This document shows, in pieces, positions 1 through 64,000 of a DNA stretch of 64,000 bases. The notes beneath the pieces are model-generated. The model was not told where the DNA came from and ran no database searches. It worked only from the letters and a program-made list of their open reading frames with translations. Position 1 is the stretch's first letter; every line of letters begins with the position of its first letter. The stretch spans positions 35,269,422 through 35,333,421 of the forward strand of contig CM059570.1 in NCBI GenBank assembly GCA_030386875.1, given 5' to 3'. The translations under genes and the position numbers were made by a program. This DNA comes from Morinoia aosen. Its lineage: Eukaryota > Arthropoda > Malacostraca > Amphipoda > Talitridae.

Positions 1-821
1 CTGAAAACTAAACGTATTGAGCGTTTGAGTGCTATATGGCAGATACTTTGACTGCGCACACATGAAAGAACTAAGTGAAGCGTGTCCCATTGGTCTTAAA
101 AATTCGTCTAATTTGTTATTAAAGACTTGAAATATTAATGGTAAAGAAAGTAAGAATAAAATTTATTTAATAAACTGTGGTTGGAATGAAAATGTGATTT
201 TGAAATTCATGGTAGGAGCAGAAAAAGAAATTTCATAAGCAATCGAGAAAGGAAAACACGATCTCGTGCGACCTTTTTCAGGCTTGTTCCCTCTCGTAAA
301 GATGGACGACAGCGCATAGAGCTGAGGCATCATCTGAGCATCTTGATCGTACGGAGAGTGTGCGGACTAATTTCGTTTGGCCTTCGCTAGGCAGTATTCG
401 TCGGTAGCTGTAGTTGTGTATGTATTCATACTTATAGAGATTCAATGTACATAGATCACATCTAGTTCACTTTGAGAAATACTGTATGTGCCGGTACCTG
501 ATATTTTCAAAACGACCTGAATTTCTTAATATACAAAATGGTTTTAATAGAAAGCTGCAATTTTAAATTAACATTTTGCATTAGTGTTTGTACCTGTATG
601 ACAACATCGAGGGTTAGCCTTATCTGTCCCCCGTGTGGGGGACTCAGCTCTCCAATTCCCCACAGGCATCGCCCCTGGGTAAATATTGTGCTGGCGGTCT
701 GGGGCCTGCGAGCGTTGCGCTGCGTTCTCGCTCTCTGAGAGGCCCATTGTTTCCATCCAACGTGCGCCTGAGCCACGAGTTATGCATCGTATTTTGAGAT
801 CATCAACTTATGCAAGTAAAA
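1..821. other. gene-free stretch with a short GC-rich patch
   Basis: No coding region is supported here. The region is AT-rich except for a GC-richer patch at about 600-770. That patch contains a perfect short hairpin at 626-643 (seven paired bases around a GTGT loop). Open frames exist on both strands across the patch, but they overlap one another and resemble no family I know. The patch could be a piece of an untranslated exon or of an old repeat. Confidence 0.5.
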
Positions 822-932
822 AGTGGTCAGTTATTCAAGACAAATAACGAGTGGTCACAGTTATTCAACACAAAAATAAGTGGTCACAGTAATTCAACAT
901 GAATAAAGAGTGGTCACAGTTATTCAACAATC
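822..932. repeat. tandem repeat, ~29-bp unit, 4 copies
   Basis: The motif AGTGGTCACAGTTATTCAA recurs at 822, 850, 879 and 909, giving a 28-30 bp period. The first copy lacks two bases of the motif, and the spacers are A-rich. No gene is associated with it. Confidence 0.85.
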
Positions 933-1630
933 ACGGCGCTTGATTCAAATCATCAATAACTGGGACTATTTACTATCTGTACGAATTGAGCTACACATAG
1001 GTTTATGTCTTATAACTAGAAGATCGTTTGTAGTCAATAGGCTGTATCAGGTGAGGAAATCAACATAGGACTTCCTTGTTTTGGCCTAATTATTTCTACT
1101 GCAAAATGATAGCAAAAGTGATCAATACGAACAATCGAATTTTTAAAATTTGATAATCTGGTGCCCCCTCAGTTGAGAATTACGCAAAACAATAAAACTT
1201 GAGAGCGAGTACGCAGGGCAGTACTCGCAGGCCACCAACCTCGGCCTGTACCGCTACTGACTGGGACTCTAAGCTTAAGTTTACCATTGTTTAAGTGTAA
1301 TATTTGAAGTTGCTAGCGGGTATGACCTAGACTAACCGAGTGGATGAAGTAGGCAGGACGCTCTCATTGCGGCCATAGACGCACTCGTGATCCTGACAGG
1401 TATATCTGCGCTGGTGGAACTGGCTCTTTTAAGTGCTGGATTATCTTCATTCCGAGTAATACAGTAGTTGTTGCTCGAGTTAGAGCTTATCCAACACGAG
1501 AGTAGACGTGTCATGTGAGTGGAATACGTCGGTTAGGGTCCACATATTCAGTTCACATGGCATCACATCCCTGCCTTCACAACTGCGCACGGACGAATGA
1601 CGTCTTCTACGCGCGCCTTACGCAAACCGA
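933..1630. other. gene-free stretch
   Basis: No gene, RNA or repeat could be supported. Only short, overlapping open frames on both strands are present. Confidence 0.4.
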
Positions 1631-1865
1631 TGCACTAATCTGGTGTACCTGTACTCATTCATCAACACAGGTACACTAATCCAGTCCACCTGTGCGCTTC
1701 TACCCACACAGGTACGCTAATCTGGTGTACTGCAAGCTTTTACTTACATTGCTACCCTGATAACCTATTCGGTCTTCCGCTGAATTTTTACCCATTCGCA
1801 GGTACGCTACGCTGGTGTACATAAAAGCGTTTACCTTCACAAGTACGCTCATCCGGTCTACTTGT
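1631..1865. repeat. degenerate minisatellite, ~41-bp unit, about 6 copies
   Basis: The core GGTACGCTAATCTGGTGTAC recurs in diverged form at about 1631, 1670, 1711, 1751, 1801 and 1841. The spacing is 40-41 bp except for one 50-bp step. The intervening bases are pyrimidine-rich (CTTTTACCCACA-like). One earlier, more diverged copy may start near 1590. Confidence 0.75.
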
Positions 1866-3255
1866 TAAGATATATTTGGCAGTTTTACTTGCGCGTCTGT
1901 GGCGACTGCAGAATTCCTGACCTCATGTTATCTAAAATACCTCTCTTTCTGTTCGTACTAAGTAGTAGAACCTCAATATTGCGTAGTATTTATGTGCCAG
2001 ACTCCACCGTCTACTTCTATTTTTTCGATGTTTGATGGATATTTATAAGAGAACCCCTTGCGTACGAGAAGCTGGGTTTAGTTACGGGTATCTGTTATCC
2101 AGCTAGCTTTAGATGAGGTCCGTACTATCTACATCTTGTCGTCGGTGACGAGTTGCAGTTGTTGACGAGCTCATGGTCTCGGACATTGCGTCAATTTGTT
2201 CACAAACCTCAAATTTCTCACTTCTCTTCATTATGCAGGTCGTCGACTATTCGCAGAATAGCGGAGACTCAGCTAAGCAGAGTGCTAATCAAGACCACAT
2301 TCAGAAGACACCTTTCCTTGCCGCCTGCGTTTCATTCCAGCGAGGTCGCCATTGGTTGGCCGCAACACGATGTGCTGGCAGTGTTCCTTTGATGAAATGT
2401 ACACGTCAGCTCTGAGGGGAATGCTGCCCAGTAGCGAAATTATGCTATTCTTACTGATTCGTGAGCTAAGGTTTGAAGCTTCTGGTTAACTTGCATTTCA
2501 TATGTAAATGAAATTGGTTTATTTCATCGTGCATGGAGACCAGGCATCAGTTTTTATGCGCCTTGAAGGGTATCAATTCGGGATGAGTTTCTTTTTTCAG
2601 TCTCATTTAATGCTTTGTTTGTTCTTTAAGTTTTTGTTGCTTAAGTAAAATAACGACAAATTGAACAGATTTGTGAAGTATTGACGCTCACTAGAACAGC
2701 GTCTTGGCGTGCTGCAGACAGGAGAGTCAGCTCTCTCTGTATGGTGTTTCTGCTGTACCTTATCGAAAAAGTTTCAATTGGTGTCGTCGTGTTAGCGTAG
2801 TTAGATTTCTGATTGCATTGATATTGAAAATATTTAAATGACGCATCAACTCGTCTCATTAAAGTGAAGCGTATTGTTACACTTAATTCTGGGAAGCGAA
2901 ATTTCTGGTTGTGGGAATGCTTGCATTTTGAATTTTATTACTCCCCGTTGTTTCACTCTTATCGAGAAAGTGGCCGAGGAATAAGGATCGTCAACGTACA
3001 ACATAAATTGAAAGTGGGCTTAAAGTGTGTTTGAGGTTGGCCGAGGACTCAGTTAATGGATAATGTGAACCGAGCACTGATAGAAAGTTAAAGTGATGTG
3101 TTTTCGACTCGCAAATGAATGGAGATTGTGTGTGGACCATTTTTGGTATCTGATACAGACCTCGTGAGGCTTGGGGTTGACGTAATCTCTGCAGCTGTTT
3201 AGGTGTGTGGGAGGTGGAAGCCATGCAATCATGGCGTGGAAGTTAAACACCAACC
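1866..3255. other. gene-free stretch
   Basis: Nothing could be supported. Two overlapping + strand open frames at 2153-2415 are in conflicting frames and show no recognisable domain. Confidence 0.4.
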
Positions 3256-3443
3256 TTAACACATTGACTGCGATGGGTTAAACTGAAGTTCAGTATTCAA
3301 ACTCAAATTTAAATTCTAGAGTTGTTATAAATTCTATAAATACCAAAGAGTAACTGGGTTCATTAAATACCATTAATTCTAAAAGATTGTTAAAACTTTT
3401 TCAAACGACCCATCGGTGGGTCGTATCGCAGTCAATGTATTAA
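3256..3443. mobile_element. piggyBac-type MITE, family 1, copy A
   Basis: This is a 188-bp non-autonomous element bounded by TTAA at 3256-3259 and 3440-3443. Just inside are inverted termini CACATTGACTGCGA and TCGCAGTCAATGTA. A TTAA target duplication with short inverted ends is the hallmark of piggyBac-superfamily elements. The interior is AT-rich and carries a short palindrome, GACCCATCGGTGGGTC, near the right end. Copies B (49232-49453) and C (28085-28190, partial) in this window share the internal GATGGGT..AAACTGAAGTTCA sequence. Confidence 0.8.
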
Positions 3444-6400
3444 GGCCTGACACATGTGACCGGTTACACGGGTTGCGTGAGACTGGGTGTAATCTTTTCC
3501 TTTGAACCATTTGTTCTGTATAAGGATAGAGACTTTGATACAAGTTTTTTGCTCGACGTTTTACTGTGGTGTTTTATGTAGCTTCTTGTTTCCAATTGGT
3601 AACAAGTAAAACTTTTATCGAAGAATGGTTCACATCCAGACGAAATACATCTCTCCAAATTCAGGGATGCATTAAAGTTAGCTATTTAGCGAGTCGGTTA
3701 CGCTACTGATTATTCGTGCGGAGCCAGGCGAAAGGGTTATTGAAAATTTTTTTTAAATGAATGCTAATTAGATGAATGAATACGCAACGTTTTGAAAAGT
3801 AATATGCGAAGCATTTGCGCGCTGCACGTACGCAACATCGGCCGAATTTGTGCTCTAACCTACTTAAGTCAGTACTCTTCGGAGCAGAAAGGTGAAAAGT
3901 ATCGATTCCATATTAGATCGACTTTGTTATAAAATGGTATTTAAAGTTTATTATTAGTTAAAAGAGTATGATTTAGTGTTAAATGAACCGTTCTCCTTGG
4001 TACACTTCCTAATGAATGACTACGGGTACTTTCGCTAAGAATTTTTTTCTCTATTTTTATCCTGTCTTGTTTGCACTGTATGTAAATATTCGCAACATTT
4101 TTTTCTATATTGTTTAGAGATGGCGCTGATTTTATCCATGCGGCAGCAGTTTTCGTTTGTGGAACAAAATATTGTACGTCTGGCTGCAAATTTTTTTGGC
4201 AGCTCTTTACCTTTGGGTTTAGGTTTTCCTTGACGCAGTCTGAGTTTCGGACTTGAGTCACTTTTTTAAAAGGCTGTAAATTGTTCATGGTAATTATTTC
4301 CCCTAGACGACAAGATTTAACTTGGTGGCTTATGTCAACTCCCGCTTTGTGTGTGAATTTAAAGAACTCTGCTACAATAGTATTATCGCCCGCTTGTCAC
4401 TTGCTTCCATGATTTCTGCGAGAAGGTAGCAGCGAAACTCCACTATTTTTGCACGACAGTCGCAGGTTAAGTGGACAATATTTCGTGCAAGTTATTCATT
4501 TGAATCGAAATTGATGCTTTTTTTGAATTGTAATCTCATGTGTGTAATGTTATTGTTGAATGCTATACGTTCACCTGTTGACTGGTGCCGACTAAAGGTC
4601 ACGTATTATTCGCTTTCAATGCTATTTTACCTTTAAATTACCATTTAATGGATTTAATTTACCTATAAATGTTATGAATTGACGAACATTTACCTACTAA
4701 TTGAAATTCATCCACTTATTGAGCTAAATTCACTAACTCTTACTTCTATTGAATTTTTTTTGTAACCCACTGTTATTACCAGATATCTCTCCGCCTATTG
4801 GGTTTAGTTAATAAAACCACTTAAAAATATTAAAGATTAGAAATGCATTAATTGGGTGCTACCCTGTTATTACTAAACCACCAACTTGTACCGAGACTAT
4901 TATACATAGGTACCTGTTATGCTCTACTCAGTCGTATTTACTGTCACTAACTGGATTGTTCCTGCGATACTTGCGCTCATTTTGTCAGCTTAGTCAATTC
5001 TGACCAGTTTTTTTCCTTCGTACCGTGCCATTTCCATAGTTATGCAGAGTATGATGGGTATTCATTTATAAGACTTATATGTTATGCAATCGGTGGTAAG
5101 AGAAAACGTTATGATATTCTCATTATAGGGTCCTTGTATTTAATGCATTTCGTTCTTGTCTGGCTCGAACTGTAGCATAGTTACAGCTCTCGAACGGGCG
5201 GATACGTTGTCTCATTGGAGCGTTTCGGCGTTGCATTCGGACATCGCAGTTTGTGAATAAATCTTCCTTTTTTGCCGTATCTAAAGCCATTTTGTTTTGT
5301 TTTCGTTGCAACCTCGTCGTGCTTGTCTGGCGCACAACAGGAGGTGACGGTGTCTTATGCCATTGTGATGATGCTTTCTTCTCGAAATATTGTGTTGCTC
5401 GTCCGCTTCCCCGCGTGGTCGGTGCAGCGTGCATTATTATTTAAATTGGGTTATGTATGAACGCGTACTCATTGTTTCAATTTCAAGTTATGAAGGTTAC
5501 TTAACAAATTTGCGCTGGTTTGTAGTCGGAAAACTTACGGCAGTGTCTTTCCGGCTTAAGGGCAAAACCCTTATTGCAGGTTTTTAATCTCTTGGCAGAT
5601 AAATGCTCATTTTTCTTCGATTGCGGTGTGTGCATGGCGTGACGGGCAAGTCATGTTAACATGTCTTGTGTCGTGTCATGTCATGAAATATAAACATGAG
5701 CGCCATTATGTGCACGTGGTGTGACGTACGCTTCGTGTTAACATGGCGCTCATTGGGACGAACAACGCCACAAGTCGAAATTCTTGATTTTTCGGGAGAA
5801 GTAATTTTAATTTTGCAAACTGCTTTGCGGAATTAGTTTTGATCGAAAAAAGGAATCCTTGACATGTGTAATCCATGACATGTGCGTCGATTTAAGAGGT
5901 ACAGTTATGACGGTTTTACCAAAATGCGTAGAACGAAATGGCAAATTTAACAGTATGGATAAGGCAATTTTCCAAGACTTTAAGTTACGACGCTGTTCTT
6001 CCCAATGAGCGATGTGTTATCCCGTGCCGCCTGAACAAAACTCAAGCGTCAGTTTCACCGCGTGACTTCGGTCGCGGCCAGATGTCCTTGCAAGCGTTGT
6101 CCAGATCGGAGGAAGCTACGGGTATTTTAAATAATTTTATTGTGTGACGGTGTTGTGTTGGGACGAATCAGGCGTTCCTTTGATAAAGTAATGTTTTTGT
6201 GCATTTAGTTCCTCCTTATTACTAATTTCCCTGATAAATAAGTGTAACTTTTGCCACGCTGATCTTCTCTGTATTGTTATTACATTCGTTGCAACTCAGC
6301 TAGAACAGCGCTTTCTCACTCCCAGGTTTTGTCTTCTTTTGTTGAAAGTCAGTTTGTTATTGCTTTTGCTGGCTTATCCTTCTTTCATTAAACCAAGTCG

Positions 6401-7100
6401 TAACTACCAACCATAATTAGGTATTTACCAGGACCTATCGCAAATTACTTCTGAAAAGACTCTCTAGTTCTGCAAATATTCTTATTCGACTGTCTCGTGT
6501 CTATGTTGTGTAAGCTGAAATTGCATCGAGTTTTTTCTTAAATTGTGGCTTACGAGACCCATTGGAGTTATGTCGAGGCACTGGGCTCAGCTGATGTTTC
6601 CTATCTGTTAGTCCATTGCACCTGCTACTGAACTTCTCTCACGGCGAGCATTCCATGCAAACTTCGTAAACGGGTAAACTTGATACTCCTCTTTGTTGTT
6701 CTAAGTTTTGAGCCTTGCTTGTTCTCCTTTGAAAGTGAATTTTGGCGTAATTTTGAAGTTATAGATTGTACAACTCTAGTGTTGGACAGTGTGTAACCTC
6801 TTAGTTATAGACTGTAATCTTAGAAAATATATTTTAAAGTATCGCAGTTTTTAACAGTATACCCTTGGAGTATACTAACAGTCCGAAAGATTGCTCTGCT
6901 GCGAAAAATTATTACGAGGTTACACAGTTTATGCTGTAACTAACTGGATGTTCCGCTGATATACACAGCATTCAGTTTAAAAATGACATGTGCGGTCTGA
7001 GTGACTTGTTATGGGAAAACAATTGCGGACGACGTTAAGGAGGCTAACGTTGAGGGAATGTGGGCCTTGCAGCTCTACATCTTTTTGCTGACGTTAGATG
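3444..7100. other. gene-free stretch with small inverted repeats
   Basis: No gene is supported. An 11-bp inverted repeat, ATGAGCGCCAT at 5696-5706 against ATGGCGCTCAT at 5743-5753, could form a stem with a 36-nt loop. A 12-base palindrome CATGTTAACATG lies just upstream. An unrecognised 115-codon frame occurs on the minus strand at 3941-4288 (Lys/Asn/Gln-rich) and has no supporting signals. Confidence 0.4.
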
Positions 7101-7260
7101 CAGCTGTTGAGCTAACAACTCCTGGTGCAGCTGCTGTATGCTGATGTCTGTTTCTGCTGTTGTGTGTTCATAACGCCAAGTACAGCTGAGAACGCCAAAT
7201 GCAGCTGACAACTCCAGATCCAGCTGACAACGTCAGGCGCAGGTGTCATGTGGGCAGCTG
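7101..7260. promoter_or_regulatory. cluster of six CAGCTG E-boxes
   Basis: CAGCTG occurs at 7101, 7128, 7183, 7202, 7221 and 7255. Three of these lie in a loose 19-bp repeat of the form CAGCTGACAAC. CAGCTG is the classic binding core of bHLH dimers such as proneural or myogenic factors with Daughterless/E proteins. The cluster could be a homotypic enhancer or simply a decayed tandem repeat that happens to contain the hexamer. No adjacent gene was found. Confidence 0.35.
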
Positions 7261-10200
7261 TTCATTACTCTCATCTCAATTTAGCGATGATTTCAAGCCT
7301 AACTCCCCACCTCGTTCGTTCCTAAGTTTGGCTCTCCACACTACGGGTATTGGGACGGGACACCTTCTCGCGTGCGCTGCCGAGGTGTTGTGTCTGACGC
7401 TCGCGGCTTCTGCATCTGCGCTCCGTATTCAGTGTGTATATAATCACTCATGCTTCTGTAATACGTACCTAGGTTTGTGTGAAACCTTTTTTAAAATAAG
7501 TCTCAAAACTCGCTATAGAGTGTTGTACAAATTGGGGTGTCGATGTTGTGTCACTTTTCACCCCGGTTGCCAGAGCGTGTGGTTTGCGATATCCTTTTTT
7601 GTACGTGCGGTATTCTTTGAATGTTGGTAACTGTACGTTGGTCGTATTGTAATTTGACAGAACGTTTAGAAACGATTAAAGATTACGTCATGATTTTATA
7701 AAATGGGGAACAAACTGCATGGTTCTGTGTGTTTATTCTGTTCTTCTTCCTGCGTTTTTAGGAAGCCTTTGTTTGTGTGAATGGCTTGCACATTGGACGA
7801 ACATCCATGGCTACTGAAATAAATTGTCTGGATCGTACTCAGGGATTTCTACTTAGTATTGACTGTATGTAATTTTACTCTAGTATATAGAACAAAAAGA
7901 ATGCGGAGGTCCGCTTTCCTTAACAGGCGTGGGTCTGTCATAGAACTATCGCTCCCTACACAGTAGGTGTCTGAAACTCTAGCTCCTTCTTTATTTATTA
8001 CTGCAACTCGTGAGAAAGTTGGTCCGCCTGCTGCTGCTGGCCTACCCTGCTTCTCTGTATTAAGAATTCATCGGTGAAATTTCTCAGTGCATTTTATTGA
8101 GGCTTATCAGGATGGAAAGAATTTGTGCTGGTAAAACAGATTATTATCCATTCAAGGTGTGAACGAATAATAACGGACTCAAAAGATGAATATCTCAGTG
8201 ACGTGTGTAATGGAACGGCAGCTATAATTAGTTAATTCTTGACTGTCTTTTATTTGAATGGAGATTTTTTCTGAAGCTATTTTGGCTATGGGTTCATTTT
8301 TATTTTGGTTGGTAATCCAGATATAATTGGGGTGCTATATTTTTGTGGTTGCGAATAGCATGCATCTTTTCGGCTCATTTCCTCGGGTTAATCATCAGTT
8401 CAATATGTTTTGCGGATCATCAGTTTCCAAAGCCCGTCGGAAGAGCAACAAGATTACGTTGTTTTAAAGCTCGTCGAAAATTCGATGGTCCTCAATAAAA
8501 GAAGAAAAATTCTGTCGTTTATTAGGTCGAGGAACATTTCGATATACACCATCAAGCATTCTTGCGTTTCAATTTGGAGATCTTGTGTACTTTCATCGTT
8601 CTCATGAAGAAAACTGTCTATTTAATCATTTTGTTCCCATGTCGAGGTGGCGTTCACATTTTGGCTGATTTATATTCGAACTCTCATAAACAGCTTTGAC
8701 GTCTTCCCATACAGTGGCCCCAAAAACTGAATACAAGTTCGGTGCAAATCAATCTGCGCCCCCGAGTTTACATTATACTTGTGTTCCCGCCGTAAAACAT
8801 TTCGGAGAGCTAATGATGATAAAGCATCAATATACTCTTTTCACGCACCACATCAATTAGATTGCCTGAGCTCTATGGAAAGGAATTTCCTATACACTGC
8901 TCGATTGGGCCTGAGAGTTAGCATTCGTCGGTGACGTCCGGACTGCAGGTGGAGAAGTCTTCATATTGTGTAAATTTTTTCTCTTAAGCTACTTATTGCT
9001 TATGTTAGATAAATTTCTTGATTAGAAAATCAAATTAGGCCTCGCGTGAATTCAGTTCGTGTTTACTTAGGAATATTTTGATCATGAAATACGTGTACGG
9101 TCCCTTGCCTCATCTGTTCTCGACAATCATTGGGCGGTAAGTAGCTGTGCCGGCCGTTCGATTGGCTGAGCGTTGGTTTTACTAAATTGAGGCTATAGTG
9201 CACCTCATCCTGAAAATTCGAAGGAAAAAATTTCAAATTGTTCGATACCTAGAATAAATAATCCTAAGTAATCGTAAAATTGGTGGGTGTTTTCCTTCAT
9301 TTGCATTCTGTTAAGAAGGATCATAATTTTTTGGATGTTATTATAAATTACCCTAGCTTTTGTGCTCTTCGTGAAGGAGGTAAGCGATTCTGAGTTGGGA
9401 GGGAAAAAACCCCTAGTACTGGCATCCTTCACGGCACCAGGAGACGCTTCGTTGCGCTTATCAAACGCTATCAGCCAAGTGTGTCGTCTGGTATTGTGTA
9501 TTTCTCTACGAATTTGCTTAGGAGGCTATTCTTGTCCTTAAGATTCAGCTGACAAGTGCACTCCACAACTGATGGTAAAAGTGACGTCGGCAACACTGCC
9601 TGCTGTCCACGGACGTCATTACGAGAGACGACATGTCACAAAAATGCATCAATTTCACAAGTCCTCTAACTTTGTTACCAGTTCCAATTCAGGGTACTGG
9701 AGCATCGCATTGTTGACTTGAGTCAATTGTGGTTCAATTAGTTCTGGTTAGTTTTGATTTGAATCGAGTGGAGCCGCAAAATTTTGTTGACATCAACCAG
9801 CCGCTGATCGTTTGTTAATTTGTGCTGTCGCGATTCGGAGACGGTGCTCTAGAATAGCGCAAATAGAAGAGATGCTTCCTTTCAGAACATGTCTTTGTGT
9901 TCCTCAGCAGCGAATGTTCAACTTTGTTTGGAAGTCAGTGCTGTTCCAATTGTACAAAAAACTATGCAACGTTTTTCAAAGATTTTTTACTTTTACCTCT
10001 GCAAAGTTATTAATTATATGGCCAATGGGCGACAACCATGTATATGAGGATGAATATTTATCGGCCATATTTTGTAGTAATAGGTAACGTCAAGTAAATT
10101 TTTCTCGTGCAAATCACAATTGCGGTTTATAAACTAACGCATTTTACAATAAAAATGTGGGATCCCAGTGTTGAAGAGTAGTGTTAGAGTTGAAATCTTT

Positions 10201-13200
10201 CTTCTCTCTCGTAATCTTTGCATCGCTTTCTATGCTAAGTTGGAGCCTGGTTTGTGCACTAACTATGAAAAATTACATTTTGGCAGCGTGTATTTCAGCA
10301 CCTGGACGAATTGGTCGCTCGTTAGTTTTTCATTAGTATGTTAGCCTACTTGGTTGCCACTTGATAGAGCATTTCACCAGTCATCTTCAAGTTACGTTTC
10401 GGTCCTCAAAACCGCATTATTGTCACTGGTGTATATTTAGCAGCAGCCAGCGCTCGAATGTTCCTCAAAACAGACGCTGTGAACAATATTAACAGATGTC
10501 TGTCTATTCCGTGTAAACGGCATCACATCATCTATGAAATGTATGCGATAATTTTATTCAATTTACGACACGCTCCACAGCTTGTTTTGGTTCTAGGTGA
10601 ATTATAATTTAGGTTATCAAAAAGATAACATTGCTGTTGTGCATGCTTATGTTGTGGAAACTCCAATTCTCAAGCGTTGCTGCTCTTATTCAATACGGGT
10701 TTTGTCTTTCAACTGAGCAACTTGAAGGCAAATTATGACTTCTCTTCACCGTTTCACTGATCTGTAATTATTATTTCCTGTTTCTTAGCGTAATGAAATA
10801 CTGAGCTGTTACATTATTTTTTTATTGCTCTTGTGTTTTTGCAGAATCTCGATCAAGTTCTGTTGAAAAATGAACCTTCGTCTGTCGCTTATAAGCACGC
10901 CGGCTTGAATGAATTGTTTTTGTTGGTTCAGTATCTCCGTTGTAAAATACGACTAGTTTTGATGAAAGTGACGCTTCTTGATCACCTCATACTGCACATG
11001 TATTTTCATTTCGCAGTTATATTTGTAATAAAGTATTATCCCTCGTTTATAATTTTAGTGCGCCATGTTTTGATATATCTACGGACTCTCCTTTCCTACG
11101 TATACGCATTTTTTACGTCATGTTTATTATTTTTAAATGCGGTGTTGTCAATACCTAATGAAAAAAGAGGAGAAATAACTATTCTACTTTTCTCGCCGCG
11201 AAAGTCTCACTTCAAATTTTTATATCTGTGTTTTTTACATTTCCAAATTTTATATCAGTTTTAGAGATAATTTTAGGGAACTTATACGTCCTCCGGCTCG
11301 AGATTTTTGTGCGTTCAAGTGAACGTAAATCTGAAGTGAAACTGGTGCAGATCAAAACACAATTCAACGTTAACTGCACAGATTTACGTTCTTGTTTTGT
11401 ATAGAGAGTTTTGTGTCTAGGGATCTCGCTCTCGTTGATGTCGCTATTGGTCGTCACCATACTCAGATTGTAAGCTCTTTACGAATGTCAAGGGCGGTGA
11501 GCATTCAAGTTTCTTATTCTTATCCTATTTACGGGTAACATATTTCTATTTTTGCAGTGATGCCATAAGGATCTGTTTGCCTCCTCTTACGCGTATTTCG
11601 ATTTTCTTGCTTCTACTACTTTAGTTGGTAACAGTAAGTACTCGTGTCGAAATTTTATTTTTTACCATGCGCTTACGGAGCTGAGCCCTCACGATCTAAT
11701 GTTCCGTCATCTCAATTGACGCTCTCAAGGCCGATTTGCCGCTTTGTGTCATCCAGGAGATGACTTTTGGATCTAGCGTCTCCACACAATAACCATTACT
11801 ACGCTTGCCTATTGTTTGCAAATTATGTGTCGAGTAATTTCAAGGTACAAAATTTCTTGAGTGGTCTGCAGTAAATTTTCTAAAGCAACGCCTCTTAGGT
11901 GATTTGATCCCCGTGTTTTATAAAATACCTATTTAATGTACAAGATTGCAAAATTTTCCTTTTACAATTTTGGGATGGTTCCGAGATTAAGTTGTGAGTA
12001 CGTATGAATGAATATCTGAATAACAAAAGATGTCAATAGCACCGACAACGGATGTCGTGAATACATCCATGTGTTCCCCCCGTTTTGAACGGACCACTTC
12101 GTTATACAGGCATCCCAAAATTTGTATCCCCCTTCTTCTATTTTAATTATGCTATTTAAACTTTTTGCAGACAGGTCTTACTCAGATTCCATGTGAATTT
12201 AAGATGAATCACTCAATTTTTAGCGCACAAGATTTGAAACAACTCCGCCGTTGGTATTACCTCACATCTCGTAATTTTTTCCTTCCGCGTAAAGACTTCA
12301 AATTATTTTGTTCCTGTTATCTAGGGTTGACATTAGGACTTCTTCGATCTTTAGTATGGGAAAATCCACGACAAATATGGAATTTATGACTAATAAGTAC
12401 TCATAATTTGGAATGAGGTACCTTTTTGTAAGTTGTTTCTGTTTTAACGTGTGCTATCTCATTAATACCCCAATCTCGTCTCTTTCGTCATAGTGAGTAG
12501 TCATAACCTAACTACTGAAACGTTAGAAAACATCCGGAACAGGTTTCAAATTCCTGCGAGCAAAACTACAATATTTGAGGCCTCAATTTGAATTAGTCGT
12601 GCTGCAGGAACTTTTTTGTCTACAAACTTTCCGAGCACCATTGTCTATGCGTTTATAGTTCATTGGCACTTCATCACTATTGGAAAACAAAACACGTCCT
12701 TGCTCTTTTTTATTTCGCGGCATAAACTCGTGCTGTCCGTGCGCTGCGGTTTCAATACTAGGGAAACTCATGCGATGTGCCCATTTCCTTTGGTTCATGT
12801 ATTTCCGTCGTAACGGCCGGCGAATTCTAACACCATAAGCAGGGACGATTGAGCGTATAGGATACCCAGTGTACCTGTGTGAAGAGTGCGGTAAGCAAAC
12901 TTTATTCTTGAGTGTAATGATGGCTATCACACAAAAGCTTCATGATTTTGACTGATCTTATTGCGGTATTCGGTATTTGAAGGAATTATCATTGGTAGTA
13001 TTCTGTTCAAATTAGTTAGTTGTGGTCGACTCCCCGCGTAGATAAACCGTGTGACTTGATCCCCTATGGAGGTAACGATTTGGTAGTGTGGATGGAATGC
13101 ATATCATTGATCTACGGGATTTATTCCCTGGACCTGCGGGATCCTCGGAATGAAGCTTCGTCAGAGTCGATGTCAGAAGTTGTCGCCAGCATCGCTTTCT

Positions 13201-15361
13201 GTTGCCAGACAAGTGCAAACTCTTAGTAGATGTAAATCTTTCATTACTTGAGGGTTTATTATGCATAATTAATTTTAAATTTACTAATTATTCAATAGTT
13301 TCATCTATATGTATAGTTTGTCATCTCAGGAACCTAACATTTTACGTATCTGAATGTTTCAAAGATTTTGAAGAGAAATATGCTTGTCCCCATGGCGCAA
13401 CTGTTCTTGGTGATATTATGAGGACAAATTTACCGTTGAACTAATGTTTAAAAATGCAAGACCGGAAATTTTTCTCTCTCACTGTGCTATTATTTTAGTT
13501 TTGTTTTGAATTTTTTTGAATCCCTTGTTTATTTCTTCATGGACAACCATTATTACTTTGATTGCATAATCCTTGAATCTGTTCTAAAGTCTTACTTGAG
13601 ATACATTAATGCAGTAAAGATATGTGTTCAGAATTTAAATCTAATTTCTTGTTTCTGCGGGTTACTGAACGCAATTTTCAAAAGACGGACTAAAAATCTA
13701 CATTTCTCAATTACCCACGTAGATCTGTTGTCCAAAGACGTTCATAGTTCGTTTTAAATTTGAATGTGTACCCATTTTTTCTTACTAGATTAAAATTCGT
13801 TTTCTGTTCATCTGCTCCAGCTCTCATTGTGAAAGTCCGCCGTAGACCTGCTTTGCGAAACGGACTGCGTTGGACTGAGGCGGTTCTCTTTTGAAAAACG
13901 TGAAGAGCGAGATCTTACACGTGTGTCCAGCTTGTGTTTCGCGCGCGCCTTCTTGCACTGAACGGTCTCTTCTTCCTGGTTAATACAAATAATGTTTGCT
14001 CATTGCTAGTTATTATTGTATTTGTACATACGATGAAATCTATTTCTTAAAATAATAGTACAATATTGCCTCTTGAAAGTAGTTGAGTGCCACCACCAAC
14101 TTACCAACAGTACAAATATAAATGTTTATAAACTGCCTCTATTATTATGTATATTGTGAACGTGTTTTCCTTGTTTTCTTTTGTTCGTGAGAATTTCCTG
14201 GTGTGTAACTTATACGCATAAAATAAATGTTAGGAGCTGTAATCATAAAATAATATTTGTTAATGACAGTGTTTCATTTATTCCATAACGTAAGACTCAT
14301 AGTAGCACCAATCAAACATTTCTCAGGGCTTTGAATGTATTGAAAATGTGCAGCGTGTGGTGTTGTGTTCATTGCCACTAGGAGTGTGACTTCGCTTGCG
14401 TGCAGCAGTTTTTTCTTTTGAAATCTATTTAGTCCAAATTTTGAAGTGGATATATTTTCCAGGTGGTTCAAGCCAAATGTGCGTCGAGGAGCTAAATAAA
14501 TTTTGTCAGATTCGTTGACGCGAGCATTTACCCTGTTTCATGAAGACTTGACATTTTCATCGTTGTCTGCTCCTGGATTGACCAATCATGCAATTACGAC
14601 CAAGATATCTTTTCTGCTGGGGCTGTGGGTATGAAGTCGTCCGCTCTTCTCGTAGGGTGCTTGAAGAATGCTAGATTTTGCTCAAGGATGGCTAACGAAA
14701 AATTGCTGCTGTTAGTATATTACGTGCAGACCTCGAAATGTATGTAGGTTTTAGGTGTCAATAACTAAATCCTTCACCTCCAGAAATGAAATGAGATCTT
14801 ATTCGGACCTGTCATAATACAACATAATTTTCTAAGCGTAAAATGAAGCATGAATAGAAATATTTCATACTTAGAAAATGTGTAGAAAATCGTATTCTTC
14901 GAATTTATATTTTCAGCATCTGCACTAAATCTGGACAAAGCTTTCTGCACTCAAGGTTGTGCAGAGTAGGTACAAAATTAGCTATCGAGGGCCTGACTTT
15001 CTCAACTCGTCCGCAAGAACTGTGAGACGCCCGAGCGCTAAGGGGTCGTAGTTTCACTTAGAGTACCCAAAGTGTGTCAGTTTTGGCAATTCTTATCCTT
15101 CCCTTCGCCTTGATTTTGAACGAGTACTGTCGCATATCAGTTAGCTCGATGAACACAAAGATCTTGACTTTCCTCGGCTCTCTTTCATCAGACACTCTTG
15201 AGTGCAAGTCTCTTCTAGACAGTTTGAAATTTTGACCAAAATTTGTATATAGTTGAGCCGATATGACCAACCCCAAAATGTATGGGGTTGGGCTTGCAAA
15301 GCATTTTACCTAGTCGCAGCGTAATGCTGACAGCGCAATTTAATTTAACATGTAGACTACT
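7261..15361. other. long gene-poor stretch with isolated splice-like signals
   Basis: No complete gene model can be built. Good-looking 3' splice sites occur on the + strand at about 10844, 11557, 12170 and 13820, and a strong donor (GTAAGT) occurs at 11632. However, the exons they would define do not connect in a common open frame or match a family I recognise. A short frame at 13823-13893 ends in TGA and is followed by AATAAA at 14222-14227, so a terminal exon or non-coding transcript is possible. Long frames at 7199-7630 and 10833-11264 start with non-ATG codons and look random. Confidence 0.35.
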
Positions 15362-15530
15362 GTTAGATACTTAGGGCGGCGAATCCACGTTGGGCGCCAA
15401 ATTGTTAGCTAGTTGTTTAGGCGGATCCACGTTGGGTGCCAGTTATAGATTATTTAGGAGGGCGAGTCCTGTTTCGGCCCGATTTGAGAATTGTTTAGAT
15501 TGGTTCTTCTTGGGAGTCACCTTTGATAGT
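15362..15530. repeat. short tandem repeat with LTR-retroelement-like primer-site motif
   Basis: A unit of about 40-55 bp beginning TAGG-GCGG and containing ATCCACGTTGGGCGCCA recurs two to three times, at about 15370, 15419 and (diverged) 15457. Read on the minus strand, TGGCGCCCAACGTGG begins with TGG and resembles a retroelement primer-binding site. No flanking LTRs or gag/pol frames were recognised, so this is at most a remnant. Confidence 0.4.
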
Positions 15531-15749
15531 TTCCCTATTTTAGGGTTCTGAAGGCCGTAATTTCAGAGGCGTTTATTCCGGAGAATCTTTCTGATTTTTC
15601 AGGGATAAGAGAAAAGTCAGGTTCTACTGACTTAATTTTATTGAGTAGGAGATTGCCCACAGTTTTCAAGTTGCGAATATTATTCGGTAATTTTCGGAGT
15701 CCGATCTGGTCACAAGGTTTGATGATTTGAGCTGTTTTTCAAGCTTTCG

Positions 15750-15990
15750 AAATTGGAGCCGAAAACGAAATCGAGCTAAGGAGTTTTTGGCGCTGGTAAT
15801 ATAGGCTTCGAAAGTTAAGAGCCGAAATGAAATTCAAGCTAAGGAGTTTTTCTTTAGCTTTTCTTCTGAAAAGCTGTCTTCTTAGTTTTTCATTTAAAGT
15901 ATTTCTTCTTAATTTTGCCATTGAAGTTTTCTTAGTTTTCAGTTCTTCCTTTTTAAGTTTGCCATTGAAGTTTTTCTTTTCAAGTATTTC
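15750..15990. repeat. degenerate direct repeats
   Basis: A unit GAGCCGAAAACGAAATCGAG..CTAAGGAGTTTTT at about 15756 is repeated about 68 bp later. It is followed by two to three copies of a unit containing TTTGCCATTGAAGTTTT near 15914 and 15959. The tract is T-rich and without coding signals. Confidence 0.6.
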
Positions 15991-16120
15991 TTTTTGAAAT
16001 TTTTAAGATCGTGATGGAAGTATGTTTCGCAAGTATCTGTGATACGCGAATTTAGTTATTTGCGAGGAGAATTATTTTCCCTAATATTAAATTACAAGGC
16101 ACTAGTCGGCATCTTTGACA

Positions 16121-16385
16121 ATAGCCTCACAACTACGTATTGGGAAAAATGTGTACCACTAGGTTGATTATTCATTTACGTACCATTGTAAATGAATAAC
16201 ATTTTAACCATTTCGCGACCTTTTCGTTAATGAATTTTTTCGTACGAGGTAAATACTATCATATACTTATATTTTGTACATTTCTTATAAAGGATAAAAA
16301 TTTATTCGAGCAGTACAGCCAATTTCCAATTCTGTATCTCACAATCTAACCAAATCTACCGTAAGATCCACTAAAACGTTGTCAA
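16121..16385. mobile_element. TTAA-type MITE, family 2, copy 1 (diverged)
   Basis: The sequence aligns by eye along its length with 25021-25298 and 48952-49235. Shared blocks include CGTATTGGG near the left end, a TTCATTTACGTACC..TGTAAATGAA segment, and an interior ending in ACCTAAC(T)AAACC and ACG-TGTCAAC. The termini are eroded. Family assignment rests on the better ends of copy 2. Confidence 0.6.
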
Positions 16386-16959
16386 CTTGTTAAGTCTGCT
16401 CGGCCACGGCGAGCAGTGACTTTGCTGCGTAGCTCCATAACATCTTCTAGGGTTGAACAAAATTGGTCCGCTTTGTGAAATTTTGCTTTTGAAACGCAAA
16501 AGTGTAACTTTCTTGTACATGGAAACATTAATTCAGATTCTTTATGTGTTAGTTAAATTACAGGAATTACCCCGACGATGCGTGGTCAGAAATGAAACCC
16601 ATAAAAGAAGGAAAGTAAAATTACACGAATTAACCTAATTTCAAAGGAGAGATTAGAATTATGCAGAAAGTTTTGATGTTCATATTACTGTAATTTCGAT
16701 GAGGTCGACTAGTGTTTTTTAAATGTGGCTCGCACGTTGGAACAAAAAATACAAAAATCGAACATTAAAGAGCTAATTTAAACAATTCATTTCCTATGGA
16801 GATAAATCTGGAAAAGAATTATTAAGAACAATTAGAATGGACAGGTTGAGGTGCAACTACTTGGCATAATTACTAAGTCCAGTTACTGCTAGGGCATCCA
16901 ATGGAAACCTTTTAGGTTCACTTTTCTATTAGGGTTAAACACTATACCTAAAATTATAG

Positions 16960-17203
16960 GATAATTTTTTGGACCTTTCCCAGATAAGCCCCGCTACTAA
17001 TGCAACACATAAGTTCACCCACTTTTAACTTTCAAAATAATGCACCTAACGACTTCAAATTACTCTCAAACGAAAGAATGTTTTAATCTTTCGTTTGAGA
17101 GTAATTTGAAGTCGATAGGTGCATTATTTCGCAAGTTTCAAGCCGGTAAACTTATGTGTTGCATTAGTGGCGGGGCTTATTTGGAAAGATCCAATTTTTA
17201 GCG
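16960..17203. mobile_element. near-perfect palindromic foldback element
   Basis: Arms of about 106 bp (16971-17076 and 17087-17192) are reverse complements with only a few mismatches and an 11-bp spacer (AATGTTTTAAT-like). Pairing extends partly to about 16960 and 17203. The arms include CTTCAAATTACTCTCAAACG and its complement. Such hairpin MITEs move with borrowed transposases. Arm similarity is high, so the insertion or a recent conversion event is not ancient. No obvious target duplication was identified. Confidence 0.85.
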
Positions 17204-17703
17204 TGAAAAATTAAACTATTACTAATTAAAATTGCCGTATTAGGTTACGGTGTGAGCGAGAACTGCATTTTTAAAAAAAGATTTACGATTAGGTTTATTC
17301 CAGAACAAAAGATCCAATTTTTTGTACCATCAAGTAGAGAAGAAACAAATATTTTTACATCCAGATTGATCAGTACTCATAGCTTAGTAATAACATCCAA
17401 GACTCATTTTAATAGATTTTCTTATATATATTATACATAAGATAGATCCATAATAGATTTTCTCTCGAATACAACAAGGCGTCGAGTTGTTCTAAGCCTT
17501 AATACCTCAGAAGAGGAAACAGTAGTCCCGCAGTTTGTCTTTTCATTTCAGTCTTATATGGCGCTATGTCATCAAAAATCGCCTCGGTTCGAAGGTAGGC
17601 CATAGTTCAAAAAAGAAACAGGAAGACGTGGAAAATTGGACCCTATGCAAAAATCAAATGGGAAATTCCGTATGAGTCCAGGTATATACTAGGACTTAAA
17701 ATA

Positions 17704-17860
17704 CTCGTATGGAACTTTTGTTAGAGTATTAGCACGCTACGTATGGTTTGTCTATTAGTACGCCTCGTATATTTTGTCTATTAATATGCCTCGTATGGCT
17801 TATCTATTTGGACACCTCGGATGGTTTGTCAATTAGTACTCCTCGTATGGAACTTTTGTT
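17704..17860. repeat. tandem repeat, ~30-bp unit
   Basis: A unit of the form TTTGTCTATTAGTACGCCTCGTATGG is repeated about five times with substitutions between about 17704 and 17860. It leads directly into the left copy of the longer direct repeat beginning near 17842. Confidence 0.7.
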
Positions 17861-17960
17861 TTAGGACGCCATATATTATGAAATTTTTGAAAGCCAATAT
17901 GTTGGCATGTATCTCATGTGGTAACTTGGAAATAAACGTTTTTCTTTTTTATTCTTTCTT
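17842..17960 (+). repeat. long direct repeat, left copy
   Basis: This copy of about 120 bp begins CTCGTATGGAACTTTTGTTTTA and ends in GGAAATAAACGTTTTTCTTTT. It matches 18239-18365 at high identity by eye. Each copy contains an AATAAA hexamer followed by a T-rich tract, as the R-U5 part of an LTR or the 3' end of a short retroposon might. Confidence 0.75.
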
Positions 17961-18238
17961 TTCTACATCAAATAATATTTTTACTTGATGTTTCCAATCT
18001 ATGTTAAACCAAATAGTGTCCAAACCTCAAACAGACAGATTACAAACTATAATTTCTCTGTATTGGTAAATGTACAGTCATGGTTTAATTTTTTCTCTGA
18101 TTTTCTCGTTTGAAGTAGTTTTCCAGCTAAATTAAAATAATCACTTTGGAAATCTTTCTTTTTCTCTTGATGTAACATTAAACTTGTGAATAGAATAGAA
18201 ATAGATAGAAACTTGTGAATTAAACTTGTAACATTAAA

Positions 18239-18365
18239 CTCGTACGGAACTTTTGTTTTAGGACGTCCTATATTAAGAAACTTTTAAAAGCCAATGTGTT
18301 GGCATGTCTCTCATGTGGCAACTTGGAAAATAAACGTTTTTCTTTTCTTTTATTTTCTTTTCTTT
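18239..18365 (+). repeat. long direct repeat, right copy
   Basis: This is the second copy of the 17842-17960 repeat, beginning CTCGTACGGAACTTTTGTTT. It differs by scattered substitutions and a longer TTTTC-rich tail. The two copies lie about 395 bp apart in the same orientation. The intervening 280 bp has no open frame of interest. Confidence 0.75.
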
Positions 18366-19174
18366 TCTTTACTCGTCACTCAGGTAATTTTTGATCCCGC
18401 ACTCGCAACATCACAAACGTTCTCAAGGAAATTATACGGAGCATTGTTTTTTCTGTCTTTGACTTCTATTAAAACGGGTGCCTTTGTTATGACCAGCTGT
18501 CTGATGTCATTGCTATGATGCTAAATGCAGGATCAGGCCTGATTGAGCACAATGCATAGGTTCTCTGGTTGGTATATTTTCTACGCTATGATATGTGGCA
18601 CTCATGATAATTAGTTTGTTTACACAATACTGTAAAATGTGTTCAAGTGCTTCTCTTGCAGCAAAAGAAGCGAATTATTGTAAAAATTAAAACGATTACA
18701 ACAAAGAGATGAAAAGAATACACATACGATAGCTTACCATTTGAATACTCAGTGCGTATTATCTATAGAATCAAAGAAACTGAGATAATGAGCTGGCACC
18801 AACAGTAAGAGAGCGAACCATGATAGAGTGATGGAAAACACAAAGAAATGAAAAATAGATGCATTAAGTTTGAAATATCCAAAGAATCCTCTTGGGGGTT
18901 TAAACAAAAGGGGGAAATGATCTAGTTCATAGCTCACGAGTTCATTACTCAAATGGATCCAAATATTGTCTGTTCACATCTGCACTTGTCTCACTAAGTA
19001 AGCGTGAGGGTTCGGCGTATATTTTGTTCAAACAATGCTGCTCAGAACCAGCTGCTCAGAACCAGCTGCTCCTCTGCATGTCTGTTCTCGTACTGTTCGT
19101 TCTTTCGTATAGCGACAATCCGATTCGATTAACTTGAGGAAGGATAGGGTTAGTGCTATGTTCTTTTTTCAGTT

Positions 19175-19245
19175 TAAAATATTTTCTCAGAAATGTTTCT
19201 TATAGGCTCTAGCGAGTTATTAATCGTGAGCAACTATGGCAGCAA
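19175..19245. repeat. dispersed repeat (second copy at 29415-29487)
   Basis: The segment around GAGTTATTAATCGTGAGCAA matches 29415-29487 in the same orientation, including the upstream TTTTC.CAGAAA and TCT.ATAG blocks. It is a short remnant of an unclassified dispersed repeat. Confidence 0.5.
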
Positions 19246-19806
19246 GCTTTGAAGTACTTTTAATCTGATATAACCATTATCTAACAATCTTAATCTTGTT
19301 TTCAAGAATGATTAAACTTGGACATCAATCATCCACTCATAATTATCCACGGTATCAATCTTAAAAAGAAAACGGCTTTATTGTTTCCCTGTAATAACTA
19401 CAACTTTAACCCTAACACTACCCTCAACCTTAACTCAAAACCCCCACAGATATTTTTATCTAATCTGACAAATAAATGTCGGAATAAATAAATTTAATTA
19501 TCGAGAATAATTTCCCTTAGCAAGTGGATAAAAATTAAATTGATTGCTATAAAAATTTAACGTTCAAAGTTTAAATTAATTCTAGGTAAAAGATAAAAGA
19601 TTCCAGCAAGAAAGCAACTCTAGCAAACAGCTCGCGTGCGTCACGTAGGCAGACTAAAGGAGCATTGTCTTAGTGCTCTGCTGTTGTAAGTTCCTCATAC
19701 AGAATAACATTATTTTCTTGCGTTACTATTCGCCTTTGCTTTTATCCCTATGCTCACAGTTTCACCTTGACTTTTGCCCCTACATTGCCCTTATTTTCAT
19801 CTCTAT

Positions 19807-19826
19807 AATTCCATTCAATGCCACAT
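19807..19826. repeat. target-site duplication of the LINE, left copy
   Basis: The 20-mer AATTCCATTCAATGCCACAT is identical to 22069-22088. Perfect identity over 20 bp shows a target-primed insertion and suggests it is fairly recent. Confidence 0.85.
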
Positions 19827-19837
19827 AGAAGAGATGA

Positions 19838-21259
19838 ATGCCACAATGCGAGCTGTTTAGCCACATAGACTCGAGAACCATAGCAAGTGCAACAATGAAT
19901 CAGAATCATATAGAATCACTCTTCGTAGAACTGTCTAGAGATGGTAAACGAATTGTGCTTGGTACGGTGTATAGGTCTCCTACAGCCTGTCCTTTATCCT
20001 TCCTGAATGAGCTGAATCGTATTATTTCTCAGTTCAACAGGCCCTTATACAATGACATAATAATATGCGGTGACTTCAATTATGATCTACTGAAACATAA
20101 AAGCTATGAACCAATCTCTAATTTCCTAGCAACCTTTCAGTCTCAATCCTTCCTTCCGATCATTACAAAGCCTACACGAATAACCTCAGAGTGTGCTACG
20201 CTGCTTGACAATATCTTTATGACTGACCCTAGTGATTTTCTTGCTGGAATAATTACTTCTGACGTATCAGATCACTTCCCAGTTTTTCTTATTAAGAAAA
20301 ATGTCTATATTGCTTGCACCAAGGCACGGGCTGAAACTTACTCTTATCGTAAAATAAACGAATCAAATCTTGAAGAAATGCGCACCGTTCTAGAAGAATC
20401 AATGCCTACATTGCACATCTCTCAGCAAAACAATAATACTACAAGCATTGATGAAGCAGTAGTAAAGTTGACTGAAACTATAATGACCGCATACAATCAG
20501 TGTTGTCCAATTGTAACTCGTACAGTTACCCCGAAAAATAAACAAAAGCCCTGGATTACTAGAGACATCGTGATAAATATAAAGAAACGTCAAGCGTACC
20601 TAGCCCTCCTTTGCGAAGGACGAATATCTAGAGAAACATATAACCGATTCAGAAACTATGTAACAAACCAGATAAGAACATCAAAAAAGAACTACATTAC
20701 GCTCAAGTTTACTCAATTCAGAACTGATGTTAAAAAGACTTGGCATCTCCTTAACTCTTGCTGTAAACCGAATAATGCCGATAAAAAGAAAATTGAATAT
20801 GTTATTCAAGATAATGTAAAATACCACGAAAAGAAAGAAATTGCATACCTCTTTAACAACTTCTTCGTAAACGTAGGGAAAACTATAGCTGATGGTATTC
20901 CAAGTGAACCTACTGAACACCTGGAATTTATGGATCATATTCGAGAACCCAACTCCTTTTTCTTTACGCCTACAAACTCCTCCGATGTAATTACGTGCAT
21001 TAACAACATGAAAAATAAATCGAGTGGGTTACAAACGTTTCCGACTAAAGTACTTAAAGTTATTGCTGACATTGTAGCCCCGCTGATATCAAATATTATT
21101 AACCAGTCTCTCTTACTAGGCACTTTCCCGAACTCCCTCAAAGTTGCTAGAGTAACCCCTATCTTTAAAAGTGGTGAAAAAACCTGTGTAAACAATTATA
21201 ATTATCGACCTATCTCCGTACTACTTGCAATACGGAATAGAAGCATGGCACGGAACTGA
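19838..21259 (+). pseudogene. LINE ORF2 fragment: endonuclease C-half, linker and start of RT
   Basis: The open frame has 473 codons and no internal stop. Residues about 25-160 match the C-terminal half of the LINE endonuclease: GTVYRSP, the catalytic-type GDFN, and SDHFPVF (the SDH box). Residues about 160-400 are the linker, with PWIT and RNYVT motifs and the LFNNFFVNVG block. Residues about 430-463 are the first RT motifs (VARVTPIFKSG, then NYRPISVL). Just after SVL the frame jumps through a deletion into the C-terminal region in another frame and terminates. The N-terminal half of the endonuclease and any ORF1 were lost by 5' truncation. It cannot encode an active RT. The first ATG may lie in flanking-like sequence and need not be the original start. 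Confidence 0.85.
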
Positions 21260-21665
21260 TAAAAATAAAACCAACAAAATTTTTACTCGGCAGAAAAGAG
21301 CTGTCAGAGCGGTAAAGAACCTAGAATATAATGCTCACACAAATGATTCTTTCAAAAATTTACAAATACTTAAACTTTCAGATCTCTACAAAATCTCCAT
21401 CTGTAATTTCATTTACAAAACATTAAGAAATGATGGCGACAATAGCCTAAGACAATTATTGATTGCGCAAACTGGGCATCACGACCTTTTAACCCGAAAT
21501 AGAAGTAAATTCATGCTTCCTTATTATTCAAAGGCCCGGTCGCAACACAGTATTCTCTTCGTTGGAACCAAAACTTGGAACTCTATACCTGCAGAGATCC
21601 GTAAATGTAATTCGTACAAAGTATTCAAAAGACATCTTGAATCTCACTTCCTATCAGAATACTAG
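21225..21665 (+). pseudogene. LINE ORF2 C-terminal fragment downstream of RT
   Basis: This frame is shifted relative to the upstream fragment and begins QYGIEAWHGT. It continues with the QKRAVRAV block, an ILKLSDLYKISICNFIYKT stretch and NSIPAEIRKC near the end, stopping at TAG 21663-21665. These are the post-RT motifs of CR1/Jockey-group ORF2 proteins, where the last RT helices read L.YGI..WG. The direct passage from YRPISVL to YGI means about 350-400 codons of RT were deleted. The join is around 21221-21232. Confidence 0.8.
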
Positions 21666-22068
21666 TCGTGTAAGATCACCGTGTCAAAATCTTGCCTCCA
21701 ACATGTAACTAATGATAATGTCATAATGTAACTTGCCTTGGGTACCATAACTAATCTTCTCTCTGCTCTTGAATCGTTTTTATCGAACATACTGTTAAAT
21801 ATAGCCGATTTGACCTATATTGTAAAATACAGCATAAAATATCGAATTAATTATCTCAAGGATCAGTATAATGCGAAACTAGGTTAAGTGAACTAGGTTA
21901 AACTTTTGTACACCCTAGAATAGCGTGATGGTAGGATGCCCTAGAAGTCGCTGAACTTGTTCGGCCCACAGGTAGCTATACTCAAATTTGACCATTGTAC
22001 TAGACTTAAGAAAAATTCTACCTCTGTATCACCTGTGGTAAATAAATTGTTTTTTTTTTAAATGCCAC
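21666..22068 (+). other. LINE 3' untranslated region and tail
   Basis: Non-coding sequence follows the ORF2 stop and ends GGTAAATAAATTG plus a run of ten T before the right target duplication. A short AT-rich tail instead of a long poly-A is common in the CR1 group. Confidence 0.6.
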
Positions 22069-22088
22069 AATTCCATTCAATGCCACAT
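22069..22088. repeat. target-site duplication of the LINE, right copy
   Basis: This 20-bp sequence is identical to 19807-19826. A further partial repeat (TTCAATGCCA) follows, showing that the target itself was a short ATGCCACA-rich repeat. Confidence 0.85.
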
Positions 22089-23393
22089 TCAATGCCATTT
22101 ATTTTCACATAGATTCATTCTTAGTTTCACTTCTGCTGCTTCCTTTTTTCATATCTACTTTTCTCTCGTTTTATTCATTCGTTTCTCACATATCTACATT
22201 CAAAATTTCATTCAACGATACTTTCAGTCTTACACTCATGCAATAGTCTTTCGACCGCACTGTCATTCTACTGTCACTGTTTAACATTTATAAATAAAAA
22301 ATATTTCAAAACAGTCGAGACAGCTTGAAACTGAAATGGCACCATGAGAAGATTTCGTTTTGCAAAATGATCTCATTTTTCAATAAATTGAACTAACACA
22401 TTTTTGAACTACTAAAAAAGGTAATTTTTGTGAAGATGAAATTCACCCTAATTTTTTTTATTAAATATCCTCTCAGAGAAATGCAACTCTTGGATCTAGG
22501 TGCACCGGAAATAAAAGATACGTTATCCTTTACCTCTTGTGCAGTAGATTCCAAATAATTTTATATTTTGACTTCCATTACGACCTTACAACATGTATGA
22601 CCTGTATTGTGTTCAGATTATTTCTTATTAAGCCAAGTGGTGGTACGAAAAGACCATTTTCCTATAATAATTTCTGTCACGATTGGATATATAACCGTAG
22701 TGTTTCGGCCGACGTTAACCCGCACCTATTAAACAATGTAAACCGAAAACATTGTAAATAGACACACATTTTTTTTACAATATCAACAAAGGTAGGAATG
22801 CAAAAGATGATGTCGGGAAAAAACAGAGATAGCCATCCCCGGTTCCTAAATAACATAAATAAGGAAACACTTATTAATTAAAACACGACTGACAAACCAC
22901 ATCAATTAGGAGGAATTGAATGAAACAATAAAATGAAAGCGTACAAATATGTAACGTAATTCTTACACTAATGTATTTGGTTTAACTACAAAGGTGTACC
23001 AGTTAGCACACCCGGCCATTAACGGTGAAAGCGTTGAATAATGAACAAACAAAACGTTAAATACACCAAGAATTGCAAAAAATTAGGTTAATTAACAAAA
23101 CAAACAAATAACTCAAAACAAAAGGATCAAAATCCAAGAAAATGCTTAATAAAACCGAAGAGAACATTGCAAAACAGATTGGAATGATTATTTTGTCTCT
23201 CAGTCACAGTGCCGTAACGTCACAATTTTCTGTGTTTTGAGTATCACTACGACGATGAAAGTAATATCTCCCACCAGGAGCTATATCTCAACCTCCCCAT
23301 GGAAATGTTCTAAGTAATGAATCGACCGATTTAGTTGATTGGCAAATAAATAATTTGATTTTTAAATTTGTTCAATACCACTGTAAATACAGC
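22089..23393. other. gene-free stretch
   Basis: The stretch is AT-rich with only short frames. No element or gene could be identified. Confidence 0.4.
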
Positions 23394-23554
23394 CTACATA
23401 AGCGTAACAAGAACACCAGCATCACTATTAAGACAATCTACATCGGCCTAGCTAATACACCAGCATTACCATCAAACAACCTACCAAGGCGTAACGAGTA
23501 CGCCAGGATCACCACCAAAACAACCTACACGAGCCTAACAAGCACCACAACCAG
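23394..23554. repeat. minisatellite, 44-bp unit, 3.7 copies
   Basis: Units begin CTACAT/CTACC at 23394, 23438, 23481 and 23525, a 43-44 bp period. They share the core GCGTAACAAG-ACACCAGCATCAC. Because 44 is not a multiple of three, this is unlikely to be a coding repeat, although one frame stays open across it. Confidence 0.8.
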
Positions 23555-25020
23555 TACTGCGTCCGTATAATGGTCGGAGCAGCAGAACCATGTGCAGCAC
23601 ACACACAATAAACAGCTGCAGCGCGCTGCATCTGTCAGTCTGCCCTCAAGTGCCTGCGGTGCGGTGGCTCTACAGTGCGTGCCCAGCGTCCTATCACAAG
23701 AGGACCTGTTGCCTGCACCCGGATATTCCTTCGTGGTTCTCGATGGTTAATTTAAACTTTACCCTGCTTGTGTTTAAAAGCATACTGTAGTGTACTGCGT
23801 TTTTGAACTACATCGATCCTGGAATTTCGGCACGCGTATTCATCTGGTGCTACTCATGAATGAAGGAGTATCTATCTCTCAAATTTTACCGTTGTGTGAA
23901 GCGTCCCATAACAGTGTTCAAAATTTTAAATATGGGTCGAAAAAAAAGTCATGCTAAAGGTTTGGATCTCCATAACACATGTCCATGGGATGTGATTTTA
24001 TGCCAAATTAAAGTTACTCGAATGGAGATATAAATTTTATGGAAAATACTTGACTTATCGCCAATCTTCGGAGTCGTTTTGCAAAAATACTTTATTTAAT
24101 AGTGGTAATTTGATTCACTACCAAATATCACCCCGAATAATTAACTTCGATCATAAAGTCATTGAAGGCCCTTATGCTTTTGGCTTAGTCATGATATTCT
24201 GCGAAATGGAGACTTGGAGCCTGTGATTTCGGGTATGCTGTGCGCTCAGGGATTTTAGAGCTATAACTCCCTCCTTCATCACTCATTTCCTCCTTCATTT
24301 CTCACTCCCTCCTTCGTCACTCATTCCTTCCCCATGGGTTAAAGAGCTGAAAAATCATTTGTACAACGAGATTGTTATAAGGGAGCGCTCGATAACAGTA
24401 TGAACATAATAAAGAGCCTGTACCCACAAACCAGTTTAACCTCGATTCTTCTGCTTAAGCCAACGTTCTCGAGTAGCATAGCTAATGGCGTCTGTTTTTG
24501 AGTAATGTTTCTTCTAAGAGGTTAGTAGATTTGTAACACTACTCTCATTAGTGATAACTGTTTGATGAAATATTTCTTTCGCAAACTCGAAGATTTTTTC
24601 TTGCCCGGATTGAAGCATATCATTTTTCTTTCGTAAAATTAAATTGTTTGCTACAATTTCCACGAAAAAATTCGCGAAAGGCTTGCTAAGCTCAACAAGG
24701 TACAGTTTTGTTAGTAAGTAACATCTCGGTCCTTGTGCTCATCAAAGCAAAAACCGAATAAATTCATTTTTCTTTTAGCAGTAACTTGAAGGTTGAATTT
24801 TCCATTCTATTAGGTTGTTGAAAATGAAATATTCGTTGGGGTTATTGAGGAAAAACAAAATCAAGACATTTCGTTCTCAACTACCAATAGTCACGATGAA
24901 TTCAAGCAAAAGGTAATCTTGTCAAGAAACCATTTTCTGTAGCTGACCTTTTATCACAAGATACAAAAGAAGCGAGAACTTATTTCAGTTTCAGTGTTGA
25001 ATGTTAATTTCACCGGGAAA
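23555..25020. other. gene-free stretch with GC-rich patch and pyrimidine repeat
   Basis: A GC-richer patch at about 23580-23740 directly follows the minisatellite and has no convincing frame. At 24266-24332 a pyrimidine-rich unit of about 25 bp (CTCCCTCCTTC-TCACTCATT) is repeated about three times. Nothing else could be supported. Confidence 0.45.
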
Positions 25021-25298
25021 TTAACACGTTTCCCCCGTATTGGGCCATGTGTGTATTAATAGGTAAATTGCTCATTCACGTACCTGTATAAATAAAGGAC
25101 ACTTCATCTGTTTCGGTACGTTTGTTAAAAATAACGGTTTTCGTATTAGATGAAATGTTATCGAGCAATTATTTTTTCATATTTCTTAGGAAGGATTAAA
25201 AATATATTTGAGCACTAAATCGATTTCTCCATTTTGCTACATACAACCTAACTAAACCAACCGTTTTAACAGCCGCGGAAACGCGGTGAACGTGTCAA
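25021..25298. mobile_element. TTAA-type MITE, family 2, copy 2
   Basis: This element of about 278 bp starts TTAACACGTT at 25021 and ends AACGTGTCAA at 25298, giving inverted ends with TTAA (left) and TCAA (right, mutated). The interior matches 16121-16385 and 48952-49235, including GGTAAATTGCTCATT-ACGTACC and CATACAACCTAACTAAACC. The end structure places it with piggyBac-type non-autonomous elements. Confidence 0.65.
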
Positions 25299-26802
25299 CA
25301 TGTACATTTGTGATCTAAAAGGAATAAAAACCTCCCTCGACAATATTTACGGATGAAGTTACTTTTTAATCGATTTGCGTGACGTAACATTTCAAAAATA
25401 TTGGGTGCGTGCTGTGGAACGGCAGTAGTGCTATACGAACGCAATCAAAGGCTCCTCGGTCAATAAGAAAGAGTTACACTGACGTCTCCTTAATTATTCC
25501 TTATTTGTTAGCACCTAAATAATGACTCTACTCATTACATCTTGAGAGGGACTGCGCTAGTTGCGAGAGGTATTCCAGTATCTCACTCGCAAGTGGGAGA
25601 GAAATATCTTAATGTTAACAGCGAATTAGACACTTTATTTCCCATCAGAGCTAGCGCCCAGCGCTTCTGCGCTGACTAACAAGGGCGGAGGCAAGTTGGC
25701 TGGGATCCCCACCTCATGTAAGAACTTATTTTCCTATAGAAATTCTCTTCTTTTAACTTCTTACCTGGAGGCAGAAAATAAAAGTCTGTCAGATCAGAAT
25801 CATAAATTTTTATTCATGTATGAATTCTTTTTTTATTTTTTATTTTTTGAAAACTAAATTATACAGCATTTCGTAATGAACGATTTTCTTTCGGAACCAT
25901 AAAACAGTGATATTAAATTCACATATTATATTTTTCACTCAAGTAAATTCGTCTGTACCAAATAAGGCATTGAAAGCTAATAACAGTGTTTCAGCAGCAA
26001 CGCTCAAACTCTGCACGTCGCGCATGCGCTCGCGCCAACGAACGCTCACGTCAACGCTAGCGAGTTATCTGTCAGGACTGAAACGTACCAACCATGGCTT
26101 AAGGAAGACAAACAATCAGAAAAAACACGTCATTCCACTATAGTTTCTATCTCGCTGTAAGGACCGGCCATTTGAGAAAGTAGTCCCTGAAACACTGTCA
26201 GAAAACATGGCTTTAAGATAGAAAGAAAAACTTTATTTCAAAAATAAAAGTTGGTACATGCAATGCACCACAACCGATTGGACTGTGAATATTTTTCATC
26301 ATAAAGGTCCTAATTTGATATATATAAACTATAAGAGGTAGACAGTAACCGTGTCTGCATGGGGTTAAATATAGAAGTGTGAGAAACAAAATGAAAATCT
26401 GGTCTCTTGGATGTTTTACCCAAGGCTCGGAGGCTGAAAATATGCAAATATTGTACATATAAATACCACTGAAGAATGCCATGAGAATGTTCGCCATAAA
26501 CTAAGAAAACTATAAAAAAACTAAAACACTCTACTGAATAGACTAACATACCGTCCTAAATGATTTTTAAATAATTAGAAATAGTTGGCCAAACATGTTT
26601 TAGGGAACATTGCTCAGCAAACTCGTCCAAAACCAATAAACAACTAAAAATACAAGTAGTTTTAAATTTCAACGCTTGTTCATAGTACGATGCGTGAGAA
26701 ATGGGAGAGATAATTGGTTCATAAATTCAAAGTCCAGATTACGCTTATTTTCATTAAGTTATTCCCATCTTGGGAGACAGAAGCGTATGAAGGAAAACGA
26801 CC
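25299..26802. other. gene-free stretch
   Basis: No gene or element was recognised. Overlapping short frames on both strands at 25907-26549 are not supported by splice or domain signals. Confidence 0.4.
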
Positions 26803-27096
26803 AATTAAGAAAACCTCTCACTTCACGAAAATTTTCTTATACGCTAATGATCAGCCGTTTGAAAAAGTAGTCTCACTTGGAGCAGGTGCAGTCACCATTT
26901 CATCAGATCTGCTGCTATCGTGTAGGAGAGCATGACGCCAGATCCTATCAACTAAGAAAACCTATCACTTCACGAAAATTTTCTTATACGCTAATGATCA
27001 GCCGTTTGAAAAAGTAGTCTCACTTAGAGCAGGTGCAGTCACCATTTCATCAGATCTGCTGCTATCGTGTAAGAGAGCATGACGCCAGATCCTGTC
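26803..27096. repeat. recent tandem duplication, two copies of 147 bp
   Basis: Copy 1 is 26803-26949 and copy 2 is 26950-27096. The copies differ at about five positions over 147 bp, so the duplication is young. The unit contains CGCTAATGATCAGCCGTTTG and no gene. Confidence 0.9.
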
Positions 27097-28084
27097 AACG
27101 TTTTCCGGCCACGCGCTCCCGCATCCGCTGTTCAGATGGACTCAGCAGTCAAGTCACGCATCGTGTGAAATGCTGAGAATTCTTTCTATTGCGATTCATT
27201 CTCAATTTCAACATGGTCAATCTTCTGCGAATGTTGGCAAAGTGACTGATCATCTCATAGGTAAGGATAATCAAGTTTTTCTATCAAATTGTCTTATGTT
27301 GGCTACGACTGATGAGTTATTCCCAAATGTAATGAATGCAGACCGCCGCCTTCGGTAATGAAAATGCTGCATTAGTTTTGAAACATGATTACCAGAAAAC
27401 TTCCTGGTAATTGTAGACAGAGACATTTTTATTTTGCGACCGTGATTAGTACAAGCAGAAGGCTTATAAAATTTCTGACGGCTTTCAAAATCTCACATCG
27501 CGAAATTCTTACCTCTGTCAAGCCAACCAATGTTTGTTCATCATAATGAATTGCTGAGCTTAGCACGCGGAAAAGACCGCACATGTTCATCGCTAAAAAC
27601 ACAAAATTCAATGCAAATTTAAAATTATTTTCGCCTAAATTTATTCATCAATTCCACTTTTACTATTAGGCTCGAGAGCAAGTTAAACCTGGGTCCTAAA
27701 CTTCTCTTCATGTACCTAGTTTCCTCATCGTGACATGCTGGACACCCTCTTAGTTTGGCCCCTCTAACTTCCTGGACTTCATGTACTTGACTTCCAGGAA
27801 TTGACGTGTCAGACTTCATCGACCAGATCCTAACTTGCTCGAATTGGCGGATTTAGTTTAACGTATGAAAGAGCTTGTCGATTAAACAAGAAAATCCCTC
27901 GCATTGCAACGTCAGTTGGCACGCTGCCCCGACTAGTCGCGTCATCGCGCAGGCTGGCAGAATGTTGAGGTCGCGCGTTATGCGCGCAGGTGTAAAGTTT
28001 TTACTGCGGTCGCTGTGGCATTTCATCGAGACCAAATGTGTTTTAGCTGATTTTGAAAGCTTAGAAAAAATAATTTGTCTTGGC
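27097..28084. other. gene-free stretch
   Basis: Nothing could be supported. A moderately GC-rich patch at 27895-27990 (CGCGC-rich) lies immediately upstream of a partial MITE. Confidence 0.4.
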
Positions 28085-28190
28085 CCGTTTCCTGCGATGG
28101 GTGAAACTGAAGTTCAATATTCAATTCAAATTTAAAGTCAATTGTAGTGAGCAATTTTGAAAATAGCATTCATTAACTGGATCTTGCGCT
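28085..28190. mobile_element. piggyBac-type MITE, family 1, copy C (partial)
   Basis: The left part (TGCGATGGGTGAAACTGAAGT and following) matches copies A and B. The copy degenerates at about 28190 near CATTCATTAACTGG. The right terminus and both TTAA ends are not recognisable. Confidence 0.6.
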
Positions 28191-31100
28191 CACTTAGCTT
28201 TCATGAAGTATTTACGTAAATTGGGATAGTGACTGCAGGCCGGTCAGCAGCATTATGAAAATCCCCTCAGTAACCACTAGTGGGTCCCTTTCCAGGAAAC
28301 GAGCTAATTTCTGAGATTGCTTACCAATCATAATTGCTTGTTAAAAGTTAAGTCTTAAATACGGTCAAATAAAAACTAACATGATGTGAGCATCAAGCGT
28401 AGCCATCGCAGGACATCACGGGGTGCTGCTCATAAACCTTGTTAGACACGGACACTGCGAACTTTGCGATGAAACAATACATGGATCAGACAAAAGGAAA
28501 TAAAGAAATCTCAGTCACTGATAACAAGAACCGTGACAGATGAAGCCACGCGCAGCCTATGCAGGTGGACCGCAAATATTTGCTGCTCTGCGCTCGGAAG
28601 CAATAAATGATAGGAGTTAATTTGGGAGACCAGCACGTCACTGCATTGCAAGTCGCCTTGCCCCTCTCACTTTATTGCCTGTTTTGGGGCAGTTTCCGCC
28701 TGCCGTGCATCATTATGACAGTTAATCGCAGGAATGAAAACAACCTTCCGGAGGTGGCAAAATTTTTACGCATAATCGCCCACATTTAATGACCGTGAAA
28801 CTTTTAGTTCGCCTTGTATTTTAAAGAAGAGATCTAATTTGCTTTTAGGCTGCTCATGTGTGAATGCATGGCTAAGGTACACGTGTTCAAAATGACTGAA
28901 TTTTCATCGTAATTGACCATTTTTCCTCAACTTAACACGAGTTCCGGGGTGACTCAAATTTAACCTGCCGTTTTAAGAGCCTTGGCGAATACAGTTTGTG
29001 AATTTCATTTGATTTCGGTTTACGTATATTGTGTGAAGAAAGGGAAGTAATCACTTATTATTCTGCTCTCAAATATTTCCAAATTCCAATAATAGATTGG
29101 GTTGAAATAGTTACATATTGCAGTAATTTCGGGAACTATTGCGATCAGAGACATAACAGATGAAACCCAATTTGTATTTCTTGATATTGTCATACACACT
29201 GCAACAACTCAAGTCTTTGTTCGCTAATCGGCTGCACTAAATAAGTTTGATCTCAATATGAGTGATGTACATGAAAATCAAGGAAAAATATACATCATGT
29301 AAAGTAACGTATCATATATTTACTCTTATAAAGGTGGAGTCTTCAGACGTAGACTTCCACAAGTAGAGAAACTGAGTAAATCTTCAAACCATTCGAGGCT
29401 TCTTTCTTTTCTCACTTGAAAACGTTTTCCCAGAAAAGTCTCTCATAGACTTCAATAAGTTATTAATCGTATGCAACTATGCAACATCTATTTTCCACTG
29501 CTTTGTATAGAGGCTGATCAGAGAACAGACATTTTTGTTCCTCCTAAAATATTCGGTTTGGGTCACGATTAAGAATTAAAATATCAATTGATTGCTTAAG
29601 GAAGTTTGGCTGTGATAGAAGATTTAATGGAAAGTTATTTGCAAAATAATAAGATTCATTTTTGATAAATCAAATAGTTAAATTTTAAGAGAAGTAATAG
29701 TTAATGGAATGACAATGAAATCATCCTGCATGTCTGAAGCAACGAAAAACGTGCTTCTTTGTAGTTAAAAAAGTTGTCTTTATTCTAATTTTGCAAAATG
29801 CTCAGCAGTTTCTGAGTTAAAAGAAGAGATTGTGTTCGTTGTTTCACTCGCCATAGGCACCGATGATTGCTTTAGATCGTGAATCAGAGAAAGAATGTTT
29901 TACAAAAAAAGCTTGCGCAGCCAATTGAGCTGTTTAACTAAGGTAGTGGAGTGACTAGTTCCGTATTTTATTGTGCTTGATCAATTTAACAATATTTAAA
30001 CGTCGGAAAGCCACCCTCTTTCGTAAGGGAGGGAATGTGTTTATATTTATTATGCAGGAACAGATTACAGGAGACGGCTCTTGATTCGTTTCTGAAGGCA
30101 GTTACCTTGCATGAAAGAACTTCTGCATCTTTTTGACTCAAAGAATTAACGATATGAATTACAGATGTTTCAGCTGCGGTCCAAAAATTACGAAAAAAAA
30201 TTGTTTTCTTTATCTCGTCTGGAGACTGCCGGGTTTCTGCTCAACGGAGTGAAAAAGAAGTAAATCTGTGACGCTCTACGGAGGTACAAAGTAACGTAAT
30301 TTTACCACATAAAGTTTTCTTTTGCTTTGACTACTGCTCACAGTTGTAAGCATTCCAAAATAGATAAATCTAGAAAGTATACACATTCAATAATTATCGC
30401 TCTATGTTATTTATTGATTAAAAATAAGTTAATCGTTAACGAGATAAATAGGCGATATCTGAAATTCACTGGAAATGGACATTTGTAATGTAAGTTGTAG
30501 ATTCAGACCCAGCAAAATATGTACTTAACCTGAAATTAAACTTAATACTTGAATCCCATTTAAATATTTAAAAAAATATGGAGACAATAAGCAAATGTAA
30601 ACGGTTCACTGTTTCAGAAGGCGAAGAATCACTATGTCACTGAGAAATTTTTTATTGTAAACGGATCACAAGCTACAGAATTTCGTTATTTTGTACAATG
30701 AATTTCAAGTGCTAATATTTTCGTTCTCACCGAGATCATTTAAGTGCTTTGCTTCTCTATGCCAAAAGGAGGTAATCTCTTTTCTCTACAATGTTGCAAT
30801 AAATATTTAGGAAGTATAAAGACATGCACATTATAGAATTAATAATAAACAAAGTATGAGTATTAATAAAGAATCGTATGAATGATTCTTATTTAGGAAG
30901 TATATGATTCTTTGAACACGAGGGAACTTACAGTCGACAGCGAACATATTGAATTGGTTTTCATAAAAGATGGCGTGCATTCGACCCACTAAACACTTAA
31001 CGAAATAATTGTTAACACGATACGTTTGAACAACATACAGTTGAACGATTCCTCCTTGAAATGAAGTCGCTGACATATAAATATAATGATTTTTATTATT

Positions 31101-31858
31101 CAAATTTAGGTTTCTACATCTGTGATCGACTTAAAATTTCCACCTATTTAAAAACATAAGATCTCTGCTATATATACAGTAGGCTAAGTGTTTGTTATAG
31201 ATACATTGAAATTTACTGCTTTTGGACCTATATCCGACTGTTAAATTCCAAAAAGAAAGCGGTAGCAGCATCTGAACTGGAACTATGTTGGGTAAAGATG
31301 AAAAATTTGCATCGGGATCATTAGAGGTAAATTTCGGCGCGTGCAAGCTTCTACGAGACTTGCAGCAGCAAAATGTTACTATGTTTTTTTCCTAGCGCAG
31401 TCTTACGTTATGAATCTGAAACTGAGATTGAAACCCACAGTGGAACTATTTCTGAACCTTTATCTCGTATTTTCCATTGTTGCGGGATGCCCCGTTTGTT
31501 TTCGTTTTCACCATTGTTCTAATTTGGAGGAATTTGGAGAGATGCATTCATGTAAATCTCCATGAGTAAATTCCACTACAGCACTTAACCACAGCGTGTT
31601 GTAAGATACTTTGAGCTCACAAAATGATGTCAAGTTCTTTGAATTAATTAACACTGTGACATCATTCTTTGTTTTGGAGACCCTGTGACGTAAAAACACT
31701 AAAGCATGCATGCAAGCGAGTAAGGCTCGTGTTTAACATTTAGCCCGATCGCCAAATGGGTAAAGTTGTGCTCACACGCATACGCGTTGCCCAATCCACT
31801 CGTCAAAGGAAAGGAGACACTGAGCGTCACAACGGACCATGTAAGGATGTAGTCCCAA
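28191..31858. other. gene-free stretch
   Basis: The stretch is AT-rich with no gene. It contains a remnant at 29415-29487 that matches 19175-19245. The many short frames are random in composition. Confidence 0.4.
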
Positions 31859-31975
31859 TGCTCCCAGGGGGAAGATATGAGGTCCCGAAATGAAAGTTAG
31901 GTACCCCTTTCTTTAGTTGAAATTGAATAGGTTTCTTTTTTAGTTACTGACCATCAGCTTTCATCTTGTTTCATG
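31859..31975. repeat. dispersed repeat (second copy at 60632-60745)
   Basis: The segment beginning GCTCCCAGGGGGAAGATATG aligns with 60632-60745 in the same orientation. Shared blocks are GAGGTCCCGA, GAATAGGTTT and TTAC-GACCATC. This is an unclassified interspersed repeat. Confidence 0.6.
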
Positions 31976-32010
31976 GCTCTTTTCAATCTTGCCGTTGCGA
32001 ATTTAAGGTA

Positions 32011-32835
32011 ACCGTCCCCCATCCGAACATTTTTCTTTATTATTGAACCTAGAGCAATGAAATTTGGTATACTGATAGAAAATGCAATTGAGAATCGATT
32101 ATCTTCTATGAAAAAGTGCGATTTTCCTGAAAAGAAAATAAGAAATCAAAGAAAACGATCATTTATGGGGGGGTTTTCAAAATGCTTCTTGTCCGACAGT
32201 TTTTGAGCTACAGTAAGGATTTAGGTATCATTGGATGCGGAAAAACGTGGAAATTCCAAAAATGCAAATGGTTTTCCCCAATTTTCCAGTTGAAAAAAAA
32301 ATCAAAAAATTTGAAAAAAAATATTGTCATCGAAAAAATGCGGATTTATGACGTCATAACTTTTGAACCTAAATTTATTGTGAAAAACCTTTTACATTTT
32401 CAGAAGACCCTTGTTTTTCCGCAACCAATGCAACCAAAATCATCACTGTAGCTCAAAAACTGTAAGAGAAGAAGCATTTTGAAACCCAAAATCCATTGTT
32501 TACATTATAAGCAAAACAAAGATATATAAACAATTGTAATTAACAAATTTTCAAAATTTTCGGTTCAGGTTAGACCCTTGAAATTATTATAGAGTAATAC
32601 AGTGCCATAGGAGATGACATAGCAACGTCAAGCCGTGAAGAAAGTGCCATGGGGGAGGTGTAACATGATAAAATACCCTTTCCCCATCCCCTCCCTCCAT
32701 TTTTCAAACCCCCGTAGCGGGCGAACGATTGAAAGTACGAGTCTCATTTTTTCACAGGATGTACCTGACCTCCTACACTTCTTATTGCAGCAATAATCCC
32801 AATATCACCCATGATCTCATAATATGGGGGACGGT
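32011..32835. mobile_element. foldback element with nested inverted repeats
   Basis: The outer inverted termini are ACCGTCCCCCAT (32011-32022) and ATGGGGGACGGT (32824-32835). Inside them, arms of about 100 bp at 32169-32270 and 32388-32488 are inverted copies that share AAAATGCTTCTT and CAGTTTTTGAGCTACAGT. The 89-codon frame at 32182-32451 lies inside the hairpin and is not a gene. The whole behaves like a non-autonomous DNA element of about 825 bp. The superfamily is unknown. Confidence 0.55.
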
Positions 32836-35800
32836 GTCCCGAATTTAAGACCGACCATTTTTAAGGAAATATCTGGAGAAGTGTGCTGCTCAGACGCTTT
32901 ATAAAGAAGCAGAAATATCTTTATTTTAGTTCATTCAGTTGATTCAATTCATTTTTTCGCCTTACTTACAATTCCTCATCGTTTTGACAGTTATGTTCAT
33001 TCTAACAGATTGTGTTGCATTTCTCTATTTTCTAATCTATGTAAATTGGTATTAAGTTGCTGTGCACAGTGTTTCGTTTAATATTATTTAGTTCAATGGA
33101 TGCTTGTACTATTTCAACTCTTTTATATAGGAGCAACCCGTAATTAAAAGTAGCTTGTAAACTCGAAAGAATCTCGAACCCTTATCAAATCCCCATAGAT
33201 GGCCACTTATAAATTCTCTAAGTTAAGTCACCACAAAGTCATTAAAAAATTACTAACTTAAACTTAAAATAAATCTTTATTGATTTAAACTTAAAAGCTA
33301 ATTTGATTAGTGAGTCCTTTTTTTTGCATGACAACTGGACTTTCGCTGAAATTTATCTTAAGTAACTTAACCTCTTGAACTTCTTAAAACTATTCATTAA
33401 ACCATAACCTCATATTTGAATCCTATAAATATTCAATTCACGTCGATAAATTTATCGCTAATAGCATTTGTGAATAAACCAATTTCTAAAATAAATAACG
33501 CGAGAGATGAAGACTTGACGGTTTTTGAGAAAATAATGTCAAGATAATCAGTCGAGCTATTTCTGTATATAAGCCTAAGTATACGTTAATTTCACTTCCA
33601 GTGGCAACGCTCTCAGGTCGAGAGTACCTTCAAACTTTGAGGTTTTTATCGTCGCCTTAGCGGTCCGCTTTAACTGCGTGGAGTGTCCTCGGAAGAAAGC
33701 TCACAATATTAAAATTTTGATTACTTAATAATTTCTTGATTATTTGGCTGCTTTACTGTTATTTATAGTCTCTTCTTCAGGCTCAGGAGCACCTGTTTTT
33801 TCTTGACGGGAATTGTTTTTGTCCAAAACTTCGACGTTTGTAAAATTCTTCATCGGGCTTCAATAGTGTTTTTTTTCAATTTCTAAAAATCCTTAATTTA
33901 ATTAACCTTAACCTGCGTGGTGAGCCTTCTAGTAAAAGATAGTCTTATTTTGGGAAAAATCTCAACACTGTTTCTATGCGCGAGGAATCCTGTGAGTGAA
34001 CTCATTTCTGCATAGTTCCCCTTACCATCAATTCTTTTTTAAATCAAGCCTTTTTTTCCTTTATTGAGAACACATTTTATCTGGTGAGGGGTTTTGAACT
34101 AACTAAAAATTTATAACTTTGTAACTTATAATCCATTCTCATGTAGTCCCACAGTCAAGTGACCCGTGTTGCTGTGAAAAAGAAACCCCGAGATGATCAA
34201 CGAGGGATACAGCAAGAGTTTCAATCACACTACTCAGTTATTTTGAACGTTTTATCATTGATCATTTCGGCTGATATGTAGTCGATGAATTTTTATTGAT
34301 GATGTATCGAATACAACGCTTATTTTGATTTAAATTTTTCGCAAAGGGTCTGATCTAAAATTTAGCAGAGCCAACCTCAAAGCAAAAATACAGTGGGCAC
34401 AGTGTAAGTCCATTATATGGTACTCTTTTAACCATTGATTTCGCTGTTAGTTTGGTGTCAGACTTCACGACGTTAAAATACTTTCGATTTCTTTTGCCAT
34501 TAAATAAGCTTTGTGAATCAATGATAAAATTTTAAAAATACCCGTTGAAAAAACGCACTCTCTGAAAGAAAAAAATTTTTGATCAAAGAAAAGATATAAG
34601 CATAGATATAAGCAACTGTAATTTTTTAGCTTGGGTATGATGAGTGAGCTAATTAATTTGACGGCAGAGCGAATAGGTGATCAGTTATTACATTAGTTTA
34701 CGAACTTCAACAATTCGCAGATTGGTTGACCAGTTCCGATCGATTTACAATGTAGGGATTGGAGCCCTGACTCAAACTTGCTGTACAGCGCAGTTGGAGT
34801 CAAGCAAATTGTTATCGGTAGAGGGACTGAATTAGCGGACGGTAGAGCAGTTCAGGTCGAGTTATCGCACGAGTGGCATTGAGAGTCGCATTGGGTGCCA
34901 AGACTGGTGCCAAGGTCTCTCTCTCCCTCAAGTCTGCCTCTGCGGCGGCGGACCATCGAAGTCAGTGGGTCAGTGGTGTACCTTCGTTTTGTTGATGCCG
35001 CAGGTGGCGGCTGCATGTGTCACTCTGTTACTCGACTTGGTGTTCCTTCCGACGCGTTGATGTCAACTGTTCTGTAGTACTGTGACAGTGTTAAGTAAAT
35101 GCGGCTGTATAGACTTAATGGTATTGCGTGGAACCTAGTAGTAATGTTGTAGAGATTTCAAGCAAACGTGAAATGAAATGAATGAATCTTGATATTGCAT
35201 CGCAAACACGTGTGTTGAGTAAGCGCGGGTATAAAGCAAACGCCTTAATTGTTGTGTTGTGAATACGCCCAAGGAAAATGTGCCTCGAGATTAAATAAAT
35301 AACTTTAAAACAAAAGCATATAACTACGAAAATGCCTTGTATTTCGAAGAAGCAAGAAGTAACATTTTAGCATATTTGTCTCTCTTGAATGCATTTAAAA
35401 ATGAGTTATAATTCCTCGCGGTTATCGAAGGGCTTCTGTTGTAATTTCAGAAATTCGATAGTTCCTAACTCGTATTTTCTCATACAAAATTAATTACTCA
35501 CGGTATTTTTCGGTATGAGTGAAGTTCCAGATAATTTACTTCACTGTCAACCGCAAACTTTCTAACTGACATTTGAAGACGCTCTTCAGATTTAAAGTTC
35601 TGCGTTATTATTTTTAATTGAATAATCTCGGATGATACCTGTCGGTTGTGGTGCGCATTGTTATTCTCCCTGCATAAGCCCCGGTAATTTAGAACAATTA
35701 GCTGGGACAGAAGAGCGCCTTCGTTGTAGCCCTTGCAGGCAGGCAGCTGGCGCATGCAGGTCGAGCAGTTTGGGGTTGGATCACGTCAGTTGAGCTCAGA

Positions 35801-38488
35801 CGAAGCTTACTGTTCAAGGTGGCGGAATTAAAAATAAGAGTTGTGCAGTTTCTTCATAATTTTATTTGAATTTAAACCTAAAGAGAGATGGCACGATATC
35901 AAAGAAATCTCGTATGCAGGAGGATTTTACAAATATACTGCCCTACAATATTCAATTCTTCTTTGCGAGCTATTTCTTATACATGAATGTTTTCATAAAT
36001 TAGCAGATCAGTAAAATACAACCTTGAGAGCTGGTGACGAAAATAACCTTAATTGCAGTTAATTGACGTGTTTTTAAAATTTAATATCAATAAAGGAGCG
36101 TGAAATTCTTCAGAAGGCAGCGTACGTTATTCGGTTGTGTGGTGCAGATGTTCTCATGGCTGAGCGAAACTATTGAGCTTTGCGTTTCACTAAAATGATA
36201 CTTCACTTTGGTATGAATAAGTATTGGTTTAGATTTACAAAGTTAGTTACTTAAAAAAATTCAAATAAACATTCCTCACTAAAATCTCGTTTGCGAAGAG
36301 AATTCAATGCAAAATAATATATCCAAACTATCCTTTTTGAACATGCACTTCACAAAGTGATGTTTTGTAATTGATTTTTGGGTTGCATTGAGTGTTTATT
36401 TTCAGTAATGCGCTTGTAAAACCAGCAGCAGAGAAAGAAAACATCATTCTTAAAAAAGTATGCATTCAACTTCTGAATCTTGTGCTTGGTTAGTACTTTA
36501 TTTCTTCGAACATTATTTGAGTTTAATATAAGCTCGTTGATTCTAGAAACCATTTGAGATCCAAGAGCGATTGGAAGGTTTTTGTACAACAGAAGGTACA
36601 GCAGAATACCCTTTTAAAGATCTCTGCCATGATCAGGGCAGGCCGTTGTCCGTAGAATCCGCGGGACAGGCAGCACCAGCGCAAAGCAGCGGCTGCGAAA
36701 AAATGTCCACTTGACAGCTTAGGTGCCTGCAGCGCAGATATCCAACGTTGAGCAGAGCAGTTTTGCGCAGCCACATGGAAGCCTGGGCCGCCATGCGGCG
36801 ACCAGCCCTGACGCAAACATTAACATTTTGACTGCTAGAAGATCCACAGGTTGCCACTGATGGGATTTCTATGATGCGTATGACCCAGCAATGGTGACTA
36901 ACTGGATTTTTGCAGGTACTTGATGCAAGTCAAATGAAGGCCCGTTCCAATTAATTTTTTTAGTATTAATATAGTAAGTTCAAAGTTTACCAGGACTCGA
37001 TTATTGACTTTTATTTCAACTTACAACCGTTAACGCGTTAATTCTCCGAATTGCAGAACGGGGGGGATTCGCAACGTTATTCAGCACAGATGATGGCGGC
37101 TGTTTAGAACTTAATAGTAAATAGCAAAATAAATCAAGAAGCAAATTTCGAGGCATGTTCTATTTAATAGTTTTCTTTATATTGTTCAGAAAAATATCTC
37201 CTGAGTAATTGAATCAGCAAATACTAATGGTAAGAATTACGTGAGTTATTTTCGATTGTTGTTATCGCATTCCGTAACATAACACCGGCCGTACTAAAGC
37301 TCATGCGTTCGCAGCGATCACGCGTCAAGTGAAAGTTCATTGGCTTTGCTTCTTTCAAGTACTAATGAGCTACAAACATATTTCCATCATCCAGCATCTA
37401 GATATGGAGGAGACCGATGCTCTAGCACTCATATTTCTGGTCGTAGTCTGAAGAAAAACAAGTCAGTGTGAATATAAATTTTGATTGCGTCCTGGTAGTT
37501 ACTTACTAAACTGAAGTATAAGGAAAATAATGAAGAAATAGATGGATAGTAGATTTTTTTTTTTAGAGTATTGAGCTCTTAACACATAACACGTACTTAG
37601 TCCGAAGTTCATGAGCAGTAAAGAGTTGGATTAAAGCTCAGATCAACTCAAGAATATTAATCGATTTGAGGATTAAGACAAACGGCTAAACTTACTCAGC
37701 CGCATCATTGATCAATTATTGTACATATATATATATCATTTCATCGAAAAGATCCTAGCCGAGAAATTACCTAAACTGAAGTTATTGCCAGGTAATAATT
37801 ATTTAGCATTCAATCACGATCAGCTCTGATTCCGATTACTCTGGAGAAGTCGACGTTAAATTACGGCACTAAGAGGAATAGAATCGTTGTAATCACTGCG
37901 TTGCATATCACATTTCAGTAACGTGACTTTCCATTATATGATGGGATGTCATCTATATCGATTTACTGCTGCTAATTCTTAGTGTTTTAAATTTCAAAAT
38001 TGTTTCTCGGTCGTTTCAAATTTGTGGGAAAAAAGAAAAACAGCATGCTACTGAGAAGTGAATACAAATAGTCAACACATAGGGTTTTAAAGATATTTCA
38101 AATTAGAAATCCTCATTGAAGAAATTCGTGGCTCGGCATTCCTAAGTCTTTTCCATGCAAATTTCTCAACTTTCGCAGTAATCTAACTCAACATTTAATC
38201 ATTTTTATTTTACTATTTTCACTATCATTTCGGGTCTATTTACTGGGTCCATAGATCTATGTTTAGAAATTAAACATAAAACTTACACAAATCCTCACAG
38301 ATGAGAAACTCGAGCTTTTAATTCTCTCTTGTAACGCATCACAAAAATGTAATGGTAGATGCTGGTACGCGAGCTGAGTGACAAGCTTTTCCGAGAGCAG
38401 CGTTCAGTCAATCGTGTTAGCCGAGCTGTTGAGCCGAGCTAGCAATTCAGGCATGAGAGCCGTACGGTAGAAACTAGTAGGACCTGCG
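32836..38488. other. long gene-poor stretch, possible transcribed patch at 34740-35091
   Basis: No gene is supported. At 34740-35091 the sequence becomes GC-richer and ends near a donor-like TTAA|GTAAAT at 35091-35092. That would suit a non-coding first exon, but nothing confirms it. A second GC-richer patch lies at 36600-36860. The rest is AT-rich. Confidence 0.35.
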
Positions 38489-38496
38489 TATAAAAG
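38489..38496 (+). promoter_or_regulatory. candidate TATA box
   Basis: TATAAAAG sits in a locally GC-richer region (38340-38760), and a plausible start would be near 38520. No ATG-initiated coding exon follows closely. If real, the transcript would begin with a non-coding exon, conceivably of the gene at 46757, but this is speculation. Confidence 0.25.
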
Positions 38497-39864
38497 CTAC
38501 TCGAGAGATGCAAGAAGCCTCTTTCTCGCTGATCAATTCATCTCTCTTTCAAAACGGGAACTCGCCTCTATAGTGGGAGAATTCCGGAGTATTTGTTTGT
38601 TATCTTTAACGCCTTCTGAGAAGAAGCACAACGCAGGTCTCTCAGCAAACCACCTGGGCATCCCGCAGCATGCAGCGCAGTCCTGCCCGGCGGGCGCTGC
38701 CTGCACTCCCCACTATCCGGTCACGTTGTATGCTGCTGCAACGGCTCGCTCTTGCGTGATCGAGGTGCTGAACAATTATGATTTCGTGACGTTTATCCTT
38801 TACGAAATGTTAAGACTTAGTCTACAGCTTAGTTCTTGTTATTGAATCAGATATTGACAAAAAATTTAGGGTAGACTGTAGGCAGGAGGTTTTAGTTTAT
38901 ATGTAATATCTTTTAATATTTATATATATGTAATTCATATATATATATATATCTTGAGCTCAGTATATTTATATACCTGCATCGATGAGTTTGTTTCTCG
39001 TGTGTACAAGTCTACGCTCAGAAAGTTCTTTTTTCGGTAAAAAATAACATCTAACTCTTGTCTTCGCGCGAAAACTTACAATACAAACTTAATTTTAACA
39101 TGCAATCTCCTTTCCAGTATTAGCGTATCGTTACAAACAACTGACGTTAGAATTAACACGTTTTTCATGTGCAAGAATTGTATTTCTTTAAGCTGAAAGA
39201 TAATTGAAGAAAAGATTATGTATATGAACGCAATAACACTCTTCTAAAGAGGGGATTCTCTATCTGAAAAGTTCTCAAAGTTTTAGCCCAGATTATGTAC
39301 TCGGATTTCTCCAGTTTGAATTACAGCTGAGCTGTATTTTGAACCATTTGACCAAGAGTATTCTGTGTCCTTTAACCGATTATAGTTACAATTTTTATCT
39401 TTTTATTTCCGCTTGTACCTAACATTAAGTTAGACGGAAAGTTCCTGCCTTCTTTGGAGAAGTTCCTGTCTTTTCTAGGGAAGGAATACAAGACGACTTT
39501 AAAATTTGTGGTGGTCTTAAATGCTAGCAATGAAAGGCCTAATGGTCATGTTCTATGTACGTGTTTTATTTCTTTTCAGTGCTGGCAAAGGAAGGGCGAC
39601 ATGGGTCAGCGCAAAATGTTTGTTTATTGATGTTTACTCTGTAGAATCAAATCTGGCCTCAGTAAAGCGGCATCGAGCCATCATTAAACTAGGCAAGTCA
39701 GCCTCCTACCACGCGCCGTTCTAAATTTGCAATGTCCAACTTCAACCAGTCAAGTTCTATTTCTCAGATTATGGTTAACAGCTTCTATGCCCGGATAGTT
39801 TGTGCGCTGTTGAAAAACGATTTCTTCTTTTCTCAATTGTTAAAATATAGGACGTCTTGGTAGT
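38497..39864. other. gene-free stretch with TA-rich microsatellite
   Basis: A TA-rich simple tract spans about 38916-38953. An open frame at 38573-38845 begins with GTG right after an in-frame stop and has no recognised domain. Otherwise nothing was seen. Confidence 0.4.
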
Positions 39865-40048
39865 GAAGTTTCCATTTTCTCAAAATTTTTTTGAGATCAG
39901 CAAAGACAATTTCAATTTTTTGACCCAAGCTTTCGGCTGGATTAGCTCTAGCCGTCATCAGGGGAACGATGTATTTTTAAACAAAACCTCTTATGGTATC
40001 CGCGTGTATCTAGTATACAAAACATTTTTTTTTTAATTTTTTAGATGC
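39865..40048 (-). repeat. left inverted terminal repeat with hammerhead-like core
   Basis: On the minus strand, CTGATGA is at 39961-39955 and GAAA at 39934-39931. They flank the stem CGGCTAGA / TCCAGCCG, which has one mismatch compared with the right arm. The arm ends in the AT-rich ATTTTTTAGATGC at 40048. Confidence 0.75.
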
Positions 40049-40245
40049 GAGCCGTATATTAAATGTCAGCCGTATATGTCAGCGTCCCGTATATTGAAGG
40101 TTGTTCTGAAAGAGTCCAGCGAATCTTAAAACCATTCATTGTTAAATTGGCTTTCAAATCTTCGAATACAATAAAAAAACAGCCTAATCAGACTTAAAGA
40201 TAAACGATAGAATTGTGAAAAAAGTTATCTTATATATAAATTATA

Positions 40246-40520
40246 ATGTAAAGATTGTTAAGCATGTTACATTGGGGAAACTGGTAGAAATCTTTAACAA
40301 CGAATTGATGAGCATGCTAAGAATGTGTAGAGGAAGAATAGGTTATCCCTTGTCTATTAGCATTCCGAAGAAGATAACCATTCTTTTAATTTTGAAAATG
40401 TATCTATCTTATAAAATGTTAAAAATTAATACGCTCGAAAAATTTTCGAAGCAATGTACAGTGTTTAGGAACCAAACAAAATTAATCGTCACCTTGATGT
40501 CCCCCTGCAGTTTCTTCCTT
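40246..40520 (+). pseudogene. GIY-YIG endonuclease pseudogene of a Penelope-like element
   Basis: Read in the frame that gives TAC-ATT-GGG at 40268-40276, the sequence encodes CYIGETGRNL, a stop, then QRIDEHAKNV. This is the GIY-YIG nuclease signature and its following helix. Further along come HSEEDNHSFNFENVSIL-like residues. At least five in-frame stops and a probable frameshift break it. A different frame (40215-40547) is open for 110 codons only by chance; its C-terminal INTLEKF resembles the family's conserved end, so a frameshift probably lies near 40430. The RT domain is absent. Confidence 0.75.
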
Positions 40521-40557
40521 TGCTCATCAGTCGCCCTTGATCAATGATTTTCGGCTT

Positions 40558-40744
40558 GCATCTAAAAAATTTTTTTTTAAATGTTTTGTATACTAGATAC
40601 ACGCGGATACCATAAGAGGTTTTGTTTAAAAATACATCGTTCCCCTGATGACGGCTAGAGCTAATCTAGCCGAAAGCTTGGGTCAAAAAATTGAAATTGT
40701 CTTTGCTGATCTCAAAAAAAATTTGAAAAAATGGAGATTTCTTC
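40558..40744 (+). repeat. right inverted terminal repeat with hammerhead-like core
   Basis: CTGATGA at 40645-40651 is followed by CGGCTAGA, a GCTAA loop, TCTAGCCG and GAAA at 40672-40675, all on the + strand downstream of the endonuclease remnant. This is the position expected for a Penelope 3' terminal repeat. The sequence after GAAA (GCTTGGGTC) could form only a one- or two-pair stem III. Confidence 0.75.
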
Positions 40745-41429
40745 TTTATGTCTCGTAATAAATATCCGAAGTACTAGAGAATTAACGGTAAAAATTCCAA
40801 ATCACTGAAAGCGATTGTGTTTTAGCTGGACTTGCGATTGTTCCACAATCTGAGTGATCGCATTCACTGTGCCCTGTCAGCAATGACAATCACAATCAAT
40901 CGAACGCACTGATCTTGACAATGCGTCATATCGGAAGTGAGCTTCACCTTCTCAAGGCTTCGCCGAACGTTTGGTTGTGCTGCGTGCTTCACTGCTAGCT
41001 GAAAACAACAGACCTATCATGACGTCAGTCTCATATCCCCAACTGCATGACAAAGTGATCTTGAAAAACGTACACGATCATCCCTACCATAAACTTTTTC
41101 GATTGCTATCGAGACAACTCATCTGAGTGTAGATGTAGGTTGATTTAAACTCAAATTAACTTTCCCTGCCCTTGCACTTGAGGCATCACATTACGCTTTC
41201 AATGAGCACTGCAGTGATACCAAAGACTTTGGGCAATGAACACAAATTAGAAATGTGACTGATGACATTCCCCGCTTCAAACCCTCCAGAATTTGAGGAA
41301 CTCGGTTCAATCACGTGCCTCCATTTTTTAAAAAAACATTTTCAAATGATATTGATCAATTTGACTTTAAAAACTATATTTTTCAATGAAGGTTATAGCG
41401 AAGACAATAGATTTAAAATACATATCTAT
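40745..41429. other. gene-free stretch between two Penelope-like remnants
   Basis: No frame or repeat was recognised. It may include decayed element sequence. Confidence 0.35.
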
Positions 41430-41819
41430 TAAAAATTAGCACGTTTCGATCATCTAGATCATCATCAGCTATGGTCTGAAATTCAAGAAATGACAAATTA
41501 AGACCGGCAATAAAGACCATTCAGTAAGTAATATAATAATATGTACACAAATGAAAATTAAAAAAGAAAATTACGTAATACCTATTTTCAATGGATAGGA
41601 TGACTGCATGTCATTAAGGTTAGGTTTCAATCTGCTAATGAAGAGGGATTCAAGAATGCGTAAATTAAAACACGAATCTGCAGAACCTAATATTGAAAAA
41701 TTTTCAAGTGAGATAGTTGTATTGCATTTTTCAGCATGGATTCTAATAGCTGAATGGGAAGGCCTACTTAATGGAATACCAGTCCTAAAACTTCTACCAC
41801 TGTATTCAAATACCCTCAT
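41430..41819 (-). mobile_element. second Penelope-like fragment (3' end, minus strand)
   Basis: It comprises the end of a GIY-YIG endonuclease frame (41819-41571) and then, downstream on the same strand, CTGATGA (41469-41463), a GATC-loop-GATC stem and GAAAC (41448-41444). The order endonuclease end, then hammerhead-like core, is the normal arrangement of a Penelope 3' terminal repeat. The 5' part is missing. Confidence 0.75.
41571..41819 (-). pseudogene. C-terminal part of a Penelope GIY-YIG endonuclease
   Basis: The frame has 82 codons on the minus strand. Residues about 22-80 contain SAIRIHAEKC, the ISLENFSILGSA block and RILESLFISRLKPNLND. Together these are the conserved C-terminal region of Penelope-type GIY-YIG nucleases (H, then NF.IL, then ILESL.I...KP.LN). 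The catalytic GIY-YIG start is not present: upstream codons run into a stop about 11 codons before the first ATG. It is a truncated relic, and the + strand frame overlapping it is a shadow. Confidence 0.8.
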
Positions 41820-44800
41820 AGATAGCGACCGAGATGTCGAACCGACTTACACAGCTTTAAAGCTTTGCCGTGTTGTGCAACCTAATCTAATCAAATATCT
41901 TTTTCAGTACTAAAACTTAATTCCATGGAAATTTAGAACTTCGAGAACTTTCTGACACACCGCCCTCAGGGGAATACTGTTTGGTCACCTCAGCTATAGT
42001 TGGGCCTTCGTGACTCCCATCAACCGTGCCCGCTTGGCTTCTTTTAGTGTTCATGTTTTCTTCACTATATCTACTGATGTCTTTTCTTCCCCTTCCATCC
42101 TAACTCACTGTTTATATTATGAGCTGGGTATCTCGTGTGGGGTCATGAATTGATTCCCTGTTTTGCCATGGGAAATTCAAAAGTCCATTCAAAATGATTC
42201 CTTCTCTTCGCTCTCTTCGGGTTGTCTTTGTTGTGGTAAGAAAGTCTCAAACAAACATAGAATAACAAGAATAATAACGATATATCTTTCAAACGAAAAC
42301 ATTAATTTCAATTACCAGCTTCAATTCCACAATGACTATCCTTATTTCTGAAGGGCATTAGAAATTATTCATATCGTTTTCAAACTGGAAATATTTCGTT
42401 GAATAGTTTACACCCTGTTGCTCATTATTTCTATAAGCAACATGATTAAGTGATATCTTAATGTTCCGTTGATGAGGAAATAACTTCGTCTTTTAAATGT
42501 TAATCGCTTATTTCAATTCCGTTTCAATATATCAGCTAGACGTTACTCTCGTATTTCCCTCCTTCGAGCCCAAACACCGGCACTCAAATTGCACATCATG
42601 AGAAATAACAGCTGTTTGAATCTGTATTCTCTTAAACTTTCATAAAACGACAGAATAATGTGCATTCGGAAAAATTTATCATTTCAACGAACGATCTTTA
42701 AATCGAGACGCAACAAGTGAACAAGGCAAGGCACAACACTACACGTCACAGGCAGGTGCAGGCAGCCGCCGATAGATCGAACACTGTCCTTGTGAGCGCA
42801 ACAAAGATCGTCTGTGAGGCTCCATTAGAGTGTTTGGCTAGCCCAGCTGAGGGTGGTCAGTCTAACTCATCTTTTTGTTGGACATATCGAGATCGTAATT
42901 TGCGTCGGCATCTTTCATTTGTGTTCTACGCAAGGGATTCTTTTTAACAGATTACAACGTGTAAAGTATGCTCAGTTCCTTAACTACATTTTTTCAAATT
43001 AGACTACTGTTTCATTCATTATATAAGGTGTGGTGTAATCATTTTTGACTTTCTAGCGAGTGAAATGCATCTCAAAAAATTGCTTGATCCACACTATGCA
43101 GCTCGCAATAGTTGTAGTTGGCTCGAGTGAGGGTTGTTAAATTTGTCTCAAGGTTTAGTAGTTGCGGTTGTCATAGTGTTTTTCGTAATCATTTGGAGGT
43201 GATTTTTTAGAAACTAAACTGTATCATGTGCAGAGAAGCGAATCTTGAAATTATAATTTGTGCTTAGTGCTTGGTGTCAACTTTAAGCAGACACGTAAAA
43301 TATTACTGTATTATATACAGTATTACTAGCTAGCGCTGTGACAATTAGGTGATGCAATGGGAATGAAAGACATACTCCTAATTTTGATAACGAACCAACA
43401 AACTAATCTGTTGCTTTTTGTTAGTTTCTTGTGTCTTGATTCCTCAGCAAGAGCAATTTTCACCACTTGGTCACCTCGACTAACATCGTCTGCACTTAGA
43501 GGCGACCAATTGAGGCATTCATTGCATTGCATTGCTCGTCTTGCTGGCCAAATTGCTGTCGAGCCTAATTTTCCTCGCCGCGGTATCCCTTCAATTTGGT
43601 ATCCATTCATTCTCTGTCTCCTCCCTCTTACTGTTTAATTGAGTAATGCTAACTTGAAAGATCTTCATTAAATCATTATCTAACTCGCTACGAAGATGCT
43701 CATCTCTTTTCCTAGGCATTAATGCCCAAAAATTTTTAGTGCCGATACTCTGTATTCGGGAATTATTTTACTTCCTAATTGTTATGAGAAAATCTGAACA
43801 ACCAGACATACGATTTAAAAATTATTAACTGCGCACTGGTTAATTGTTGCTCCCTAAAAAGTGAATGGGCTTGTTTTCCTCCATAATTGTAACAACAAAT
43901 CTAATTTTTAAAGAATAACTTTGTTTTCTGTCATACCAGTTTTCAATATACATATGCTGCAGAAAATAGATCCTGTCACTTTTCTTATATTTGAATGGGT
44001 ACGAAGAGATGAAATTTATAGAAGTTACTGAGTAAAGGCATTTCTTTAAAGTATGGGCAAATGAACTCAAAAATTCAGAAGTTATTCGTCGTTAGTTGAT
44101 GTAAATTTAAGGCTTCTAAAAGCCTCATTTTTATTCGATTATTTCTTTTTGCACTAGTGGGTGGATCGTGCTGCTATTACATAAGTCTTTGCAGGCTGTC
44201 ACTGCAACTCCATTGGGAGTATTCGTGATTACTGTCGAACTTTCTGCTGTTATTTTTCATACGACACTGCAATGCATCTGGGACCAACACTCTAAAAGCC
44301 TGAATTTCTGATTTAATGAAGTTCGTTCTCTGAAAAAGTTTCTCCTTATTTTGCCACTATCATGCAAAAGAAATATACAGTTTAAATTCTCACGCGCCGT
44401 CACAACTGAGCTTGTGTTTTCCTTGAGCTTTTTTCGCAATAAAAAGATGCGATCTTTTGTTTGCATGCATTGTCTCAGTAGCCTCGATTGTTTGTTGTCA
44501 CCTGCGCGCGCGAGCCGTCGTTGCCAAAGCCGAACCCAAACTTTCAGTTCATTACTTTGTGGATAAATACTACTTTGAATACTGTGTGTATATTTGACAC
44601 TGATAAAATTTCAAGTACATTGCTTTGAACATATTTAGCCTGAACCCATTTTTGCCAAAACATTTGCTAGTTACAGTACAAGTTTAAATGCAATTAAGTG
44701 TTTTTTAAAGAAAATTGTTCTCAATAGATGCTTGTTAGAAAAAATATTACTAAGTGAACTACAAAATCAGTTATTTCACATGAATGTATGTAAACTGGAC

Positions 44801-46756
44801 TATTTATTTGTGAAAGTCAAGCTGCAGTCAAAATTTACTATTATTTATAAAGTAACCAGGACTGTATTCTTGGTTAGTGTTAGTACTATGACCGGAGTGA
44901 GTGTTAGTATTATGCTAAAATGTAAAAAGAACTAAAAAATCGACCTAAGAAACCTTCGTCGAAGGTATAATAGCGTACGTCAAGATATGATTGCTATGTT
45001 CTAAATTGATATGTAAGCTAAGAAAATTACATGTTAACCGACAGCTCTACAAAAACAGTCATTAATAGATAAGTTTTCGATGAAATTCGTAAAAGTTTTA
45101 ATTCTGTTTTGCTGTTCATGACGAATAAAATTCTGCACAAATTATTCTTTGAAGTTTGCAATGGCAATCTGGAGCAAACGTACAGAATTGCTAGTTGATG
45201 ATTTCCACCCTGCATTGGTCACATTGTCGTCCACAGTGGCCTCTATCATGAAATCTCTCGAATGTAGAACACAAACCCGTTGCTCTTCGTTTCAGTGAAG
45301 TATTGGGGCTACGATAAGTCAAGACATTGTCTTGCATTGAGTAAGAAAATTAGCGCAGTCTGTGCTGAGTCATTTCGTCACCGAATAATCCCAGAGATTC
45401 TCTCTCTCTTCGAGGGACGCATGTTAATTTCTGTGCTCTGCGCCAAAACTTGGTTTTCGACTGCACGTTGCTTCTATCCGCTCGTTTTATTTTTTCCCTA
45501 TCATCGTCCCCAGGGAGCTTGAATTATTGACTAGATTTTTTGTCCGATTTACATTAATTTATATATAAAGTTTTTTTTCCCTTTTTATCAGTGCGTACAG
45601 TAAAAAAATCGTCCAAGACACCGATACTTGACTAGCAAGCTTGACTAATCTTGCTCAGCACAATGTGTAGAGCTCATAAAACTCGCTGGTCCTAATCTTA
45701 ACGACGGAACGTTGCCTAAAAAGATTATGCAAGAAGCAGTGAGCTCACAAATGTGTCTGGTTTTTAATTCCTTTAAAAATATAATATTTTCAGATGAATG
45801 AAAGAGCAACAGTGGAGTAAACGGGCATAATTTGTCTGTAATAATTCTTCGTAATCTACGATCAGCTTGATGTGAATATTTGTGCGAAGTCATCTTGCTA
45901 GAAGTGAATATGAATTAACATAGGAAAACATTGATATAAGTTCTAATTCCAAGGGCACTGCGATGGTCGGAGCGTTAGTTTCACGTTCCACAAAGCCTTC
46001 ATACAAGTGCCAAAAGAAGCAACATATTTTGATGAGAACGATTGATGAAGTTTAGTTTTTTGCTCTCGTCAGAATCACACAGTATTTTGACTTAATATTC
46101 ATATCCAACTCTGGAAATAGGTCTTTTGTTTCATTTCGGTCTTTAAGTACTTTGATGACAGAAATCATTCGATTACATTTAATTCAATGTTTTCACTCCA
46201 CAGAACTGTAGCAGTAAGTCATACTCTAATCCTATGCTAACACACATCACTGTGCAGAGCCTTACAGTGAAATAGAGCAGAAGATTTGGCATTAACTTAC
46301 CTTTTCACTTTAATCTCCATCATTGAAATTTATTCGCTAAAAAAATTTCTCATTCATTAGATAATTTCGAATTTATTAGTTACATATTTCGAGCTTAGCA
46401 GAAAATCCCGTGCTCGTTAAAAAGGCCCTTAAGCTCCGTACTTAACAAGAAAACGCTGATTTTGATGTTCTATTTTCGTTTCAAAATAATTATTCATACT
46501 GAAAATACACGGAGACGATTTCATTAATTTTTATCTACCAAACATTTAAATCCTGGAAGCTCAGGTGACTCGTGTTATGGTAACGAGGACACTGACGGTG
46601 TCAATATCACTGGAAGCTTAATCTTGAATTTCATCTCACATAAAGTCCCACTTATTCTTCGATTTATTCTGAATTTATAAGACTAAAGTGCTTCAAAATC
46701 TTGGCATTATTAGCCCGTTTAATTTGGTGCGTCAGATTGAACTACACTGCTGAAAC
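41820..46756. other. gene-free stretch upstream of the tetraspan gene
   Basis: No coding exon could be supported. A GC-richer patch at 42700-42900 contains a donor-like CTT|GTGAGC at 42792. Just before the start codon, TTTAATTTGGTGCGTCAG at 46715-46732 could be a splice acceptor for an upstream non-coding exon, or an initiator region. Confidence 0.4.
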
Positions 46757-46813
46757 ATGGGCTGCTGCTCGTCTGCACGCACCACCGTCGCTGGCGTGGC
46801 GGTGTTGCACTTC
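46757..46813 (+). CDS. tetraspan gene, coding exon 1 (start, TM1 first half)
   Basis: ATG is at 46757, followed by 19 codons reading MGCCSSARTTVAGVAVLHF, then a consensus donor GTGAGT at 46814 (phase 0). The next exon supplies the rest of the hydrophobic segment. MGCCSS fits the N-myristoylation pattern (Gly2, Ser6) with Cys3/Cys4 available for palmitoylation. A second GTGAGT lies 29 bp downstream and would introduce extra residues. Confidence 0.75.
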
Positions 46814-49800
46814 GTGAGTATCCTGTGTGTGTCGTGTGTGTCGTGAGTATCGTATGTCGTGTATTCAATATAATGATTTTGGTACTACACGTACTACTGC
46901 AAGGAAAGATTAGTGATGATAAAAGCTAAAACCCATTATCAAGTAATGGGATTCTGTTATAATTTTATTGAGAATGAATGTAGATAATATAGGGGAAAAG
47001 ATGTTATCTAACGAGATGATACAACGGTATGCATGCGTGGCATCTCAGACCACCTCATTTCATAGAGAAGATAGACTAGTGAGGATGAAAATTTTACAGT
47101 GAGAAGCTTGTATTTTTCTTCATAGGAATGATACTGAAGGACCTGATTCTTATTTAATTCGTGACAGATTTTCCTACTTCGGCCTTACTGATGTAGGCAC
47201 ACTAAGTTTATTAGATATTTCTGCCAACGTTGAGAACGCTTTATAGTGACTATGATTTGTCTCAAGTTTTGACTCAATAGTCAAAAATCTTGACATTGCA
47301 ATGAACTTCTTACCCAAATGGAATATAAAAACACACTAATCGAAAGATATAAAACCTGACCGTGCGTTTCTAACTTGTTATAACTGTGATGAAGAAAGTA
47401 TTATGAAGTTTTTATCGTGCACTAAATATTGTCACATAACTAGAGCTGTAGTCTCACGAACGACTCAATTTTCAGTTCGGAGCTCTTGGCTGCATTGGGC
47501 TGTGCAGTTACTTGCTGTCTCTCGAGGGCCCAAAACTCGAGCAAGTCCTCACTCAGTCCTGGACGCTCCTGACCACGATGCACCTGCCCGTTGTGGTCGA
47601 CGCGGACGGCAACGTTGTCTCGAACCACACGCGTTCCAGCACCGAAGCTGTCGCTTTGGGCAAAGGGAATGTGTCCCACACCCGTCCCACTGGGAGAAGT
47701 GCTTACGATGTACAGCCTCTTCTAGAAAAATCCGACCTCAAGCCTCTTCAAACTGAACCACCTGAAATTTTAGTTTCCGATGAGTTTTTGCGGAACGACA
47801 ACGGAAGTGCTGAAGTTAATGTAAGTTCTGTAGTCAGCAGGGACGCTAGGATCCTGGAAAGTGATGATGACTTCTCCGACGCTATCAGAGCGATTCCGTT
47901 AACGACGGAATTGCATCCAGTTGACGTAACGACAGAATCACCTGACATTGAATCTAGCGAATCAAAAAGTGACTTAGATGATTATATTACTGATAATATT
48001 CCAGTGGTTTACGGAGAAACAGAATCATCCTACCAAAATTTAACAAGTGAAAACTCTTCATTATCAATGGAAAACGAGAACATTACTGAAGCACCACTTA
48101 TTGACTTTTATGGCTTACGAAGGCTAGATGAATTGTTCTTTACCTCGGTTTCTACTACTGAGGATACGAATGCTATAAGTTTAAATTCTGTGAGTTCTAT
48201 TTTGTTTGTTGACGAACCTGATCATACGATAACCAGCATCAGTACCGAGAGTACTGATACCTCTACCGATGACTTGAACAGTAGCAGTCATGTGACTGAA
48301 GCAACTCAAGTTGCACCTCCACATTATGATGAAACGACAACATCCTCACCCAGCAGCAGTGAAAGGAGTGATGTCGAGACAACCTCCGCGTCCCCAAATA
48401 ATCCTCCACTCGATTTCACCAATGAAGAAGACCCTCTAACATCGACAGAATTCATTCCCGTTTCTCCCCACACTCCGAATCTCGAGGGACATAGTACCGA
48501 ACCTGCGAGGCTTGGAACAGGAAACTCTTTACCGTAAGTTGTGTTTACGTTAGCGATCGTTATCATTAAAAGTAAATGAATAAACTACTAAGCTACTAAT
48601 TGAATATGAGGTGTATTGGCTCCGAAACTATTATCAGCCTGTGTATAGCCTTGTTTAGTATTCTTAAAATGGGCCAAGTCTCGTGCTTCATTTGTTTTCC
48701 ATTAAATCATGAAACAAAATAAAAACTTCAGAACGAGTTCCAGCTCATATTTGTTCTTCAATGAGAGCTTAATCTTCTCAAAACACATGAGAGAAAAGTC
48801 TGGCTCTACGCTCGTATAAATACAGTTGTTCATAAATGTCTTAAAAATGAAATCTGCCGATCTGCTGGTATAATATTCTCTCGGCTTCGATAAGCAACTA
48901 AATTCAATTGGACTTTCAGATGTGCGAAAATGGAGACTCGTATTATACGCGTTGACTGCGTATTGATATATGTATTGGCGCAATGATATATGCATCATTA
49001 GGTAAATTTCTCATTGGCGCATCGGTGTAAATGAACAGCATTTCAATTATTTCAACAATTTTCAGGAAAAGATTTTGGCATACGAGATAAAATATCAGCG
49101 TGCTGTTATATTTTTAACAATTCTTAGAAAACATACAAGTTCTTTTCGTGCAGTGAAGTTGTTTTTTTTTAATATATTACTTACAACCTAACTTGAACAT
49201 CCGTAGCAACCGCGCAAACGAAGTCGACGCGTTAAAATGTTGACTACGATGGGTTAAGCTGAAGTTCAATATTTAAATCACATTTAAAGTAAAAAATTGT
49301 TAGCAATTTTAATAATACCAAACATTATCTGGTGTCCATTAAATACCATTAATATGAAAAGATTGTCAAAATTTTTCAACCGATTGGTCGTTTCGCAGCA
49401 GGAAAAACTCAAGCGCGACCCATCGATGGGTCGTGCCGCAAGTAACGTGTTAAAGTGCATATTTTGGAATGAAATTCCGCACATTAGTCTCTAACTATGC
49501 AAGAACATACTGTTAACATTTTGGAGGAAGACCCATCATCTCATTTTGAAAATTCCAATATTATTTCTTCGCGCTTCAATTTATTAAATGCATGATCTCA
49601 GTAATGACTTTTATTTGTGTGTATTTGCATCAAGATTCATGGTATAACTAAGACTGTGTAACTACGACTGTTTTATTCCTAATGAATTCAACTAATAGAG
49701 GAATTCGTATTCGTTTCTGCTGGACTAAATTATTTAAATTTCTGTATCTAAATCAGTAGATTTTGCATCCCTATCTCATCCAACTGTAGGTAGGCTAAAA

Positions 49801-52800
49801 CTAATTTGTCTAATCTAATCTAATCTAATCTCATTCGACAAGGGTAAACATTGCACATATGAACGAGTTTTGTTCTGTTGGTTACAGGTATTGAAAATTG
49901 AAAATTTTTAATGAATTACTGATGCAAATTAAAATATTAAAACGAAAACTAGCTCCATATTTATTTAAATTCAATTTTGGAGCAGGGGGAGGAGTTTAAC
50001 ACTGTAAAAATATATAAACTCTTAAAAATTAATAAACACTGTAAAAATATTTTTTCCTAATAAAATAACAATTTTCACACAAGCTAAATGACTGGCAACG
50101 ATCGAATTATAGTCATTTGATGTTCATCAACGCTTCAAAAGTATCAGGATTTTGACTTTCAGGTGCGTAAGTAGTTGCCGGAAGGTCTGACTTCGGAATT
50201 AAGGAGAACATACAAGGCCTTGTAACAGTTTCTACAAGGTTCATGTTTCTCTTCGTTCCCGCAGATCCACAGCAAGAAGTCCAAGCACAAGTACCGGTAC
50301 TAGCTCAAGCCTCAGCACCGTCACTAGTACGGCCAGTTCTACGCAAGACTCGGAAACTACAGCACCCTTAACATCAGGTGGATATGTTGATACACGCTAG
50401 GCTGTTGAGTGAAAGTAAACTATAGTCAGTCGCTTGCAAAACCTGTCTGACTTCTCGCATGCCTACCATGATCGTACTTCAATCTTCCTTATTTCCGATC
50501 TCGTGTATAGCTGAACTCTCAAGGTCTGTAAGGTCTGTAACTCTCAAGCGTCTGTAAACATTTCTCGAGATCTGTAAGCCTGTAAACACGACGGCTTTTA
50601 AACTAACCGTTCCCGTACAAGGCAATGCTTCTTTAGCCCGCGGATGAACTTTACGCTTGTAATACTTTTAATATGAGTTTGAGAAACAGATAATCTCGGA
50701 CAAAGTTGGCCGCATGTACATTAGCATTGTCGCACTGGAGGGACACACAGCGAATGTGCAATGATGGGCTAGAAACTCGAATAGCTATTTAGTGTTGAAG
50801 TTTCAACTGTATTTTTTTGTAAATACGTCACATCAAACTTTCTCTGATAATAATCTAAAGCTTTCCTCAATTTTCGTTGATGATAATTAGTAGGGAATAG
50901 TCGTTCGACCACAGAATACTGTGGTTCCTGCATTCCCATGAAGTTTATTCTAAATTAGATAGGAAAGCTATTCCGAAGTTCAAAATCAGTCCCACCCAAG
51001 GATCAATATTAACTTAGGGCCTACTGGATATTCCTTCCTCACACTTAACAGCTACACCCTGAATATCGATCAGTTGTTCAATACATTCAATAAATACTGT
51101 TCACTTTAAATCAATATTTACTTCAAATGTTTAGCTCTTGGAAACAATTTTTTATTCGCACACGTGCTTATTATAATAAAACTGAATTATTTTTACTTTT
51201 ATAGGCAAGTTTCGAGAATAGGTGTAGAAAATTTCTGTTCGGAAAACCAAAATTCCAAAAAGTCGGACCAAGACTCGGATGGGACCTGACTGACAGTCTA
51301 GAATATAACGTCAAACAGTGAGGTCTGTCTGTCTTGGGACATTTTGCCACGAAGGCCTTACTTGATGTTACGATAATTGTGCGGAAAAGGAACTTTGTTC
51401 TTCTGCTAAGGATTTTTTGTCTGGGTTGATTCATGCATGTCCGCGTCATAGGACCCTGCTTCTCAGAACACAGGCACTTTGAGACGTCAGTGGCAAGGTG
51501 CCCTCCTTGTGATACCAAAAGGAAAATTTAGATTGCTTCAAGCGACCTTTGAAATGTTTTAGCCAACTACTGGTGCAAATCAGCTAAAGACCAGGTATTT
51601 CATACATTTCATTAGAAGGGGACACTCTTGCAAAATTTCCCTGATGAAATTGTTCAGTTATCACGATATAAATTCGCCAATTAATAAAAATATTTTTGCT
51701 TGCAGTTTTCAGTACGTCATCACTGCCTTCCGCCGAAAATACTACTACCTTGGCGCTAGAAGCGTTACCGTCAGCGCTGCCGCTCCGATCGCACAACGCT
51801 GCCACGTTTGTACTTATATCTTGAGCTTTTCAAATACAACTTAGTTGAAGATGGCCCTTCAGTTAGAAAAGTAACCCAACCATGAGAGCAAATGAAAGAG
51901 ATTGGGTATGGAATAGATTGTATGTATGAGAGCTTAATTAAGAAAGGCAGCTATTTAACACCTAGTCTATGGTCAATAACGTATTTTAATTCGCACGTAT
52001 CGATATTTTATGAGATCAAAAATTATTTGTAAAACCACCAGTGGCGATGCTCACTATTACTTCGGAAACTTTGATAGAGAAACAAAATCAAGACATGATC
52101 TGGGAAATATCACGCGACGACAATGACAACATAGACTGAAAGAAACAACACCATGTAGTTATAATAAGTGAGCATCGCCAATAGTGAGTAATAATAATAT
52201 AATAATAGTAATATGCTTACAATAGTAATAGTGAGCATCGCCACTGGCGGTTTATAAATGAATTTTGATCTCATAAAATATCGATACGTACGAAATAAAA
52301 TATTTCGTTGACAATATACTAGGTGTTTAATTGCTACCTTTTTAATTCAGCTTAGCTTTTTTTGCACAGACTTTATATGTAAGATAAGTCTAGCTCCATT
52401 TTGTCAGAGATATCCCATATCTAACTAGAATTTTGAGATAGATATGTTGCTATGTTAGATATTGTCATGCCACGCATTAGAATAACAAGAACAAACTTTA
52501 ATCTTACGTTTGTGCGGGTCAAATAAGCATAATTTACTCGATAGAGGGGTAAAATAAAGTGTGAAGTGTAAAAAATAAAAACTTGAAATGTCAAGGCGAA
52601 TCAACCTTTTGGCCACCCAATTCTCATGATATGATGCCCATAGACTTCTACCTTTAAGGATACCGAAAGTTTTGTTTGCTAAACACCTGTTCCGTCCGAA
52701 GAAGAACTTATAAGCAGAAATATTGGTGTCAGTCCAAGGAATGCTAAAACTTCTGATGCAAGGGTTCGCCAATCATTCCGCCAGCGTCTCCACACATGCG

Positions 52801-55800
52801 TCGCAGCAGGTGGGCGGAATTTCGACAACAACTTGTGATTACCAGCCCAACGTATTTGAACTTTGCATTCCCTTTAAGTGAACCAATCCAGAATTTCATT
52901 TCTCTCATTTACCCGACGACCAGCTCTCACTGAAAAGTTGTTGTAATTTTTAAACTAAATATTTTTGAATATCATTCCACTGAGTAAATTGTGCTTATTT
53001 AACCTAAAGGAAGCCTAGGTTAAACTTTATTTAAATAAAATTGAAATACCCTGTGTGTGTACACCAGTTTTACGCTAAATTCAATCCTTCTCCTAAACAA
53101 ACTGTATACACTCTCCGTATACTATATATAGGCCCCAAAGATGCTCTTTATAAAATTTAATTGATATCTTTGTGAAAATTAGTACAATATGAAGCATAAG
53201 AAACAAAAGAAATCTCACTAATAGAAAATTAAACATAAGTTCGCTAGATTTTTTTACATATGCGAGAAAATTTCCCAATTTACCTTGCGAACAACACAAA
53301 GACTGCTGAAATCCAATTTTGTAACATGGATGAATGCTAAGAAATGCATGTAGGTTCACCTGTGAGCAGGTACAGTCACCTGGTGGTGGACGAGAACAGT
53401 AGTTCAGCAGACGTCGACCCGTCTGGCAACACGTCTAACATTTCTTCGGCCGAGGAACCGTTCACCATCACAGTGCCACCCATCATCACCACCACGGGCT
53501 TCCTATCCACCCTACTCACCTCCGGCTCAGGTCCTTTATTTCTCTAAGTATATAGTATTTCTACGTGAAATAATGTATACTTAGTTGGCTGCTTTGCATT
53601 TCAGAACACGTTCTTTGAATAAATCAATTGTTTTAGTGAGGTGACACTGAGTAAATTTTCGTACGGCTATTATCGAAGTGCCAATGTGATTGTTACCATT
53701 AAAATTCATTCGTTTTAGAATATGGTTCTTTGATAGCACATTTTAAGTTACTCATATTTCAGAACAAGTTTTGAAAAGAAAAACTTACTCAAGCTAATCT
53801 TGCTAATTGGAGTCATGTCTGAAGCATATTTTTATCTAGCTCAGCCCTAAATATATATGAGTGTATTTTTCAATACCGTACCACCAAATAATCTTTGTAT
53901 TCTCAAGTAGTACAATCTTGAATTAATTTTTTAATATCTCCCATGAATTGCACTTTTAAACAGCTCAGTCATTAATGAAGCTTTTTACAAATTATCTTTC
54001 ACGGTAACCTTCCTTCGTACCACTCAGAAACGCGAAAAATGTAAAACACTCTCCATCAGTATGCGATACACCCTTTTTAACTATACTAACTACAGCAGTA
54101 AAAAATTACAGAATTCATACCGGCATTCATAACAAACGTAGACAAAAGATGGCAAAGCTCACTGTCCCCGGCAGACTCAGAAGGAGACCCTGAGTTGGAG
54201 TCGCTGCTGTTCGAGTTGCGCGCGGGCGCGAGTGTGCTGGGGCTGCTGGTCTACTTCATCGTGTGCGCCATCGCTGCGGCGCTCCTCATCGCTGCTGCCA
54301 TTTGGGTCAGGAACGTTCAATAAGAATTGAACATATTGTTTAATGCTGATACGCATCATTTCTACGTTGCAGGACGAGAAAGAATCATATTTTTCTTATG
54401 ATTTGTGTTTTCCATTTGTTCCATAAATCGTAATCTTGTGGCGTATTTCTGTGTGGTGTTTTATTTCTGTATTTTCTAATCGTGCATACTAAAATTGAGC
54501 AATAATAGACATTTTTTTATTTGAGTTTATCATTTTGTAAGCTTTAGTGTCGAAAAATTTAAGCTTTTGAATTTCCAACATTTCAGCGCGTATGATGGGA
54601 AAAAGGACTCAGAAGCTATTGTTTGTAACGAATGTCTCCTTTTAACTTAGTACTGCGTTAGAGTTTTCGAAAAATAGGCCAAGGCCTCTCTTACCTTTTG
54701 GTCTCCTTTTCCTAATGCGATCGAGATTTCGAAAAAATAATTCAATCAGTTCTATAGTTGTACATGAGCTCAAGTGAAATTCGACTTTTTAAACCTTTTT
54801 TAACAATTATAATCACGCTGTGCAGAGGCTTGGAGGGCTGATGGTGCCCTGGCTAGTCATGGAGTGGATCTCGGTGTTCGCTGCTATCACTGCAGTGGGC
54901 GTCCTCACTTGGGTGGGGGGATGTTATGTTGCTTCAGACCGTATACAATATACATTAATAGCTTTACTCAATGGGCTCCATTGAATTAAGCTGCGTTGGA
55001 TTTCCCTTGAATTCATTTTTATTGCCCAGGTTGATCGAGAGAGCTGCTTAGGATACCTCATAAATGAACTCTTTACCGTCCAGACGGTATACAGTATACA
55101 TTAATAAGAGCCCATCGAGTAAAGCTGCATTGGATATCTCTCAAAAGAACACTTTACCGTCTAAGTTGTACTCAGAGTAATTAATAGGAGCCCATCGAGT
55201 AGAGCTGCGTAGGAAATACCCTAAATTAACCGTTGACGGTCTAAGTAGATTTCAAAGTTCACATCTACGAAGTGTGTCAACGCATTTTCCTTTTTGTGGA
55301 ATTTATATCACAACGCGGTCTATGAAGTTTACTGCCATGTGGCAGTTCCTTTACATTCTAACAACATCAACATCTCCATGCATTTGCTTAACTAATAATG
55401 TTGGTAGTAATAACAGTATTATGGGCAAAAGAGAACAGTCGGCGAAGAGTTAACCGAAGTATCCGATCTATAAAAGCTGTTAATCTCGCTCGTTGTGCTC
55501 GACTATCTCCCTGCTTACACCACTCACCACCTGCTTATGGATTTCATGCAGCTACTCATCGTTTGACTAAAAAATTATGATTGATGACCGTGGTCCCAGT
55601 CTTTTGCTATTATGAGACGGTAAATAGCTTGCCGAAGACTTGTTGGAGAGCCTGGAAGCATGAAGTTCTTTTCCGTGAGCAGACTGTTCTTTCAATAAGT
55701 TTGACTTAGTAGAAAATACGCTCTAGAACATTTGTTTGTTCGTTCATTTGTACATCTCTGCAACAAATAAATATTAACGGAATGATATAACTCGTAAACT

Positions 55801-58800
55801 GTAAATACCAATGCAGTGTGCATTTTGTATATACTTTAAAAAGAGCACAAAATGTATAGCGTACAACGAAAAGTATACGTAGTGTCGTGTATACATTTAC
55901 ATAACTCTTTGTTAATTTTGTATTGTCTAGTGACATGTGTAGAAAGTGCAATTTGTATGCTGTATTACATATACAGAGGAGTTTTATTCGTTCTGTGTAC
56001 GCGTTACAATGTTATTTTCTCCTCTCAGAGGATTTGCTTAGGACAAGGAAATAAATTGACTGGAGAACGAATCTTAACATTCAGCAGTCAATTGTCATTG
56101 ATATTGTTAAAATGGGGAAAATTATTTGATGTAAAATATATCATGTATCTAAATTAGGAAACACAGCTTAATATTTTCCAACCTAATGCCATCATTGGTG
56201 TTTCAGAGGCTGTTAGTTGAAGGCGTACTGTTATGGTGCTGGTGGGTGGTGGTACTATGTACTGCCGGCGTGGTGGTACTCATCTTGTGTCTGGTACTGG
56301 TACTCGAGGCGTACCAAACTCTACCATACGAAGCGACCTGCGATACTACAGACTCTTACGAGATGCAATACGTCACTGTGAGTATGAGCTAAAAGAGGGT
56401 TTTATATTCTATCATCTCCAACATTCATTCCATTGATTTCAGTGAAATTTAAGAAAGGAATTTTTCTGGAAACATCATATCTGTTGATACTTGCTCTTGC
56501 ATTAAGGCTCGTGCTCGTGCATATTTCTAAATAAATATGCTCGTGCATACCTATAGCTTTGAAATTACTTGCTCGAAAAAATATTTTCGTTTGTTTTTTG
56601 CTGTGGCTATTCATTTAAAACTCTAATTATGTACATACTGTATATTTAAATGAATGAAATACTTTGAGTTGAACTAACTCAGAAAGTTTCATTCTGTGTA
56701 CAGTAATGTTTTCTTGCCATCTTCTTTATTACCTGGTAAAATTTGTGGATAATTATCACTCATCCTTAAAGTAAAACGTATTAGATGATTGTAAGACGAC
56801 TTGCGCAATGCCAAAAAAGAATGAGTTTTAAGGTAACGCTCAGTTACTAAAATTACGATTTTGGTCATTTTCGAGCGATTTGTTGACAGCTTCTCGACTG
56901 TCTGTTTTAACCACAAAAGTGGCCACTATAACTGAAGACTCACTTCCCTTTTTGGTCCTCGGAAAGTGCTCAAGTTCTCGTTACGCCACTGACGACGGGA
57001 AACAAAATAACTAGTATTATTAAATTAGATTTATGTGCAATACTATAGAGGTGGTGAGAGAAATGCTCCATATTCGCCGAGACCAGTAAAATGAAACTTC
57101 CATTAAACCTGTACATTATATCGGGTCAGTTGCGGTTGTTAACAATAACCATCATGGAGTAAAAAATCATGTTGAAAATGTATGAAATTAAAAATAAAGA
57201 AGTTAGATAAGCTAGGAGCGAAGTCAATTTCCTTTGGTCATATTAATTACAGTTTGAAAACGAAGGGCTCGCACAGAGATAGGTGGTTGCGTGTAATTCG
57301 CACTTCCCAACCTGCCTAGTTGCGCGGTGAACACAGTCTGAAAAACCAAAGATAATCAGATATATTTTTCTTAAACTGTAATCGGAGGCAAAAATTTGCC
57401 CTTGATTGCCAATGAACATTGCTGTTAGCATGACGTTAACATCGAGACTGTATTCATTCATCATGACCAGAGCCCGGATTTCTAGCATTTATTATATTAA
57501 TGCTATAACGACTATAAATGCAAATAAACAATGGCATTTATCGCACAAATTCTATTTTACAATGAAGGCTATTTTGAATAGGCACAAAGGCAAAAAGTAG
57601 TCATTATGCAATAAATGACTATAAAATCTGCAAAAAGTAGTGATAGACGAAGAAGACGTTTATTTAAAACAATGGAAATTTGTCGAGATGTTAAAAATGG
57701 CCTCAATTTATGCTGATCCTTTCCAGTTTGTGTCCGATGCGCTTTTTCTTTTGTTATCTCAGCATTTGCGTTCAAAAAGTCGGCTTGTGAAAAACATTAT
57801 CAGTTTTGACAGCAATACATGAAAGAAAACTATTGAATTGTAGCCAAAACTTGCAAAATTTTCTGTGTTATTTTGCTACAAATGAGAACTATTTTGCTAG
57901 AAATAAAAACTAGTTTGCTAAAATATCGACAACATCAACTTTTTTTAGTGCTATTTTGACCATATTTTTTGCGCTATTTTGACCACTCTTTTAGGACTAA
58001 AAATCCGGCTTCTAATCATGATTGTATTCAATCATTATGACTAAATTCAATCACAGTGTAGGCAGCAAGCTCGAGGCTATTTATCGAATGCACATTAGAT
58101 TAGCTTTAGATTCGGTTCGTCCGCTTAAATATGCAGCAAGATATTTTTTGCGTGATTGTTCCTGAAGCAGAAAATGAAGTAATACATAGTTAAAAATAGA
58201 CGATTATGGGACACCAATCCAAGAAGATACACTAAAAAATTAGCGTTTCTGATTGGCCAGGTCACATCACTTTCCCTATGCCAGATAATGAAATTAAATT
58301 CAGTATTCAATTGAAATCACTCAATTATCGAGGAAAAACTTCGAGTTAAAAATACTTCTTCGTTCGCATAGTTGTACTCTCTTTGATTCACGGTGAGTAT
58401 TTATTAAGAGATCGTAAGCGTGTGTAGCATTAGCATTGACTGTTTTAGTTATCATTGTCGTGCTTTAGATTTTAAAAAGCAAGATCGTAAAATCTTCCAC
58501 GTCAGATTTCGCAGATTTAACAACAGTGGCTGACCGGATTCACTGGACGAATCAACAGGTCTGTCAGGCTTCACAAGAGCGTACAGGTTTTATTTCTGAT
58601 TAAAAACTCCAGAGTAATGAAACAGCAGAATCACATTAAGGCTACGTTCTCTTCTGTATATTTTGTAACGTGCTTGTGAGGTCGATATCAGCCTTTGGGA
58701 TAATCGTTTGAATTCACATGTCCAAGAACTGTTGCGTAAACTTTGCTTTTTATCAACGGAAGAAAATTGGGTTAAAGGTATTGCAAACTTCAAGGCTTTA

Positions 58801-59645
58801 GATTTGAATAAAAAAATCATTGAGTACTCAGTACTAATAAGGAAGTAAATGATGTGCCAAAGTATGTAATATTTCTATTTTCCAAATAGAATTATCGATA
58901 GTTAATTGTGTATAATCGCATGATTTCATTTTCAACGCTTCAAAAACTACTTGGATGTTTTGTTGAGTCTGAAAAATCAATCTGATTTTGTACGTTGAAC
59001 AGTTTTCTATGTATATGTGCGTAGTGCCTCCCTTGACATATTTGATAAGACGCTACCTCCTCCAGCTTGTGTACTGCATACGGGACTTGCCCTAGGCAGT
59101 TTAGACTCTCAAGCTTCAGTGTCCCGAGTAGAAGTTCTAAAGTTAGAGTCACGATTTGTAGTATTTCGAATTGCGCGGCGTTTGTGTCACAGTCCTCGGC
59201 TAGTAAAACATGAAGCACTTGTGATGCAGAATGTTTTCGGCTTGTAGATTCGAGTCTCCCGATACGGTTAAATCAGAGAACTTGAACCATTTCAGTTCAA
59301 AGTCAACTTTTTGCACCAGAAATAATTGTGAATCACAACACTATTCAGAGTGTGTTTGCATGTTACGTTGTGCTTTAAATACTGGGCATATTCCTCGAAG
59401 AAATTGCTGCGTTTGTATTTTTGAATGTTCATTTCAGATAGAAATAAAAATGTGGACTCTGTCTCTAGGTCACAAACCTCCCTTAGAACTATACAGCAGT
59501 CTTCTTTCGTGTTTCATACGTGCTTGTCGATAAGCTTTCCGTATATATGTTTTTTAGTCGTCTCTATGATAGATTTCTGTAAATGGTGCTTTTTGTATAT
59601 ACTTACAATAGATGTTTGTTTACTCACCAGGATAAGAGACGGTGA
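46757..59645 (+). CDS. four-transmembrane protein with giant mucin-like first loop (spliced, 7-8 coding exons)
   Basis: The join is 46757-46813, 47476-48533, 50265-50377, 53354-53530, 54175-54305, 54826-54912, 56207-56377 and a short last exon at 59631-59645. The first seven exons total 1794 nt, 598 codons, all phases agreeing. Residues 1-8 are a cytosolic MGCCSSAR head. TM1 is about 9-34. Residues about 36-487 form a Ser/Thr/Asp/Glu-rich loop with about 11 N-X-S/T sequons. TM2 is about 488-512, TM3 about 517-541 and TM4 about 548-574, followed by a short tail (EAYQTL onward). Cys-Cys plus RT before TM1, PWLVME in TM3 and the YQ.L after TM4 recall insect tetraspan families (DUF4728, Pasiflora-like, LAPTM4-like). 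That comparison is from memory. Function is unknown; a glycosylated plasma-membrane or junctional protein is an inference. Donors of exons 3-6 are non-consensus, so details may change. Confidence 0.7.
47476..48533 (+). CDS. tetraspan gene, coding exon 2 (TM1 second half and mucin-like loop)
   Basis: The acceptor is CAATTTTCAG at 47475 and the donor is consensus GTAAGT at 48534; phase 0 in, phase 2 out. The exon gives 352 codons starting FGALGCIGLCSYLLSLEG, which completes TM1. The remainder is acidic and Ser/Thr-rich without hydrophobic segments, with sequons at NHT, NVS, NGS, NVS, NLT, NSS, NIT and NSS. It is the longest open frame of host origin in the window, and its composition differs clearly from the random frames around it. 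Confidence 0.85.
48952..49235. mobile_element. TTAA-type MITE, family 2, copy 3 (in intron 2)
   Basis: The left end reads TTGACTGCGTATTG (TTAA decayed to TTGA). The interior TTAGGTAAATTTCTCATTGG and ACAACCTAACTTGAAC match copies 1 and 2. The right end, GACGCGTTAA, closes at the TTAA 49232-49235, which is also the left boundary of the adjoining family 1 element. Confidence 0.65.
49232..49453. mobile_element. piggyBac-type MITE, family 1, copy B (in intron 2)
   Basis: TTAA is at 49232-49235 and 49450-49453. The left end is AATGTTGACTACGATGGG and the right end CGCAAGTAACGTG. The interior matches copy A, including CATTAAATACCATTAAT and the GACCCATCGATGGGTC palindrome. The total is 222 bp, and it is slightly longer than copy A through internal insertions. 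Confidence 0.75.
49811..49830. repeat. TAATC microsatellite, 4 units
   Basis: This is a perfect short pentamer array inside intron 2. It is not the insect telomeric repeat (TTAGG). Confidence 0.8.
50265..50377 (+). CDS. tetraspan gene, coding exon 3 (Ser/Thr-rich loop)
   Basis: The acceptor TCGTTCCCGCAG ends at 50264, with phase 2 in. The 113-nt exon encodes STARSPSTSTGTSSSLST-like residues, continuing the mucin-like character of exon 2. The donor CAG|GTGGAT at 50378 is weak. Reading through instead gives a stop at 50398-50400, which would yield a shorter protein with no TM2-4. As modelled it leaves in phase 1, which matches exon 4. Confidence 0.65.
50378..53353 (+). other. intron 3 of the tetraspan gene
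   Basis: This 2976-bp intron contains a hairpin MITE (51930-52355). Minus-strand open frames at 51171-51518 and 52455-52772 are unrecognised and unsupported. Confidence 0.5.
51930..52355. mobile_element. hairpin MITE with ~145-bp inverted arms (in intron 3)
   Basis: Arms at 51930-52075 and about 52205-52355 are inverted copies. The outer ends are AGCTTAATTAAGAAAGGCAG and its complement; the inner parts share CACCAGTGGCGATGCTCACT and its complement. The centre is AT-rich with TAATAA runs. The segment has no coding capacity. Confidence 0.8.
53354..53530 (+). CDS. tetraspan gene, coding exon 4 (loop, symmetrical phase 1-1)
   Basis: The acceptor ATGTAG at 53353 was chosen because it fits phase 1 from exon 3. 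An alternative acceptor, GAGCAG at 53369, would fit phase 2 and so join exon 2 directly. The 177-nt exon encodes Ser-rich sequence with sequons NSS, NTS and NIS, then a Pro/Ile/Thr run ending LLTSGS. The donor CAG|GTCCTT at 53531 is weak, but the next in-frame codons hit a stop. Skipping this exon would keep the frame. Confidence 0.65.
54175..54305 (+). CDS. tetraspan gene, coding exon 5 (TM2)
   Basis: The acceptor CCCCGGCAG ends at 54174; phase 1 in, phase 0 out. The exon encodes SEGDPELESLLFELRAG followed by the strongly hydrophobic SVLGLLVYFIVCAIAAALLI. The GC-rich codons stand out from the AT-rich surroundings. The donor TGG|GTCAGG at 54306 is non-consensus. If unspliced, the frame ends six codons later at TAA 54321-54323. 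Confidence 0.7.
54826..54912 (+). CDS. tetraspan gene, coding exon 6 (TM3)
   Basis: The acceptor CACGCTGTGCAG ends at 54825. The 29-codon exon, phase 0-0, encodes RLGGLMVPWLVMEWISVFAA and the rest of a membrane helix ending LTW. GLM-PWL-ME is the segment most reminiscent of the insect tetraspan families. The donor TGG|GTGGGG repeats the TGG|GT arrangement of exon 5. The exon can be skipped without a frameshift. Confidence 0.7.
54940..55250. repeat. tandem repeat, ~75-80-bp unit, about 4 copies (intron 6)
   Basis: Units contain ATTAATAGGAGCCCATCGAG and AGCTGC(G/A)T(T/A)GGA, with starts near 54953, 55030 (diverged), 55100 and 55178. Each is followed by a TTTACCGTC(T/C)AAG-like block. It lies in intron 6 (54913-56206) just after exon 6. 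Confidence 0.7.
56207..56377 (+). CDS. tetraspan gene, coding exon 7 (TM4 and cytosolic tail)
   Basis: The acceptor TTGGTGTTTCAG ends at 56206 and the donor GTGAGT at 56378 is consensus; phase 0-0, 57 codons. The exon begins RLLVEG, followed by WCWWVVVLCTAGVVVLILCL and then EAYQTLPYEATC and a Tyr/Asp-rich tail ending EMQYVT. Reading through the donor would add only VSMS and a stop, which could be an alternative end. Confidence 0.75.
56378..59630 (+). other. intron 7 of the tetraspan gene
   Basis: This 3253-bp intron has no further exon that I can support. A donor-like ACG|GTGAGT at 58394 has no matching exon. Confidence 0.4.
59631..59645 (+). CDS. tetraspan gene, candidate last exon (DKRR, stop)
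   Basis: A strong acceptor, TTTGTTTACTCACCAG, ends at 59630. In phase 0 the exon reads Asp-Lys-Arg-Arg and TGA at 59643-59645. AATAAA follows at 59822-59827, so a normal 3' end is possible. Alternatively, a donor ACG|GTGAGC after 59641 would make an 11-nt micro-exon that splices in frame to 62176. The two choices cannot be separated from sequence alone. Confidence 0.4.
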   Translation, partial: DKRR

Positions 59646-59676
59646 GCATGGGCCTGTAATGCTAACGGTAAGGTGC

Positions 59677-59701
59677 GTGTGTGTGTGTGTGTGTGTGTGT
59701 G
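59677..59701. repeat. GT dinucleotide microsatellite, 12 units
   Basis: A perfect (GT)12 follows GTAAGGTGC. It lies just downstream of the candidate last exon, in its possible 3' UTR. Open frames on both strands that run through it (poly CV or TH) are artefacts of the repeat. Confidence 0.95.
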
Positions 59702-59821
59702 CACAGCTTTTGCAGATAATGAGCACGTCTCGCGGCTTGCATTGCTCAGTTTGCACTCAAGTAATAGCTTGCATAGTCGCACGAAAATTTATACTTTCAT
59801 TAGCTTCTGAAATTTATTAGT

Positions 59822-59827
59822 AATAAA
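59822..59827 (+). terminator. candidate polyadenylation signal
   Basis: AATAAA lies about 180 nt after the TGA at 59643-59645. It is consistent with the end of the tetraspan transcript if the 59631 exon is terminal. A single hexamer in AT-rich DNA is weak evidence. Confidence 0.35.
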
Positions 59828-62175
59828 TACAAAGAGACGCATCAACCAACACGTCGGCTTCTTGTACCATCTGCACTATGAATAATTTTAGCGATTCTGG
59901 AGCAAACATGCAGCTGCGCAGAGCAGTTCACTAGTAGCGACAAGGTTGGCTGGTATAAAGAGAGCAGCATTTTTATTCCAATGCTAGTATTATGGTCGCT
60001 AAATTTTGTCCTAGTTGAATTTACAAAGTTAATGTTCCAAACGTGACAGTTTACTGCTCTGAATTGCTGCTCTGTTTTTTCCTTCTTTTTCTTTTTTTGA
60101 GGTAAGGGCTTATCTGTGTTGCTTGAGTCTGACGTACGAACTGCTTTAATATGAGTTGACTTCGTCCACTAACTAATGCTGAATCACTAGTATAAAAACT
60201 TCGATCTTTGTTTTAATGCCTCAACGAACCAAGTTTCACTGTAAACTCACCTTGCAACTACGAATCACGGATATTCCGCAGTTAGTTCGGCGGCTAAATT
60301 AAGAACTGACGAGTTATTAACGTATTCTTGAATGTATATGGCTCTATTAACACCGCTGTTAAGTTTATATATACATAACGACATCCTTAGCATGATATTC
60401 TTGCCCTTTGATTCATCTTACCTATGGAGTTTTTCTTCCCACCTGTTTTTTTCCTAAAGGTAAAATGCATTCTATTTAAGAAATTGCTGTACATTATGTT
60501 TCCATTTCAGCATGTTACTCTGATTTAATTGAGGTTTTGTGAAGTTTTATTCTGGCGAGGGAAATTTATTCTTGCTTTGTAATATTAAAAACCTCTCAGA
60601 AACTTTCTGCTATTGTATTTGTGAAAATAAGCGCTCCCAGGGGAAAGATGTGAGGTCCCGAGGTGAAGATTATGTAGACCTTCCTATCGTTAAATAGAAT
60701 AGGTTTTTGTTTTGTTACAGACCATCGTTTTCAGGTTCACTGTTTTCTTTCTTTCGCTGCACCTGCTGTTTTCTTCTTCCAATTTATCTTGTTGAATTCA
60801 TAGAGCCTTTTAATCTCGCTTCTTCTATGCGCAAGGTCTGGGGACGAAACATTTCTTGTACGTAGATTTCCGTTCACTTGATTCCTAACTAACTGGTGCC
60901 GTCCTCTCTTTTTAGGACCACATTGGTTGTGGTCAGGGAGGTGTAAACTACCTTATGATCTAATCTAATTTAGAAAAGAGTACTCAACGGATTAGTTTAG
61001 GAGTCCCCATATGACCGGAGGCATTAGCAGCGAGTGACCCGTGGGACAAAAGTCGGCGGCCGGACGCATGCAGGCTGTGTCTGGGATGAGTAGGAATCAT
61101 TCAGTAATCAATCTCACGGACATATTATCAGTGTATAATGGGATAAGTTTTATGTCTTGTACTAGTCTCGCGAAATATTTGCTTAGTTCTTAAACTTAGA
61201 GGACATTTGCAACAATAAAACGACCACTTAGCAGCTAATATAAAAAATATATGCTCAGAGTAGCCTACTGTTGAAGTGTTTCCAGTGTGTTGGAGTTCAT
61301 TACTAGCTGGGAGTGCTACATTGAGTATATTTATTTAGCACTTGAAAGCTCTTCCAAATAACTGCACGATGAGGTTTGTACCACTAATATTTTTTTTTTC
61401 CATGAACTGTGTTTCCTTACTAAGTATTTGACGGATCATCAAATGGCTTTCTCCAGTAAATTTGCGCACATGAGTGTTTAAATGGGTGTGGCAAATTGCA
61501 ACTATGCACTAAAGTGTGTTGAGTCTCTGAGCAAGTAAAATCATGCTCGCGCAACAGAAGCATTTTTTTCCGATCAAATTTGTATCAGCTTTTAGCCGTT
61601 GATGGTAAAATGGATAAATTTAAAATTAAGCTTTACTTAAAAAACATGCGACAAAAAAGACCTCCCGCGTAGCCACCACTGTCAGGAAAATTGGAATTAG
61701 GTTGAAAAAATTTCCGGTAATTTTGAAACTAGGTTTTCTGCAAGCAATATTACTGAAAGATTGTGATTCCCAAGTCAACTCCCCACTCGGCAAGAATGAG
61801 GGCTTCGATTGGCATTATTATTTGTTATTTCGCTCAATTACCAGATTTTTTCTTGCGGCGATTTTCAACAACAAAGCCAACAGTGACTTGCAATTTAATT
61901 TAAAACGTAAAAAGTGTTTTCAGCTACGTTTAAGCCCTGATTACTTTCGTCTTTCATACGATTTAAATTTTTTAGCATAAGTCGATGTAAAAAAATTCTC
62001 TATGTTAACATTCGCAAAGCCCGACACAAAGTTGAAGAAACCTCGACCCACTTTAGTGTATACTGCACCGAAGATGCAATCCCGTTAGGTAGTAACCAAA
62101 AACCTACGATGCATTTGAAAGTTCGAGTAATACTCGTAGAACGCTTTTTTATAACATTGTCTGTACCATTTGCAG
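59828..62175. other. gene-free stretch downstream of the tetraspan gene
   Basis: It contains the dispersed repeat at 60632-60745 and a short hairpin, GACCACATTGGTTGTGGTC at about 60922-60940. No coding exon is supported. Confidence 0.4.
60632..60745. repeat. dispersed repeat (second copy of 31859-31975)
   Basis: It begins GCTCCCAGGGGAAAGATGTG and aligns in the same orientation with 31859-31975. The similarity fades after GACCATCGTTTTCA. Confidence 0.6.
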
Positions 62176-62254
62176 CACAAGCATCTCTGGAGCACAGCGA
62201 AGTGAGCGGCTGCGCGAGTACTGGTGCGGCAGAGAATCTACCAACCTTCACTGA
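62176..62254 (+). CDS. possible alternative last exon of the tetraspan gene
   Basis: An excellent acceptor (CATTGTCTGTACCATTTGCAG) precedes 62176. Entered in phase 2 it encodes TSISGAQRSERLREYWCGRE and five more residues, ending at TGA 62252-62254. Entered in phase 0 it ends after nine codons. A phase 2 entry is exactly what an 11-nt micro-exon at 59631-59641 would provide. It may instead belong to another transcript or be a chance signal. Confidence 0.25.
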
Positions 62255-64000
62255 TGTTTTTACGTCGACGACTGTGCCGGTAATTGTTTAGTGTAGCCCA
62301 CTGGAGTGGATGGTCGTTTGATCCATATCCGTACACAGAACGCTTTTGAAGTTCCAGGTTTCAAATGGTTTTCGTTTCGGTGAAAACCTTAGTCGAACAT
62401 TTTTTATTTTATATCTAAGTAGGACTGAGTATTTAGTTTAAAGTCGTTGACAGTAACCCATATCTTAAAACAGCAGCACTTAAACCAAACCTGGTCAGAA
62501 CTCCAAAAAGTCACATTATCTCGGTTAAATTTATATCACTCTCAGATACATTTATAATTCACTTAGATACCAAAGGCAGTCACTCATATTTCATCTAAAT
62601 TTCTCAGGCGGTCGTGAGAATTTACTGAGGAAAATCTTTCAGAGCTTTTAAGGAAATCTGTCCAATACTTTTAAGACGTCCAAAACTCTACCAATTTAGG
62701 ACCACTTCAAATGCACCGTTATACGAGTGGAAGACTTAAAATACATTGGCTGCTGGCATGTCCATCAAACACTACAGATTCATTCACTTACAATACTATC
62801 GTTTTATTTCCATTTCCAAAGTTGTATGAACACTATCTCTCACTATGTAGATCTCGGAGACGTCGTAGCACATGCATTTTCGTATAGTTCTTGTAAAGGT
62901 AAATGTTCTCGATTCCTAACCGGCGTCTCCAAACCCTTAAAATCCCTTTTCTGCTCTAATTGTTCATCAAATGAGTCAGCAAACAATGGAACATGAATCT
63001 GCTGTTTCATTTAGCCTTCGAGTACATAGAGTATTAAAAAGAAACTGTACCTCAAGATCGTATCAGACAGCAATTAAATATCAGAATTCAGCAGGACTTT
63101 CTAGAACCCTGTTGCATGTTGTTAAATTGCTGTTTCGTTTTCACGAATTTTTGTATCAAGTAATACTGAGTCTCTAGAAATGTTGGAATTTTTCTAAGAT
63201 AACAAGAAAGCTTTCGTAGTCAATTTCAGGTGACAAACTAACAATCGAAATGAAAAACAAAAGATGGTTTGCTTCCAACTTTGTTTACAATTGTCTTGCA
63301 TGTTCATCACTTTTATTCTTTCTTAAAAAATATCTGCTAATTAAACTAAAATAACGCAGTACCGTTGCAATAGCTTATGGAAATACTTGGAAGCCTTTTA
63401 ATTATTTCAATTATTTTTAAATTTTATTTTGTTTTCAAGTAATTGTTATTCAACTCAAACTAGTCATTATCAACTTTAAAGCTAAGTTGTAAATCTCATT
63501 AGAAGCTTCAGCGAAATTTCATATTGTAATTATTGTCCTGGTTTCGAAAATAAGATGAGAAATCGAATGACTGGGTTCTGGAGGAATAAGAGAAGCAATT
63601 GATTCTGATTACTCGCGCACTCATTAAAGCTTTGAACACACGAAGCAACTGTGCCATTTAATAACAGAGAATGTGCTTCGAAAGTGAAATGTTTCAACTC
63701 CAATCGGCTCAACCGGTATAAATTCCATGACACTTCCCTTCTCCAACTTTTTTCAAAATTTGGCAATTGTGAAAGTCATGCGATTGGCGTGTAGCAGTTC
63801 TATAGAACTCAGTCTCAACTGTCTGTTCGATTATAATTATTGACGACCGTATGTGTCTTTTGAAGATTGGATTGTGAATTAGCATATATAAAATTCCTTA
63901 AGCCCAACAAAAGTATTCCCACGAGAGGAAGGAGTGTGGAATTAAGGAAACGGGGAAATTATGCAGATGTGTCCCCACGCCCTGTGTATAGAAACAGCAA
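62255..64000. other. gene-free stretch to the end of the window
   Basis: No gene, RNA or element was recognised. The frames are short and overlapping. Confidence 0.4.

Follow-up and report, generated by a model that had tools for sequence, protein, structure and literature searches.

The 64,000-nucleotide stretch of DNA analysed here (the window) carries a real gene, very probably for a single tetraspan whose mucin-like first loop is unusually long. The reading that we favour, and which the sequence makes fairly probable, is that of one gene for a diverged pasiflora-type plasma-membrane tetraspan with a long, acidic and mucin-like first loop. A preliminary description of the same DNA had proposed a tetraspan in which the first loop is long, acidic and rich in Ser/Thr, and the sequence supports this proposal. 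At present, the product is a single predicted protein.

Exons were found by hand, as open frames with GT/AG borders, and were joined by a script. The main model, on the + strand, joins eight exons (Table 1) into one open frame of 600 residues. Six of the eight chains tested are open, with lengths of 557, 559, 600, 600, 602 and 628 aa and 7 to 9 exons; the two closed chains are those in which exon 2 is joined to the long form of exon 5 and exon 3 to its short form. The exons do join in frame in these six chains, as had been described before, but the earlier count of seven exons and 598 codons was not recovered; the open chains with seven exons give 557, 559 or 600 aa. The open chains vary in their use of exon 3 and of a possible exon 4, in which acceptor precedes exons 5 and 6, and in how exon 8 ends. 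All six have in common the architecture, a TM1-TM2 loop of 405 to 476 residues and 11 or 12 sequons. In the three main alternatives, of 557, 600 and 628 residues, this loop comprises 405, 448 and 476 residues, respectively, with 27-31% Ser+Thr and 11-12 sequons. The exon count, exons 3-5 and the C-terminus of the gene model are provisional.

Table 1. Exons of the gene, with positions in the window
Feature	Position	Strand	Main model	Content
Exon 1	46757..46813	+	yes	ATG, MGCC N-terminus, first half of TM1; phase 0, donor GTGAGT; GC3 0.84
Exon 2	47476..48533	+	yes	remainder of TM1 and the greater part of the mucin-like loop; 352 codons, phase 2, donor GTAAGT
Exon 3	50265..50377	+	yes	loop part rich in Ser/Thr; phases 2 (in) and 1 (out)
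Exon 4 (possible, optional)	51706..51805	+	no	Ser/Thr-rich, one sequon; 628-aa chain open
Exon 5	53354..53530	+	yes	loop, 3 sequons; alternative acceptor gives start 53370
Exon 6	54181..54305	+	yes	loop end and TM2; GC3 0.83; DUF7027-like jointly with exon 7
Exon 7	54826..54912	+	yes	TM3 with PW motif (GLMVPWLVMEW)
Exon 8	56207..56377	+	yes	TM4 and beginning of the C-tail (VLEAYQTLPYEATCD)
Last exon (proposed, uncertain)	59631..59645	+	yes	DKRR, stop

The two ends of the gene fared differently. The proposed start at 46757 stands, as the frame is open from 46754, with a stop directly before the codon that precedes the ATG (context AAACATGG). At the 3' end, the proposed terminus at 59645 belongs to a five-codon exon, to which there are several alternatives. 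The acceptor of this exon scores 8.8 bits, but 3 others among the 427 AG sites between exon 8 and 63900 equal or beat it. The exon also contains a strong donor, at 59642, and read-through of the exon 8 donor would add VSMS and a stop ending at 56392.

Several features set this chain apart from chance open frames. The open frame of exon 2 runs for 361 codons; given that 6.0% of the codons in six frames are stops, such runs would be expected 1.7e-6 times in the six frames of the window. Among the 102 hydrophobic segments found in six frames, just four have a GC content of at least 0.55, namely those of exons 6, 7 and 1 and a frame at 1360, outside the gene; exon 8 is the fifth by GC (0.53). The hydrophobic stretch of exon 1 counted here has 19 residues and runs into the intron to 46840, the exon ending at 46813. 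The introns have a GC content of 0.33-0.37, while GC3 of the TM exons is 0.58-0.84. Within exon 2, GC3 starts at 0.72 and 0.65 over the first 80 codons and then drops to 0.23-0.47. This codon pattern may reflect conservation of the core and of the membrane-proximal start, with a loosely constrained insert between the two. However, exon 5, which belongs to the loop, is itself GC3-rich (0.71), and local GC trends alone could produce such a pattern.

The predicted splice sites are of uneven quality, as judged with weights that are general frequencies, not trained on the species analysed. The donor of exon 1 is in the top 9.7% of GT sites, and the acceptor of exon 2 is mediocre (top 26% of AG sites). 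Exon 3 has a strong acceptor (10.8 bits, top 0.14%) and a donor, CAG/GTGGAT, in the top 1.7%. For the possible exon 4, the acceptor is in the top 5.9% and the donor GTTTGT looks weak; this exon keeps the frame only if the short form of exon 5 follows. A version of exon 4 with its donor at 51809 was ruled out by phase and by the weakness of that donor, and 51805 is possible. The two acceptors of exon 5 score 1.3 bits (53354, top 47%) and 6.5 bits (53370, top 5.4%), the long form being open after exon 3 and the short form after exon 2 or exon 4, and the donor CAG/GTCCTT reaches 2.6 bits (top 17%). The acceptor of exon 6 is in the top 14%, and an alternative one, giving a start at 54175, is better (top 1.8%). 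The acceptor of exon 7 is in the top 16%, and good donors follow exons 7 and 8.

The weakness of the splice sites from exon 3 to exon 6 bears on an alternative explanation, in which two genes have been mis-joined: exons 1-2 (with or without 3-5) would code for a mucin-like protein of its own with a single membrane span, and exons 6-8 would be part of a different transcript. The joining of exon 1 to TM2 is predicted from the DNA sequence, and a donor-like AAT/GTAAGT lies within exon 2 (47821, 7.8 bits, phase 0). All the exons, however, lie on the same strand, and in six of the eight chains the frame stays open with matching phases at every join. Moreover, the Ser/Thr-rich composition continues in exons 3 and 5, no other open frame of at least 130 aa starts between 48534 and 59424, and the core together with TM1 makes a complete four-pass protein. 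We therefore regard mis-joining as unlikely. As to the donor at 47821, among the exons found here it can be joined in frame only to exon 7, exon 8 or the last exon, with loss of TM2.

Hydropathy, computed for the 600-residue model only, gives the four hydrophobic segments that had been described. The first, TM1, covers residues 9-35. Residues 477-580 form a near-continuous hydrophobic block, which the exon borders split into TM2, TM3 and TM4; reading this block as three helices is thus an interpretation that the exon borders support. The turn between TM3 and TM4 would be a few residues long, and there is no Cys between residues 498 and 549. The N-terminus, MGCCSS, also resembles a myristoylation/palmitoylation start, and the tail contains YQTL, a possible endocytic signal. 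Since the first segment follows a short N-terminus, one could also read it as a cleaved signal peptide; the mature protein would then have three passes and, outside the cell, a mucin-like N-terminal domain. This is quite improbable, as the segment is 27 residues long, which is longer than usual for a signal peptide. In PMC4582180, moreover, Pasiflora1 and Pasiflora2 are described as proteins with four TMs, no signal peptide and both termini inside. A first segment of 27 residues fits this layout.

The stretch between TM1 and TM2 is the most unusual part of the predicted tetraspan. It covers residues 34-481 of the 600-residue model, that is, 448 residues, in agreement with the gap of about 450 reported earlier. 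The loop is indeed rich in Ser, Thr, Asp and Glu, consisting of 30.6% Ser+Thr, 16.5% Asp+Glu, 7.4% Pro and 4.0% Lys+Arg; its net charge is -56 and it has no Cys. We also counted 11 sequons, as had been estimated, eight of them in exon 2. In 5000 shuffles of the same loop the mean was 6.2, and 2.4% of the shuffles reached 11. Mucin-like sequences are recognised by stretches of 100 residues in which Ser+Thr make up at least 40% and Pro at least 5%. This holds here for 87 of the 501 windows of that length, with starts running from 242 to 382. The loop contains one RxxR and one dibasic pair. Direct repeats of at least 18 nt in exon 2 are limited to one 21-nt pair, hence the loop is not an obvious tandem-repeat mucin. 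No Pfam domain was found in the part of the loop encoded by exon 2. The composition suggests that the loop is disordered and both N- and O-glycosylated.

In order to place the protein in a family, we compared the whole sequence and its membrane core with Pfam, in which the gathering scores are 27 for DUF7027 (PF22954) and 26.7 for DUF4728 (PF15860). The HMMER filters remove most matches above E about 0.1. No Pfam family model reached its cut-off with the whole protein or with the core constructs. The best model for TM2-TM3 was DUF7027, aligned over profile positions 39-88 of 100 with TM1 and TM4 unaligned; the TM2-TM3 constructs gave E values of 0.0042, 0.012, 0.0062 and 0.00077, all below cut-off, and the scores were 15.9-19.8 bits on core constructs and 9.1 bits on the whole protein. 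For the whole protein this model (E 1.6) came behind a desaturase model (E 0.41) that is likewise insignificant. When the sequence was shuffled within 11-residue blocks, so that its hydropathy was preserved, none of ten shuffles matched DUF7027, and the best E to any model was 0.037. The Pfam link to DUF7027 can be taken as a weak hint. The TM1 peptide and the TM3-TM4 peptide had no Pfam match.

Other families proposed earlier or suggested by the four-pass layout found less support. Membership in DUF4728, one of the preliminary suggestions, finds no support, with 9.5 bits at best versus the 26.7 required: the alignment runs from TM2 to TM4 over nearly the whole profile, but at 8.7-9.5 bits and E 2.1-3.7 it is at noise level, and the model is not listed by Pfam for the whole protein. 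The suggested LAPTM4-like identity likewise finds no support, as no LAPTM model appeared at E up to 10 with the whole protein, the TM2-TM4 part or the loop-deleted cores, and the same searches returned no tetraspanin or claudin model. The protein resembles claudins and PMP22 in having four passes with the larger loop first. Claudins, however, carry a Cys pair and a GLW motif in the first loop, whereas the loop here has no Cys, and a claudin identity is not supported. Nor is a tetraspanin identity: tetraspanins have a large second loop with CCG, while the corresponding turn here is short and without Cys. A PDB sequence search with the TM2-TM4 part gave nothing at E up to 10, and NCBIfam gave no match for a loop-deleted core. 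Bacterial and archaeal contigs scanned with a loop-deleted core yielded 85 pattern matches and no relative. When TM1, exons 6-8 and the loop-deleted core were compared by blastp with the 2144 six-frame segments of the window, nothing besides the gene's own exons was found under E 0.50.

The pasiflora family, according to PMC4582180, consists of Pasiflora1, Pasiflora2, Fire exit and six further Drosophila members. Pasiflora1 and Pasiflora2, of 169 and 258 aa, are described there as core septate-junction components. Both have a conserved PW where TM3 begins, and this motif is common to the wider family; of the seven further Drosophila members, all except CG13288 have PW alone in common with them (PMC4582180). 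At the border of TM4, the same paper gives VxSQYQ for Pasiflora1 orthologues and a shortened VxS for Pasiflora2. The protein predicted here is like this family in its four hydrophobic segments, its larger first loop and the PW at the start of TM3. A PW before a hydrophobic stretch occurs in three of the 2144 six-frame segments of the window, exon 7 included; because two other such frames exist, the motif could be due to chance. The border between TM4 and the C-tail reads VLEAYQ, in which V, Y and Q of VxSQYQ are kept and S is not, so neither VxSQYQ nor VxS is present at this position. The six open models, of 557-628 aa with loops of 405-476 residues, are also unlike Pasiflora1 and Pasiflora2 in length. 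Thus, of the pasiflora-like character proposed earlier, the PW motif stands and DUF7027 speaks for it weakly, while the VxS motif and a comparable length are missing. The pasiflora link rests on the layout and the two-residue motif PW, and the earlier interpretation as a whole is supported in part. The earlier assumption of an insect source finds loose support in the family resemblance.

The loop may be called expanded in comparison with the two published Drosophila sizes, those of Pasiflora1 and Pasiflora2, and not with orthologues. It is possible, although we would put it somewhat short of an even chance, that a long loop is ordinary for the orthologous group (insect proteins under names such as 'uncharacterized' or 'mucin-like') and that no expansion took place here. 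This possibility is compatible with our favoured reading of a diverged pasiflora-type tetraspan. On the other hand, With et al. 2003, as cited in PMC4582180, reportedly described the members of the family in Drosophila and Anopheles as resembling each other in length and topology, and the open models here do not share this length. Among the matches listed in a literature search, with subscription papers mostly outside its scope, no title or start of an abstract presented a tetraspan with a mucin-like first loop.

If the protein is a diverged pasiflora-type tetraspan, it would be arranged as follows. Both termini would lie inside, with TM1 split over exons 1 and 2. The first loop, of about 400-480 residues, would lie outside as a disordered, strongly acidic, N- and O-glycosylated segment. 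After it would come TM2, a short inside turn with Arg, the PW-helix, a short outside turn, TM4 and the tail, so that TM2, TM3 (PW) and TM4 would form a compact membrane core. This core would reside in the membrane of epithelial or glial cells, either by itself or within a junctional complex, as Pasiflora1 and Pasiflora2 do, and the loop would act as a negatively charged, sugar-coated spacer which either binds the adjacent membrane or apical matrix or holds it off. By analogy, the protein may be located at a junction or at the apical surface, with the loop keeping or bridging a gap, and a role in the glycocalyx, the cuticle or a junction is conceivable. A more specific scenario, and a rather doubtful one, is that a pasiflora-type tetraspan of the septate junction acquired an acidic mucin domain of about 400-480 residues, and that this domain tethers the cuticle or determines how wide or how charged the cleft is. 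If true, this would be a polytopic mucin acting on the paracellular cleft or the cuticle. To our knowledge, the way in which Pasiflora1 and 2 work is still open. A relative with a huge, charged and glycosylated first loop would show how much this loop tolerates and could offer a handle on the spacing or selectivity of the barrier.

Some further features of the window were noted. Pfam scans outside the gene covered the + strand at 22000-31900, 37000-46755 and 59646-64000 as well as three single frames. At 19838-21665 on the + strand there is a decayed LINE-type element with an endonuclease domain (PF14529, E 7.7e-7), with a 157-aa open stretch without a match in another frame. A GIY-YIG-like stretch with stops, at about 40226-40345 on the + strand (PF01541, E 7e-4, 20.3 bits versus a cut-off of 22.6), is possibly a decayed Penelope-like element. 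Two matches were below cut-off, one to a TOP3B zinc-ribbon model at about 62889-62966 on the + strand (E 0.0027) and one to DUF7936 at 3944-4396 on the - strand (E 0.0052). Irregular repeats around GGTACACTAATC..GGTGTACCTG-like units were seen by eye at about 1650-1860. Within the gene, between exons 3 and 5, a 91-nt inverted repeat, whose arms (51943-52033 and 52251-52341) are 85% complementary and separated by 217 nt, resembles a small foldback element. Finally, the intron between exons 7 and 8 contains imperfect tandem units of about 80 nt (about 55042-55258), in which a 39-nt part occurs in three copies at spacings of 81 and 80.
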